A stretch of DNA of 53,602 nucleotides from positions 1-53,602 of IMG/VR virus record IMGVR_UViG_3300028384_001121; one strand, given 5' to 3'. Positions 1 through 53,602 of the stretch are shown piece by piece; position 1 is the stretch's first letter, and each line of letters opens with the position of its first letter. This DNA is from a virus. The notes below the pieces were generated by a model. That model saw only the letters and a program-made list of their open reading frames with translations. It was not told the DNA's origin and made no database searches. The translations under genes were made by a program, and so were the position numbers.

Positions 1-294
1 TTTGTAGGCAGCAGCAGATGCAGAAACTGCAGAGCCGTTGCTGTCAGTGTGGGCTGCAAAGCCAACAGACAAGGTGGTCGAACCTCCGAGCGCATCGTGG
101 GCCAGCTGGCCTTGAAGGATACGCGCACCATTCGGCAGAGCGAACATCTCAATGACATCACCAGATGCCAGCGAAGATGCCTCATATGTGCCGTGTGCTA
201 CGCGAACCTCGCCGCCAAATTCGTTGGCCTTAACGAAGCCGGAAGGGTCGTCCTGAGTCAGCGTGGTGCGCTGAGTGCTATATACAGTAGCCAT
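1..294 (-). CDS. Putative virion structural protein, 3' end outside window
   Basis: The gene runs off the left edge, so only the first 98 residues are visible and the C-terminus is missing. It begins MATVYSTQRTTLTQDDPSG and continues with small-residue, beta-rich sequence (segments such as GDVIEMFALPNGARI and GGSTTLSVGF). That composition is typical of small phage capsid-decoration or minor structural proteins. A strong Shine-Dalgarno sequence, AGGAGG, lies 9 nt before the ATG, inside the 3' end of the giant upstream gene; this decides the start. It follows the virion RNA polymerase gene directly, so it belongs to the same late transcript. The structural role is inferred from composition and context; I do not recognise a named family. 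Confidence 0.7.
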   Translation of the reverse strand, partial: MATVYSTQRTTLTQDDPSGFVKANEFGGEVRVAHGTYEASSLASGDVIEMFALPNGARILQGQLAHDALGGSTTLSVGFAAHTDSNGSAVSASAAAYK

Positions 295-308
295 ATCTCA
301 AGCCCTCC

Positions 309-3300
309 TTATGCCGATTCATCACATACGATGGAAACCAGCTTCTCTTCCTCCATACGGGTCGCCCCGAATGTGGCGCAGTAGTAAACCTGCGTGGAGT
401 AAGATTTATCGGCTCGCTCATCGATACGCGACATGACGTCTTTACCGACAGCCAGCTTGATGCCGTCTTCGGCCCAAGCAAAGCATGTGCGGTTATTGCC
501 GGACTTGGCGAGACGTGTCGAAACATGGAACTGGAAGCCCATGAACGTGTTGATCTCACCTTGAACCAGAGCTTTGACCGTATTGAAATCGCTACTGGTG
601 ACAGTCGTGCTGTTCAGCAGTGATTCAATCTGGTCAGGCCCGACGGCAATGTGACGCTGGATGGATGGGTCAACAGATGCAAGGTCAAGTGTCTTCTTGG
701 CCTCAATCAGTTTCGCCAGTGTCTGCGTATCCAGGCTAAAGTCATCGATATCTGTCTCAAGCAAGTCGTCAATCAAGTCATCACTCGCAACATCATTCTG
801 GTCCATTGACAGGTCCAGTGTCTTGATTGTCACTCCACGTGCTTTGGCATTCTTCTGGATCAAGTCCATAGTAAGTGCCGCCGCTTCGTGTGCGTATGTA
901 CCGGTCTTTACTTGCACTCCTAAGCCTTCAAGCATCTCACCGATATACTTTACGATACGGTCGAGCCATGTCTCGCTTTGGCTCAGCTTGATTTGACTCA
1001 GCTGTTGTGCAAACTCTGGACGAGAAAGCAACTCGGCTACCATCTCTTTCGCGCTGGTAAAGCCGTAGTACTTTTTCATATTCTCTTTGTCCATAGCGAA
1101 GTCATATGCCTCGCTAGCTACCAAGTCAGCTCGCATTGCCATCAGTGGCAGCTCACCGCTCAATACCTGCTTGCGCACTTGAATACCACGCTTGAACTTA
1201 TTGAGATCGTCCAGGTTCAGGCCCATCGCGTTCAACAGCTCTGGGCTTGTAGTCAGCTGGGTATATACCTTCTCGACTTTAGCAATCGCCTCCTTTACCT
1301 CTGCAGGCACACCTTTACGCTGTGCTGCATTCATAGACATTACATCTGAGGTATAGGCGTGTACCATTTCGTGCGCCAAGACGCGCACCAAGCGTGATGT
1401 ATTGCCAGACTCTACCAGCTGCTTCTGCAACTTCAGAGTATGTGTACCACGGTTGTATCCACCGACATTATCCATGTCTGCTACAACCACCTTTACCTGG
1501 CGCTCTTTTGGCAACCCAGCCTCGAAAGCTAGCAACTGACGCAACAAACGATTCTTCAGCACCCCATCGCCGATCTGCTGAGTCACAAACTCAGATACCG
1601 ACATCTCACGAGATTGACCTTGAGCTGCGGATTCCATAGCCGCTTGCTCAGCAGGAGACATTCCTTGGGGCACATCAGCCGCAGGTGCTGCAGGCATATC
1701 CATATTCTGCGCTGCCATCTCTGCTGGACTCATCCCTTGAGGAACATCACTTGAATCAGTGACACCAGTATGTTGCGGACGGCCTGGCTCTACATCATTA
1801 GTAGCATCCATGCCATTGACACGACTTGCCTTATTGGACTTGTTGATGTCCAAGGTGAACTTATGGTCCTCTTGAATATCCAGACCCGGTGTAAACTCCG
1901 TAGCGAAGTAGCTACCACCAGCAGGGTAGGGACCGCTGAACGCAAAGAACGAATCGCGTGTACCATTTGACACCTCCTGGACTTTGTACAAGCCTTTACT
2001 AGTACGGAACCAGCCCATGTATCGCATCTCGCGAGTCACCATGCCGTCTTTCACACGCTTCTTCTTGAAGTCCAGACGCTCTTTCATAGCTTCCTTATTC
2101 AAGTACTGCATATGCTCCGACATGTGCAGCATGATTTGGTCGTGCGCTGCCTCATCAGCACGCCAGCCCTCATAAATCTCGTGACTAAATCCAAGAGCTT
2201 CCTTGATGCCCAACTCCTGCAACAACTCTGCAGGCAAGTACTTACCGTATCCTTTAGATGCAAGCTGTCGTCCCTGTAAAAGGTGGTACACAACCAAGTC
2301 CTCAGCCAGTTGACGTACCGAAGCATCCTTCGAGGTAGCTAACGCCAAGAATGCTGCATGCATTTCAATTGGGCTGACATTCACCTGACGATCACCTTGG
2401 AAAGACACGCGTGGGTATCCCTTTGCCGGGTTCACTTCAGCAATCAAGTGCTTGATAAACAAGTTATTACGCACTTCTGCTTTGGCTGTCTTAGCACTGA
2501 TAAGTCTAGCAGCCATATTATTCTCACCGGTAAAGAACTCTTGACGCAATTCAGCCGCAGAACGTCCGCCTACCTTCTCTGCCCACTGTGCATAGAGGTA
2601 GCCCTTTGCCATATTGAGGTAGTCTTGAGCAAACTCTGGAGATAAGTACATATCCCCGGTACTGCTCTTATCCTCAGAATTCATCAGCTCTACCGCCTTA
2701 CCCATCATCTGCTGATACAGCGGAGTGCGGTATACTGACTCACCCGGCAAGTCTAAAACCTCTTGAATCATGGCATTCAAGTCTCTGTAGACCTGACCGG
2801 ATACCGTCATGCTCAACAGTTCCGACTCTAAGTTATCGACGGTCTCCTTCAAGCCTTTGGCATCAGCTCCTTGCGCTGTCTGCCGCAATGCTTGTGCTGC
2901 CACCTCGCGCTCCATATCAATCTCTGAGCGAGTCTTAGGCATCTTCGTATCAAACTTCATAGCCTTGGCAAACTTGCCTAACGCTCTGCCTACTTGATCC
3001 AGATTATTAAGCGCCATATGGAGTTGGTAGGTCATAGCCGCCTTATCCACTTCCGACATCTGCTCGCCCTGTACCATTGCGAGGAGGTCTGTTTTATTCA
3101 GACGCGGTAACCTACCGTTATTCAAAGCCTCAGACACTCTTTGAGCATTCTCGAATCCTGCTTCTTTTAAAGTATTCATCGCCTCACCAAGCATAGCCTC
3201 ATACTGAGAAGACTCCCGCGCACCTGTCAACTGACGTGATGCACTCTTATCCGCTGTAGCTGCTTGTACTAACGGGGTAGCCATGAAGATACCGATGGTC

Positions 3301-6300
3301 TCCATGTTATATCCCATGTTCGTCAACGCTGACCAGTAGCCCCAAGTCTGGCTATTGATATTCAGCTTAGCCAACAGCTGATTGTTTTCGTTATCTACCG
3401 CGTGGTTCAACAACCGGCTAAACTGCTCTTGACGGGTAATTTTCGTCGGCGCAGTTTCGTAGTCCAACAAGAATGTATCGTCATGGATATCAGTGACACC
3501 AAAGTAACGAGCCTTGTGAGAATCTTTCATCTCGTTGTCCCTATCAACTGCGATATCGACATGCAAGAGAACAGGCCCATAAGTCGTATCTCTCAAGTAT
3601 TGCATAGCTCCAACACCGGCAGACATCTGCTCAATCTGTGAGTGCAATACATTTTGACTAGCAAATACACCAATTGCATCCTTAGCACTACGCGCCACAT
3701 CAGCCTTCAGATCATTGTACTCATACGCCATAGGCATACCCGTAGCTTCACGCATCAACCCAAGCTGCTGACCCAACTCTTCGCTGTAGCCGTCAGTAAC
3801 AGGGCTATGACGTTCGAGTAGTGCCGTAGCATCTTGACTACGAAGACTTGCGTGGTACACATCAATCTGACGATTACGTGCTGACTTGCGGCGTTCCTCT
3901 GCCGTACCGACCTCAGAATCTCCTCGTGCCACTTGTAAGGCTCCATCCACAAGGGATGTCTCATACAAGAAGCCAAACATCTTATCGATATCGTAGTCCT
4001 GACCGATCTGTCCAACCAACTCTTCCGGTACAATCAGAGTATCTCCATAAGACTTAGGCAAGAAGCCTACAATCTCAAAGCTCGCTGAAGACGCTTTCTT
4101 TTGACCCGGAATACGATATGCCAACACCTGGAAAATCTCCTGTGGTAGGCTGTCCATATCGATTGTACCGTCCTCATTCTTGAACTGCTCCAACTGCCCC
4201 GCATACTTCCAAGGCATGATAATCTGATTGGGCTGCTCATATTCCGCAACCTTCAACTTCTTACCATTGAACAGCTTTGACTTGCCCTTCTTTACCCAAA
4301 CGATATCGCTTGCATCCATACCCTCGAGAGTCTGGTACTGCATACCTGTTTCGGGTCGGATAGGACCACTGAAGCCGCTAATCTTCGGCTCGATCAGTTC
4401 CTTACGCAAGATGCTAATCAGCAGCTGCTCGATACGCTGTGCACTTGGGCCTTGACTCAAAGGCGTAAAGAAGGTGCCCGTCTTTTCATCGTACTGCAGG
4501 TGAGCCAACTCGTTCACATCGTAGTTCCGGTCAATGGCCTCTTCTACAATACGTGCAGCCATACGCTTTGCATACTCCGGCCCCTGCACCAAGTTGCCGT
4601 TTTCTACACGCATACCGTACTTCTTCGCAAAGATGTCCATACGAGCGCGTTGCTCTTGAGATCTTGCCTCCATGTACTCGTAGTACAAGTCTCGTCCGCT
4701 TACCGTCTCACCGTCTAATTCAAACGTGACATCCTCAGTTGCCATGTTTGCAAGAATCAGCTTGGCTACCTGTGAGCCATGCACCTTTTCAGTAGACTTC
4801 GACACTGGTACTTCTTGCTGGATACGAACGCTTTCACGCTTGTATTGAATTACCTGATCTTTCAATCCGTCTTGGATGTCTACTTTACCTTCAGCATCGT
4901 GCACATCCACCATATCGGCGAACGGATTGCCCACCTTCAACGCTGAAGTGTATGCTGCCCGCTGAATGTTATTGGCCTCCATAAACTGGCGCAACTCATC
5001 CAATGACTGATTCTTGGTCAACCCAGGCACCAATGGGAAGGATGCACTCTTGATATACAAGAGGTGCCCATCTTTACGCTCTACGGTAACCGGCTTCATG
5101 GGCTGGAACCATCCTCGCTCTTGGTTATTTAATGGAACACCCTCATTAACCTTACGCAGAATGCCCTCGAACTCTTTACGTCCAATCTTGCCTTGTGCAT
5201 ACAGAATAGACAAGTGCTCTTCTGCAGTAGTGTACTCAGCAGCATCAGCGGTATCGTAACCACGATATGCATCTAACTGCTCCTCAGTCATACCCAACTC
5301 CTTCAAGTAGCTCAGGTGTGCAGACTCGGAAATCTTACGCTCTGGCATCACCAGGCTACGGACAGTCTTGTTATTGACGTCCTTCACTTCTTCAAGTACC
5401 GGCTTGCCATTCTTCAACACAGGCTTACCGTCTTCATCATAAGTAGCCCGCATTGCCGTATACGACACTTCTGGAATAACATTACCAGGCGCAATCAGAG
5501 CAGCAAAACGCTTACCCATGTTAGTTGCCGTCTGCTCTGCGCTACCCTTAGCAAAAGCTCCAGGGTCACCCAACAGTGCAGTAGTAACGTTCGTGTTGAA
5601 GTGCATCGCTTCAATGACATACTTCGCCACAAAGCCCATGAATGCATGTTGCTTATTCATAGGATTATCGCGGAAGTCGCTAGCCTCCATACCTACATGC
5701 CGACGCACATAGTCAAACTCTTTCTTTGAGGGGTCAAAGAAGTTAAATCGAGAAATAGTATTCTCTTCGCCCAGCTCGTACAGCATGCCCTCAGCATCCT
5801 CCATAGCCTTGCGGTAGGACTTATCTAATTGAGCTTCGTAAATGTCCCGAGCTGCTTTGTGAATCTCAGCATCAGTACGGTCTTGCATACCGTTCAGTGC
5901 AGGCATCAAGACAAAGCGATCGTTACGCTGCTGCTTGGCATCTAAAGTTGAGAAGACCTCACCCTTCTTCTTTGCCTGTACCGCCCGAATACGTGCCAGC
6001 TCCAAATCGATGCTTGCGCGGATGGTAGTATCGTAGGCTTCTTGCACATTAAAGAAGTCACTCACCCGGTACTCTGCAGGAAGAAGCTGTTCACTTGCTG
6101 GTTGAACAGTCAAGCCTTTCATCTTAAGAGTCAGCGATGGCACCTGAATCAAAGGCATTGTATGCTTGTCTGCCAGTGTCGGCATCATATGCCGGCTATA
6201 CATCTGACGGCCCCCATCGATATAGGTATTGTTATTACCGAAGTATGCCAGTCGTGCGAAGAGACGATCACCCGGCTCCATCTTGTGGAAGTCACGCACA

Positions 6301-9300
6301 TCGCCAAACCCTGCTAGCATCTTGATTCCATCGACATAGCCAAACTTGACATACGGACGATTCTTACGACGCCGCATGCTCATAAGCAATGGGTTATTAC
6401 GCAAGGTCCAATCAGCTTCCATATCTACCGCAAAGACCGCATTACCATTTGCGTCAGTTACAAGCTGCCCTTTCTCGTCAAGAACAGGTTCCATCAAATC
6501 TTGGAACATCTTCTGTGCATGCTTAGGAGCAGTGTATTGCCACCGCAGTTTGCCGCTACCGTCCTTACTACTATTCTGGACAAGGTTATCCTGGTAGTTA
6601 GACAAGACCGCAATAAACCCAGCGATAGCAGGACGTGCGCTTTGCCTATCCTGACCGGGATCAGTAATCGCTAAAGTCTTGTCATCCGATTCCAACGCCT
6701 CTTGCATCCCCATACGGAATGCCCCAAACAAGCTCTTAGCAGACTTAGGATTGACCAAGTCCTTCTCAATACCACGCATGACCTCAACGCCCAAACCAGA
6801 AGTCATCCGGTTACGGCTTGTCAAGGCTTGTGGCGGGATATTCATTCCCAGCTCAACAGCAAACAATCGGCTCAACTCTTGAGCAGCCTTTGCAGGGTCG
6901 CTGTTGTCTGTTGCAATCTTCTCCATTGCCGTGATGAAAGACTTCAACTTTGCATCATTCACCAATACAGTACCGTCTGGCTGACGAGTGTAGAAGCCTT
7001 TGATGATGAACTGGCTCTCCAGCTCTTTCATCACAAACTCTGTCATATTGGTATCGTTACTACTGAACTGGAACACATTTGCTGCCCGTCCAGAGTTCGG
7101 TCCCACTGCTGCCTCACCCTTGTCAACCTTTAGGCTCAAGAACTCCGCAATGTTCTTCGCCATACCGACTACAAACTGGTTGCGCATCATATCGATACGG
7201 TCTAGCTCATTCTCCTTAAACGCGCCACTTTCCACAGACGCGTCATCCAGAATGTTCAGAACCACCTGAAAGTATGGGTAGGTGCCTACATTTTCCTCCA
7301 AGCGCTTCTTCATTGCCGGCCAGTTATACTTAGCCCCAGCCATAGCTTGATTGAGATGCCCGATTAAAGTGCGCTGGTTCACAAACTTGCGACCTAACGC
7401 ACCTACAGTAGTTGCATTACTATGCACATGCTGCACAGTCATCAATGCCAGCTTCAGTTCAAAGCGTAAGGCTGCCTGTGGATCTACACCAAATGCGAAG
7501 TTGTCATCGAATGCAGCCATAGGATTGGCATCCCGCTCGATATCTTCTGCAGTCTTGGCTTGACCTTCTACCACCTCATCGCGATCCTGCTGCAATTCGC
7601 GCACAGCATCTGCCAGTGTACCAGCTTCAAGCTTTACAATACCACGTGACTCTCGCAGCAACTCCAAGAAGCCCAAATCCATCAAACGGTCGAAGCGATT
7701 GGCTTCCAGCATCTTATCGAACGTCTCGACAAAACGCTTTGCCTGCTCATACTTAGGATGCTCGGGCTGCTGAACTACCAGTTTAGCCGCTGCATATCCC
7801 GGCAACTCTAAGATATCATTACGAACCTGACGCTTAAGGTCATCTGCCTTGATTCCTTCGATACGACCAGTAGTCTTACTGTGCCGAAGCATACGTGTTG
7901 CCAGTCGCCCCGTGATAAAGTTCAGCGCATCTTGTGTAACCTTTTGCGCTAAACCTTCAACAGAATACAACTTGCCTGCACGCTGCATGGGGCTGTCCTC
8001 GTCGTAGTTCTCAGGCAACAAGTCCAAGTCTGCAAACTGCTCAAACTGCAAGAGCTGCTCTGGCGTAAGCTCTACTGGCTTGGCTTCTGTATCAGTGCGA
8101 TCCGTTGGCACTTCTACATCGCCCAACTCAATAGTCAGCCGCTCTACTGGATTACCGTAAGTCTTACCATCAATAACCAAAGGCACACGTTCGTCAAACG
8201 ACATGTGGTTCAAGTAGTACTGCTTAACGCTTACCGGACGATCGATTTGCACAATCCCCGTTTCACCATCAACCTTAAAGCCTTCAAAGACTTGGCTTAC
8301 ATTGTCACGGTGCTCAAACGAAGTATTGCGGCGCATAGCAGCAATACGCTTAACTGCCTGAGCCTGGAAGCTCTGATTTGACAGCTTGTGTGAGCGCAAG
8401 AAACTACGCATCTCCTTGCCAGTACTCTTTGACTCAAACGTTGCGACATCATCATAGATACGCAAGCCTGGATCAACAGCACTAGGGTAATAAATGAGAG
8501 CCGGGCGCTTACCAAAGGTTTTGTGCTCGGTAGACCCCACCTCACTATGTGTGCCGTTCTCGAGCATCAGGTACTGCTTAAGAACACTGTGAAAGCTATC
8601 GACCAGACGCTTGTTATCGATGACGCCTGCTGCATTGCGGATATCCCATCCAAATGCCTCCTCCATGTTCTTTACAGTCGCATTAGCTGCATCCAGTGTC
8701 AGACCCATAGATTGGTCCACCTTACCGGTGACAACTAAGGCAACAGCTCTTTCAGCGGTCAGCAAGCCAAACGCCAACTCGTCGCCAACCGCACGCATAT
8801 TAGCTGGGACGTAGAACAGGTCTCCACTCGCATTATCCTTGACAATCGCATATGGCTTACTCAGGATGTTCCGGCCGCTATTGGTCAGAGGTTCTGACGG
8901 CATTGTCATATCCGGACGGGTAAAGAACTGGAACTCCTCTTGCTGACCACGAGTGCTCCAAGCACCAATGTCTACGAGATTCTCTTCTGTCAATACACCC
9001 TTAGCATCACGAGGCTGTTCAATCCGCGTTCCTCCATACTGTGCCCGCGTAACAAACTTCACGCGAGCTGTACGTGGCTCAGCAAGAGACAAGAACAAGT
9101 CGTTTGTATCTGAAGTACGTGGCTCAGTGCGGAAGATGTTACCACGCACACTGTAGTGAATTACATCTGTCAAGACCCCATCCACTTCCTCTCGCCCCCG
9201 ACTCAGTGTCACCTCTTCTCCTACACGTACACCATTTTGTGTGATATCCTGGGATGCTTCTGGGTAGCGTGGGTTGAGCTGGCCCGTCATACGCGGGTCA

Positions 9301-12300
9301 TCTACCACCACCTTTAAGGTGTACTCCTTTTTCTCTAACGCAGGATTTTCTGGCTCACTGTTGTCTACAGGCTGGGCACTCTGCTGCTCCTCGTCTGCCA
9401 CCTGTGCTGGTGACTTGCCTTGAGGTTCAGTAGGCACTACAGCTACAGGCTTCTTTTGAGACGGATCTACATCCTCTGCAACCTCCTGCTGCGGCTCAAC
9501 CTCAGTCTGAGTATTTGCAGCTTCAGCCGGCGACACTCCCTCTGGTACCTCCGTAGTCTCAGGGGCTGGCTGACTCAAGTCTTCAAACATAGCAGCACTT
9601 GGTGGCTGAGAACCCGGAGGTCCATCCACATTATCAGGTGCTTGCTCGGCTTGCTGCTGGGCTTCTGCAGGCGACATACCCTGTGGCGTGTCTGGCGTTT
9701 CACCTAAGTCCGCCGCTTCAGCACGACGTTCTTCCTCCATTGCCTCTTCCTCCTCGTCCTCGTTACGCTTTACTACGGAACGCACACTGTTCTCCATACG
9801 TGCGATAAAGCGCTCGTAGCCTCCAGGCTTAGTCAAATCGTTGAACGCCTCAATCATTTCTTGACGATCACGTGCAACTTCACGCAAATCCTCACGGAGT
9901 TCCTCAATCTCAGTCATATCTACCTCAGTAACTCCACGCTTGCCCATAGCAGCAAGAGCACGATTGTAGTTTACCAAGTCATCCAGCTGCTGATTGAAGC
10001 CTTCTAAATCGTAGTTATATGCGCCTGCTTTACCCTTAGCCCGGTACCCTTTCCGCAGTGCCTCTTTTTTGTCAAGCAGCTCCTTCAGTTTTGCGTTGCG
10101 CTCCTCGCTCTGTTCAGAAGACTCTACCTCATCAATTTCGTCCTCAATAGCCGTGAGCTTGTCAATCTGCGCTTGAGTCATACTAAGCTCTAACTCAAGC
10201 TGCGTACCGTCTAAAATGGCTTCACCATTCATGCCTTTGATTCGCTCTGCTAACGATTCGGCAATTGCCTTCTCACGAGCATCGCGGTCCTTGGTATTGT
10301 ACACCAAGTTGGCAATAGCGTTGAGAGCGTCATGATTTTCGCCACGATAGATCTCTCTAGCCTTACGGTAGGCATCCCGCACCTCATTCATACGATTAGA
10401 GTACTGCTCGTATGCTTGAGTTTTGCGCGAACGCAACTCCTCATCAGTCATGTCCTGTGCAGCAGGCCCTAACATTTCACGGTAGTCTTCCACAGACATA
10501 CTATCAAGAAGCTCTTTGGCTTCAATCATGCTGTCCTCAAACCGACCAGTAAGAATCTTACTGCTAGCATGAGAGAAGATAGAATTGGCTTCATTGTCCT
10601 TGAGACCTTTGAAGTCATTCTGGTTCGCCATGACATCTGCCTGACGTACCAACCCTCGCTGCGTAATAGCGTTATTCAACTCAGCAGCTAAGTGCTTACC
10701 TACATCACCCTCTTGCTCGTGCAGCTTGATGATGCGATCCATCACAGCATCTCGCTCAGCATTGTCTTTCCGCACCTGAGTAAAGCCACCCACAAATGCA
10801 GGACGTACTTTCTTACCTGTTTCAGGGTCGACCTCACTGTAAGCATTGGCAATCATAATGTTAGGAATACCAAAGGCTCCCAACAACATACCAATACCTA
10901 CCTCTTTCAAACCTTCAGCCGTACCATAACTACCCTTGATACCTTCAACAAAACTGCTGACAAGGTTTTCAGTGTCTTTATGGTTACGGGGGTCATAGCG
11001 GTGTGAGATATAGTCCTCAAAGCCTCGACTAATCACACCCTGTCCACCCTCTTCAACTAAACCTTCATAGAGTGCAGTACCTGCTACACCGGTACCTGGT
11101 GTCAAACGACGTAAGTTTCGACCTGTTCGTGTAGCGCGGCTTGCATCTACGAGACGAGGTAGCTGTCCCTCTTTGACACCCATACGCTTAGCCATCTGCT
11201 GGCGTGCCTTAGCAGTCAGCTTAGTGGTGTCAACAAACTTAGTCTGGCGCAAACCATTTCGTAGGCCACTGCCAAAAAGCTTCGGGAACATCAGCATGTT
11301 CGAAGCTCCTACCAGTGCCATATTCGTCATAAACGCAGTATTACCGTATCCAGTAATCTCATCACGGAATGCTGCCTCCATTTCTGGAGTGTAAGAGCCT
11401 TCGCCATTCTCCAACTCGTACTCACGCTTATGATCTTCGCCCGCTGCGTTCATCATGTGACGAGCTTCCATACCAGCCTCCATACCAGCACCAGTAAGCA
11501 ACTGACGACTCATACGTCCTGCTGCCGTTAAACCTGCTTTACGCGCTCCAGCTGCACCGCTTGCACGAAGTCCTGCCTCTGCTGCTTCACGAGTAGCCGA
11601 AGATGCCAACTGCGCTTCTGCTCGAACCACATCATCCAAAAGCTGTGTGCCAATAACTCGCTTACCGCCAGTCACTGCCTTCTTCAATAGACGTGTGCCT
11701 CTTGCAACAATACCAGCTGTAGCCGCAGCCTGAGCAGGCGCAGCGCCTCCCAAAGTCAGTGCCGTAGCCGCTGTCATTCCTAGCTCAGTGAGAATTGCAC
11801 CAGCCACAAACGACACACCACCAAGAACGTCATCAAATACAAAGTTGGTAACCTGCTGCATCCCGCTTTGATTACCACCACGCTTAATATCAAAGTACTT
11901 ATCGTACTCTTCTTGCGCACTATCTAAAGCGTTAGAAACCGCGTTGTCGTAAATCTTATGGAACTCGCCATTGACCACCATACTAGGCAAGCCATAGAGC
12001 AGCGTTGCAAAGCCTTGTGCAACATTGATGCCGGTGTCCCCTACAAACTGGAACATACCGTTGCGAATCTTTTCTAAGTTGCCCTGTGCAGCTTGAGAAC
12101 GATTGTAAACATCCTCAATACCCGTATTGGTAAAGCCGTCATCCAACCCACTTACGCGAGTAGACATGCCGCCCAACCACTTCTGATCCTTGAACTGGTC
12201 AAAGTCAACGTCTTGTTGCGCATCAAAAACATTATTGATTCCAAAGACACCATCCTTAGATTCATACAGCATATCACTGAACTGACCTAAGTCTAATTCA

Positions 12301-12413
12301 GAGCTTTTCTGTTCCTCTACGGGTTCCGGTTGACCCTGCAATGCATCACGAATCTCGTCTTCAGTGATGTTAGTATGCAAGCCAAGGTTTACGAGATTGT
12401 TTTTATCAGCCAT
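309..12413 (-). CDS. Giant multidomain virion RNA polymerase (DxDxD) with C-terminal zinc-peptidase domain
   Basis: This 4034-aa protein starts at ATG 12413; a TTG lies three codons upstream, but the ATG overlaps the previous stop by 8 nt and fits better. The N-terminal third (about residues 130-530) has several hydrophobic, Ala/Gly-rich segments that could insert in membranes. Residues about 600-900 are charged and helical. The centre carries the RNA polymerase beta'-like double-psi barrel signature: YRIPGQKKAS, then GFLPKSYGDTLIVP, then DYDIDKMF, with metal-binding candidates D2806, D2808 and D2810. This DxDxD loop defines crAss-like virion polymerases such as Cellulophaga phage phi14:2 gp66, which is injected to transcribe early genes. 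Near the C-terminus, HEMVH (3681-3685) and a downstream AKEMVAELLS segment look like a gluzincin peptidase. PQGMSPAE-type repeats flank the polymerase part. It is far longer than phi14:2 gp66, suggesting fusion of several cargo proteins. Confidence 0.85.
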   Translation of the reverse strand: MADKNNLVNLGLHTNITEDEIRDALQGQPEPVEEQKSSELDLGQFSDMLYESKDGVFGINNVFDAQQDVDFDQFKDQKWLGGMSTRVSGLDDGFTNTGIEDVYNRSQAAQGNLEKIRNGMFQFVGDTGINVAQGFATLLYGLPSMVVNGEFHKIYDNAVSNALDSAQEEYDKYFDIKRGGNQSGMQQVTNFVFDDVLGGVSFVAGAILTELGMTAATALTLGGAAPAQAAATAGIVARGTRLLKKAVTGGKRVIGTQLLDDVVRAEAQLASSATREAAEAGLRASGAAGARKAGLTAAGRMSRQLLTGAGMEAGMEARHMMNAAGEDHKREYELENGEGSYTPEMEAAFRDEITGYGNTAFMTNMALVGASNMLMFPKLFGSGLRNGLRQTKFVDTTKLTAKARQQMAKRMGVKEGQLPRLVDASRATRTGRNLRRLTPGTGVAGTALYEGLVEEGGQGVISRGFEDYISHRYDPRNHKDTENLVSSFVEGIKGSYGTAEGLKEVGIGMLLGAFGIPNIMIANAYSEVDPETGKKVRPAFVGGFTQVRKDNAERDAVMDRIIKLHEQEGDVGKHLAAELNNAITQRGLVRQADVMANQNDFKGLKDNEANSIFSHASSKILTGRFEDSMIEAKELLDSMSVEDYREMLGPAAQDMTDEELRSRKTQAYEQYSNRMNEVRDAYRKAREIYRGENHDALNAIANLVYNTKDRDAREKAIAESLAERIKGMNGEAILDGTQLELELSMTQAQIDKLTAIEDEIDEVESSEQSEERNAKLKELLDKKEALRKGYRAKGKAGAYNYDLEGFNQQLDDLVNYNRALAAMGKRGVTEVDMTEIEELREDLREVARDRQEMIEAFNDLTKPGGYERFIARMENSVRSVVKRNEDEEEEAMEEERRAEAADLGETPDTPQGMSPAEAQQQAEQAPDNVDGPPGSQPPSAAMFEDLSQPAPETTEVPEGVSPAEAANTQTEVEPQQEVAEDVDPSQKKPVAVVPTEPQGKSPAQVADEEQQSAQPVDNSEPENPALEKKEYTLKVVVDDPRMTGQLNPRYPEASQDITQNGVRVGEEVTLSRGREEVDGVLTDVIHYSVRGNIFRTEPRTSDTNDLFLSLAEPRTARVKFVTRAQYGGTRIEQPRDAKGVLTEENLVDIGAWSTRGQQEEFQFFTRPDMTMPSEPLTNSGRNILSKPYAIVKDNASGDLFYVPANMRAVGDELAFGLLTAERAVALVVTGKVDQSMGLTLDAANATVKNMEEAFGWDIRNAAGVIDNKRLVDSFHSVLKQYLMLENGTHSEVGSTEHKTFGKRPALIYYPSAVDPGLRIYDDVATFESKSTGKEMRSFLRSHKLSNQSFQAQAVKRIAAMRRNTSFEHRDNVSQVFEGFKVDGETGIVQIDRPVSVKQYYLNHMSFDERVPLVIDGKTYGNPVERLTIELGDVEVPTDRTDTEAKPVELTPEQLLQFEQFADLDLLPENYDEDSPMQRAGKLYSVEGLAQKVTQDALNFITGRLATRMLRHSKTTGRIEGIKADDLKRQVRNDILELPGYAAAKLVVQQPEHPKYEQAKRFVETFDKMLEANRFDRLMDLGFLELLRESRGIVKLEAGTLADAVRELQQDRDEVVEGQAKTAEDIERDANPMAAFDDNFAFGVDPQAALRFELKLALMTVQHVHSNATTVGALGRKFVNQRTLIGHLNQAMAGAKYNWPAMKKRLEENVGTYPYFQVVLNILDDASVESGAFKENELDRIDMMRNQFVVGMAKNIAEFLSLKVDKGEAAVGPNSGRAANVFQFSSNDTNMTEFVMKELESQFIIKGFYTRQPDGTVLVNDAKLKSFITAMEKIATDNSDPAKAAQELSRLFAVELGMNIPPQALTSRNRMTSGLGVEVMRGIEKDLVNPKSAKSLFGAFRMGMQEALESDDKTLAITDPGQDRQSARPAIAGFIAVLSNYQDNLVQNSSKDGSGKLRWQYTAPKHAQKMFQDLMEPVLDEKGQLVTDANGNAVFAVDMEADWTLRNNPLLMSMRRRKNRPYVKFGYVDGIKMLAGFGDVRDFHKMEPGDRLFARLAYFGNNNTYIDGGRQMYSRHMMPTLADKHTMPLIQVPSLTLKMKGLTVQPASEQLLPAEYRVSDFFNVQEAYDTTIRASIDLELARIRAVQAKKKGEVFSTLDAKQQRNDRFVLMPALNGMQDRTDAEIHKAARDIYEAQLDKSYRKAMEDAEGMLYELGEENTISRFNFFDPSKKEFDYVRRHVGMEASDFRDNPMNKQHAFMGFVAKYVIEAMHFNTNVTTALLGDPGAFAKGSAEQTATNMGKRFAALIAPGNVIPEVSYTAMRATYDEDGKPVLKNGKPVLEEVKDVNNKTVRSLVMPERKISESAHLSYLKELGMTEEQLDAYRGYDTADAAEYTTAEEHLSILYAQGKIGRKEFEGILRKVNEGVPLNNQERGWFQPMKPVTVERKDGHLLYIKSASFPLVPGLTKNQSLDELRQFMEANNIQRAAYTSALKVGNPFADMVDVHDAEGKVDIQDGLKDQVIQYKRESVRIQQEVPVSKSTEKVHGSQVAKLILANMATEDVTFELDGETVSGRDLYYEYMEARSQEQRARMDIFAKKYGMRVENGNLVQGPEYAKRMAARIVEEAIDRNYDVNELAHLQYDEKTGTFFTPLSQGPSAQRIEQLLISILRKELIEPKISGFSGPIRPETGMQYQTLEGMDASDIVWVKKGKSKLFNGKKLKVAEYEQPNQIIMPWKYAGQLEQFKNEDGTIDMDSLPQEIFQVLAYRIPGQKKASSASFEIVGFLPKSYGDTLIVPEELVGQIGQDYDIDKMFGFLYETSLVDGALQVARGDSEVGTAEERRKSARNRQIDVYHASLRSQDATALLERHSPVTDGYSEELGQQLGLMREATGMPMAYEYNDLKADVARSAKDAIGVFASQNVLHSQIEQMSAGVGAMQYLRDTTYGPVLLHVDIAVDRDNEMKDSHKARYFGVTDIHDDTFLLDYETAPTKITRQEQFSRLLNHAVDNENNQLLAKLNINSQTWGYWSALTNMGYNMETIGIFMATPLVQAATADKSASRQLTGARESSQYEAMLGEAMNTLKEAGFENAQRVSEALNNGRLPRLNKTDLLAMVQGEQMSEVDKAAMTYQLHMALNNLDQVGRALGKFAKAMKFDTKMPKTRSEIDMEREVAAQALRQTAQGADAKGLKETVDNLESELLSMTVSGQVYRDLNAMIQEVLDLPGESVYRTPLYQQMMGKAVELMNSEDKSSTGDMYLSPEFAQDYLNMAKGYLYAQWAEKVGGRSAAELRQEFFTGENNMAARLISAKTAKAEVRNNLFIKHLIAEVNPAKGYPRVSFQGDRQVNVSPIEMHAAFLALATSKDASVRQLAEDLVVYHLLQGRQLASKGYGKYLPAELLQELGIKEALGFSHEIYEGWRADEAAHDQIMLHMSEHMQYLNKEAMKERLDFKKKRVKDGMVTREMRYMGWFRTSKGLYKVQEVSNGTRDSFFAFSGPYPAGGSYFATEFTPGLDIQEDHKFTLDINKSNKASRVNGMDATNDVEPGRPQHTGVTDSSDVPQGMSPAEMAAQNMDMPAAPAADVPQGMSPAEQAAMESAAQGQSREMSVSEFVTQQIGDGVLKNRLLRQLLAFEAGLPKERQVKVVVADMDNVGGYNRGTHTLKLQKQLVESGNTSRLVRVLAHEMVHAYTSDVMSMNAAQRKGVPAEVKEAIAKVEKVYTQLTTSPELLNAMGLNLDDLNKFKRGIQVRKQVLSGELPLMAMRADLVASEAYDFAMDKENMKKYYGFTSAKEMVAELLSRPEFAQQLSQIKLSQSETWLDRIVKYIGEMLEGLGVQVKTGTYAHEAAALTMDLIQKNAKARGVTIKTLDLSMDQNDVASDDLIDDLLETDIDDFSLDTQTLAKLIEAKKTLDLASVDPSIQRHIAVGPDQIESLLNSTTVTSSDFNTVKALVQGEINTFMGFQFHVSTRLAKSGNNRTCFAWAEDGIKLAVGKDVMSRIDERADKSYSTQVYYCATFGATRMEEEKLVSIVCDESA
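1647..1742 (-). repeat. Two PQGMSPAE peptide repeats (C-terminal side of the polymerase)
   Basis: Two exact copies of the octapeptide PQGMSPAE lie at 1719-1742 (residues 3558-3565) and 1647-1670 (residues 3582-3589) of the giant protein. They sit in a Pro/Ala/Gln-rich linker between the polymerase part and the zinc-peptidase domain. The codons of the two copies differ at several third positions, so they are conserved at protein level. Confidence 0.85.
9402..9686 (-). repeat. Three PQG-x-SPA peptide repeats (N-terminal side of the polymerase)
   Basis: Three copies of the same octapeptide motif lie in an acidic Pro/Gln/Glu-rich linker of the giant protein. They are PQGMSPAE at 9663-9686 (residues 910-917), PEGVSPAE at 9522-9545 (957-964) and PQGKSPAQ at 9402-9425 (997-1004). 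They separate the membrane-like N-terminal part from the polymerase part and match the two copies some 2560 residues downstream. Confidence 0.85.
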
Positions 12414-13938
12414 TGATGCCAAGGTTCTTCATGATTTGCATGCCTAAGATCTGACGAACTTCTGCTTCACTCGATACAATAACAGATTTTCCTCCTACCG
12501 TTGCACGTGTACCATCCTGATTATAGATAGCAAACATGCCGTCTTCTTTCCTTACGTCAAGTTGTGCAACTCCAGAGCTAAACTCATTCACCTCATTGTT
12601 TGCTGCGAAGGCATGCAAATCTGGAGCATACATCGAGCCATACATTGGAATTGCAGCCCGCCGCACCACGCTCGTAGACTGGTTGAAATTAGCAAGCTGT
12701 GCGTTAAAGCCGCCCATATTCTCAGTGACGTTGGCAATATCACCAGCATTCATCTCAACGTAAGTCTTACCCCCAGCAATACGATTGCCCTTGCTATCCA
12801 CAGTTTTCATATTCAACTCGAGTACGGGTAAGCCATTAGGTCCGACATTACCGGTTAGTCGCACCGCTTCAATGTCATCATCGCTAATGGGTTGTGACGA
12901 ACCTTTGCGCGGTACAAAGTTGTTGAATTCGTCTAACGGTACAATATCCCTATCACCTTGATACAAGAAACGCAACTGGTTATCTAAACCGCTGTCTTTT
13001 GCCTGGTCATCAAAGCTAATAGTCACCTGATCCGGGCTTTCTAAATCTCCATCGGTAATCACAGAACCTCCTTGACCGCTGGCAAGAATTGATTTGTTCT
13101 TAAGACCGCTATACATACCTCCGCTGTCGAAGTCCGTCTTGCTTGCACGGCCTCCACCTAAGTAACGCTTACCGGTTGTATACAGCTGGTTTTGCAACTC
13201 CTGAATCACCATGCCCTTTTCCTCATTCGTCAGTCGAGTGTATGGTACAGCTTCCCCCCCGCGTTGACGTGCAGAAATCTGCTGAGCTAAGAAGTTTACA
13301 TGCGTCCGCCCGCCTGGTGTTCCCTGGTAGTAGTTCAGTGCGCCGTTCTCAGGGTCTTGAATAAATTCTTGCAAAGCGGCATCGCTCTTTACGATGTCCG
13401 TATTGCTACGGAAGACCTGATCCATTGCCTTACCAAAGTCTGGGATACGCGTAGGAACTCCATTGAACTGGCGCACCTCATTAGTATTCGGGTCTACCGT
13501 ACTAAAGAACTGGCCCATATCCCCGTCCATCATTACGTTCTCCGTTCCTAACTGCGCAACCAAGGCACGGTACTTAGTATCAGCTTCCTGATAGCGCTTT
13601 GTGTTATTACGTACTGCCGCGTATGTCTGGTCTCCCATCATGTCGGAAACCATCTTCTTGATTTGACGAGAATACCCGGGCAAGTTCTTTTCCTTACTTG
13701 CCTGCTCGATACTCGCGTCGACCTGATTCCACATATTTTGCAGATAGGCTTTGTCTCCTTCTGGAGCCGCCGCAATCTGGTCCGCAAGAACCTGCTTCAT
13801 CTTGCTTGTAGCTTGCTGAGTCTGCATAGCCTGCCGATCTAAACGATCGTACAGCCGCGCTACAGATTGTGTAGGTACGCCCACCATACTGGGCTTGTAC
13901 TCAACGAATTTCGGAATCTGTGGTAAGTATACAGCCAT
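12406..13938 (-). CDS. Internal virion (cargo) protein candidate, 510 aa
   Basis: No enzymatic motif is visible. The first 130 residues are helical and Gln/Met-rich (for example QTQQATSKMKQVLADQ), followed by a mixed alpha/beta region with SPDQVTISFDDQ and KTYVEMNAGDIANV. The gene lies between the lysozyme-fusion protein and the giant polymerase, the position taken by 'cargo' genes in crAss-like phages, whose products are packaged and ejected with the DNA. It starts 2 nt after the upstream stop, and its own stop overlaps the polymerase start, so the three genes are translationally coupled and probably made in linked amounts. The function is inferred from context only. Confidence 0.65.
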   Translation of the reverse strand: MAVYLPQIPKFVEYKPSMVGVPTQSVARLYDRLDRQAMQTQQATSKMKQVLADQIAAAPEGDKAYLQNMWNQVDASIEQASKEKNLPGYSRQIKKMVSDMMGDQTYAAVRNNTKRYQEADTKYRALVAQLGTENVMMDGDMGQFFSTVDPNTNEVRQFNGVPTRIPDFGKAMDQVFRSNTDIVKSDAALQEFIQDPENGALNYYQGTPGGRTHVNFLAQQISARQRGGEAVPYTRLTNEEKGMVIQELQNQLYTTGKRYLGGGRASKTDFDSGGMYSGLKNKSILASGQGGSVITDGDLESPDQVTISFDDQAKDSGLDNQLRFLYQGDRDIVPLDEFNNFVPRKGSSQPISDDDIEAVRLTGNVGPNGLPVLELNMKTVDSKGNRIAGGKTYVEMNAGDIANVTENMGGFNAQLANFNQSTSVVRRAAIPMYGSMYAPDLHAFAANNEVNEFSSGVAQLDVRKEDGMFAIYNQDGTRATVGGKSVIVSSEAEVRQILGMQIMKNLGING

Positions 13939-13940
13939 GA

Positions 13941-16900
13941 TTATTGTTGTCTGTAGCCAGTAATATTACCTGCAGCATCATAAATAGGCACCATGCCCCC
14001 TTGAGATTGACCTCCGGTTGCAGCTTGTTGTGCATTCATTGCTCCAGTATCAAACTGGCGGCCAATGCCCTCAAGGGTATTAGCCATGTTAGTCTGGTAG
14101 ATATTCTTTAAGTAGTCCTGTGCAGCCCCACTAATAACATTCAGTGGCTGTTGCTTTACTGCTGCTTGAGCTTGCGTCATAGCATTGTCAAAATTAACCT
14201 GATCCTGCGCATACTGATTCAACATCGCGTTGTTCGTATTCCGAACCTGATTTGCCATCATCTCGTAGCGATTCAGTGCCTGCTGACGCATCTGGTCATC
14301 TGTCTGACGGATACGTGCTTCTTGCTGCAAACGCTGAGTATTCAAACTCTGCGCAAGTGCCGCTTGCTGAGTACCCTGCAAGTTGGTGTTTGCACCGGCA
14401 GCGCGTGAAGCCTCACGAGCATCCATCAACTGTTGCCCCACATTACTGCGGTAATCAAAGTTTGCAATTGTGTTGAGGTTAGGACGAGCTGGGCCTTCCA
14501 TAGAGTTTAAAGCACGCCGCTGGACACCTGCACTAGCTAAACTCGCTAAAGCTGGTACTGCCATAAGCGGAGACATCTTACCCATATCGATGTTGTACTT
14601 ATCGCCCTCACCCATGTCAAAGTCCTTAAGAGGAGTTTCATCAGGCAACCCAGCTACCTTCTCACCTCCTATCTCTTCTCCACCTCCAACAGGGTCGGTC
14701 TTCACTGGTGGCACTGTATCGATACCATCATCCAAAACGTCCCCTGTTACTCCGCTTGTATCCGGAGCCTGACTACCAAACTGACGTGGGTCAAACTGCG
14801 GGAAGTATGTCATACCGGCCTGCAAGCCCAGTCGCTCCAATGCCAACGGTGTACGTGTAAAGATGTTTCCTCCAATACCAGAGGCGCGTTCGATGGTAGG
14901 AATCTGACCCATTGCATCGTCTGCCAAGCCTACTACACCTCTTTGCATAGCGGACCGAGCAGGTAAGCCAGTCATAGGGTTCACTGGCGCTAATGCAGTA
15001 GATCCCTGACGTGTCGTTTGTAACCCAACATTCCGTACTGCAGGAAGACGTGAGCCAGGTAATGACAACCCTCCAGGTTGCACACCACCAAACTGCCCAC
15101 CTTTGCCCCCTGCACTACCTGCAGGCATTCTAAACTGCCCGCGATTTACACCAAGAATACCACCGGCACCATCGTCTAATACATTGACCCCTGACTGACG
15201 AATCTGTTGCTCAGCTGTCAGTGCTCCCGTCTTTGTTTTCGATACTGGAGTAATATCAATCGTCCGGCCTGCAGCATTACGTGCAGGTACATATGTTGGA
15301 GACTGTCCCTGCGCACCCGTGCCAGGCTTAAACTTCATTCCGGGCACTCCCTTTACAGCAGGTCCAGCACTACCCTGTGGCAGCATCTTTTGACCCTGCC
15401 CCAAAAGCTTGGTTTCTTGTGCTACCGCTAAATTCAGCGCAGCGTCATCACCAGCTTGCAACGCCGCTACTGCATCATCTCCTAAGCTACGCCCAAGAGC
15501 TGCACTCCCACGCGATACGGCAGCACCACGGGCAGCAGTAACTGCACCAGGTGCAATAAACTGACCTGCCAAACCATATGTTTGCTGGCGGTTTTGAAAG
15601 CGAGTTTGGAAGTCAGCATTACCCGTATTGTAAGCTACGTAATCACTGTATGGGCTGTACCCACCAACACCTACGCGCTCAGTACCCGACTCATCAGTAA
15701 ACTTAAATGTACCGGGGTTAGCTGCAATCTCTGCATAGATTGCTTCCATCTCGCGATCATACCGCTTCTTATCCTCAGGGTCGGTAGAGGTAGTCGTATA
15801 TGACTTACCCATATCACCCATCATGCGGTTATATACCTTCTTAGCAGGCTTAATCCCGCGCTGTTCAGCTACCAGGCTTGCCACCTCCTTAAAGGACATA
15901 CCCATACCGGATTGCAACTCAGATTCCTGCCCACCGCCAATCGTCATTGAGACCATAGCAGCGTCCATATCCAAGCTCATATTTTGCTGAGTAGGATCTG
16001 CAAAAACTGATGCAAATAGAGATGCTCGGTCTCCATCCGTTGCCGGCCCATCTACATCATCCAAATACGGAATAGCAGAAGACAGGGACTCTTGGATAGA
16101 TTCTGGACCTTTCCAGTCTTTGGCTCGAATAACATACTTGCCCTGGAAGCCAGAGCTGCCAACGCGACCGTATCCACCCTCTAAGTTGCCAAAAGCCTTA
16201 TCCGGAACAATGACATTATAATCGCCAAACTCATTACGAGCATAGGTGATATTAGAACCAGCAATATTATTGCCCGTTTCTGTTGCCTTAGCAGAGTTAA
16301 AGTCTAACCCAACTAAGTCCATCCCCTCCCTTTCTTGAGCCAATCTCGAATCTGCTTGTGCAACGGGAGGCACACCTCCTCCATCTTGTCCAAGTACCGC
16401 AGCCTTCTCTTGCTGCGCTTCAGGACTTAACATGAAGTCCGGAGTATTCATTAAGCCCGGGTCAGGAGCTGCCGCAGATTGTGATGCTGAAGTAGCCGGT
16501 ACAGCCTGTTGTGCAAACTGTTGCATCTTACCCATAGCCGAAGAGTACTGGTCATACGTCTCAGCCATTTTAGCGGGATCTTGAGCAGTCGACTTTGGCA
16601 GTGTACCGCCAGATGCAACGACCGCATAGGTTCCATTAAGAACTTCTTGAATTTGCTCAGGAGTTGGGTTAGGCGTACTCAAATCAAAATCTACATACCC
16701 CTCTACTCCCTTACCACTTTCCGCTGTAAAGTATGCAGCGGCAGCCCCAGCTACCTTGTCATCTAACAACAAATCGGGGTTCTTAACCAGGCGGTCATCT
16801 CCATACACAGCCTGACTAACGCGACGGTAGTTTTCCTTACCGGTTACTTGAACTAAGCCACGGCCTCGATACTTATAGCCGTCCCCTTCAGCACTATTAC

Positions 16901-17441
16901 CCGCGACATCATCGTATACAAAGTTGAAGAACTTTTCAGGATCAGCTTTAAGAGCATTTAGATCCTCGTCGGACATATCCTTGAACTTCCTTTTGAAGCG
17001 GGAATTAAGTGTTCTAATACGTTCATTAGACGTATTAGCATAGTTCATCTCCTCTCGCGTACCCGAACCTCCACTTTCTTTCTGCGTTACTGCCGCTACT
17101 GCCGCAGCAATCGCCGGACTCATACCGTACTCAGCTGCAAGCGTATCAACCATAGCTTGCTGTGCTCCTGTAATACCGAACCCACTAGCGCCAGTGCCAC
17201 TTGCACTACCGCCTAAGTTCATCTGTTGCACTGGCTGTGGCTGCTTACCTACACGCATCTCCTCATTCTTACCCTGCAAAGCTGCCAAAGCACTCTTGCC
17301 CTTTTTCATATTAAGCCGCGCACTATTGGCGAGCGGTCCTACAGGATAGCGGCGCAGAGTTTCCTCTTGCTTCGAGATATATGCCGCAAGCTGTTGAGCA
17401 ACCTCGGCGGGCGTCATCATTTTTTTCTTCTTGCGACTCAT
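13941..17441 (-). CDS. Virion-associated GH19-type lysozyme fused to a large internal protein
   Basis: This is an 1166-aa protein. Residues about 90-300 resemble glycoside hydrolase family 19 (chitinase/lysozyme-like) domains. The candidate catalytic glutamate is E122 in QKESGG, and the family's substrate-cleft signature is YRGRGLVQVTGKENYR near 191-206. Such domains cut peptidoglycan and would open the wall during DNA ejection. The remaining 850 residues are Gly/Ala/Gln-rich, with a central AAVSRGSAALGR-type region and a C-terminal coiled-coil-like segment rich in Gln and Asn (about 960-1120). This size and context fit an internal virion protein rather than a free endolysin. The gene overlaps the previous one by 4 nt (ATGA type). 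Confidence 0.75.
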   Translation of the reverse strand: MSRKKKKMMTPAEVAQQLAAYISKQEETLRRYPVGPLANSARLNMKKGKSALAALQGKNEEMRVGKQPQPVQQMNLGGSASGTGASGFGITGAQQAMVDTLAAEYGMSPAIAAAVAAVTQKESGGSGTREEMNYANTSNERIRTLNSRFKRKFKDMSDEDLNALKADPEKFFNFVYDDVAGNSAEGDGYKYRGRGLVQVTGKENYRRVSQAVYGDDRLVKNPDLLLDDKVAGAAAAYFTAESGKGVEGYVDFDLSTPNPTPEQIQEVLNGTYAVVASGGTLPKSTAQDPAKMAETYDQYSSAMGKMQQFAQQAVPATSASQSAAAPDPGLMNTPDFMLSPEAQQEKAAVLGQDGGGVPPVAQADSRLAQEREGMDLVGLDFNSAKATETGNNIAGSNITYARNEFGDYNVIVPDKAFGNLEGGYGRVGSSGFQGKYVIRAKDWKGPESIQESLSSAIPYLDDVDGPATDGDRASLFASVFADPTQQNMSLDMDAAMVSMTIGGGQESELQSGMGMSFKEVASLVAEQRGIKPAKKVYNRMMGDMGKSYTTTSTDPEDKKRYDREMEAIYAEIAANPGTFKFTDESGTERVGVGGYSPYSDYVAYNTGNADFQTRFQNRQQTYGLAGQFIAPGAVTAARGAAVSRGSAALGRSLGDDAVAALQAGDDAALNLAVAQETKLLGQGQKMLPQGSAGPAVKGVPGMKFKPGTGAQGQSPTYVPARNAAGRTIDITPVSKTKTGALTAEQQIRQSGVNVLDDGAGGILGVNRGQFRMPAGSAGGKGGQFGGVQPGGLSLPGSRLPAVRNVGLQTTRQGSTALAPVNPMTGLPARSAMQRGVVGLADDAMGQIPTIERASGIGGNIFTRTPLALERLGLQAGMTYFPQFDPRQFGSQAPDTSGVTGDVLDDGIDTVPPVKTDPVGGGEEIGGEKVAGLPDETPLKDFDMGEGDKYNIDMGKMSPLMAVPALASLASAGVQRRALNSMEGPARPNLNTIANFDYRSNVGQQLMDAREASRAAGANTNLQGTQQAALAQSLNTQRLQQEARIRQTDDQMRQQALNRYEMMANQVRNTNNAMLNQYAQDQVNFDNAMTQAQAAVKQQPLNVISGAAQDYLKNIYQTNMANTLEGIGRQFDTGAMNAQQAATGGQSQGGMVPIYDAAGNITGYRQQ

Positions 17442-18481
17442 CGAATCATAGATAAAATGTCACTAGCATCGAAGCGCATCTCCGGTGCATCACTAAATAC
17501 ATATGGGCTATCATGCTCTTGCCCCTGCGCGTCTACAAATGGTTCCGTTGCACCTTTAGTAGGTACTCCTCCCATTTCATGACTTGGACCGTTAGCACGG
17601 TACAGATTTTTACTGATACGATTATAGCCCCCTTGACCCATTGCCACTGGCGGGTCGTTAGGCGAAGCTAAGATAACCTCATTCTTTTCAGTTTCATAGT
17701 CGGGCTGCCCCATAGGACCGCCCATCCGCGCCATATAAGAGTCTACCATCTGGCCCTGGTCGTCATACATGTTCTTAATCTGACGGCTGTACTCAAGTGT
17801 ATTCTCTAAGCGCAACTTATTGTTTTCTTTAGCACGCTTCAGCTTATCACGCTGTGCTTTTTGTTCTGCCGCTTTCTTCTTGTATACAGAGTACAAGGCC
17901 CCACCTACCAAAGCAAACGGCGCCACACCTGGAATCATAGAAGCATAAGGCAAGGCAGCTCCAGCTCCACTAAGCGCACCACTTGCACCAGTCAGCAAGT
18001 CGCCTCCAAGATTTTCCTCATTAGCACGATCAGTATTACCAATAGCTGTGCCTAAAGCATTCAAGCCAGCAGATGCAGCAGCAATTTTAGCTTGCCGCAT
18101 ATTAAACTGCTCCATAGCTTCAGGTACTTCACCCGGCGCTAAGTCTGTCATATCTACTTGAGGCCCTACTAAGCGCTCTAACAAACCCGGAGTTGCACTA
18201 CTCGTAGTACCTGGAGCAGCTCCCGGAAACTGTATGCTAGATTGTGGGGCAAACGGATTGAACTGCTGTCGCTGATAAGCACCATACTCTTGGTCTAGCT
18301 GCCCTGAATAATCCATATACGGGCCACCAAGATATTTCTTGTTTACTGCCGGCTCTGTTGTAAAGTTCTTAGGCCGCTTCTTTGCTTTAGGCTTGGCACG
18401 ACGGCGCCCATCTGGACCCGTACCTAACAATAGGTCAGTCAGATTACGCCGTTCACACCGGTGTCCATTAAATTTCTTCAT
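17438..18481 (-). CDS. Internal virion protein with a hydrophobic segment, 347 aa
   Basis: The N-terminus is basic (RRRAKPKAKKRPK). A glycine/alanine-rich hydrophobic stretch follows at about residues 160-205 (GAGAALPYASMIPGVAPFAL, then LVGGALYSVYKKK), and then a Lys/Arg-rich helix. This resembles a membrane-inserting ejection protein. The C-terminal third (NEVILASPNDPP ... GPSHEMGGVPTKGATEPFVD ... SPYVFSD) resembles a segment I associate with internal proteins of other Bacteroidota phages. The gene overlaps the stop of the 43-aa gene upstream (ATGA) and the start of the lysozyme fusion downstream. The ejection role is inferred from the hydrophobic segment and the neighbours. Confidence 0.6.
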   Translation of the reverse strand: MKKFNGHRCERRNLTDLLLGTGPDGRRRAKPKAKKRPKNFTTEPAVNKKYLGGPYMDYSGQLDQEYGAYQRQQFNPFAPQSSIQFPGAAPGTTSSATPGLLERLVGPQVDMTDLAPGEVPEAMEQFNMRQAKIAAASAGLNALGTAIGNTDRANEENLGGDLLTGASGALSGAGAALPYASMIPGVAPFALVGGALYSVYKKKAAEQKAQRDKLKRAKENNKLRLENTLEYSRQIKNMYDDQGQMVDSYMARMGGPMGQPDYETEKNEVILASPNDPPVAMGQGGYNRISKNLYRANGPSHEMGGVPTKGATEPFVDAQGQEHDSPYVFSDAPEMRFDASDILSMIR

Positions 18482-18609
18482 CCGCTACAGCTTTCGCAGT
18501 CATCAGGGTTTTCAATATTGCATGTAATCTCGCCGTTCTTAAGCTTGTCTTCCGACTTCTTAAGTTTTTCCGGGTCGAGAAAAGAGATGTCAAATTCTTC
18601 TTCTTTCAT
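18478..18609 (-). CDS. Small acidic protein with three cysteines, 43 aa
   Basis: The protein starts MKEEEFDISFLDPEKLKKSE and ends CNIENPDDCESCSG. A longer reading from 18678 would add a hydrophobic N-terminus, but that extension lies inside the upstream gene. The ATG at 18609 is 4 nt after the upstream stop, so I use the short form. Its stop overlaps the next start (ATGA). It is acidic, unlike its very basic neighbours. The three Cys near the C-terminus could bind metal or form disulphides, but no family is recognised. Confidence 0.6.
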   Translation of the reverse strand: MKEEEFDISFLDPEKLKKSEDKLKNGEITCNIENPDDCESCSG

Positions 18610-18613
18610 GAGA

Positions 18614-18919
18614 TTAGCATTTCCAACGTCGGCGAGCCTGACGAATACGTGAATTAGGATTATTACGAGTCTTAGCACTAGAACGCTTAAGCTGTCCTAA
18701 AGATCGTGCACAATATGACTTGCGACGCTTAGCAGCCTTACTACCCTTTTTGACCTTACCAGTAACAGCCGTCTTGAGCTTACTGCCTGGGTTTGCCTTG
18801 CGATAGGCACGTACACCTTTGGCAGTCATTCCCGCACCTTTTTTGGTTGGGCGGTAGTTGGCTCCCTTGCCTTTGGTCGTTTTCCGTATCGGATTCGATT
18901 TGCGTCGTTTGGTTGCCAT
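18614..18919 (-). CDS. Highly basic small phage protein, 101 aa
   Basis: Thirty-six of 101 residues are Lys or Arg. The central motif GAGMTAKGVRAYRKANPGSK, followed by RRKSYCARSLGQ, is a pattern I associate with small uncharacterised proteins of large aquatic phages (possibly DUF6321-like; not checked). The charge suggests nucleic-acid binding, for example DNA condensation in the capsid, but this is inference. It starts inside the stop of the upstream coiled-coil gene (TAATG). Confidence 0.75.
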   Translation of the reverse strand: MATKRRKSNPIRKTTKGKGANYRPTKKGAGMTAKGVRAYRKANPGSKLKTAVTGKVKKGSKAAKRRKSYCARSLGQLKRSSAKTRNNPNSRIRQARRRWKC

Positions 18920-19125
18920 TACTTGTCCATTTGATTGCGCGCAAGAAGGAGCTTAATCTCTGCCAGATCACTTGCAAGTTGTTCCAAAGAGCGCTCAATC
19001 TTCTTGTTGCCATTTTCCAAAGAGTATACGCGACTAGTCAACTTGGTAACTTCCCCATGTAGTTTTACATAGACGCCCACCAAGCCAACAGCCAGCAGAA
19101 TTAGTTCGTAGTCCGTAAGATCCAT
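18919..19125 (-). CDS. Small membrane protein with coiled coil, 68 aa
   Basis: One N-terminal transmembrane segment (about residues 7-22, ELILLAVGLVGVYVKL) is followed by a coiled coil with heptad leucines (VTKLTSRVYSLENG ... IERSLEQLASDLAEIKLLL). This layout is shared with small holin-like or spanin-like lysis proteins and with tiny virion membrane anchors. The basic-protein cassette around it gives no lysis context, so the role stays open. Both ends overlap neighbours as TAATG. Confidence 0.65.
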   Translation of the reverse strand: MDLTDYELILLAVGLVGVYVKLHGEVTKLTSRVYSLENGNKKIERSLEQLASDLAEIKLLLARNQMDK

Positions 19126-19430
19126 TATCGTTTACGTTTCGTAGTTGTACGTTTCTTCCTACTCGTAGTGCGCTTTGCACCACGCTTGACGGGAGAAACA
19201 CGTGTAGGCTTACCACCTGGGTTGCCCTTACGCACTTTCTCACGAACCTTTCTGCGCTTCTCGCTTTTAGACATCTCTCCAGACGTCTTCGGAGTCTTGC
19301 TATTTACCCGCTTTGTCGGACGGCAGTATGGATAAGGACGCTTTGACCCGCCCTTTGCCGACTTACGCCCACACGCTTTACCGGTGCGGACATCCTTCCA
19401 CTCTTCTTTAAACCACCGACGCAAGCTCAT
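19125..19430 (-). CDS. Highly basic small phage protein with WFKEEW motif, 101 aa
   Basis: The N-terminus SLRRWFKEEWKDVRTGKACG, followed by RPYPYCRPTKRV, is a pattern I associate with small proteins of large phages and giant viruses. Three Cys/Pro-rich positions may form a compact fold. The C-terminal half is almost entirely Lys, Arg, Ser and Thr; in total 39 of 101 residues are Lys/Arg, ending in a protamine-like tail TSRKKRTTTKRKR. DNA binding or packing is likely from charge alone. Confidence 0.75.
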   Translation of the reverse strand: MSLRRWFKEEWKDVRTGKACGRKSAKGGSKRPYPYCRPTKRVNSKTPKTSGEMSKSEKRRKVREKVRKGNPGGKPTRVSPVKRGAKRTTSRKKRTTTKRKR

Positions 19431-19651
19431 CGTCTGCGTGTTGTACGCCGCGTAGTCTTACGCGTGGTGCGTTTTTTCGTAGTGGCCTTCTTTTTGCCCT
19501 TCTTGTAGCCAGACGCGGTTTTCTTTTTGCCCGAGCCATCCGGCTTTGTGCCTTTACAGACCTGCACAGCATACCCATTAGCATACGCCGAAGGGTATAC
19601 TTTATACTTACGCTTAGCAGCTGCTTTGCCTCGGGCGCACAGCTTACCCAT
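19427..19651 (-). CDS. Highly basic small phage protein with KVYPSAYAN motif, 74 aa
   Basis: The motif GKLCARGKAAAKRKYKVYPS, followed by AYANGYAVQVCKG, is a pattern I associate with small proteins of many aquatic phages. After it comes a low-complexity tail of Lys/Arg/Thr ending TTRKTTRRTTRRR. Twenty-seven of 74 residues are basic and only one is acidic. The tail resembles protamine or histone tails, so nucleic-acid binding is plausible but unproven. The gene overlaps the following one by 4 nt. Confidence 0.75.
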   Translation of the reverse strand: MGKLCARGKAAAKRKYKVYPSAYANGYAVQVCKGTKPDGSGKKKTASGYKKGKKKATTKKRTTRKTTRRTTRRR

Positions 19652-19881
19652 TACTTCCGGGTTTTACCGCCACGCTTCATCACGGGCTTCTTCGCAGCAC
19701 CGCCATACATCTTAATGTGTCCAGCAGCTTTCAAGGCGTTGATCAAAGCGGTAGGAGTCTTGCCGCCTTTCTTCATTTTAATCTGACGCGTGGCTTCTGC
19801 CATCGCACCGCCGTAAGTCATCATAGGCCGCTTAGCAGCAGGCTTATTTTTACGCACAGGCTTTTTCTTGCCGTATCCCAT
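19651..19881 (-). CDS. Highly basic small protein, 76 aa
   Basis: This is the first gene of the small basic cassette. It has repeated KKGGK/KRGGK patches (RQIKMKKGGKTPTALINALK, KPVMKRGGKTRK) and no acidic stretch. It follows a 60-bp gap after the muzzle-like gene, which could hold a promoter, although no clear element was seen there. Its stop overlaps the next start (TAATG). No family is recognised. Confidence 0.65.
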   Translation of the reverse strand: MGYGKKKPVRKNKPAAKRPMMTYGGAMAEATRQIKMKKGGKTPTALINALKAAGHIKMYGGAAKKPVMKRGGKTRK

Positions 19882-19941
19882 AGTAGTAAGTAAAGTGAGA
19901 GCGCGTACTGAAATTCTATATCCTTGGCTACTTATTCTCGA

Positions 19942-22900
19942 TTAGCGATAAGCCTTGCGCACCTTAGCATCTATGTCGTACAAATATAAACCAATTGTAC
20001 TATCTGTAGTATTGTCATAGCGAAGCCGAACTGTGGCGTGGTTACCAGCAATGCGACGCTGATCAAACCAACTTTTGTTGTCATCAATATTTGTGTTGAT
20101 AACGTCCCCCTCTTCATCTACGAATCGTAAAGTTCGGTTATCTACCAAGTCACGGAAATCGTTCCACTTCCACATGGTATCATCCCGACGCAGATTTGCG
20201 GTATGATCTAAAAGCCGATCTTGAACCGCACGGACCAATGTCGTCTCGCCACTACATTGATAGTCATTATAGATGGTGGCATGCGTAAAAGTGCGGTCGT
20301 GGTCAACAAAGCCCAGCGTATCCTCATCGTGGTCAAATGCTTTCGTATACCATTGGATACTACTAAACACCACACCCTGTGGATACGACAGTACCGTATC
20401 AATATATGAGTCGTATTTAATCGGGTTCGACGCCGCACCTATAAATCGAGTAAACGGTTCTTGTAAGTCATTGTGACGGAACCCTGTCAACTCCGTCGTA
20501 TCACCAACTTGCCTACGATTAAATGAATACAGCTCATTTTGAGTTCCTACCGCGCCGACCCAGTTATAGGTATGAAAACTTGTCCAGTTATTCAAGTCTA
20601 AGTTGTAGCTAAGGAACACATCCTCAGCCCTCGTACCTGTTTGGTAATACGCAGGATCTTGGTTTTGCGTAGCGTCATATGAGAAGTTAGGCAAAGTGCT
20701 GACGTCCCATGTATTATCTCTAATGTGAAAAATTACTCGATTCCAGCGAGAGTCATATACAGCCAGCACACCAGGATGATATCCAAAGACAGCTTCTGTA
20801 TTGAGAGTAGTCTGGTTAAGGTTAGTGAGCTTATTGAAGAAGTAGTCCCTCATGCCAAAAGCACTGATTTCTTGCAGCTTACCTCCGGCATACTGGAACA
20901 CCTTGCCCATAGACGCATCTGCATAGAAATACCCTGCCGGCGTGAGAATGCAGCTTAGCATATGCTGTGTGCCTCCATAACCATTGGGTGTAGGGATAAC
21001 CTCTACAGGCACAGTGCTAAAAATATCTCCAGTACCAAAAGCAATCTCGCCAGCAGTAGTAGCAAACTTCTCTTTACCACGAGTCACGTATAGACTTTGC
21101 TCGTGGTGAATAAGGAGCTTGTCAATGTAGCTCTGCAAGTTTTGAATGCTTCCCCGGCTACGAGGCATTTCATAGCTATCAAAGGCAAGGAAGGTTCGGA
21201 TATTAATATCCGGCTCGTCATTAGCCTGAGCCTGACTTCTATGCACCCGGTAGGGATAGGAGTTGGTATACGATTCTGTTAAGTCAAAAATACCCGGCTG
21301 GCGGAAATCATTAGACTTCAAAAACGTCACATCTACCGTGAAGTCATTCGTTTGATCTGGGCTTACTGGGCGGTCGTTACTACCTAAGTAATCGAATAAG
21401 CCCAACGCTGATTGGTCTGTGTCGATGTAGTAAGGATTTGCCGCCGAGTACATAGCAATGTTGTGCCCAATACGGATTGTGCCCGCTGTTGGGTCAGGCG
21501 AGTAATTATCCGTGATATCACGACTGTCATTTAATGGGTCCGCAGAATGGTGGTGCGTCCAGCCAGCCCAAGCCGTTGTACGATAGCGCATCTCGCTTAC
21601 GGCCATATCTCCATTGACATGAAAGAAGCGAACCTTACCAACTTCGGTTACATCAGAATCGGTACCTGCAATCAACGCTGCAATTTGTGTAGCATCTAGA
21701 AATTGCGCATTATCGTACTGCGGCACATCTAAAGTTCCCATTACAGGAGTACACGCTACTAGCTCCTGTGACGCGTATCCTTGATATACATCTTGACGGG
21801 CAACACAAAAGCTTGCAATAGGGGCAACACTAACCGGTGTTTCAGTACCACTAGACTGGCTTGCGGTGTTGACGCTATAGATATTATCTAACCAAAAACC
21901 TGTTTTTACGGACCGACTTTCGCCAGTCCAGCTATTGATAAACTTGGTCTGGTAATAGTCATACCCATCGGCATCACTAGGAAAGTGCATATCAGTGCCT
22001 GAGATACTCTGGTCGATTTTAAAGTGCAAGCATTCCTCTCCACCTCTATTATCTATTTGGCGCTCAGAATCAATAATACCTGGCGACAAATAATGCACGT
22101 CAGACACAGAGCGTACGCGCATAATTTCTGATGGAATATGAAACGTAGCTGCAGACTTCATGTAATCGAAGTACATCAAACGATTACGTATTTGCTCTGA
22201 TTCAAAAACCCCACCTTCCCATAACTCGTAAATATCAAAGCTGCTATCGGTGTCGACAATAAAATGCTGCCATTCTGCATTCGTTCCCGCAACCCCATCA
22301 AATGCTGTATAAGGTTCAGCCTGTTTACCAATGATATGGTCGTACCTAATGTAGTAGCGCCCCGCATTTGGACTTACCCTTGGCTTTGCACGCATCATAT
22401 CGAATGGGTGCATTCTGCCATAGTCCAGTATCATCTGGTTGAAGGCTGTATTACTTCCTAGGCTATTATCATTTGCCAGAGTCTTGCCGGTTACAGAATT
22501 TGTTCCACCCGGAGTACTGTTGTTGTTAAGGGTATTAATACCGTTTGTCGCTACGTGGTCTGTTAGGTTTTCTCCTGTAGCCTCAAGGCTGTAATGGTTA
22601 TGAGCACCATGAAACAGCAAACTCTGCCCAAGAACTGTACTGTTGTTAATTGTTCGCTTAGCATGATAGAACCGGACGCCCACATAACCCTCAGGCATCG
22701 GAACATGCTCAAACTCTACTGCTAACGTAGGACGATCACTTAGACTACTCAGATTTACACTTGTCTCCCGGTCTAACCATGCCTCTGTAGGCATCTTATG
22801 GTGACGAACCTTTTCACCTGCCAGCGTAGTCGTGGTTGTAGCTAGATAACCGCCACCGCCCCCGTTATAAGAAAATCTTTTTTGATCTGGAAAGTCAGAG

Positions 22901-24288
22901 GCATACGTCTCGTTTTGGTTTTCCCAAATGCCCATACGCCCCCGAGGTCTAGCGCCATCACCAACATTATAATTGGCATTTACTTCACAAGTATCACGCG
23001 CCATGTAGTAATGCGTGTTACCTGCCTCCTGGTCAAACTTCAGATAGTTCAACCTACCATCTGCATACGCTGACATATTCGTAGCCAGAGTACCAGTTGG
23101 GTCTACTACCACATTAGTGTTTACAGACAGCAGTTCAGAGTCCGCTGCTTCTATTTCTACATTGATAGTTCCAGGTACCGGACGGCCTGGAATATGAAAC
23201 GCTTTCGTTTCGCTACCATCACTACGCACCCATGCAACGTAAAATGCGTAGACCTCTCCCGGCATAAAGCGCAGACCTGCCGGATACTGCGTCTCATCCA
23301 TCTCACGCCCTAAGCGCGTCGACCCATTTCCAGTCGGGCCATATGCCCAGATAGGTTCGATCCAATTTGCATATTGCTGCAAATCTTCCTCATCATGTTC
23401 TGTAACATTACCGAGATAGAGCCGGTTCTCGTGAAAGGTCAACGTTTTCGCTGAAGTGTATACCTGAGGCTTAGCGGTAAGCTCTGCAACAGTAACCTCC
23501 CCATACGGATTGATATTATCTACCAGTCGTGTCAAAGTGCTGTTTCCTGCAGGAAAGCGCCTTTGAATCTTTGCTTCTAATGCGTTACCCGTGAAGGTTA
23601 ACGAAGCAATCAAGATATATGGGTAGTCCGTGTCAATGTTAGACATCTCTACCTCAAACGTGCCCGCTTCTTCTTTTACTGGGAAAGGACCAAACAACCC
23701 CTGCCACGCCGTACGACTACCATCTTCTTGCTCATAAGCTACGCAGAAGAAGTGTGTACCAACAGGAAAGCCACCATTACCGGCACCAACTGCAATATCT
23801 AAGTCCACCTGATTAAACTCGGGGAAGAGCTTATTCGTCGTCATGTCCGTATCGACATTAGACAAGTTCAAGATGCGAAGTGGATTTTCCCCATCAGTAA
23901 ACACTACCTGTAGTTCTGCCGCAGCATTTTGGAAGTGCGCTACTTTAAGAACTGTAGTATCACTGAAATTGAGATCGTCATCCTCTAGTACCAGAGTAGT
24001 CAAGCCGGTACTAGCGGTATAACGGTAGATTGCACTTCCATCCCCCGCTGGTGAGGTGCTAGAATATACAAAGAGCAAAAAGTCATCTTCAGGCAAGGCG
24101 TGTGCTCCACACAGCGCTTTACCCCCAGCAATGCCCGTTGCGCCGCCAGTCGACAGCTTTTTTAGACCTGGCTCTTGCATGAGGGCATCTAGCTCCTTGC
24201 CATAAATAAAATTCTGAGCACGACGGTATGTACCCTCCGGCATATTAGCCGAGGAGACATCCTGGTTCATACCCTTGAGTGGCTTCAT
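19942..24288 (-). CDS. Muzzle/stabilisation-type tail protein, 1448 aa
   Basis: The N-terminus MKPLKGMNQDVSSANMPEGT, followed by YRRAQNFIYGKELDAL, matches the opening pattern (K-G-M-N-x-D ... PEGTYR-A-N) of large tail-tip proteins in crAss-like and other Bacteroidota phages, annotated 'stabilisation' or 'muzzle' protein. In those phages the protein forms the distal end of the short tail and closes the DNA channel. Most of the chain is beta-rich with recurring Trp/Tyr strands, consistent with beta-propeller and tail-hub folds. It follows the ring-type protein with an ATGA overlap, as in crAss-like gene order, and precedes the cargo block. The assignment rests on the N-terminal signature, size and position. 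Confidence 0.75.
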   Translation of the reverse strand: MKPLKGMNQDVSSANMPEGTYRRAQNFIYGKELDALMQEPGLKKLSTGGATGIAGGKALCGAHALPEDDFLLFVYSSTSPAGDGSAIYRYTASTGLTTLVLEDDDLNFSDTTVLKVAHFQNAAAELQVVFTDGENPLRILNLSNVDTDMTTNKLFPEFNQVDLDIAVGAGNGGFPVGTHFFCVAYEQEDGSRTAWQGLFGPFPVKEEAGTFEVEMSNIDTDYPYILIASLTFTGNALEAKIQRRFPAGNSTLTRLVDNINPYGEVTVAELTAKPQVYTSAKTLTFHENRLYLGNVTEHDEEDLQQYANWIEPIWAYGPTGNGSTRLGREMDETQYPAGLRFMPGEVYAFYVAWVRSDGSETKAFHIPGRPVPGTINVEIEAADSELLSVNTNVVVDPTGTLATNMSAYADGRLNYLKFDQEAGNTHYYMARDTCEVNANYNVGDGARPRGRMGIWENQNETYASDFPDQKRFSYNGGGGGYLATTTTTLAGEKVRHHKMPTEAWLDRETSVNLSSLSDRPTLAVEFEHVPMPEGYVGVRFYHAKRTINNSTVLGQSLLFHGAHNHYSLEATGENLTDHVATNGINTLNNNSTPGGTNSVTGKTLANDNSLGSNTAFNQMILDYGRMHPFDMMRAKPRVSPNAGRYYIRYDHIIGKQAEPYTAFDGVAGTNAEWQHFIVDTDSSFDIYELWEGGVFESEQIRNRLMYFDYMKSAATFHIPSEIMRVRSVSDVHYLSPGIIDSERQIDNRGGEECLHFKIDQSISGTDMHFPSDADGYDYYQTKFINSWTGESRSVKTGFWLDNIYSVNTASQSSGTETPVSVAPIASFCVARQDVYQGYASQELVACTPVMGTLDVPQYDNAQFLDATQIAALIAGTDSDVTEVGKVRFFHVNGDMAVSEMRYRTTAWAGWTHHHSADPLNDSRDITDNYSPDPTAGTIRIGHNIAMYSAANPYYIDTDQSALGLFDYLGSNDRPVSPDQTNDFTVDVTFLKSNDFRQPGIFDLTESYTNSYPYRVHRSQAQANDEPDINIRTFLAFDSYEMPRSRGSIQNLQSYIDKLLIHHEQSLYVTRGKEKFATTAGEIAFGTGDIFSTVPVEVIPTPNGYGGTQHMLSCILTPAGYFYADASMGKVFQYAGGKLQEISAFGMRDYFFNKLTNLNQTTLNTEAVFGYHPGVLAVYDSRWNRVIFHIRDNTWDVSTLPNFSYDATQNQDPAYYQTGTRAEDVFLSYNLDLNNWTSFHTYNWVGAVGTQNELYSFNRRQVGDTTELTGFRHNDLQEPFTRFIGAASNPIKYDSYIDTVLSYPQGVVFSSIQWYTKAFDHDEDTLGFVDHDRTFTHATIYNDYQCSGETTLVRAVQDRLLDHTANLRRDDTMWKWNDFRDLVDNRTLRFVDEEGDVINTNIDDNKSWFDQRRIAGNHATVRLRYDNTTDSTIGLYLYDIDAKVRKAYR

Positions 24289-25085
24289 CGTCCTAAGCGT
24301 TCTTGAGTGTTATTCCCAATAAAGAAATCGGAGTGTGCATTCATCCTTGGGACCATGCGGACCCACATATTTTTGAAGCTCTCCATCTTGTCGATAGATG
24401 GGTAAGCGGCGTCGTTCTGTGCTTTCACGCAGTACTGGCCCCACTTCTGATCGGCTATCCCCCAATTCAGAAACGGGTGCGTGTACCCTCCCATCATCAT
24501 CTGCCTTACGATGTACCATTCAAGCGCCTGTTTGTAGTAAATATTATCAGGCACCTTCGGATACCCATCATCACACATAGGGTAGGCAGTAAAGTGAACC
24601 TTTACCGTACCCTTCTCAAAAGAGGTTTGCAGATAGTCCGGATTGATGACATAGTAGTCACCGCCTCCGTAGCTTGCAGCTTTGATTGACTGGCGCTGCT
24701 TGAATGTGTCGTTCCCCGTTGGATGTTCTCCTGCTTGGGTCTCAAAGACTTTTGCAGTTGTTACATCGCTCGTATTGTAAGGTTGGGGATTCGTAGTGCG
24801 TTTTGCATTAGGCAAGTCGTACGATGCCGTATCAGTTCCGTAGGGGAGAGCACTACCCTCATACTCAACTTGGATAATGTCTACTAGCTCACACGGCAAC
24901 AAAGCACGATGGTCTGCCACTGTAAGTTCCATAGCCTTCTTCTCCAAACCGGTATGATAACCAATAAATTCCAGCGCCTCGCCAATCCATTCAACGGCAT
25001 CGTTAACCCACGTATCCGTGGTGGGCTTTAGATCACGAAAGACCTTCGCGATAACAGCTTTTGATGAGACGGTTTTGTAAATCAT
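24285..25085 (-). CDS. Neck/ring-type structural protein, 266 aa
   Basis: The opening YKTVSSKAVIAKVFRDLKPT, followed by a WVNDAVEWIGEALEFIG segment, is characteristic of a conserved structural family in Bacteroidota phages, located just before the muzzle gene. In crAss-like phages that position is held by a ring protein of the neck. The N-terminal half is helical. A Trp/Tyr-rich region near residues 165-210 (YPMCDDGYPKVPDNIYYKQA) resembles the chain-folding part of head-tail connector proteins. The stop overlaps the muzzle start by 4 nt, which suggests co-translation of partners. Confidence 0.65.
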   Translation of the reverse strand: MIYKTVSSKAVIAKVFRDLKPTTDTWVNDAVEWIGEALEFIGYHTGLEKKAMELTVADHRALLPCELVDIIQVEYEGSALPYGTDTASYDLPNAKRTTNPQPYNTSDVTTAKVFETQAGEHPTGNDTFKQRQSIKAASYGGGDYYVINPDYLQTSFEKGTVKVHFTAYPMCDDGYPKVPDNIYYKQALEWYIVRQMMMGGYTHPFLNWGIADQKWGQYCVKAQNDAAYPSIDKMESFKNMWVRMVPRMNAHSDFFIGNNTQERLGR

Positions 25086-25540
25086 TGTTTGAAGTTCAAG
25101 TAGGCAAATTCATCCGTACGAAGTTTTTCTACGAGCTTTCGCTTATTGCCACGGCTCCCCGCTGTAGGAGCAAACGTGTACACGCTTTTATTCTTGACCA
25201 AGCACCGGTGCTTATCCCAGTTCCACCGATAGTAGTAATCATCGGTGTAATAAACGAGCTTCTTTATACCCTGTTTCTTCAGGCGGTTGGTCTCACCCCA
25301 ATCAATAGTAGGCTTGTTAAAGGTACGAGGTATCTTTTTAATTCTGATAGAACCAAGCCGTTGGCCCATATTGAATACCTGTCCCTCTAGTATCCTTTCG
25401 CTCACTCTCTTATTGAACCTACTAATGATATGCTTGTACAAAGCGTACGTTACCGGCGAATCCGGGTTGAGCTGTTTGTACCATTTGTAGGAGTCCTTGG
25501 TGCTAAACTTACTCGCTGAGCTGTACTTCGTCGCTGTCAT
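25082..25540 (-). CDS. Conserved basic neck-region protein, 152 aa
   Basis: A compact Lys/Tyr/Trp-rich protein with the segments RLGSIRIKKIPRTFNKPTID, VYYTDDYYYRWNWDKHRCLV and GNKRKLVEKLRTDEFAYLNF. These look strongly conserved, and I recall the pattern from other Bacteroidota phages at the same place, between two ring-type proteins. It overlaps both neighbours (32 nt upstream, 4 nt downstream). A role in the neck or tail is inferred from position. No catalytic motif is visible. Confidence 0.6.
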   Translation of the reverse strand: MTATKYSSASKFSTKDSYKWYKQLNPDSPVTYALYKHIISRFNKRVSERILEGQVFNMGQRLGSIRIKKIPRTFNKPTIDWGETNRLKKQGIKKLVYYTDDYYYRWNWDKHRCLVKNKSVYTFAPTAGSRGNKRKLVEKLRTDEFAYLNFKQ

Positions 25541-26159
25541 TCTGTCGATTCTCTAATTGCATCTCTGTTGCCAGAATGCTCTGTGTGATACGCTGTACCA
25601 TATCCATTGAAATCGGATACTCCTTATCCTCGCTAAACGCTGCTGTATTGTCGCAGCAAACGTGTCCTGCTAAGTCTTGAGGCTGCTCAAAAATGCCCTT
25701 TAGTAAAATCTTACTAGGACGTGCATTCAAAACATAGATTCGATCGTTGGCGTAGATGTACCGAGGCTGATTCGCCCCCCACTTTTGATGCATTGCGTAT
25801 TCCGCTTGCACACCTGTAGTACGCTGATAGGGCTTCTTGCCATCTACTGTACCAACATAGCCGAACTCGCTACCGTCGTATATACGCACTGGTCGCGGGA
25901 TGGTCTTCTTTGTACGCCAGACCTCACAGCCGATATCCTCTACCGTGCAGCACTCCATCGCATTAGCTGCCTCCATTTCTAAGCAGTCCAACTTCTGCAC
26001 GAATTGACTAGGCAAACTATGGTTACGCTTCTGGTCCTGGCGGATAAACTGCGCACGATAGTACCCTACCATGAACTTTAGCCGTTCAAGCAGAATAGTA
26101 TCATCAGCCTTCTCAACTTGAAGAGCAATGTTGTAGACGATTTCGTTTAGCGTTGCCAT
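25509..26159 (-). CDS. Neck/ring-type structural protein, 216 aa
   Basis: The start is placed at ATG 26159, giving MATLNEIVYNIALQVEKADD; the longer reading from 26243 would overlap the holin much more. This opening, followed by a helical region, a Cys pair (MECCTVEDIGCEVWRTKKTI) and beta strands ending in LLKGIFEQPQDLAG, fits a structural family found in crAss-like and marine phages between the lysis genes and the muzzle. C-terminal residues are acidic. It is likely a ring or connector subunit of the short tail. It overlaps the holin by 13 nt. Confidence 0.65.
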   Translation of the reverse strand: MATLNEIVYNIALQVEKADDTILLERLKFMVGYYRAQFIRQDQKRNHSLPSQFVQKLDCLEMEAANAMECCTVEDIGCEVWRTKKTIPRPVRIYDGSEFGYVGTVDGKKPYQRTTGVQAEYAMHQKWGANQPRYIYANDRIYVLNARPSKILLKGIFEQPQDLAGHVCCDNTAAFSEDKEYPISMDMVQRITQSILATEMQLENRQNDSDEVQLSE

Positions 26160-26596
26160 GGCAGCTGATTTTTGTCGACTGTTCGGACCACAAAGTATCC
26201 GCCAATCGTAGTGATCAATACAGTCTCGTACATCTTTACCCAAACCTCTCGAATGGTATACTCCATTGCCAGAGTGTCAAGTAAGATGAATCCAATGAGA
26301 AAGGCTACCAGTACTAAGACGATAAGCGGCCTCACATTCCGAGCCAACCAACTTTTACTAGAGACATCAGCTTGCCAGCGCTGGGTAATATTATTTTCCA
26401 GCGAGACCCGCTCCTCTTGTTCAAGACGATCGAATTCTAACTTTTGCTCAGGTGTGAGGCTGCTATCGTTACTAACCAAGTTCTTTACTACTCCCAGGAG
26501 TCCGGCATCTGGTAATGCATCGGCTACTACATCAAATACTCCGGGAGCTTTGTCCTTGAGCCACGACCCGAGCTTGGTGTCGCGGACTTTATTCAT
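26147..26596 (-). CDS. Holin, 3TM family (putative)
   Basis: A hydrophilic N-terminal 85 residues is followed by SSKSWLARNVRPLIVLVLVA, a long hydrophobic segment, a second one near LLDTLAMEYTI, and a third, LITTIGGYFVVRTVDK, at the C-terminus. The W-x-x-R-x-V-R-P motif before the first membrane segment and the GG-Y-F-V-R motif after the last fit the 'holin of 3TMs' family, which makes inner-membrane lesions at lysis. It begins on the stop of the 54-aa gene (TAATG). A DUF5675-type gene lies just upstream, together forming a small lysis-like cluster. Confidence 0.75.
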   Translation of the reverse strand: MNKVRDTKLGSWLKDKAPGVFDVVADALPDAGLLGVVKNLVSNDSSLTPEQKLEFDRLEQEERVSLENNITQRWQADVSSKSWLARNVRPLIVLVLVAFLIGFILLDTLAMEYTIREVWVKMYETVLITTIGGYFVVRTVDKNQLPWQR

Positions 26597-26760
26597 TAGA
26601 ACTTAAATGTGAAGTTGAAGAAAGTAAAGCTGTACAGCTTAGAACTCAAGTCAACAATGAAGTCAAACACCGTAATGGTGCCGAGACGAAGCTTGAAGAT
26701 AAACTTATCTCCGTGCTTATTGGGGTTACCCCATCCATTCTGGAATTTCATCGAAGTCAT
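26596..26760 (-). CDS. Small conserved-looking ORF, 54 aa
   Basis: Reading from ATG 26760 gives MTSMKFQNGWGNPNKHGDKF, then a hydrophobic beta-like stretch ending FTFFNFTFKF and a stop that overlaps the holin start as TAATG. An alternative start is the ATG at 26751. It overlaps the 3' end of the DUF5675-type gene by 35 nt and fills what would otherwise be a 129-bp gap in a very tight operon. Alternating polar and aromatic residues suggest a beta hairpin. The function is unknown; its place between the murein-related gene and the holin hints at lysis or a virion accessory role. Confidence 0.6.
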   Translation of the reverse strand: MTSMKFQNGWGNPNKHGDKFIFKLRLGTITVFDFIVDLSSKLYSFTFFNFTFKF

Positions 26761-27274
26761 GGATTTCAATTGTTACGGTACCTCCATCCGCGAGATGGTT
26801 TGCTACAGGCGGGTACACATCAAAATACGCCTGGGTGCTGTTATATAACTCAAACTCTCCGCCGCCTACTCGCTTAGGCCCATAGCCCAGCAGTAAACAA
26901 CCAGAGGTATGCTCATCTGTATTGCCACAGTGAATCAGGATGTACTTAAAGTTTGGTACGTCCTGCAGGTGCAGCATGCCCTTATGAATGTCTTTAAACC
27001 GGTGGGAGTACTTATTGTGATAGCCTCCTTCTGTACGCAGCTTGATCTGGTAAGTACCGCTTGGGATGCGAGTTTCATGCATCACCTTTTCCTCCCGGTA
27101 CTCGTCTTCTAAAGTAAAGCAAAGATACTTTCTTTTGCCTTTGCCTTCGCCAGTACTCATAAAGAGTGTTTTGTTTACAAGGGCTACCAATTCATTGATT
27201 TTCGCAATGCGTTGCGCAACTGTAGCATTTGATTTCAGTTTTGCAACTGGTCGGGGGTCTTGAATCTTTTCCAT
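26726..27274 (-). CDS. DUF5675-like protein, possible murein-active enzyme
   Basis: Residues about 50-165 carry the family pattern: CFTLEDEYREEK, ETRIPSGTYQI, then HCGNTDEHTSGCLLLG with H115 and C126. The H...SGC arrangement recalls the active site of L,D-transpeptidase-like folds, and such proteins often sit beside phage holins, so a peptidoglycan-related role is possible. The first 45 residues are an extra helical extension not typical of the family. The gene starts on the stop of the fibre fragment (TAATG) and is followed by the holin region. Confidence 0.7.
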   Translation of the reverse strand: MEKIQDPRPVAKLKSNATVAQRIAKINELVALVNKTLFMSTGEGKGKRKYLCFTLEDEYREEKVMHETRIPSGTYQIKLRTEGGYHNKYSHRFKDIHKGMLHLQDVPNFKYILIHCGNTDEHTSGCLLLGYGPKRVGGGEFELYNSTQAYFDVYPPVANHLADGGTVTIEIHDFDEIPEWMG

Positions 27275-27996
27275 TAGTCAACTAAGAAGAATCTGAAACG
27301 TCCGTAAATCCGCGTAGTGGTGGTAAGCGTACCTGTGCGGTTCTCTAGCAAAGGCAAAATGAATCCTCCATTAATTGTACTAGTTGTAGTAAAACTACCG
27401 TGATGCACAACCGTTGAGGTGTTTGGATTTGCTGTTATGTCTGACTCTCTGCCACGCAATGTCATAGTACGCTCGGTACTAGCACTACCTGAAGCACTTA
27501 ATGAGCCACTCCAAATACTGATTCCCCAAGTACTATTTAGTGGCGCACTTTGAATACGGAAGTTATAGTCACACCGAACCTTTTTGTTAGTGGTATGCAC
27601 CGGGAACCCAGCCATCTGCAACTTGTAGTTATCAATCGTTGCAGTTGTCGTATTAATAGTCGCAGAAGAGCTATAGTTGCGCAAGCCTGTTTGAGACAAT
27701 TCTGTAGAGTGCGAGTAAAAGAACTCTCCATACGAAATATTCATCGCTACTGTCTCGCCACTATCAGTACTGCTCCACGTATATAGGCCTCCCATATCAG
27801 CAAGCCATGTTTCACTAGCACCTCCTCCCCCAGATGGAGTAGTCCAACTTAAGGTCTTTGAACCATTAGTTGTGAGCACCTGACCGTTAGTGCCATCAGC
27901 CGCCGGTAAAGTCCAAAGACAGTTTGCCGTTATACTGGAAGGGGCTTTCCACCCTACATATTGAGTACCTGCAACTGGATATTCTGCTAAGCGCAC
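27274..27996 (-). pseudogene. 3' fragment of a frameshifted tail-fibre gene
   Basis: This reading frame has only an internal GTG (27996) as start. It begins RLAEYPVAGTQYVGWKAPSS, which directly continues the sequence of the upstream fibre gene once one copy of a 26-bp duplication is removed. It repeats the GTNGQVLTTNGS...LSW motif seen twice upstream, followed by a Gly-rich hinge and a beta-rich C-terminal domain (ETWLADMGGLYTWSSTDSGE) likely to be the fibre tip. If not translated by frameshifting or reinitiation, the fibre loses its tip. It ends overlapping the DUF5675-type gene. Confidence 0.75.
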
Positions 27997-28035
27997 TTCA
28001 CCAGCCGTGCTGCTAAGCGCACTTCACCAGCCGTG
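27984..28035. repeat. Perfect 26-bp tandem duplication breaking a fibre gene
   Basis: Positions 27984-28009 and 28010-28035 are identical, starting ctgctaagcgcac and ending ccagccgtg. The unit length is not a multiple of three. Deleting one copy joins the 764-aa and 240-aa reading frames into one 993-aa protein (...YTAGEVRLAEYPVAG...). Confidence 0.95.
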
Positions 28036-30281
28036 TAGCCTTGATTACTCTTGAAGAGCACAGGCCTGTGAAACGTGAAACTATCTGCAGAGTCATCCCA
28101 TGTAAACAGCCCACTGGTAGTGGTGTCGTAGATGCCAAAGTCGTACCCGCCAACCATGAACTTCCGAGATTGACTGAGAGTCAAATCCGTATTACCAATA
28201 TTGGTATTAGTGTCTGAGATAGTTGTAAACGACAACGTTCCAGAACCATTGGTGCTAAGAACCTGACCATTACTACCATCGGCTGAAGGAAGTGTAAACG
28301 TCGGACTTGAAGTAAGCGAATCAGGAGCTTGCAATCCAACATAGTTTGCACCGTTACCCCCGGCTTCTCTTATAGCAAGAGTTGCTCCAGACGGCCCGCT
28401 ACCAGAACCTATTGTGACAGTTCCGTCATCAGCAATAACAAGCGTTTCTTGATTTTGCGTACTACTGCTCCGGAAGGTCAATTCGTTTCCGTCAAGAGTG
28501 ACTAGGTGATCACTATCTAATGTCAAGTCGGCATTAGAGATATTAGTGTTCGTATCTGATACAGCATTGACCCAGCTAAACGTTCCATCACCATCAGATG
28601 CTAAGAGCTGTCCACTAGTACCGTTACCTGCAACGTTCAACTCAGACGCACCGATAGCGCTAGCATTGATGTGAATTGCATCAAGTGTATTGTGCGCAAT
28701 CTTGGCCCCCGTAATAGCATCGGTGGCTATACGAGCCATATCCAACGTACCGGTCAGTGAACCCGCACTACCGTCAAAAGCGTCTGTAATGCCGTACCCA
28801 CTAATTGTAGTCGGCTTACCAGTCAGGTCACCAAAGGCTCCGGAAAACAATGATGTATCGCCCTCTAAGGCAGTTCCTGCAGTTGTGCCAAATCCTGGGA
28901 ATGTGGTCTTCGCTGTGTTTGCAGTAATAGCATTAGCCTGTGCCGTAGTGATCGTAGTGGTATCTCCAGCCAATGCTGTGCTGCTTGTCGTTCCCAGTTG
29001 CAGCAGTGCCGTGTCGCCTTCGAGTGCGGTGCCTGCTGTCGTACCAAAACCTGGAAAGCTTGTCTTTGCCGTATTTGCGGTAATGGCGTTGGCTTGTGCC
29101 GTGGTAATTGTTGTAGTATCGCCTGCAAGCGCTGTAGACGAGGTAGACCCTAATTCCAATGCATCTGTAATGCCGTAGCCCGCTATGGTTGTAGGAGTAC
29201 CTGTAAGACTGCTAAACGCTCCATCAAAAGAAGAAGCCGAGCTAGTAATAGTTACGGTACCTCCTGCACTATACGCTAAGGTGATACCGGTACCCCCAAC
29301 AAGATTTAAGTCACCACCAGAGCTAACAGTCGTTCGCTGTACGCCCCCAGTTTTAAGATTCCAAGATCCGTAGTTGTCGGCGTGCTGCAATACACTGGCA
29401 GAGCTAATACGGGCATTGGCAAACGTACCGCTATCAATAGAACTTGCTGCCAACCCAGTTACCGTAGCATTGTTGAAGCTGACACTATGCGGGCTACCGG
29501 TACTATCAAACGCTAAATTTTTAAGTGTAGTATTACCGCTTACCGATAAGGTACTATTTGCTATTAGAGCCGTTGTTGCCCCAAAGGTTGCAGTTGCTTT
29601 GGCTGCAGAAGATGACCCGCTTATAAGTAAGGAGGTGATAGAAGTCTCGCTCCCACTAGCCCCTGCTTGAACAGCAAACCTATGTTCACCAGGGCTACTC
29701 TCAGTAGAAGAGTAAAAAGTATTACCGGTGCTTCCCGTTTGCAGCTTATTCTCACCCGGCTGTATGCGCAGAAAAGAGCTGGTCAACGCCTTACCGTCAT
29801 CCAAGAAAACACCACGGTCGTCAGCGGTAAACTTCAGAGCTTTAGACAGACTTAAGACGTCCGATTCAATGCCCGTAATATCTGTTTGAATCGTACTAAT
29901 ATCAGACTCAACATCGCTGATATCGTTTGCATTCGTTGTAATACGGGTATCAACCAGAGTTGCTCCAAATAGCGTACTACCATTCAAGGTCGTAACTACA
30001 GCGTCCCGCGTAGAACCCCATGTGTTACCATTAGACCTACGCAACCGGGCGTGATCAATGTCTTTAATAACAACTTGCCCCGTAGCGCTCGTAATCTCAA
30101 TCTCGTTTGATGCAGTACCAGCTCTCGCGGTTAAATGCTCAGAGGTAAGATTAAAGCGTAATACAGGCCGGTCTACTACAACGTCAATGCTACTGTCAGT
30201 AGTCGGCAGAATCTTACGTCCTGGCCCTACTTCAATGACAATGTCATTAGCTGCCTTGTAAAGTTTAATGTTCTGCGGCAT
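27987..30281 (-). CDS. Tail fibre / receptor-binding protein, 5' part of a split gene
   Basis: The protein is rich in Thr, Ser, Gly and Ala and has typical fibre motifs: an N-terminal MPQNIKLYKAANDIVIEVGP segment, a helical spacer with SDVESDISTIQTDITGIESD, and a tandem pair of about 50 residues (TALAGDTTTITTAQANAITA...GTALEGDT). Twice it carries the NGQVLSTNGSGTLSF-type strand also known from phage fibres and T4-like tail proteins. It ends after an out-of-frame tail (RLVKCA) created by the 26-bp duplication; without it the protein would run on for 240 further residues. It lies in the fibre block and probably contacts the host surface. Confidence 0.75.
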   Translation of the reverse strand: MPQNIKLYKAANDIVIEVGPGRKILPTTDSSIDVVVDRPVLRFNLTSEHLTARAGTASNEIEITSATGQVVIKDIDHARLRRSNGNTWGSTRDAVVTTLNGSTLFGATLVDTRITTNANDISDVESDISTIQTDITGIESDVLSLSKALKFTADDRGVFLDDGKALTSSFLRIQPGENKLQTGSTGNTFYSSTESSPGEHRFAVQAGASGSETSITSLLISGSSSAAKATATFGATTALIANSTLSVSGNTTLKNLAFDSTGSPHSVSFNNATVTGLAASSIDSGTFANARISSASVLQHADNYGSWNLKTGGVQRTTVSSGGDLNLVGGTGITLAYSAGGTVTITSSASSFDGAFSSLTGTPTTIAGYGITDALELGSTSSTALAGDTTTITTAQANAITANTAKTSFPGFGTTAGTALEGDTALLQLGTTSSTALAGDTTTITTAQANAITANTAKTTFPGFGTTAGTALEGDTSLFSGAFGDLTGKPTTISGYGITDAFDGSAGSLTGTLDMARIATDAITGAKIAHNTLDAIHINASAIGASELNVAGNGTSGQLLASDGDGTFSWVNAVSDTNTNISNADLTLDSDHLVTLDGNELTFRSSSTQNQETLVIADDGTVTIGSGSGPSGATLAIREAGGNGANYVGLQAPDSLTSSPTFTLPSADGSNGQVLSTNGSGTLSFTTISDTNTNIGNTDLTLSQSRKFMVGGYDFGIYDTTTSGLFTWDDSADSFTFHRPVLFKSNQGYTAGEVRLAARLVKCA
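28853..29156 (-). repeat. Two tandem ~50-residue fibre repeats, diverged at silent sites
   Basis: Two copies encode LGSTSSTALAGDTTTITTAQ ... TAKTSFPGFGTTAGTALEGD, with only a few amino-acid differences (S/T in TSSTAL context, S/T in TAKTxF, A/S before LL/LF). The DNA of the copies differs at many third codon positions. They are part of the fibre shaft. Confidence 0.85.
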
Positions 30282-30284
30282 AGC

Positions 30285-31793
30285 TTATACTGGATGAATG
30301 TAATCGTAAGCTTCCTCGTCAACATACGCGTGTAACTGTGCAATACTCAATTCAGTCAGCCCCGTATAGCTATAGCACCCAAAACGCAATTCAACATCCG
30401 CAATCTGGCCTAAAGTCGTATTGGTTGGAGAAATAAAATTTCCCGTAGTGCTAGTAAGTGTCCAAGTATTATCCTGCATAATACCACTTTCAGTAACACC
30501 TGAATCAGTAGCCTCATAGTCTAAAGCGCTAAACTGCGGGTTGTTAGAAGAATAGAACCAGCTTACCTGGATACTACTACCAGGTGTACTATTAAAGTCG
30601 TTGCCATACCAGAAGAACGAATTATTCGCTGCCCCGATCGGATTCATGTAATAAACCTGCTCATACTTCTGATCTCCAGTCATCGTAATGCGTACGCGTA
30701 AGAAGACAAAAACAAAATCTGCTACCGGTCCCGATACTTTAGCAGTAAGCACCGCCCTTAGCCTTTTGCCCGCAAACCACTCATTCGCTGTATTTCCAGT
30801 AGCCTTGCCTTCTAACTCGAAGTAGTTAGCAGCGCCTAAAGGGGAGTTAAAGGAAGTCCACCCGTAAACGGCATTATTTACAGAGTAATCTGCAGGCATA
30901 TCAAAGGTGTCGATATCTCCCCACTGATATGCATCGCCGCTGCCGCTATTAGATAAAGAGTCGCTGGGCGTAATAGTGAAACTATCCCCATCTCCAGTCA
31001 AAGCCCGAAACTTCGATACGTAGTTCAGCGTTTCATTACCTCCGCCAAAGCTTCCCATAAGGATTAGCAAGTCGGATATAGAAACAACTCCGTCTCCGTT
31101 CAAGTCCCCAACCGCCCCACTACCCCCTGCGTCAGTAGTAGACACAATACCACCGCCAACTAGCTCCGTGCCGATCTCTGCCGCAATTGCAGCAATCAAG
31201 CCATCAATCCCAAACTTACGTGTGCGTTTCCGTGCAACATCATAACCCGCAAGCCAAAGGCCTTCATTATTTTCTATGATAGATGAAAGCGATACGTTAT
31301 CGGGTGCTCCTTCGTTAGGCAGAGTAGAGTAGCGATTGAACTGCTGTACCAGCTCAGAGGTAATAGCAGTACTCGAGCGAGCTTGAGATATGACTGGTAG
31401 CGCTCCACTCGTGATACTTTGCATCAGGTACAGCCCGGCATACTCGTCTCCTGCAGAAGGAATACTATCTGAGTCATTGCGAAGTAGCCCATCCCGCGCC
31501 GTAAACAATCCGCCATTTTCAGAAAGAAAGGCATTGTCATCATCTGCTGTCACTAAGTTCCCCCCGGTAGCCGCCGCATAACCCGAGATGATATTGATAT
31601 AGTCTGTAGACGAAACGCCGTTTGCAGTAAAATTTGACTTTACATTGGACGCCCCATTGTAGGTCACCTCAACAGACTGAGCCGCATTGCCCGCATGCCC
31701 ATTAAAGAGACCCACGATATGCTTACCGTGAGTCTCTAAAACGGGATACGAGGTATTGATGTTTTCAATTACATCAGCCAGCTTTATTGCCAT
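30285..31793 (-). CDS. Fibre protein with shared anchor and dockerin-like calcium loop, 502 aa
   Basis: The N-terminus MAIKLADVIENINTSYPVLE aligns with that of the 713-aa fibre, suggesting a common virion attachment domain. Near residues 226-240 the segment GDLNGDGVVSISDLLILMGS has the D-x-N-x-D-G-x-V-x-x-x-D calcium-binding pattern of a single dockerin/EF-hand repeat. The remaining chain is beta-rich with a lectin-like C-terminal region (LSGCY-type strands, RFGCYSYTGLTEL). It probably binds host glycans or proteins, possibly in a calcium-dependent way. It overlaps the end of the 127-aa gene by 20 nt. Confidence 0.7.
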   Translation of the reverse strand: MAIKLADVIENINTSYPVLETHGKHIVGLFNGHAGNAAQSVEVTYNGASNVKSNFTANGVSSTDYINIISGYAAATGGNLVTADDDNAFLSENGGLFTARDGLLRNDSDSIPSAGDEYAGLYLMQSITSGALPVISQARSSTAITSELVQQFNRYSTLPNEGAPDNVSLSSIIENNEGLWLAGYDVARKRTRKFGIDGLIAAIAAEIGTELVGGGIVSTTDAGGSGAVGDLNGDGVVSISDLLILMGSFGGGNETLNYVSKFRALTGDGDSFTITPSDSLSNSGSGDAYQWGDIDTFDMPADYSVNNAVYGWTSFNSPLGAANYFELEGKATGNTANEWFAGKRLRAVLTAKVSGPVADFVFVFLRVRITMTGDQKYEQVYYMNPIGAANNSFFWYGNDFNSTPGSSIQVSWFYSSNNPQFSALDYEATDSGVTESGIMQDNTWTLTSTTGNFISPTNTTLGQIADVELRFGCYSYTGLTELSIAQLHAYVDEEAYDYIHPV

Positions 31794-32157
31794 CTTCCTT
31801 GACGATTAGATAGTCCATTGCCGACATAAGGACCTGCGGCTGAATTGACAGATTGCCATCGTCAATCAGTGTGACCTTTTTCAAGCGGACTTTCTGATCC
31901 TCATTCAGGAGCGTTTCTACGTTTTCGCGAAACTCGGCAGCTAACTCGTCGCTTACTTCCGGGTTACCCTCAGCATCAAGAGTCGCTTGTTCACGCAACT
32001 TGTCGACGTATTGCTGTCGTGTGGTTTCAAAAGTCTCTACAATCGGCTGGAGCTTGTTGATATTCTGAGCAATCATCCAACTGCTTTTCAGCGGTAAGTT
32101 CTGGTTGCTCAAGTTTTGAAAGGCCTGGTAGACCCCAATGCAATTTTTCAGTAACAT
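31774..32157 (-). CDS. Small helical phage protein, 127 aa
   Basis: It starts MLLKNCIGVYQAFQNLSNQN, continues LPLKSSWMIAQNINKLQPIV, then a helical acidic region (ETTRQQYVDKLREQA), and ends in short strands. The 'LP-x-x-x-S-W-x-I-A-x-N-I-x-x-L' pattern resembles DUF1617-like phage proteins, which have no established function. It lies within the fibre block, which suggests a fibre chaperone or assembly factor, but this is a guess. A TAnnTTTG element is 24 nt upstream of its ATG, so it may head a sub-operon. Confidence 0.6.
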   Translation of the reverse strand: MLLKNCIGVYQAFQNLSNQNLPLKSSWMIAQNINKLQPIVETFETTRQQYVDKLREQATLDAEGNPEVSDELAAEFRENVETLLNEDQKVRLKKVTLIDDGNLSIQPQVLMSAMDYLIVKEDGNKAG

Positions 32158-32180
32158 GCTATAGATTTTTGGTACTAAGA

Positions 32181-32188
32181 CAAATATA
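32181..32188 (-). promoter_or_regulatory. Candidate Bacteroidota-type -7 element (TATATTTG)
   Basis: On the minus strand the 35-bp gap before the 127-aa gene contains TATATTTG, an exact match to the TAnnTTTG consensus of Bacteroidota promoters. It lies 24 nt before the ATG. A TTG lies 15 nt upstream, shorter than the usual spacing, so the -33 part is weak. Confidence 0.35.
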
Positions 32189-32192
32189 TGCT

Positions 32193-34247
32193 TTATCCGA
32201 TAACAATGATATCGTACTTCTCGTTCTCTTTGGTGATGCCTACACTGACCTCAACGATATCGCTTGTAAGTACCTTGAACTTGCAGAAAATAGGCTGCGG
32301 TTCACCGATTTGTGTGGCAGCACCGCCACTTCCATCAGCACCTGCTTGATGCGTCTTAAGAGCAAAGACAAAAACGCTAGACGTACCCAAGTCATGTTGA
32401 ATAGGATATCCGTTAGACGCTGCAGCTACCGGAGCATAGTTTGTACCATCATCACTAGAATCCGTAGTAATGTCGATAGTACACTTAGAGACTGCGCCAA
32501 GTGAACGCACATTAGAGTTATTAGAACGCGCTGTATTAGCCGTGCCGTACAAATCAGCTAAATCGTTTGTACCAGCAGCTTCTGCTCCTAAACTCGTCGT
32601 AGTAACGTCAAACTTCAACGCGGCTACGTTATCTGCACCGCTAATCATATCCGCATCGCTGAAGGTGCCTCCATCAGCCTCACGGGTGAACTTAAACTTG
32701 TCTGCGCTATTATCGAATGCCATCTGAGCAAAAGCGCTCAATGCTGATGCACTCGCTGCGGCAGTACCAAAACGCAATCCAGAGTCGCTAGTAATATCTG
32801 CTGTAATCGTATCAGGAACGTTCAGCTCTAAGAAGGTGTCCTCGAAGATTACATTAGTACCAGTCTCTTGAATAAACGATCCAGTAACCGTTAAGTCACC
32901 TGAGATAGTTGTAGCACCTGCCGCAAACGTACCGCTAGTACTTAAGTTTTCGTTGCCAAAGCTGATTGAACCGCTACTGTCCGTAATGCTGCCGTCCGCC
33001 AATGTCAAAGTGCCAATGGTAGATCCTGTGGCAGTCGAGATTGTGCTACTGAATGAACCGGTGCCAGTAACAGTCAAGTTGCCAGATGCAAGCGTTCCCG
33101 TCGTGGTCAAGTTCTCGTTACCGAAGCTAATCGAACCACTGCTATCCGTGATGCTACCGTCTGCCAGCGTCAAGGTGCCAATTGTCGAACCAGTGCCAAG
33201 TGTAGCAACACCTGCACTTAAAGTACCGGTTGTAGAGAGATTCTCATCACCAAAGCTAATCGAACCACTGCTATCAGTAATACTACCGTCTTCTAAGGTC
33301 AGATTACCAAACACTGACCCCGAAGCACCAGTGATTGTGCCGGTAGTGGAAAGATTGTCATCTCCAAAAGAGATAGACCCACTCGTATCGGTAATGCTAC
33401 CATCAGCCAGAATCAAAGTACCCACATACAATGCCTCATCACTTGGATTCCAGTACAGATCTCCATTGTTCATAAAGAGGTCTGCGGTAGTATCCGTAGC
33501 TGTAGAGTCAGTGAAAACGAGGTTATAGTTGGTATCTGCACTAGCATCTTCAGTTACCGTTACCTCCGCAGCGGCGTCTGTTCCAACACCGGTGGCACCA
33601 ATGTACTGACGGCCAGTAATGTATACTACATCATTATTGGCAATAACAGACCCAGAGTTTACAAAGTTGACTGAGTCATCATAATCACCATTATTTCCAC
33701 TGTCAGCACCTTCTTCATTAGTCCAGTACAGCACCCCAGCTTCATAGTCGAAGAACCAGTCGGCAGCAGGGTTATCTCCAAAGACTACCTCAGTAATACT
33801 GCTAGTAGACTTTCCTGCTTCAGTGCCGTCCCACCCAGAATTACCGACATAAACACGCACCGCATAGTCACTGCCAAACGCAGGGCCAATCCAGTTGTCT
33901 TTACCAGTGTCCCAAGCACGCTTAAAGGTAATCCCCGGCATATTTGCAGAAGTCGCTACTGCGGTTGCTGCAACTGGACCCTGAACATTACCTGCAGTAT
34001 CAAAGTCAGTATCAGTCCCGTCAATATCGTAGACTCCAACATATGAGGTACTGCCTGAATCGGGGGTACTTGGAATATTAGAACCCGTAGCCTCTTTCCA
34101 GATATGCTCCGGCTTGATAGCTTTAAACGAGGTGATTGGCTCACCATTAGGACCAGTGGATTCACTAGTTCCCGTTTTCGATACACCGTAGGCTACTTTC
34201 TTAAGTAGGAGGTCAATTTTTTCCTCGCCGGTAAAATTAATTGCCAT
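32193..34247 (-). CDS. Tail fibre protein with four SITDSSGSISFG repeats, 684 aa
   Basis: The N-terminal 60 residues (MAINFTGEEKIDLLLKKVAY) look like a helical attachment domain. Residues about 275-440 contain four repeats of the form LTLADGSITDSSGSISFGNE, each followed by NLSTTGT. This is the pattern of beta-helical fibre shafts. A further FIQETGTNVIFEDTFLEL strand leads into a C-terminal domain with ALKTHQAGADGSGG and a last beta segment. It resembles fibres of marine phages and probably forms a trimeric spike. It is preceded by 12 nt from the 713-aa fibre stop. Confidence 0.7.
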   Translation of the reverse strand: MAINFTGEEKIDLLLKKVAYGVSKTGTSESTGPNGEPITSFKAIKPEHIWKEATGSNIPSTPDSGSTSYVGVYDIDGTDTDFDTAGNVQGPVAATAVATSANMPGITFKRAWDTGKDNWIGPAFGSDYAVRVYVGNSGWDGTEAGKSTSSITEVVFGDNPAADWFFDYEAGVLYWTNEEGADSGNNGDYDDSVNFVNSGSVIANNDVVYITGRQYIGATGVGTDAAAEVTVTEDASADTNYNLVFTDSTATDTTADLFMNNGDLYWNPSDEALYVGTLILADGSITDTSGSISFGDDNLSTTGTITGASGSVFGNLTLEDGSITDSSGSISFGDENLSTTGTLSAGVATLGTGSTIGTLTLADGSITDSSGSISFGNENLTTTGTLASGNLTVTGTGSFSSTISTATGSTIGTLTLADGSITDSSGSISFGNENLSTSGTFAAGATTISGDLTVTGSFIQETGTNVIFEDTFLELNVPDTITADITSDSGLRFGTAAASASALSAFAQMAFDNSADKFKFTREADGGTFSDADMISGADNVAALKFDVTTTSLGAEAAGTNDLADLYGTANTARSNNSNVRSLGAVSKCTIDITTDSSDDGTNYAPVAAASNGYPIQHDLGTSSVFVFALKTHQAGADGSGGAATQIGEPQPIFCKFKVLTSDIVEVSVGITKENEKYDIIVIG
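32935..33425 (-). repeat. Four fibre-shaft repeats (GSITDSSGSISFG)
   Basis: Four copies encode L-x-L-x-DGSITD(S/T)SGSISFG(D/N)(E/D)NL(S/T)T(T/S)GT. Spacing between copies is irregular because inserts of about 20-40 residues separate them. The DNA copies are only partly similar: many silent positions differ while the protein motif is nearly constant. The opposite strand over this repeat forms a long open frame that is a by-product. Confidence 0.85.
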
Positions 34248-34259
34248 AGTCAGTAAAAA

Positions 34260-36401
34260 TTATGAGGTAAAGGGTTCGTCACTTAAACCGAGCTGTTGCA
34301 CGTAGCTGCCACTGACGAGTTTAATTCGAATGTATACATGCCCATCGTTGCCATTAGCCCAACGTTGGTTACCTGCATCAAGCTTGATGTTTTGAAAGCC
34401 CGTATCAGTTTTTGAAAGAGCACCGCCTGCCGCACAACCCACTGTTGGCACACCGTTCGAAGTACCTGAACTTGGAGCGGTAGCTTTAAGCCAACCACTA
34501 GAACCGGTATTTTCGTCTACCAGAGAGGGGCTATCGCCAGAGTCAAAGATTTTTACGTACAGCTCTCCGCTAGATTGCAGGCTACCCCGGAACTTGAGGT
34601 AAATAAACTGCAAGCCTGCCTGCGTAATTGGGAACTTAAACGTAGCGTACTGAGCATCGCTGTTGCGGCCTGACAAATCAATGTCATTGTACTTAGCCTG
34701 CGTAACATCTGCAGCTAAGTTGAAGCCGCTAGTAAAGTCATTGCTAGCCCACAACAAGCGCATAGTGCTTGCACTAGTGCCACGGATAATAGCATCCTGA
34801 GGATCTAAGTCAACAGCGGTAGAAGCAGCGTTACAGAATTCTGGAGACCACGCACTAAAGGCACTGCTCGCATCAGATGGGGTATCCACATAAGTACCTC
34901 CAGCATCTGGGTCAGCTACACGTACGCCATCACTTGCAGCATTGCCATCCAAGTCGTTGAACAAGTCATCCTCAGACAGGAAACATTCACTTCTACTCTG
35001 CAAAGGCATAGCAGCAAACAACCAGGGGTTTGAGCTAGACGTTGTACAGTGAGTAGTAGACGAATTGCCATGAATACTACGAACTTGAATATCAGGACCG
35101 TTATCGCCTGAATTCATAGTGTACGAACCATGAATTTGTGACCTAGTAGTAACCCCTGTAATTTCGTAGCCAGTCACACTCAGGTTCTGCTTGAGTGAGC
35201 TGTTGTCACTAATACCAGAAATATCCGAATAATTCTGATCTGAAGCGGCGTTAACGACATTTCCAATACCGGAATCTAGCCACTTATTATCGTTCTGATT
35301 TGACGATACTCCATACACCAACGCATTAGCAGGAACGATATTCGAAGCGTCAAAACTAATCTTCCACGTAGGATTGGTAAAGTGAGGGATACCACTCAAG
35401 TGCTTAACAGTACCATTCGCCGTCTTAATCAATGTTTCATTAGACGTAGTAGCATTGGCACCGTTTGCTTCACGGTAGATGGTCTTAGTCACAGGGTTAC
35501 TACCATCAGTAACAGACAAAATATGATAGCCATCTGTAATCGTTGCAGCCTGAGACACTGTGATACCATTCACCCCAGTATAGAAACCTGCACTGTCGCC
35601 CGTAGCCGGGAAGTTACCCGTTGTGACGGAAATGCTTAAGTTCCCACCATAATCGTTGTCAGCGGCATTTAGCGTCGCGCCACCAGAAGTAGCACTTGCC
35701 ATTTGAACAGACTCATCACTGATTCCAACTGTAAGCTGAGTCTGCGCTAAGTCATTCAAATCCCAGTCAGCATCACCCACCGATGTCCAGCTTTGAGTAA
35801 AGTTTGTGCCTTGAAACCAGCTAACTACGGTACCGCCAGTTGTTGTCAAACCTGAATTACCGTTAGTCAAATGGCTAACCGCAGTAGATCCATCTGACTG
35901 AAATTCAACTAAACGTGCGTTGAACGTGCTAACGTCATCCCATGAAAGGCTGGAATACACAGATGACCAAGACGCTGGAGCGCTTGGTACCAACGACCCT
36001 AAGGTTTCATTAAGTTGGTCAATCGCGTCCGTAATAGTCGTCGATGTAGTGAAATCCGTAATCGCCGGGGAGTTGTCCTGCAGAGTACCGTCATTAAAGG
36101 TTGAATCAGAACCTAGCGTGTTATCCGCCAATCCTGAAGTCTGCACCCAGCCGTCACCGTCTGCGTCGTTCCATTGATTTGTACCATTTGCAGTATCTGC
36201 ATCAACATAAACGTATACGTGCCCAGTATCTTTTGCAACCGCAATAGTTCCAGTCGCACGTTTAGTCGTAGGAATATTACCGAGGTTTACATCTGTAAAG
36301 GAATCGAGATACACTACTCCTTTAATGTTGTTTCCGGTACCGTCGACTACCGGGTAGTCAGAGTTTTGGTTCTCTAACGTATCACCAAATTTGATTGCCA
36401 T
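34260..36401 (-). CDS. Large tail fibre / receptor-binding protein, 713 aa
   Basis: The N-terminal anchor MAIKFGDTLENQNSDYPVVD is shared with the 502-aa fibre. Residues about 35-70 read KRATGTIAVAKDTGHVYVYV, a short beta domain common at the base of phage fibres, followed by TTSTTITDAIDQLNETLGSL, a trimeric coiled-coil-like link. The rest is Ser/Thr/Asn/Gly-rich beta structure with GFYTGVNGITVSQAATITDG and a C-terminal region ending QQLGLSDEPFTS. The gene is coupled to the 337-aa protein upstream. It is a likely main host-binding fibre, but no receptor can be named. Confidence 0.7.
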   Translation of the reverse strand: MAIKFGDTLENQNSDYPVVDGTGNNIKGVVYLDSFTDVNLGNIPTTKRATGTIAVAKDTGHVYVYVDADTANGTNQWNDADGDGWVQTSGLADNTLGSDSTFNDGTLQDNSPAITDFTTSTTITDAIDQLNETLGSLVPSAPASWSSVYSSLSWDDVSTFNARLVEFQSDGSTAVSHLTNGNSGLTTTGGTVVSWFQGTNFTQSWTSVGDADWDLNDLAQTQLTVGISDESVQMASATSGGATLNAADNDYGGNLSISVTTGNFPATGDSAGFYTGVNGITVSQAATITDGYHILSVTDGSNPVTKTIYREANGANATTSNETLIKTANGTVKHLSGIPHFTNPTWKISFDASNIVPANALVYGVSSNQNDNKWLDSGIGNVVNAASDQNYSDISGISDNSSLKQNLSVTGYEITGVTTRSQIHGSYTMNSGDNGPDIQVRSIHGNSSTTHCTTSSSNPWLFAAMPLQSRSECFLSEDDLFNDLDGNAASDGVRVADPDAGGTYVDTPSDASSAFSAWSPEFCNAASTAVDLDPQDAIIRGTSASTMRLLWASNDFTSGFNLAADVTQAKYNDIDLSGRNSDAQYATFKFPITQAGLQFIYLKFRGSLQSSGELYVKIFDSGDSPSLVDENTGSSGWLKATAPSSGTSNGVPTVGCAAGGALSKTDTGFQNIKLDAGNQRWANGNDGHVYIRIKLVSGSYVQQLGLSDEPFTS

Positions 36402-36402
36402 A

Positions 36403-37416
36403 TTAGTGCGTAATTGTAAGTTTCAACGTAACGTCAGTATCAAACGCTCCTGTTTGAATACTGCGGTATACTTTGTACGTGGGGGTTGCTGTACCGACTG
36501 TATGGCTCCAGTAGTTGCCACTGTTGTCGTCTAAAGTGAAGCTATCTGTGTAATCAATCACACTCGCTCCTCCTATCTCTGCATATACAGCTCCTAACGT
36601 AGCATCACTAGGAATAATAATCCAAGTGTAGTTTGTCGAAAGGGCTGTTTTCGCATTGCAAGATACAGAAATTTCTTGCGAACTGCCATTGGGGTCTAGA
36701 GATAATGTACTAAACACCGTAGAACCACCTGTCATCCAGGTATTAAATACAATATTGTTCAGCGGTGTAGCTCCTGCTCGCAGATACATACGATGACGAT
36801 GAGCGATTTTAGTAGACCTCGAAGTAGTAACCGCCGACCCCTGTCCGTTATTATTTAGGTACGTTCCGGTAGCAGTCACCGTTTTATTTGTAGGTGACGT
36901 TTCGATATCAATTGAGTACGTAGACGCAATTGAAACCGGGCTAGTCAAAGTAGTGGGGTCAATACTTGCCTGAGTAGCGATGTCCTCATTGTCAGTCGTG
37001 TTTCGCACAATCAAAGAAGACCCCGAGTTAAGGTTTTCCGGATTGGTAAGAGTCAACCCTACTGAGCTAACACTCGCAGCTTTACCGCACTCGACAAGCA
37101 GTACTTCGCCATCAGCCTGATGTGTACCCGTAGCGGACCAGCTAATATTTGAAACAGTAGGCTCTAAGAACGGAGCAATAAGATCTCGCACGATTGCCTC
37201 AAGAGTGGTACCGGCATTATACGTGCCCCCACGAATCGCGTCACCAATTGTATTGGTAATGTCCATAGAACTGGCGATTGTAGCATTACCGATAGCTCGA
37301 GTAACGGCTGCCACGGAAACCGTATTGGTCTGCTCTGTAATTTCTACAGTAACAGGCGCAGTAGAGACTTCTACTACATTTTTCGCTGGCTCTGTTATTT
37401 CAACCTTGTTTGGCAT
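36403..37416 (-). CDS. Tail fibre-associated protein, 337 aa
   Basis: The N-terminus (MPNKVEITEPAKNVVEVSTA...VEITEQTNTVSV) is a run of short V/T strands. It is followed by GGTYNAGTTLEAIVRDLIAP, an amphipathic helix, and then Ig-like or beta-sandwich sequence (SVGLTLTNPENLNSGSS; TYNKTVTATGTYLNNNGQG region). This modular arrangement is typical of fibre or baseplate adhesion subunits. It starts on the stop of the 128-aa gene (TAATG) and ends just before the 713-aa fibre. The role in host attachment is inferred from context. Confidence 0.65.
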   Translation of the reverse strand: MPNKVEITEPAKNVVEVSTAPVTVEITEQTNTVSVAAVTRAIGNATIASSMDITNTIGDAIRGGTYNAGTTLEAIVRDLIAPFLEPTVSNISWSATGTHQADGEVLLVECGKAASVSSVGLTLTNPENLNSGSSLIVRNTTDNEDIATQASIDPTTLTSPVSIASTYSIDIETSPTNKTVTATGTYLNNNGQGSAVTTSRSTKIAHRHRMYLRAGATPLNNIVFNTWMTGGSTVFSTLSLDPNGSSQEISVSCNAKTALSTNYTWIIIPSDATLGAVYAEIGGASVIDYTDSFTLDDNSGNYWSHTVGTATPTYKVYRSIQTGAFDTDVTLKLTITH

Positions 37417-37802
37417 TACTCAGAGACTTGTAGTTTAATCTTAAACTTACCCTCTAACAGCCGCGTAACCACATCGCTGTCATCTACAATCTCCAAGTCG
37501 TACACTCCTTGATTAAAGTCGAAGTTCGTTGTCGTAGCACTTGGGATAATTAGAGTGAACTTGCCCTCATCAGAACCACTCTGCGGAGATACAATTGTGA
37601 AGTCCACATCATAGCCCGTGTCTTCCGTATCATCGCTCGTAGCCTGATAGACATACGCCGTATCGGTAATATGATCCTTGACAGACATACGCACACGGTA
37701 ATTCGTCAAGTCCTGATATGAACCTGAAGACAGCTTATAACGAAAGGTCACCTCGTGTTGTGACCCCTGCTCTACGATGAAATTGTACTTGCCTGCAGCC
37801 AT
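37416..37802 (-). CDS. Tail beta-sandwich protein, 128 aa
   Basis: The opening AAGKYNFIVEQGSQHEVTFR, followed by YQDLTNYRVRMSVKDHITDT, is the pattern of a small beta-sandwich family frequent in tail-fibre regions of myo- and podophages (baseplate upper-protein-like). It ends in YDLEIVDDSDVVTRLLEGKF. It probably links fibres to the tail. It starts on the stop of the metallophosphoesterase gene (TAATG) and shares its stop with the next start, so it is tightly coupled to both. Confidence 0.65.
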   Translation of the reverse strand: MAAGKYNFIVEQGSQHEVTFRYKLSSGSYQDLTNYRVRMSVKDHITDTAYVYQATSDDTEDTGYDVDFTIVSPQSGSDEGKFTLIIPSATTTNFDFNQGVYDLEIVDDSDVVTRLLEGKFKIKLQVSE

Positions 37803-39028
37803 TAGGATAAGACGTATTCAAAGACATTAGGTTTCCCCTGTCCATTGTTGATGATTACGGTGTATCCGGCAGAGCTGTTCCAACCATTGCTTTCAGAGTA
37901 GAAGTTCCCTGTAAACAATGGAGCAACGGACAACTGCCGATAATTTGCCTGGTCGACCTGCTTTTCTTCAATAGTCCGGTAGACCCGCTTTCCTTTCCTT
38001 GCATGCCAGTGACCGCCAAGCATAACATTGTACATGCCCTGACGTCCGTGCTCCCAGAAAGCCTTTCCTAAATCTCCTTTTGCAACGCCATGATGGTTGT
38101 GCGTAAGGATGTAATAGATGCTGTCAATCTCTACTCCCAAAAGTACGGCATTGTGCCGTACATCAAGCGGAGTATTCTCGCGGAGCATGAATGCCAAAAG
38201 CCCCGCAACTGAACCGTATGGATCGCCCTCTATTTTTTGGGTAATCCGGTCGTGATTGCCACTTACAATATATACCCCACAGACATTGTCTAGTGTAGTA
38301 AGGAAACGACGAATAATAGTGTAAGCCAGGATAACAACATTAGTGCCATGACCACCGTGTTCGAGTTCCTGCCAAGTCGATTGATGATTGAGTCCGGTGA
38401 AGCTTTCAATGAAGTCACCCAGTAAGCAAACATATACCTCATCGTAATTCTCGTTATTGATACAAGTAGCTACCTCTTGTAAGCGTGCAACAACAGTTTT
38501 TACATTGAACGCCGGAGTATGCCCCATAGCCTCTACTCTTGCGCCAATATGAAAGTCAGACAAAGCTAACACCGCTGTGTTACTTCCGGGTTTTCTTTGG
38601 ATAGTAAAGCCATCAACAGTTTCACGTAACTGTGAAACAACGGCATCCATGTCAAGCGTTTGTTTCTTCCTTTCTAGCTGCACCTTTACCTGGTGCATTA
38701 CAACCGGCCCTGCTTTTGACTGAGCCTCCCAGCTATTGCAGGTAAACCGTGCTACTTCCCAAACATCAGTATCAATCTCGAAGTACTTGACAGCATCTTC
38801 TAAAGAGTGAATAGGATCAGCCCCTTTATACACGTAGGATGCAGAGTCGCTAGTTACTTCCTTCTTTACCTCGACAGAAGGCTTTCGCTCTTTTGAGACC
38901 ATCCGTCTCAAGCTGCGATGAGACAATTCGACTTCGGGATTCTCCTCAAGAATCAGCGAAGCGATACGTGCGTGTGTCTCATTTCGGTGATTCTTGCAGT
39001 ACTTAGTTACGAGTGCAAGAATATCCAT
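37802..39028 (-). CDS. Calcineurin-like metallophosphoesterase with N-terminal helix-turn-helix
   Basis: The five metallophosphoesterase motifs are all present: LSDFH (156-160), LLGDF (202-206), SGNHDR (256-261), LTHNHHG (308-314) and GHWH (339-342). They bind two metal ions and are found in phosphodiesterases and DNA-repair nucleases (Mre11/SbcD-like). Residues about 15-50 look like a helix-turn-helix (HARIASLILEENPEVELSHR), suggesting DNA binding. Such an enzyme in the middle of a virion structural operon is unusual; it may act on host or phage DNA, or on cyclic nucleotides or other phosphodiesters. It is separated from the upstream gene by only 4 nt. Confidence 0.85.
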   Translation of the reverse strand: MDILALVTKYCKNHRNETHARIASLILEENPEVELSHRSLRRMVSKERKPSVEVKKEVTSDSASYVYKGADPIHSLEDAVKYFEIDTDVWEVARFTCNSWEAQSKAGPVVMHQVKVQLERKKQTLDMDAVVSQLRETVDGFTIQRKPGSNTAVLALSDFHIGARVEAMGHTPAFNVKTVVARLQEVATCINNENYDEVYVCLLGDFIESFTGLNHQSTWQELEHGGHGTNVVILAYTIIRRFLTTLDNVCGVYIVSGNHDRITQKIEGDPYGSVAGLLAFMLRENTPLDVRHNAVLLGVEIDSIYYILTHNHHGVAKGDLGKAFWEHGRQGMYNVMLGGHWHARKGKRVYRTIEEKQVDQANYRQLSVAPLFTGNFYSESNGWNSSAGYTVIINNGQGKPNVFEYVLS

Positions 39029-39032
39029 AGTG

Positions 39033-39983
39033 TTAGTTTGCTTCTAAATCGTTGATTCGGATAATTAGAGGATTTGCTATCGGCCCTGTCTGACCGTTCA
39101 ACACGTTTGTCTTAGTAAACGTCACGTTGCCATTTGCAGCAAAAGCGGTGTTCGTAGCCTGGACCGTATAGGCATGCAACAAATTAAGTGTTGGCGTATA
39201 GGAGTTATTAATCGCCTCATATACTACCACTTCTGCTGCCCAATCTTGTGGATCAACACCCGTCTTAAAGGGCAAGCTAATAATCATGGGAGTACCTGCT
39301 GCAGCGGCATCTGGGTAATACTCAAACCAAGCTGTATTCGGAGCTGTCAAAGGCCGGCTGTCAAATATCGCAGCGAACTGGGCAACGTCAGTATTTGTGC
39401 CCGCTTGAATGTAGACAGCATTACGGGGAGTGCGCGTCGAGGCAATGTCGATATAAGCATCTCCGGCAATATCCGGCGCATCAAACAGTGTCGCTCCTAA
39501 GGCATTACTCGTAAGAACAGCGGACGTAGTAATAGACACGCCATTATCAGAGTAGTCCGAAGTGCTGTGATACGTAACTGTAAGAGGAGTATTATCAGGA
39601 TATACGGCATCTGCATGGTCCCCAGCTGTGTTGTCCACTAAAGCCAAGTTCTGATTAAGGGTCTCATCGACTGTATACGTCAAGCCGGCTGTTCCTGAGG
39701 GTTTAATTCCGGCAGGAGCCTGCACCTTAAGAATGCTATAAATAGCAGCAGGCATGTCAGAATCGTAACCGTCAAACCCGCTATACCCATCCTCTACTAC
39801 AATAGAGGTTTCATCTTGATAAACTTGAGTGCCAATAAAGAAGTCGCGCCGGTCGCAGTCACGGTCTAAACCGTACAGAACACGCTTGAGATAAACCTTC
39901 AGCTCTCGCCCAAACTCCCACAATTGATTGAGGGCAGCCGTGCGAGTTTTGCTATTGATGTAATCTTTTGGGTTGATCTTCAT
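39033..39983 (-). CDS. Structural protein, probably tail or neck, 316 aa
   Basis: The N-terminus KDYINSKTRTAALNQLWEFG, followed by KVYLKRVLYGLDRDCDRRDF, is helical and charged. The rest is Thr/Ala/Asp-rich beta sequence. No known motif is recognised. The gene follows the Cys-tailed protein by 1 nt and precedes the metallophosphoesterase. Composition and place suggest a virion protein of the tail or adhesion layer. Confidence 0.55.
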   Translation of the reverse strand: MKINPKDYINSKTRTAALNQLWEFGRELKVYLKRVLYGLDRDCDRRDFFIGTQVYQDETSIVVEDGYSGFDGYDSDMPAAIYSILKVQAPAGIKPSGTAGLTYTVDETLNQNLALVDNTAGDHADAVYPDNTPLTVTYHSTSDYSDNGVSITTSAVLTSNALGATLFDAPDIAGDAYIDIASTRTPRNAVYIQAGTNTDVAQFAAIFDSRPLTAPNTAWFEYYPDAAAAGTPMIISLPFKTGVDPQDWAAEVVVYEAINNSYTPTLNLLHAYTVQATNTAFAANGNVTFTKTNVLNGQTGPIANPLIIRINDLEAN

Positions 39984-39984
39984 G

Positions 39985-40560
39985 TCAGCAGCCGCATACG
40001 CAAGTGCAGCCGTTGCCCTTGCAAATATTATCTAGCAAGGTAATCTTTTCATTGGCGCTTGTAATGCGGGCGTCAGATGGATTCGCCAAGCCAATGTCAA
40101 GCAGAACCCCTTGCCTAATGGTTACAAGCTCTTGAAGGGTCTGTAATTGCTTCTGCTCCTTGCAGAGATTGCACATGCTCTTGAGGTAAGTCTCAAGCTT
40201 ATCGCTAATGCACTTGTCAATTACAGGAATGTGTAGGAAGTATTCCTCGAACGTGTAAGTATCAGAACCGATAACGTACACGATTTTAAATTGGTAAATA
40301 CCGTCCCGGAAGGACGTCCCAGTTTCATCTGAGACGTCCCCCGGAGCGATATCCATTGTGAAAGAGTGCGGGTTATCCGCATCATAGCTACCTAAGTCGG
40401 CTTCTGTCAAATCCTCGTATGCTGTCTTTCCAGGAATCTTGACCTTTACATCAAGTGATGTGCGGGCAGTTCCGTTAGGGAGGTGATCATACAAGACAAA
40501 GTTTACTGCACCTGCAATAGTCTTTGTAGTAATTCGCCAGTATCCGGTTTTAGCAGCCAT
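39985..40560 (-). CDS. Structural protein with Cys-rich C-terminus, 191 aa
   Basis: The N-terminal 110 residues form a beta-sandwich-like domain (WRITTKTIAGAVNFVLYDHL ... VKVKIPGKTAYEDL ... DGIYQFKIVYVIGSDTYTFE). After a helix come cysteines in CNLCKEQ (about residues 131-134) and a terminal CKGNGCTCVCGC. Seven or more Cys in the last 60 residues suggest metal binding or disulphide cross-links, possibly stabilising the virion. I associate a similar layout with other Bacteroidota phages, without a known function. Confidence 0.6.
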   Translation of the reverse strand: MAAKTGYWRITTKTIAGAVNFVLYDHLPNGTARTSLDVKVKIPGKTAYEDLTEADLGSYDADNPHSFTMDIAPGDVSDETGTSFRDGIYQFKIVYVIGSDTYTFEEYFLHIPVIDKCISDKLETYLKSMCNLCKEQKQLQTLQELVTIRQGVLLDIGLANPSDARITSANEKITLLDNICKGNGCTCVCGC

Positions 40561-40570
40561 AGGTCAGCTA

Positions 40571-41389
40571 TTAGGAAATAGAAATAGTACCTGGTGCGTT
40601 CGTTGCAAACACTGTAGACAAGTGTCCGATCAAAACGTCAGAAGCAGTATCATCACAGTAAATAACAATCTCGTGCAAGTCCTGACGATCGCCAACTTCA
40701 GCCTTAACAAAGATGCTCACGCGGTGGAACCCATTGTTGTCTGCACCTGAAACAGGCTTGACAACATTAGGACCAGCGATGTTGGTGACACCAATGAATG
40801 GAAGAGCGTCTTCAAACTCAGCGTCAATGTCGGCTTTAGTACCAATCGACAATTGTGGAGCCGTAGTCTGAGCAAATGCAGATGCGTCGTTACCTGCCAA
40901 ACGCAAGATTTTGTTCACGGGAGATGTGATCGTAATCACTGCACCTGAAACAGAAGCAACGACGTCCTTAAACACGTCGCGAGTAGAAGCGTTAATGGCA
41001 TCCTTGATAGCTTCCGCAGCAGCATCGGCATCAGCACCCTCACCTTCAAAGGTTGCAATAGCAAACTTCTCACGGCCGTCGGTAACATCGATGATTTTTA
41101 CCTCTGCCTTACCACCGTCAAGAGCGATAGTAGCAGTTTGGACTTGTTGGACACCAGCATTGTAAGCAACAGCGTCAACTTTTTCGATATCGGCTTGAGC
41201 GAACTCAGGTGTACCGTAACGCTTTTCGACTACTTGAAACTTATCGCCAGCTACCAGAGCAGCGCCATTATCGGCTTGAAAGTCTGGAGCATCAGAGCCG
41301 TTGTTTTCGAGAATGCTGATGGTGTTATCAGCAACAGTGTTCTTCACGCCATCTGTAGTGGCGACGAAGACAAATTTAGTATGAGACAT
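40571..41389 (-). CDS. Virion structural protein, 272 aa
   Basis: It begins MSHTKFVFVATTDGVKNTVA. Later it contains ADAAAEAIKDAINASTRDVF, followed by KDVVASVSGAVITITSP, a helix-then-strands arrangement seen in tail-tube-like and head-decoration folds. The 395-aa gene just upstream has a related helix-strand segment, so the pair may be diverged relatives or partners. The protein is acidic and Ala-rich. A structural role in the virion is inferred; tube, decoration or neck cannot be told apart from sequence alone. Confidence 0.55.
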   Translation of the reverse strand: MSHTKFVFVATTDGVKNTVADNTISILENNGSDAPDFQADNGAALVAGDKFQVVEKRYGTPEFAQADIEKVDAVAYNAGVQQVQTATIALDGGKAEVKIIDVTDGREKFAIATFEGEGADADAAAEAIKDAINASTRDVFKDVVASVSGAVITITSPVNKILRLAGNDASAFAQTTAPQLSIGTKADIDAEFEDALPFIGVTNIAGPNVVKPVSGADNNGFHRVSIFVKAEVGDRQDLHEIVIYCDDTASDVLIGHLSTVFATNAPGTISIS

Positions 41390-41409
41390 AGTATGGAAAA
41401 ATTAAGGGT

Positions 41410-42597
41410 TTATTCGATGATGGTTGCAGTATCTCCGGTAGTCGCAGATCCGCTGATATTGCCAGAGGTGTCTTCCACCTTAGCGTCCAAAGTCAATACA
41501 GCTCCTGCTGCGTAATCGGCACCAGAAATAGCCAATTCAAAGGCTTCATTTGCAGCTGTCATGGTAAAGTTTTCAGTGACATCTGCCTCTGCGCCATCGG
41601 AAGTAACCGTGACCTTGAGGGTAGCACCAACCTCGCCGCCGGCAGCCTTGACGAAGATTGCGTCATCATCGCTATTGTCGATTTGCGTAATAGGCGTACT
41701 GTCAGCAAGAGAAGTAACAAACGTGATGCTAGTAAGCGCGCTAGGAGGAGTTACATCTACACCAGACAAGCCCAGAATAGTTTGAATAGCATTTACGAGC
41801 TTGTTCGAAGCTGCTTCATCGTCTTTAATCGCCACTCGGATCGTCTCGATAGCACGACGGTTACCCGGAAGCGCCTGCAAAACCTCAATAGTGTAAATCC
41901 CATAGTCAGCGTCAAACTCTGTAGAAGTCGCTGGCACAACGACTGGGAACTCTACTTGGTTGTAAGCTCCTGCGCTGATGTAGCTACGAGTCTCTAAGTC
42001 GATGATGTTATCACGCTGACCCCGACGTCCTACAGTATTTGCCGTATTATAGGTAACTGTCAAAGCATCATCTCCGGTAACTGTAATGTCGTACCCGCGA
42101 GGAGTGATTGTGATGCGCACATCCGATCCTGAAACCTCTAAAGTCACGTTGTCAAAACGAGCGGTATCTGCTCGGTCGTTGAAGTTGGCTACAAGTTCTG
42201 CCGCATCCTTACCGGTCAGACCTAAAACATCATGGACATTAATACCATCTTGTGCTTCCAAACGGATGCTGTTCATGCCGCTTTGCAAATTGCTTACGGT
42301 AATGCTGGCATCAGACCCCGCTCGAGGCGCCTTGTAATCACTCGAAAGGATTTGAGACTTCTTGAATTCGCTGCTGCCCATAACTGCAGTCGAGCCATCG
42401 GGCTGAGGGACTGCAACGGACAATTTAATCATAGCATCAGCACTTGCAGCAGAGTCATCGCCGTCAGCAAATGCGCCGTCGACTTGAATCATTAATTCTC
42501 CGCTGGTAGCAGCATTAGACACAGAAGTAGCCAGAACGTCAGCTTGTGCAGCTGCCACGTCCCCGCGCACTACAAGGGTAGTATCGAGTAAACTCAT
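41410..42597 (-). CDS. Virion structural protein with C-terminal Ig-like domain, 395 aa
   Basis: The first 280 residues are beta-rich with an alternating pattern (VTLEVSGSDVRITITPRGYD) and a helix NKLVNAIQTILGLSG. The last 110 residues, from PPSALTSITFVTSLADSTPI to the end, look like a bacterial Ig-like domain of the kind displayed on phage heads and tails. It starts on the stop of the connector gene (TAATG). This suggests an abundant surface protein, perhaps decoration or tail-tube-like. No family is named. Confidence 0.6.
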   Translation of the reverse strand: MSLLDTTLVVRGDVAAAQADVLATSVSNAATSGELMIQVDGAFADGDDSAASADAMIKLSVAVPQPDGSTAVMGSSEFKKSQILSSDYKAPRAGSDASITVSNLQSGMNSIRLEAQDGINVHDVLGLTGKDAAELVANFNDRADTARFDNVTLEVSGSDVRITITPRGYDITVTGDDALTVTYNTANTVGRRGQRDNIIDLETRSYISAGAYNQVEFPVVVPATSTEFDADYGIYTIEVLQALPGNRRAIETIRVAIKDDEAASNKLVNAIQTILGLSGVDVTPPSALTSITFVTSLADSTPITQIDNSDDDAIFVKAAGGEVGATLKVTVTSDGAEADVTENFTMTAANEAFELAISGADYAAGAVLTLDAKVEDTSGNISGSATTGDTATIIE

Positions 42598-43289
42598 TAT
42601 TCGGATTGTTGTTGTTCAATAGAAGTCGTCTGGTATCGTGGCGACTCAATGGCCTCGATGATGCTTTTCACCGCTAGATCAACAATCTCGTGGTGCGTGT
42701 GCTCTGCTAGCTCGCAATCTACGCTAGTTGACAGGGTAATGTCAACCGGTTGACGCAAGTAATCGAGGTGTAGTGTTTTTAATATAAACTTTTCGTTGTC
42801 TTGGAAGACACGAACTTCATCGTCATACACTGCACCCAATGGAAATTCGGGCTTGGTTTTAGCAAATGGATTTTGCTGGTGCTGGTAAAGCTTGTCTTGC
42901 TCTACAATGCGTAAGTCCCGCGTAGTCTCCGGATCTGCCGTATCGACTTGTTCCCCGCAATGGTTCACATGAAAGGTCACGCGAGCATTGACGAGGAACA
43001 TATAGTCGATCGGTAAATCAAAGTTGATGAAGTCTACCGTATCATCCGGCGTGACACCATCTGTATAGTCAACGGTAATAAGCAACCGCAAGTCATCCAT
43101 GCGCTTGACATTACCCTCAAATCCTAGTTTTTTAGGATCTGTCTGTCGGTAGAGACGCTGCTTGATAAACCTTTCCTGAGCGCGATTCAACCAAAAGTCA
43201 ATCTCCTCTGGAATAAAGTAATCGTACACCGAGGAGGCTACTTTCTGTAGCCCCTGGTCTACTGCATAGTGCATCTCCTGAACAGTCAT
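42597..43289 (-). CDS. Head-tail connector / ring protein candidate, 230 aa
   Basis: The opening MTVQEMHYAVDQGLQKVASS, followed by IPEEIDFWLNRAQERFIKQR, matches a conserved connector-like family of crAss-like phages whose gene lies after the major capsid gene. The middle has FDLPIDYMFLVNARVTFHVN and the end has HTHHEIVDLAVKSIIEAIES, both strongly conserved-looking. Such proteins sit below the portal in the neck. The stop of the upstream gene overlaps its start region. The assignment is by motif memory and location. Confidence 0.7.
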   Translation of the reverse strand: MTVQEMHYAVDQGLQKVASSVYDYFIPEEIDFWLNRAQERFIKQRLYRQTDPKKLGFEGNVKRMDDLRLLITVDYTDGVTPDDTVDFINFDLPIDYMFLVNARVTFHVNHCGEQVDTADPETTRDLRIVEQDKLYQHQQNPFAKTKPEFPLGAVYDDEVRVFQDNEKFILKTLHLDYLRQPVDITLSTSVDCELAEHTHHEIVDLAVKSIIEAIESPRYQTTSIEQQQSE

Positions 43290-43290
43290 A

Positions 43291-44100
43291 TCATGCGAAA
43301 GCCTTTAGCTTGGCTTTAATGGCCGTCAAAACGTTAGAGTTCTTCTTGTCTTTCAGGAAGAGGACGGCTTCTTCCATCGAGTCTCCTAAGGTGATATCAC
43401 CATCTAAAATGCTGTTGCCAACTCGACGAAGGGCCTCAAGAGACAGTGCCTGATTAATCAAGGCGGTAATCTCTAAGTTCTTATCAGTGCAAATATCGAT
43501 AAAGTACTCTGGATTGTCCTCTTGGAGTTCTTCCAATTGAAGTTCCTTTTCATCGACAGTAAGCTTGCCCGGATTGAAGCCGTATACATGCAGAACCATG
43601 TTCATACGGTCTTCATTTGCAGTCAGCTTCATGAACTCTTTGAACGCATCCTTACGGACTGTCAAGCCAGCAGAAGCCTCAGCCAATTCCTTGCGAGCAT
43701 CTGAAATATAGTAACGAACCTTCTTACTGCCGCTTAACTCTTCCTCATCTTTTGCAACGTGAGGGTGAGCCATGATAAACTTGTACTTGATGTAGTCAAG
43801 CACAGACAGGGGATGTCCCTCTTCGTCCAAGCCTACCTCTAGGTCTATACCTCCAGCAGGGACCTCGACAGTAAGATTTAGGTAGTACTCCTTACAGGCA
43901 CGACCAAAGCCTTGGTCAGATGGCGACATGCCAATGACCTCAGGCAAGTATTGTTTTTGTTCAGCGAAAGTCAAGCCCCGGACAATGTCACCGGCGGCTG
44001 TAAAGACTGATCCAATTTTACGCTTGGAATCGGCGTATACCTCGTCCGGCAAGTTCGTGTTATTAGGACGACGGTTGATGGTAACTAAGTGTGAAGACAT
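43291..44100 (-). CDS. Conserved protein following the major capsid gene, 269 aa
   Basis: The start is placed at ATG 44100 (MSSHLVTINRRPNNTNLPDE). A longer reading would begin in the loop of the terminator hairpin and is unlikely. The sequence includes SDQGFGRACKEYYLNLTVEV and GGIDLEVGLDEEGHPL, then helices with SLEALRRVGNSILDGD and an Ala/Lys-rich tail. The same family follows the capsid gene in other Bacteroidota phages, but the function is unknown. Its expression depends on readthrough of the hairpin or on a promoter within about 75 bp. Confidence 0.65.
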   Translation of the reverse strand: MSSHLVTINRRPNNTNLPDEVYADSKRKIGSVFTAAGDIVRGLTFAEQKQYLPEVIGMSPSDQGFGRACKEYYLNLTVEVPAGGIDLEVGLDEEGHPLSVLDYIKYKFIMAHPHVAKDEEELSGSKKVRYYISDARKELAEASAGLTVRKDAFKEFMKLTANEDRMNMVLHVYGFNPGKLTVDEKELQLEELQEDNPEYFIDICTDKNLEITALINQALSLEALRRVGNSILDGDITLGDSMEEAVLFLKDKKNSNVLTAIKAKLKAFA

Positions 44101-44121
44101 ATCTGTTGTATCTAATGAGTT

Positions 44122-44160
44122 TCTAGTAAAAGAAAGGGGGAGGACCATTTCCTCCCCCTT
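44122..44160 (-). terminator. Rho-independent-type terminator after the major capsid gene
   Basis: An 11-bp perfect stem (aagggggagga paired with tcctccccctt, 44134-44144 with 44150-44160) with a 5-nt loop lies 19 nt after the capsid stop on the transcribed strand. It is followed by TCTTTTACTAG, a moderately T-rich tract. Its place directly behind the most highly expressed gene suggests it trims or attenuates the transcript. Confidence 0.85.
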
Positions 44161-44178
44161 CCGAATCAGACGCTAAGA

Positions 44179-45606
44179 TTAGCTCTTAGTGCACTCGAGG
44201 TGCAAGCAATTGGTTGCGCGGCGTACAGCCACACCACACTCCTTCATGAAGTGGACAGCAGAGCCATCAACGTCAGTAGCACGGAGAGCGTTTCCACCGA
44301 AGCCAGGAGGCACAGATGCACCAGCCACAGCCCAACGGACCAACTCACGACCCTTACGGGAGATGTACTGAACATTACGCTCACCATCGTAGGTGCTCAT
44401 ATCGAGGAAGACCATACGGTAAGACTCGAGCGGCAAACCAGTAACAGGGTGACGGTCGCTGTTCAAGGCACGTGCTCCGTGGTCAAACAGAGGTAAGTGG
44501 CGAACAGTGATTACGTGACCATCGATGTGCTGGTAAGACGTGAAGTAACCGCCGAGCATCAAGTTAGAACCGCTTCCACCGATGAAGCTAGAAGGATCAG
44601 TGTTCTTGATGTACGTACCGGCCTGAATCTCGTTCTTCATCGCGTTGTCGAACTCTTCCATACCACCGATACCGGTGAAGAGAGTGATGTTCATCTGCTG
44701 AGCATCGGTAGCGCCATACAAAGCGTCACGGACAACAGACTTAATCTTAGACGCGGTCAACTCAGAGTAAGTATCCACGTTAGGAATCTGCTCGAGGACA
44801 CCGGAACCGAGAGTAATCGGCTTACCGTTATCGTCCTTCAAGTGGATGATACCGTTAGCGTCACGGTTGTACTGAGAGTACCACAGTGCGTATTCGGTCT
44901 CTTCCTTCCAACGGAGCATGTGCTGGTACTCCTCAAAGTCATACCAGAGGTTAGTAGAGCGACCACCAACATTGAACTCGAAGTTCACCACACGGTCAGG
45001 CATGTTGCCTTCGTATGCGTAAGACTTACGAATCAAGCTGATTTGGTTACGCATCTTGGAAGGAGCAACCCAGTGGCTCTCGTTTCCGCGTGATCCGCTC
45101 ATTGCAGCAGGTGCGTACAACTGAACGAACAACTTGTTAGCGAAAGCAGAACCACCGACACCAGCACCATCAGCAGCCACCAATTGACAGCTGTACTCAT
45201 AGCCGTCCGCCACAGGAGTGGGGTCGTCCATAATACGGAGCTGAGTTCCGTCGGGAGCTTCGATGATGTACTGGCGCACGAACCAACGCTCATTAAAGGT
45301 CAGTTTAATTCGGGTGTGGTTCGCTCCAGTACCGGATTGAGCCTTGCACTCCAACGCCTTGTTCATACGGCCCATCACTGGGTAATCGTACTCAATGTCG
45401 TTGATGTACTTGGTAGCGCCCATACCCTCGGTCAAGTACGAAAGCGGGAAACGCTTGTCTTCTTGCCCAGCGAGATGGGTAATAACAGGAGAGAGAACGT
45501 CCGGTTGAGTGAGGAGAGCAGCGGCGAGGCTGTTCTCATCAGTCATGGCAGACGAGTTGAAGGTGTCTTCGTAAAGACGTAGCTTCTTAATGTTGTCAGC
45601 AGACAT
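44179..45606 (-). CDS. Major capsid protein (crAss-like)
   Basis: This 475-aa protein has the characteristic C-terminal signature HVITVRHLPLFDHGARALNS, HPVTGLPLESYRMVFLDMST and ERNVQYISRKGRELVRWAVA, ending in Cys-containing CLHLECTKS. These match my recollection of capsid proteins of Crassvirales and related marine phages, which have an HK97-type fold. The N-terminal region (about 1-60) is variable. The gene follows the scaffold gene by 23 nt and is followed by a terminator hairpin, the usual pattern for the most abundant virion protein. Confidence 0.9.
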   Translation of the reverse strand: MSADNIKKLRLYEDTFNSSAMTDENSLAAALLTQPDVLSPVITHLAGQEDKRFPLSYLTEGMGATKYINDIEYDYPVMGRMNKALECKAQSGTGANHTRIKLTFNERWFVRQYIIEAPDGTQLRIMDDPTPVADGYEYSCQLVAADGAGVGGSAFANKLFVQLYAPAAMSGSRGNESHWVAPSKMRNQISLIRKSYAYEGNMPDRVVNFEFNVGGRSTNLWYDFEEYQHMLRWKEETEYALWYSQYNRDANGIIHLKDDNGKPITLGSGVLEQIPNVDTYSELTASKIKSVVRDALYGATDAQQMNITLFTGIGGMEEFDNAMKNEIQAGTYIKNTDPSSFIGGSGSNLMLGGYFTSYQHIDGHVITVRHLPLFDHGARALNSDRHPVTGLPLESYRMVFLDMSTYDGERNVQYISRKGRELVRWAVAGASVPPGFGGNALRATDVDGSAVHFMKECGVAVRRATNCLHLECTKS

Positions 45607-45629
45607 GGTCTAAAGTTTAGAATTAAGGG

Positions 45630-46721
45630 TTATAAAAGATCTTTCAATGAGGGAAGTTTCTTTGGCGCCTTGTATGCGGTCTGCCCTCCTTTCATACGCT
45701 GATTGGATGGCTTACGCTGCTGCAGCTTTTCCTTTAAATTCTTTGCTTTCTTGGTGTTCTGTGTGTTGGACACAAGCTTGCTCAGGTCGAACTTCTTCCA
45801 AAGCAAGTATTCCATTGCGACTTGAGTTTCCAAGTCCATGCTTTCCCGCTCAACCAAACGTTGAGTGCGGCCTTGATTATCTACGGCATCGCTCATCCAT
45901 GAGAAGAACTTATTGCGATCCGCTGTAGGAATTTGAAATCCCCGTACGACGCCTTGGTCAATCGTGTCACGGATGCTCGCCCATTGTTGCTGGACTTGCC
46001 GTTGATTTTCCTCAGCTTGTTGTTGCTGTTGCTGTACCAACTCTTTCGCTTCACGCTCCTGAGCTGTTTTGAGCTTTCCTAAGCTGCGGTTAGCCTGACC
46101 CATAAGGATACCGGCATCCACATACTCTTGAACTGTTTCAGAAATCTCTTCAGCGGTGTAGCCCTGGCGTTGCAAGAACTCCTGAACAACCATACGCTGC
46201 ATAGAAACATCTTCGTCACTAAGCTCGATAGCTCCAAAATCCACGTTTGGATTCGTAGCCTCAAAGTATTTCTTACTGTCTCCACCGTTGTAGCGATACT
46301 GCAAGTACTGCTCAACGTCTGGGAACTGTGAGAACACTGCATCAAGTTGCTCTTTTGCAATCTCTTGAGCCACTGCTTGAGTAAATCCTACGACTCCGTC
46401 ATAGTCTTCACCAAACTCGCCTTGGACATCGTAGCCCATTTTTTGGCGCAAAGTGTCAATGATGCTCGCTTCTTCCTCTTCAACCGCTTCAGGTTCGTCA
46501 GAGGTCTCTGCTTCTGGTTCAGCGGCAGGTTCATCAGCAACTTCCTCAGCTGCCGGTTCCTCTACCTCTTCTTGTTGTTCAACTTCAGGCTCTGCAACTT
46601 CTTCTACAGGCGCCTCTTCTTCAACTGCCGCCTCGGGAGTAGGGATACTCGCTGGGGCTTGGTCATTGAGCAGGTTTGCTACGCTTACCTGACTCAAATC
46701 GAGTGATTTTTCTTCTGCCAT
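45630..46721 (-). CDS. Scaffold protein, 363 aa
   Basis: The first 90 residues are very acidic and Pro/Ala/Glu-rich (long runs of EEEAPVEEVAEPEVEQQEEV). The middle is helical with a Gln-rich coiled coil (KELVQQQQQQAEENQRQVQQ) and the C-terminus is basic (KAPKKLPSLKDLL). This layout, with its place between portal and capsid genes, is typical of phage scaffold proteins whose basic tail contacts the capsid. No protease active-site motif was seen, so cleavage of the scaffold would need another enzyme. Confidence 0.75.
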   Translation of the reverse strand: MAEEKSLDLSQVSVANLLNDQAPASIPTPEAAVEEEAPVEEVAEPEVEQQEEVEEPAAEEVADEPAAEPEAETSDEPEAVEEEEASIIDTLRQKMGYDVQGEFGEDYDGVVGFTQAVAQEIAKEQLDAVFSQFPDVEQYLQYRYNGGDSKKYFEATNPNVDFGAIELSDEDVSMQRMVVQEFLQRQGYTAEEISETVQEYVDAGILMGQANRSLGKLKTAQEREAKELVQQQQQQAEENQRQVQQQWASIRDTIDQGVVRGFQIPTADRNKFFSWMSDAVDNQGRTQRLVERESMDLETQVAMEYLLWKKFDLSKLVSNTQNTKKAKNLKEKLQQRKPSNQRMKGGQTAYKAPKKLPSLKDLL

Positions 46722-46726
46722 TGCTA

Positions 46727-46734
46727 CAAAAGTA
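46727..46734 (-). promoter_or_regulatory. Candidate Bacteroidota-type -7 element (TACTTTTG)
   Basis: The 70-bp gap between portal and scaffold genes, one of the longest in the module, contains TACTTTTG on the minus strand, an exact TAnnTTTG match, ending 5 nt before the scaffold ATG. No good -33 TTG is visible at normal spacing. Transcripts would be nearly leaderless, so this is weak. Confidence 0.3.
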
Positions 46735-46791
46735 TTTGATATACCGAATTATATGACGGATTCGCTATGAGAAACGTTTATTTTACTAATA

Positions 46792-48993
46792 TCAACCTTT
46801 TTGCCTCTGGAGGTCTACTTTTTGACGCTCCACCTCCAGCCTTGCCTTGTCAATTTCATCTTTACGGCCATTACCGTCGGCATCTGTAGTCATCTTTGCA
46901 GCAAGGTCCATCTTCTTCAACTCTACCTTAACAGCCCGGTCGCGCTCATTTTGATCCGCTTCAAACTGTTGCTTTTCAGCTTGCATTTGTTGTTGGGCTT
47001 GCACCTGTGCTTGCTGTTGCTGTTGTTGCATCTGCTGTTGTTGTTGTTGCATTTCCTTCTGCTTGCTGTCAACCTCTGCCAAGAGACTCTTGATTTTGCT
47101 GAAGTTGTTAGTATCCAAGATTTCTGCGATTGTACCTGGCTGCTGCCCGTTCTGCGCAAACGCCTGTGCGAGACCTTTGAGCTGTTGGAGCTTGTCTTGC
47201 TCGCGGCTATTGTTCTTGACAAAGACGCCATACTCCGCTTCTTGGTACTCCTCAGGGTCAATGTTGACCATAGCCGTACGCAAATCACTTGTTACGTAAG
47301 TCATCTTCTTACCCTCACGCCATGCAATCTTGCTTGTATCTAACAAGCCCAAGTACTCGCGCTCAATGAAGTTCTCGAACCGACGGAACAGCTCCTCGCT
47401 AATAACAGAAGACTGGAAAATGGCACGCTCAGTAACGCCCACACCATCAGAGGTTTTAACCTGACCCTTTCGTTGCCGGCTAATTCCAATCATCTCTTCC
47501 CACTCAGTCTTAATAGCCTGCAAAAGCTGGAACTGTGCAGCGATATACTGACCTAAGGACATATCCAGTACCTGATACTGGTTGAATGTCACGCGCTCGT
47601 TGTTCTTGCCTTCTGCCGTAGAGTCAATGAAAGCAAAACCCATAGCATCTGCGTAGTACATGAACTTTTCTTCATCCCAACCATGGCGTTTGGGAATTGT
47701 GTTCATCTCCATGAGCATAATCTTGTCCTTGTTCTTAGCAATAGACAGCTCCAATCGATAGTGAAAGACGTTGTAAAGCACCTGATACGCCAATCCCATG
47801 CTACACACACTAATGTTGTCACTGTGCCGATTGCTGTACACACGGCCATTGTAAGGCAGCTTGCAGACGGAAATGTTATTCATCTCATTGCGCTGCACCG
47901 GATGCGGTTGGTGAGACACATAGATGTCTTTATCGATTTGGTATCCTTCCCATACCTCGTTAACCCAGTAGTAGGTAATCTCCTCGCCCTCTTCTTTTTT
48001 GTAAGACTCGTCAACTACCATCTCCTGCTCCTGCCCTAACTCATCAGTGAACTTAAGAATACCTACACGGCTAAAGGACTTCCAGCAAACGTGCAAGACT
48101 TCCACCATACGGTCGGACTCGTCATCTTCGGGCTTGTTGATGAACATACTCTGGACACCTCCGTAGCTACTATCCCGGTATTTCCCATGCGGAGCTTCGA
48201 GTCGATCAATGTCTTTGCTGCTCAACACGTCATAGAAGCGGTCTACAACTTGGTTTACCGACATGATTTGACGGCGGACTACCCAGTCTGCGTCCTCAAT
48301 AAACTCTACATCTGGCCCTTTCTCGTAGTCAATATCCAAAGGCGACACGACATCGTACTCGACATCGTTCATGCATACATCCTTGTACGTGTAGCACTCA
48401 CCGGCAATAAGCCAGTCAAAAAACAAGCGCTGGCTTTTATCTTCAAAGTTGAGCCAGTCGAACAAGTAGTTCAATACCTCTTGACCTATGATGGCACGAG
48501 AATCTCGGTAGTTACTGAGCACCTGTTCCATGTACTCTTCTGCAACAGGCATTTCTTGGGACTCCTGGCCCGTTTCCATTCCCTGCGCATTGGCCTCATT
48601 GATAAACACCTGCTCTAAGTACTCCTTGAACTGCTGCTGGCGGTACTTATCAAAGCGTGATTCAATATCAGCGTTGCGTACAACCACCTGATATGCCATG
48701 GGACGCTTAGCTTTCTCACCTAGCAGCAGGTCAACTACCGGCTTGATGATGTTATAATTCCTCAGACGTGCAGGAAAGTTCTTCTTTGCCCAAGCCTCAC
48801 TGTTGTAGGGATTGGTGACATAGTTATAGTCCGCCTCACGGATATTACCGTTATAGGCTTCGTAGTACGTCTGCAAGGTGTGCTTGGTGCTCGTGCTAAA
48901 GCTGCTGCGGTTAATGAATGCACGAATGCACTCTTTAGCCCAGTCTTTAGTCTTGCGAGACCTAGCAATTTTTTGTTTAGGGATTTGAAACAT
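46792..48993 (-). CDS. Portal protein, 733 aa
   Basis: N-terminal motifs YYEAYNGNIREADYNYVTNP, then NFPARLRNYNIIKPVVDLLL followed by GEKAKRP, are characteristic of crAss-like and related phage portals. The central part includes the typical DVCMNDVEYDVVSPLDIDYE and RLELSIAKNKDKIMLMEMNT segments. The C-terminal 110 residues form a poly-Gln coiled coil (QQQQQQMQQQQQQAQ) with charged helices. The portal is the dodecameric ring for DNA passage. The start is 12 bp after the terminase stop region, and a gap of 70 bp separates it from the scaffold gene. Confidence 0.9.
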   Translation of the reverse strand: MFQIPKQKIARSRKTKDWAKECIRAFINRSSFSTSTKHTLQTYYEAYNGNIREADYNYVTNPYNSEAWAKKNFPARLRNYNIIKPVVDLLLGEKAKRPMAYQVVVRNADIESRFDKYRQQQFKEYLEQVFINEANAQGMETGQESQEMPVAEEYMEQVLSNYRDSRAIIGQEVLNYLFDWLNFEDKSQRLFFDWLIAGECYTYKDVCMNDVEYDVVSPLDIDYEKGPDVEFIEDADWVVRRQIMSVNQVVDRFYDVLSSKDIDRLEAPHGKYRDSSYGGVQSMFINKPEDDESDRMVEVLHVCWKSFSRVGILKFTDELGQEQEMVVDESYKKEEGEEITYYWVNEVWEGYQIDKDIYVSHQPHPVQRNEMNNISVCKLPYNGRVYSNRHSDNISVCSMGLAYQVLYNVFHYRLELSIAKNKDKIMLMEMNTIPKRHGWDEEKFMYYADAMGFAFIDSTAEGKNNERVTFNQYQVLDMSLGQYIAAQFQLLQAIKTEWEEMIGISRQRKGQVKTSDGVGVTERAIFQSSVISEELFRRFENFIEREYLGLLDTSKIAWREGKKMTYVTSDLRTAMVNIDPEEYQEAEYGVFVKNNSREQDKLQQLKGLAQAFAQNGQQPGTIAEILDTNNFSKIKSLLAEVDSKQKEMQQQQQQMQQQQQQAQVQAQQQMQAEKQQFEADQNERDRAVKVELKKMDLAAKMTTDADGNGRKDEIDKARLEVERQKVDLQRQKG

Positions 48994-49004
48994 CCGTATG
49001 CGTT

Positions 49005-51014
49005 TTATGAGAAGAAGGCTCGATCAAAAAAAGTGTTTTCGCTCTGTTGCTCTACTAACTGAACTTCTTTTGTATGCAGATCCTTCAGATGGAACATGCC
49101 TACCAGCAGGGCCGATACCCGGTCAAAGTTTCCGCGCCTGTTGTACTTTACCAGCTCATCGATAAGTGCTATATCGTAAATGAAATGCAAGTTGAGTTTT
49201 TGCTCGCCTTGCTCATCACGACCTCTCGGTGTCTTGAGCCAGTCTCGTAAGTAAATTTCTGCTTGTCCTTTGCGTTCTTTGCTACCCATGCTCATACCGT
49301 AGCTACGGCCTAGCTTGCGTATCCGAACGTTGTCTGTTTTGTCGAAGATTTCTACCTCCGGCATCAGATACTGCATTAATTTATGACGCTTGGCATAAGG
49401 AATAATCTCACCTCGGTCATTCTCAAAACCTATACGTGCATTATAATACTTTGCTAGCAAAAATAGGTTATAGTTGTACTCATCCTGCGTATCAGGACGT
49501 CCTACATACGAAGCAACGATCATATCGTCCGGCTGACTAAGCGTATTTACACGTTTTATGACGTATGCAGCTCCTAAAGACGTGCCATAGCCATCCTGAG
49601 CGTAAGGGTCATGGACGATGATGTACAAATCACGTGGCACCTCGCCATTTTGCTTGTAGGGTGACTGATAAACTACTGGACATCCGGTAGTATCGTCCCC
49701 GCGTTGTACCGGAAACTTCATAACAGGGCGAAGTCGGTCATCTGGGCGTAATTTGATGCCCTCTTTGCCCTCTACAAGGTGCCCTGCTACAGCTAAACTC
49801 TTGAACATACCGCTGCGAACTAGCTCATTGCGGTGCTCAATCAACGAAGCTGTAGGAAATACGTTGCTACTGTGCTGTAGAAAGGCTTCTTTAGGAGTGA
49901 ACGGATACTCAGTAATATGCTTATCAAGTACCCCCGCATCTTTTGCGTCACGCTTGATTTGCTCACGTGTAGCCTCCTCAGATTGGCGAGCACCTGCAAT
50001 ATCGCTATTGCCGTCGTGGTCCATATGCCCAATCTTGTTTTTGTATGCCGGAAAGAAGTACCCACAAGTAGTATGGTCGCTGCTTTCGTCCCAGATATTG
50101 GTAATAGGTAGGAGGTTGTATGCTTCTGGGTTATAGAACATACTCTCAAAGTCGATAGTACCTCCAGCCATGTCACCACCCGTACCAAATAGAATCATCT
50201 GCCCCGTGGTGATACCTCCATCCTCTACAGTTGGCTTAGTTGCCAGGTATGACGCCTTAAGATTGTCAAAAGCACCACACTCTTCGAAGATTACGATGGA
50301 AGCATCTTTACCACGAGCAGCGTCTGGGTTGTCTTTAAATGTGATAGCCTCTACTTCCGACTTGTAGCCCTTCTCCACCTGCTGGCCCGACATATACTCT
50401 AAATAGCTGGCTCTGCGGTGGTTTTGCTTGTCTACGACTTGGCGCCTTTTAGCCCAGCCGGTATGCTCATTCAAGAAGTTCATGTTGTCGGTAACCATTG
50501 CCATGATACCTTTAGGGTACAAGTACTTCTTGTCAAATGCGCATAAAAGGGTGTAGCTGTTACGTTCCGTATTGAACGTATTCGTAACAAGAGCAGCGTT
50601 TTTATAAGAGAATCCCTTACGACGCGCCTTACCTACGATCATATGACGCCCTCCATTCATATGAGCCTCTTCCACGTGTGTGGAAAGGTTCAACCTTTCA
50701 TAGTCTACTGGTTTGATCCCGTTACGGGCTATCTCTTGCAGCCAGAAGTATTCATAGTCCCCATCCCAGAAGTTGGGAAAGCTCAGAATCTTCTTGTTAC
50801 CCTTGTCAGTCAGCTTTATCTGCACGTAATTCAAGTAGAAGTAATGGTGTCCAGTGATGGACACATCTCCTACAGTGTACCCCTCAGTACACCGGCGTAA
50901 CTCCTCTGCCCAAAACTCGAAATATGCCGCAGACCCCTCTGGGTCGCCGCAGTAAAAGCCGTGGTCTAGAAAATGACGGCCTGCTCTATTGAATTCTTGG
51001 GTGTTAGTCAACAT
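49005..51014 (-). CDS. terL: Terminase large subunit
   Basis: I chose ATG 51014 rather than TTG 51023 because the upstream gene stops at 51020, giving 669 aa. The ATPase domain has a divergent Walker A (IVGKARRKGFSYKNA, 126-140), Walker B followed by the catalytic acidic pair (SIVIFEECGAFD, 239-250) and coupling motif FGTGGD (276-281). The nuclease domain has acidic candidates D469 in IIVHDPY and E531/D533 in ENDRGE. This packages DNA into the prohead through the portal. The first 70 residues (FLDHGFYCGDPEGSAAYFEF) resemble those of crAss-like terminases. A small subunit is not clearly recognised nearby. Confidence 0.9.
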   Translation of the reverse strand: MLTNTQEFNRAGRHFLDHGFYCGDPEGSAAYFEFWAEELRRCTEGYTVGDVSITGHHYFYLNYVQIKLTDKGNKKILSFPNFWDGDYEYFWLQEIARNGIKPVDYERLNLSTHVEEAHMNGGRHMIVGKARRKGFSYKNAALVTNTFNTERNSYTLLCAFDKKYLYPKGIMAMVTDNMNFLNEHTGWAKRRQVVDKQNHRRASYLEYMSGQQVEKGYKSEVEAITFKDNPDAARGKDASIVIFEECGAFDNLKASYLATKPTVEDGGITTGQMILFGTGGDMAGGTIDFESMFYNPEAYNLLPITNIWDESSDHTTCGYFFPAYKNKIGHMDHDGNSDIAGARQSEEATREQIKRDAKDAGVLDKHITEYPFTPKEAFLQHSSNVFPTASLIEHRNELVRSGMFKSLAVAGHLVEGKEGIKLRPDDRLRPVMKFPVQRGDDTTGCPVVYQSPYKQNGEVPRDLYIIVHDPYAQDGYGTSLGAAYVIKRVNTLSQPDDMIVASYVGRPDTQDEYNYNLFLLAKYYNARIGFENDRGEIIPYAKRHKLMQYLMPEVEIFDKTDNVRIRKLGRSYGMSMGSKERKGQAEIYLRDWLKTPRGRDEQGEQKLNLHFIYDIALIDELVKYNRRGNFDRVSALLVGMFHLKDLHTKEVQLVEQQSENTFFDRAFFS

Positions 51015-51019
51015 CGTCG

Positions 51020-51583
51020 TCAATCTTCGAAGAGACCTTTTTTACCCCCGCCTTTGATACGCGTGTCGTTGGATTCTTCCTTACGGACTTTCTCTTCAAG
51101 AACGGTAATGTTCTCAATCGCCTTAGGGAGCTTTTCAGAAATCTCCAACATGCGTGTAACGGAACGAGTAACAGGGTCAATATCTTCCAAATCAGGATCA
51201 GCAAGAGCAGCGTCAATGCGCTCACGTAGCGTATCGATGAGACGACTGCTCGTAAGAAGACCCTCCCTAATAGATGCAAGACTTTTAAGGGTGGGAGTTT
51301 TTGACAGCTCCAAATACTTCGCAATAGCTGCTTTGACTTTGTCATCGGGCTTATAGTCTTTGCCCAACCCTGTATCTGTGGACACGCGTAAGCGCCGCTC
51401 GTCTTCCGGATAAATGTAGTAGGGCGATTTGTGGTCGTGGATAAAGTAGATGTAGCTAAACTCTTTGAGCGCCTCTTTCTTATCCTTCGTCCGGTCACGT
51501 GTGAGCAGCGCTTTAAACTCTGGAATGAGTTTCAGCTCTACGTCTACTACTACTTTAAAGTTTTCTTCTCTGAATAACCGCAT
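51020..51583 (-). CDS. Conserved protein upstream of terminase, 187 aa
   Basis: The sequence VVDVELKLIPEFKALLTRDR, then FSYIYFIHDHKSPYYIYPED, followed by a helical acidic C-terminal half (TRSVTRMLEISEKLPKAIEN), fits a conserved gene lying immediately before the terminase in many Bacteroidota phages. The position suggests a packaging role such as a small terminase subunit, but no helix-turn-helix or oligomerisation motif is evident. It ends in GGGKKGLFED. It overlaps the HU-like gene upstream by 29 nt and is 5 nt from the terminase start. Confidence 0.65.
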   Translation of the reverse strand: MRLFREENFKVVVDVELKLIPEFKALLTRDRTKDKKEALKEFSYIYFIHDHKSPYYIYPEDERRLRVSTDTGLGKDYKPDDKVKAAIAKYLELSKTPTLKSLASIREGLLTSSRLIDTLRERIDAALADPDLEDIDPVTRSVTRMLEISEKLPKAIENITVLEEKVRKEESNDTRIKGGGKKGLFED

Positions 51584-51767
51584 GGTTCAGTTTTGAGAGC
51601 CGCCCAGGTTTGACATAGAACTTGCCGAGATATGGTAGGCGCACGGTACTAAAGGCGCCCTTCTCCATGTGCTTACGCAGAAATCCAAACTGACTCATTA
51701 CTACCTCTGCCACCTCCTCATACGTGCCTCCATCCTCCTCAACAATCTCAAGGATGATTTCATGCAT
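51555..51767 (-). CDS. Small HU/IHF-like DNA-binding protein candidate, 70 aa
   Basis: The start at ATG 51767 gives MHEIILEIVEEDGGTYEEVA; the longer reading would overlap the previous stop. Two N-terminal helices precede KGAFSTVRLPYLGKFYVKPG followed by RLSKLN, which matches the HU/IHF pattern (G-x-x-V-x-L-x-x-x-G-x-F ... R), with a shortened arm. Crassvirales encode IHF-like subunits, and such proteins bend DNA during packaging or recombination. The start follows the previous stop by 4 nt in the context TAAAATAATG. Confidence 0.55.
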   Translation of the reverse strand: MHEIILEIVEEDGGTYEEVAEVVMSQFGFLRKHMEKGAFSTVRLPYLGKFYVKPGRLSKLNHAVIQRRKL

Positions 51768-51771
51768 TATT

Positions 51772-51984
51772 TTACTCGGGCGGGGCATATACAAAGTAGG
51801 TTATGGTCGGGTGTTCGGGGCCTATAGCAATCTCAGTCTCGTAGTTTACAGCCTGTCCTTCAAGCTCAGCAGCCATTTGCAGTTCAAACGCAAAGAGTAC
51901 GTCGAGACTTTGAATCTCATACTCCAGCTTGAACAGCGGTTTCTGCGACGATGAATTTGAAGGTAAGAGACTCAAGGGTTCCAT
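51772..51984 (-). CDS. Small acidic protein, 70 aa
   Basis: After a poorly conserved-looking start (MEPLSLLPSNSSSQKPLFKL) comes EYEIQSLDVLFAFELQMAAE, followed by beta-like strands (NYETEIAIGPEHPTITYFVY). The reading overlaps the upstream wHTH-like gene by 68 nt, a large overlap, so the true start may be a non-ATG codon further in. No family is recognised. It keeps the operon spacing, ending 4 nt before the HU-like gene. Confidence 0.5.
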   Translation of the reverse strand: MEPLSLLPSNSSSQKPLFKLEYEIQSLDVLFAFELQMAAELEGQAVNYETEIAIGPEHPTITYFVYAPPE

Positions 51985-52270
51985 CAGGTTTTACAATGTC
52001 GTTGTAGCGGTACACTCCACTGCGATCCTTATAGATAACCTGCTTGTCCTTTAAACTCTTTACATAGTTGTTTAGCACCGACACGCTCTTAAAGCTCATC
52101 ACTTCAGCTACGTGCTTACGTGCTTGCATACTGCATGCTACTTCTTGGTCGTACTCTAAGAAATGTAGCAAGGCATCTAGCTCACGCGGAGTCAGCTTCA
52201 AGATACCATTCAATAGCTCTAAGTAGTGGCGTACGAAACTTTTCTTACTTGTTTGAATCTCCAGCTGCAT
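51917..52270 (-). CDS. Winged-helix-like regulatory or packaging protein, 117 aa
   Basis: Residues about 25-85 read LKLTPRELDALLHFLEYDQE, then SFKSVSVLNNYVKSLKDKQV. This helical arrangement, ending in a strand IYKDRSGVYRYNDI, resembles a winged helix-turn-helix with the recognition helix near SVSVLNNYVK. Such small proteins act as transcription regulators or small terminase subunits. It lies at the head of the late module, before the HU-like and terminase genes, which fits either role. It overlaps the preceding gene by 26 nt. Confidence 0.55.
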   Translation of the reverse strand: MQLEIQTSKKSFVRHYLELLNGILKLTPRELDALLHFLEYDQEVACSMQARKHVAEVMSFKSVSVLNNYVKSLKDKQVIYKDRSGVYRYNDIVKPDGTLESLTFKFIVAETAVQAGV

Positions 52271-52550
52271 TCTCCTGGTATTTGTTCACGCGATCAATCT
52301 TACGGTTCAAGCGCTTCTTGAGCAGCACACGAACTTGTTTAAGTAAAATGATGCAACACTGATTCTCGACTGAGAAGTTCTTGTTCTGTAATGCGTACAG
52401 ACGATCGATGAGCATGCTTACCACCTCCTCATTGGTCGTCCCTGGATTAAACCCGGTAGGTGTCTTCTCTGTGAAGCGCACCGTTTGGTACTCAGTTTCT
52501 GACTTGAAGTTGTGCAGCCGATACTCTATCCCGGGCTTGACAATTTCCAT
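52245..52550 (-). CDS. Tad1/Acb2-like candidate cyclic-nucleotide sponge (anti-immune)
   Basis: The pattern KPGIEYRLHNFKSETEYQTV, then RFTEKTP, then GTTNEEVVSMLIDRLYALQN, then FSVENQCCIILLKQVRVLLKKR matches the layout I remember for the Acb2/Tad1 hairpin family: a PG-x-x-Y-x-L-x-N-F strand, then GTTNEEV-x-x-x-L-I-DR-L-x-x-L, then an EN-x-x-x-I helix. Members of that family bind immune second messengers (gcADPR for Thoeris, cyclic di/oligonucleotides for CBASS) and block host defence. The family's C-terminal TADR...GVEGKH motif is altered here, so the ligand may differ. The gene lies near the divergence point, where accessory genes are common. It has a 30-bp upstream gap containing TATATTTC. 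Confidence 0.6.
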   Translation of the reverse strand: MEIVKPGIEYRLHNFKSETEYQTVRFTEKTPTGFNPGTTNEEVVSMLIDRLYALQNKNFSVENQCCIILLKQVRVLLKKRLNRKIDRVNKYQENAAGDSNK

Positions 52551-52580
52551 GACATTTAATTTACCCGAAATATAGGAAAA

Positions 52581-52856
52581 TTATACAGCCTCAGCTTGCT
52601 GTTCCCTAAACCTGCGCTTATTATAGATTTTCTTGGTCACCATATCCTTCTCCTCTGTGGTCGCAATGGCTTGATAAAACTCATTATCCATCGCCTTAAT
52701 CTCAACCAAGAACTGATACCAGATCTGCTCAGCGGCAAGCGGGTTCTCCATGTCAAACTTACTCTTAGTACCCATATTAGCTTGAATACAAGCATTGATC
52801 TCTAATAGGGCATCAATCTTCTTACGTGTCTCCACGTCCTTGTAGTACTTACTCAT
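52581..52856 (-). CDS. Small helical protein, 91 aa
   Basis: A charged, helical sequence (VETRKKIDALLEINACIQAN ... IWYQFLVEIKAMDNEFYQAI) with a basic C-terminus (KKIYNKRRFREQQAEAV). No family is recognised. It fits the operon: a 14-bp gap upstream and 30 bp downstream to the sponge candidate. The function is unknown. Confidence 0.55.
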   Translation of the reverse strand: MSKYYKDVETRKKIDALLEINACIQANMGTKSKFDMENPLAAEQIWYQFLVEIKAMDNEFYQAIATTEEKDMVTKKIYNKRRFREQQAEAV

Positions 52857-52870
52857 AATAACATTACAGA

Positions 52871-53209
52871 TTAGCCAGACTTACAGTTCTCTAGTAAGGC
52901 ATAAGTTGCATCATCCATGTCTTCATGTAACAAGTCCCCGGTTATATAGACACCCGAGGTCGATTGGATAATAACAACATCCCCTCCCCCATGACACTGG
53001 TAGAATGTAAACAAGTAATTGTCTACACACCTCATCGTGTACAGGGGGTCTATGAACATGCCCAAAGTTAGGGAAGTATGAGTTCGCTTACCACCCCCAC
53101 TATACCTCCCCGGTGTGACCCCCACAAGACAACACCCCGGTGGCGTGTGGAACGGGACTTGCTCGTTCCTCGCAAGTAACCCCTTAATCTCATACACCGT
53201 GAAGGACAT
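52871..53209 (-). CDS. Hypothetical protein at the divergence point, 112 aa
   Basis: I place the start at ATG 53209, preceded by GAGGG; another ATG at 53224 would add five residues. The sequence SFTVYEIKGLLARNEQVPFH, then PPGCCLVGVTPGRYSGGGKR, has a beta-rich core with several Cys and a Gly-rich loop, and ends DATYALLENCKSG. No family is recognised. Its 5' end overlaps the 5' end of the plus-strand gene, so the shared start region must hold control sequences for both directions, or one of the two starts is wrong. Confidence 0.55.
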   Translation of the reverse strand: MSFTVYEIKGLLARNEQVPFHTPPGCCLVGVTPGRYSGGGKRTHTSLTLGMFIDPLYTMRCVDNYLFTFYQCHGGGDVVIIQSTSGVYITGDLLHEDMDDATYALLENCKSG

Positions 53210-53537
53210 TACCCTCTTTCCCATCCGCAAGACCGACACTGGTCTCACCGCAACTGTACGAACCCCAGATTCCCTCGAGGAACGTCTGCTCTTTGTAGAC
53301 GACGCCTATACTGCCAAACACCTTGGCGTGGCTCTCCCTCGAGGTACCAAGACATGGGTCGAGTGCCAAGATGCTGGTGACGATTACCCAACGTTCAAAC
53401 GTGACCAACAATTTGACGTTAGTGCACCTGCGGGACACCACTTTGATGTCGTGCCATGGCCAGACCGCGAAACCGGCAAGCCTTGGACCACCAAAGAAGG
53501 TGACGTATTCTATGGTCTCGTACTCAAGCGAGACTAA
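53199..53537 (+). CDS. Small protein on the opposite strand, 112 aa
   Basis: This is the only gene on this strand in the window. I place the start at GTG 53199 (KDITLFPIRKTDTGLTATVR); an ATG at 53115 would extend it through the opposite gene. Other segments are LLFVDDAYTAKHLGVALPRG, then AGHHFDVVPWPDRETGKPWT, ending VFYGLVLKRD. It is acidic-to-neutral and looks like a compact mixed fold. No family is recognised. A stable hairpin follows immediately after its stop. Confidence 0.55.
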   Translation: MKDITLFPIRKTDTGLTATVRTPDSLEERLLFVDDAYTAKHLGVALPRGTKTWVECQDAGDDYPTFKRDQQFDVSAPAGHHFDVVPWPDRETGKPWTTKEGDVFYGLVLKRD

Positions 53538-53538
53538 G

Positions 53539-53560
53539 AGTGGGGCCTTCGGGCCTTACT
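53539..53560 (+). terminator. UUCG-capped hairpin after the plus-strand gene
   Basis: A 9-bp stem with two G-T pairs (agtggggcc with ggccttact) is closed by the very stable loop ttcg, starting 2 nt after the stop codon. There is no clear T-run after it, so intrinsic termination may be partial. It may also protect the transcript end. Confidence 0.7.
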
Positions 53561-53602
53561 TGGATACACTATCATCAAAACGAACTGTAAGCTACGTGTG
53601 TG

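Follow-up and report, generated by a model that had tools for sequence, protein, structure and literature searches.

A probable crAss-like virion RNA polymerase encoded as a single chain of ∼4970 residues, and its probably misassembled end in one virus record

A minus-strand open reading frame of 4034 codons lies at one end of the stretch of DNA analysed here (the window), which is an entire IMG/VR virus record of 53,602 bp. What does so long a frame encode, and is all of it native to the phage? An earlier note, made from the sequence, had described the product as a crAss-like virion polymerase far longer than phi14:2 gp66, with a membrane-like N-terminal third and a metallopeptidase motif at the C-terminus, and had suggested that it makes its own membrane channel and processes itself. 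The frame indeed runs without interruption. We put at roughly 0.85 the probability that the giant gene product is the virion RNA polymerase of a marine crAss-like phage, a single chain of ∼4970 residues, and that the end of the window is misassembled. We infer the marine setting from the relatives of the phage. Judged from sequence, the native layout comprises a gp47-type N-terminal domain, a linker, a middle region, a two-barrel core, a second linker, a zincin and a helical gp49-type domain; in the window copy, the last ∼1060 native residues appear to have given way to sequence from another phage, joined on by misassembly (Table 1).

Table 1. Positions of the giant reading frame, its parts and neighbouring genes in the window
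Feature	Window position	Strand	Remark
ORF, 4034 codons, no interruption	309–12413	−	Residues 1 to ∼3897, native vRNAP fusion (truncated); ∼3898–4034, foreign
N-terminal domain, residues 1–885, crAss001 gp47-like	9759–12413	−	hhalign, tblastn
Low-complexity linker 1, residues 886–1045	9279–9758	−	Three xPxGxSPAE/Q copies
Region 1046–2044, poorly characterised	6282–9278	−	∼1460–2010 resembles Fpv1 gp33 (hhalign 76.8%)
Predicted two-barrel RNA polymerase core, residues 2045–3345	2379–6281	−	phi14:2 vRNAP / crAss001 gp50 type
HGSQVAK, residues 2545–2551	4761–4781	−	Alignment to GSQxxK of 6VR4
DYDID catalytic motif, residues 2806–2810	3984–3998	−	Alignment to DFDID of 6VR4
Low-complexity linker 2, residues 3515–3600	1614–1871	−	Two DVPQGMSPAE copies
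Zincin-type metallopeptidase domain, residues 3601–3890	744–1613	−	
HEMVH (HExxH), residues 3681–3685	1359–1373	−	
Junction word ACACTGGCGAAACTGATTGA	703–722	−	Same in foreign capsid genes
Foreign DNA: remaining Phage_capsid_2 major capsid gene (to 309) and start of next gene (294–1)	1–702	−	
510-aa protein, putative crAss001 gp46 (cargo protein 2) counterpart	12406–13938	−	Position, size
1166-aa protein, putative gp45 (cargo protein 1) counterpart	13941–17441	−	Position; endolysin/GH19-like segment
1448-aa virion protein (phrog_15100), putative muzzle-protein counterpart	19942–24288	−	Position
Own major capsid protein, crAss-like	44179–45606	−	
Portal protein (phrog_6547)	46792–48993	−	
Terminase large subunit, crAss-like	49005–51023	−	

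The middle of the protein is, on sequence and predicted fold, a crAss-like two-barrel RNA polymerase. Residues 2353–2816 match the phi14:2 virion RNA polymerase (6VR4) with an E value of 6.5e-21 (phmmer), and a nine-sequence family profile matches it at 2.6e-33. When the core segment of the family alignment was compared with known proteins (hhalign), scores of 99.4% and 99.8% were obtained for crAss001 gp50 and phi14:2 gp077, respectively. An AF2 model of residues 2045–3240, built from 21 sequences (pLDDT 81, pTM 0.77), had 6VR4 as its best Foldseek match (E 5.6e-32, TMq 0.72), followed by QDE-1 (1.9e-5) and then, weakly, by RNA polymerases of the P23-45/P74-26 type; the region 2500–3200, for which a two-barrel polymerase had been predicted, thus matches one. 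Residues D2806, D2808 and D2810 fall on the catalytic motif of 6VR4 (DYDID versus DFDID) and are preceded by YRIP...GFLP...GDTLIVP, whose columns are invariant or nearly so across the family, in keeping with the proposal that this stretch is a crAss-like polymerase signature. HGSQVAK likely lies in the beta-type barrel. The claim of a crAss-like virion polymerase much longer than phi14:2 gp66 holds, being borne out by the sequence, the predicted fold, the tree of the family and the order of the genes.

To account for the length, we compared segments of the family alignment (hhalign) with the separate proteins of crAss001, phi14:2, Dulem virus 41 and Fpv1. The N-terminal segment matched crAss001 gp47 (98.8%), and the N-terminal part also gave tblastn matches to crAss001 gp47 and csAssE-Sib. 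The C-terminal segment, from a gp49-like part that makes up the last ∼1080 residues of the native chain, matched gp49 (96.9%), phi14:2 gp076 (97.9%) and a 1331-aa protein of Dulem virus 41 (98.9%). Neither the N-terminal nor the last domain had a Pfam match above the cut-off, and no PDB match was found for the last domain using an AF2 model that was itself poor (pLDDT 63.5, pTM 0.38). On these matches, the native protein joins the gp47-, gp50- and gp49-type cargo proteins, separate in crAss001, in the gene order of phi14:2, and its great length follows from this fusion.

Full-length fusions of 4910–5256 aa are found in seven related contigs (L002, L004, L005, L006, L008, L009 and L104). In a tree of the core, the fully fused proteins form a clade with support of 100/100 that is adjacent to the Fpv1-type clade (98/96), and crAss001, Dulem 41 and phi14:2 fall outside both, with long-branch caveats. 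Full fusion thus appears to mark one clade, the Fpv1-type phages being partly fused. It may not be universal, since the chain is encoded by two ORFs in L007 (875–18153), with a gene split or frameshift in linker 2, and the giant gene of L105 (3485–19251) is interrupted in the last domain, that of its close relative L104 being intact. One caveat here is that metagenome contigs can conceal frameshifts. In a distant relative, L116 (644–17785), a 5714-residue ORF combines RNAP and gp49-type regions and lacks HExxH; this may be a fusion that arose independently. Fusions of crAss virion RNA polymerases to large proteins are already known in general (PMC10770324); in the literature searched, where coverage of key papers was incomplete, we found no account of the complete three-part fusion.

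Between the core and the last domain lies the zincin. The HE..H residues are invariant in all eight aligned members, as are two glutamates of an (E)xVA(E)-type motif downstream of HEMVH. The domain gave weak matches to the SprT, M48, M76 and M91 families, and hhalign scores of 96.0% against phi14:2 gp076, 95.1% against N4 C1 and 94.8% against a phiKMV-type internal virion protein, whose close relative PDB 9sfn chain G was matched at E 5e-6. By sequence it groups with metallopeptidases known from phage polyvalent proteins, to which N4-like RNA polymerases are nearly always fused and for which polypeptide processing has been proposed (PMC5512222). A match of one zincin to another is on its own no proof of a special relation between these phages. 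As for the earlier placement of an HExxH domain at the C-terminus, the motif is present, but the terminus is not the native one: ∼1280 residues follow the motif in L002.

The two linkers carry five copies of the motif xPxGxSPAE/Q, at residues 910, 957 and 997 and, as DVPQGMSPAE, at 3558 and 3582 (window ∼9400–9690 and 1640–1745, minus strand), and it occurs nowhere else in the window. The copies have diverged at synonymous positions, serine for instance being encoded by AGT in some and by TCT in others, and this indicates selection at the peptide level. The linker-to-linker similarity of L002 was reached in 0 of 1000 shuffles and that of L104, which involves a different motif, in 4 of 1000; five other members examined showed none. 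We thus reject a motif conserved across the family, as only the window and L002 have this one and L104 has another. The motifs fit docking or processing sites and prove neither, and candidate targets of the zincin are the linkers of its own chain and a host protein.

Could this chain be an injection machine in itself, which also provides the membrane channel and undergoes self-cleavage? A Kyte–Doolittle scan yielded one borderline hydrophobic segment (residues 191–209, score 1.64), and the Ala plus Gly content is 22–26% in residues 1–500 only, so the description of the N-terminal third as Ala/Gly-rich and membrane-like was overstated. The idea draws some support from a similarly placed segment in phi14:2 gp078 (172–190), from the entry of the N-terminal domain of N4 vRNAP into nanodiscs (PMC12633501) and from the position of the zincin next to linkers that bear a repeated motif. 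However, the lone marginal segment is missing, at the same threshold, in about half of the full-length relatives, the N4 N-terminal domain is not significantly matched, and channel formation in crAss001 is assigned to gp45/gp46 (PMC10172136), the positional counterparts of which are separate genes here. These data leave the proposed channel and self-cleavage unsupported and make a self-cleaving, channel-forming machine unlikely.

A second alternative is that the family consists of structural or ejection proteins in which the polymerase core is no longer active. PHROGs does class it as a virion structural protein only, but the three catalytic aspartates and HGSQVAK are invariant in the close family, and the three aspartates of the DYDID motif remain so across 21 divergent members, which makes loss of activity very improbable.

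The end of the reading frame tells a different story. From residue ∼3898 on, its translation is that of a Phage_capsid_2 major capsid protein in its C-terminal half (PF19821, E 1.1e-42; phrog_3437, E 4.1e-39). The PF19821 match covers model positions 153–293 only and lies past the junction; a full PF19821 capsid domain native to the giant protein was not found. The closest annotated relatives of this piece are pelagiphages, mostly at 61–70% identity, and downstream of it a 98-aa ORF has its match in the gene adjoining that capsid gene (HTVC203P: 28319–28735 and 28043–28303). The resident major capsid protein is a different one, of crAss-like type.

Contig L002 aligns to window positions 703–15517 at 91.8% nucleotide identity, which breaks off sharply at 703; its giant protein, a 96.8%-identical relative, continues past the junction for ∼1060 further native residues, to a total of 4966 aa. 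Four capsid-bearing contigs (L012–L015) match window positions 1–722 at 85% and then run on upstream as a capsid gene. At the junction, these contigs have ACACTGGCGAAACTGATTGA exactly as in the window and L002 differs by one base, so the word common to both parents is 14–20 bp. GC skew shifts near position 700, and no more than 703 bp separate the junction from the end of the contig. From the break in identity to L002, the shared junction word, the donor's next gene and the shift in GC skew, we conclude that the window end is probably a k-mer-type assembly chimera with an unrelated pelagiphage-type piece. That the capsid-like end is instead real, the product of a recombination that left the polymerase with a capsid fragment as its anchor in the head, can be dismissed as scarcely credible, for although the frame crosses the junction without a stop, the sudden loss of L002 identity and the short donor word coincide there, the next donor gene follows, the contig end and the skew change are close by, and the native C-terminal domain is present in every other full-length member. 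We flag this IMG/VR record as misassembled, since it would otherwise suggest a false polymerase–capsid fusion.

The polymerase gene lies beside virion cargo and structural genes, and their order parallels that in crAss001 and phi14:2, the cargo genes being assigned by position only. Given the endolysin/GH19-like segment of the 1166-aa protein, cargo protein 1 may include a domain that degrades the wall. The major capsid protein matches those of crAss phages at 33–35%, and the large terminase subunit matches those of Fpv phages at 40%. Two small, very Lys/Arg-rich proteins, encoded among the virion genes at 18614–18919 and 19125–19430, possibly condense DNA. A search of GTDB genomes for the host gave one stray match to a Nanoarchaeota MAG contig, which was unusable.

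By analogy with phi14:2 and crAss001 (PMC10172136), the fusion protein would be packed in the head as cargo and would leave it after the gp45/gp46-type proteins, the chain being threaded through the tail partly unfolded and N-terminus first. The polymerase would then refold in the host and transcribe early genes, and the N-terminal domain may keep it near the entry site. Packaging, ejection and early transcription are thus modelled on these relatives. Linked in this way, the three subunits would be present in equal numbers, be ejected in order and come to lie together at the incoming DNA. The union of three RNAP-associated cargo proteins indicates joint action and fixes a 1:1:1 ratio, and the fused chain provides a single protein to express in studies of the functions of gp47 and gp49.

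How does this protein compare with known systems? The phi14:2 vRNAP (gp66 in PMC10770324, PDB 6VR4, GenBank tag gp077) has a homologous two-barrel core, and its neighbour gp076 is homologous to the zincin and last domain, in the same order; the other neighbour, gp078, stands in place of the N-terminal part, with an hhalign score of only 24.1%. These counterparts, annotated from virion MS/MS, are three separate proteins (1797, 2180 and 1421 aa) rather than one chain. In crAss001, gp47, gp50 and gp49 are homologous to all three parts and are present in virions by MS (PMC10172136), but they are separate genes (2341, 2412 and 1349 aa), partly on opposite strands, and their sole HExxH is near the end of gp47. 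Flavobacterium phage Fpv1 has a giant virion protein, gp33 (4401 aa), in which the RNAP and an HExxH region are fused; its gp49-type domain is a separate gene, gp34 (1596 aa).

The layout recurs outside the crAss-like phages. N4 gp50 (Schitoviridae) likewise has an N-terminal domain, linker, RNAP, linker, homologous zincin and large C-terminal domain, described as a membrane domain, the RNAP, an HExxH domain and a 1125-aa helical domain of new fold (PMC12633501). Its RNAP, however, is of the right-hand, T7-like type, and the two-barrel core of the window protein has no match to it; nor did the N4 N-terminal and last domains match their counterparts in the window family significantly (hhalign), the last-domain model being poor. 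Thus, the layout is shared, only the zincin is demonstrably homologous, and the polymerase folds are unrelated. The phiKMV-type internal virion protein (LKD16 gp37, a close relative of PDB 9sfn chain G) has a homologous zincin over ∼150 columns, no RNAP and an annotated endolysin domain. We raise, as a tentative and rather doubtful idea, that the podovirus-like ejection systems phiKMV-type gp37, N4 gp50 and crAss gp47/50/49 are built on one old ejection chassis, recognisable by a homologous zincin, which took up unrelated RNAPs, a right-hand enzyme in N4 and a two-barrel one in crAss; the marine fusion would then be the one-chain crAss counterpart of the N4 vRNAP, and its motif-bearing linkers processing or docking sites. 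The C-terminal region of the N4 vRNAP inhibits transcription (PMC12633501), and an N4-like layout with a homologous zincin and an unrelated polymerase makes the role of such a region testable in a second system.
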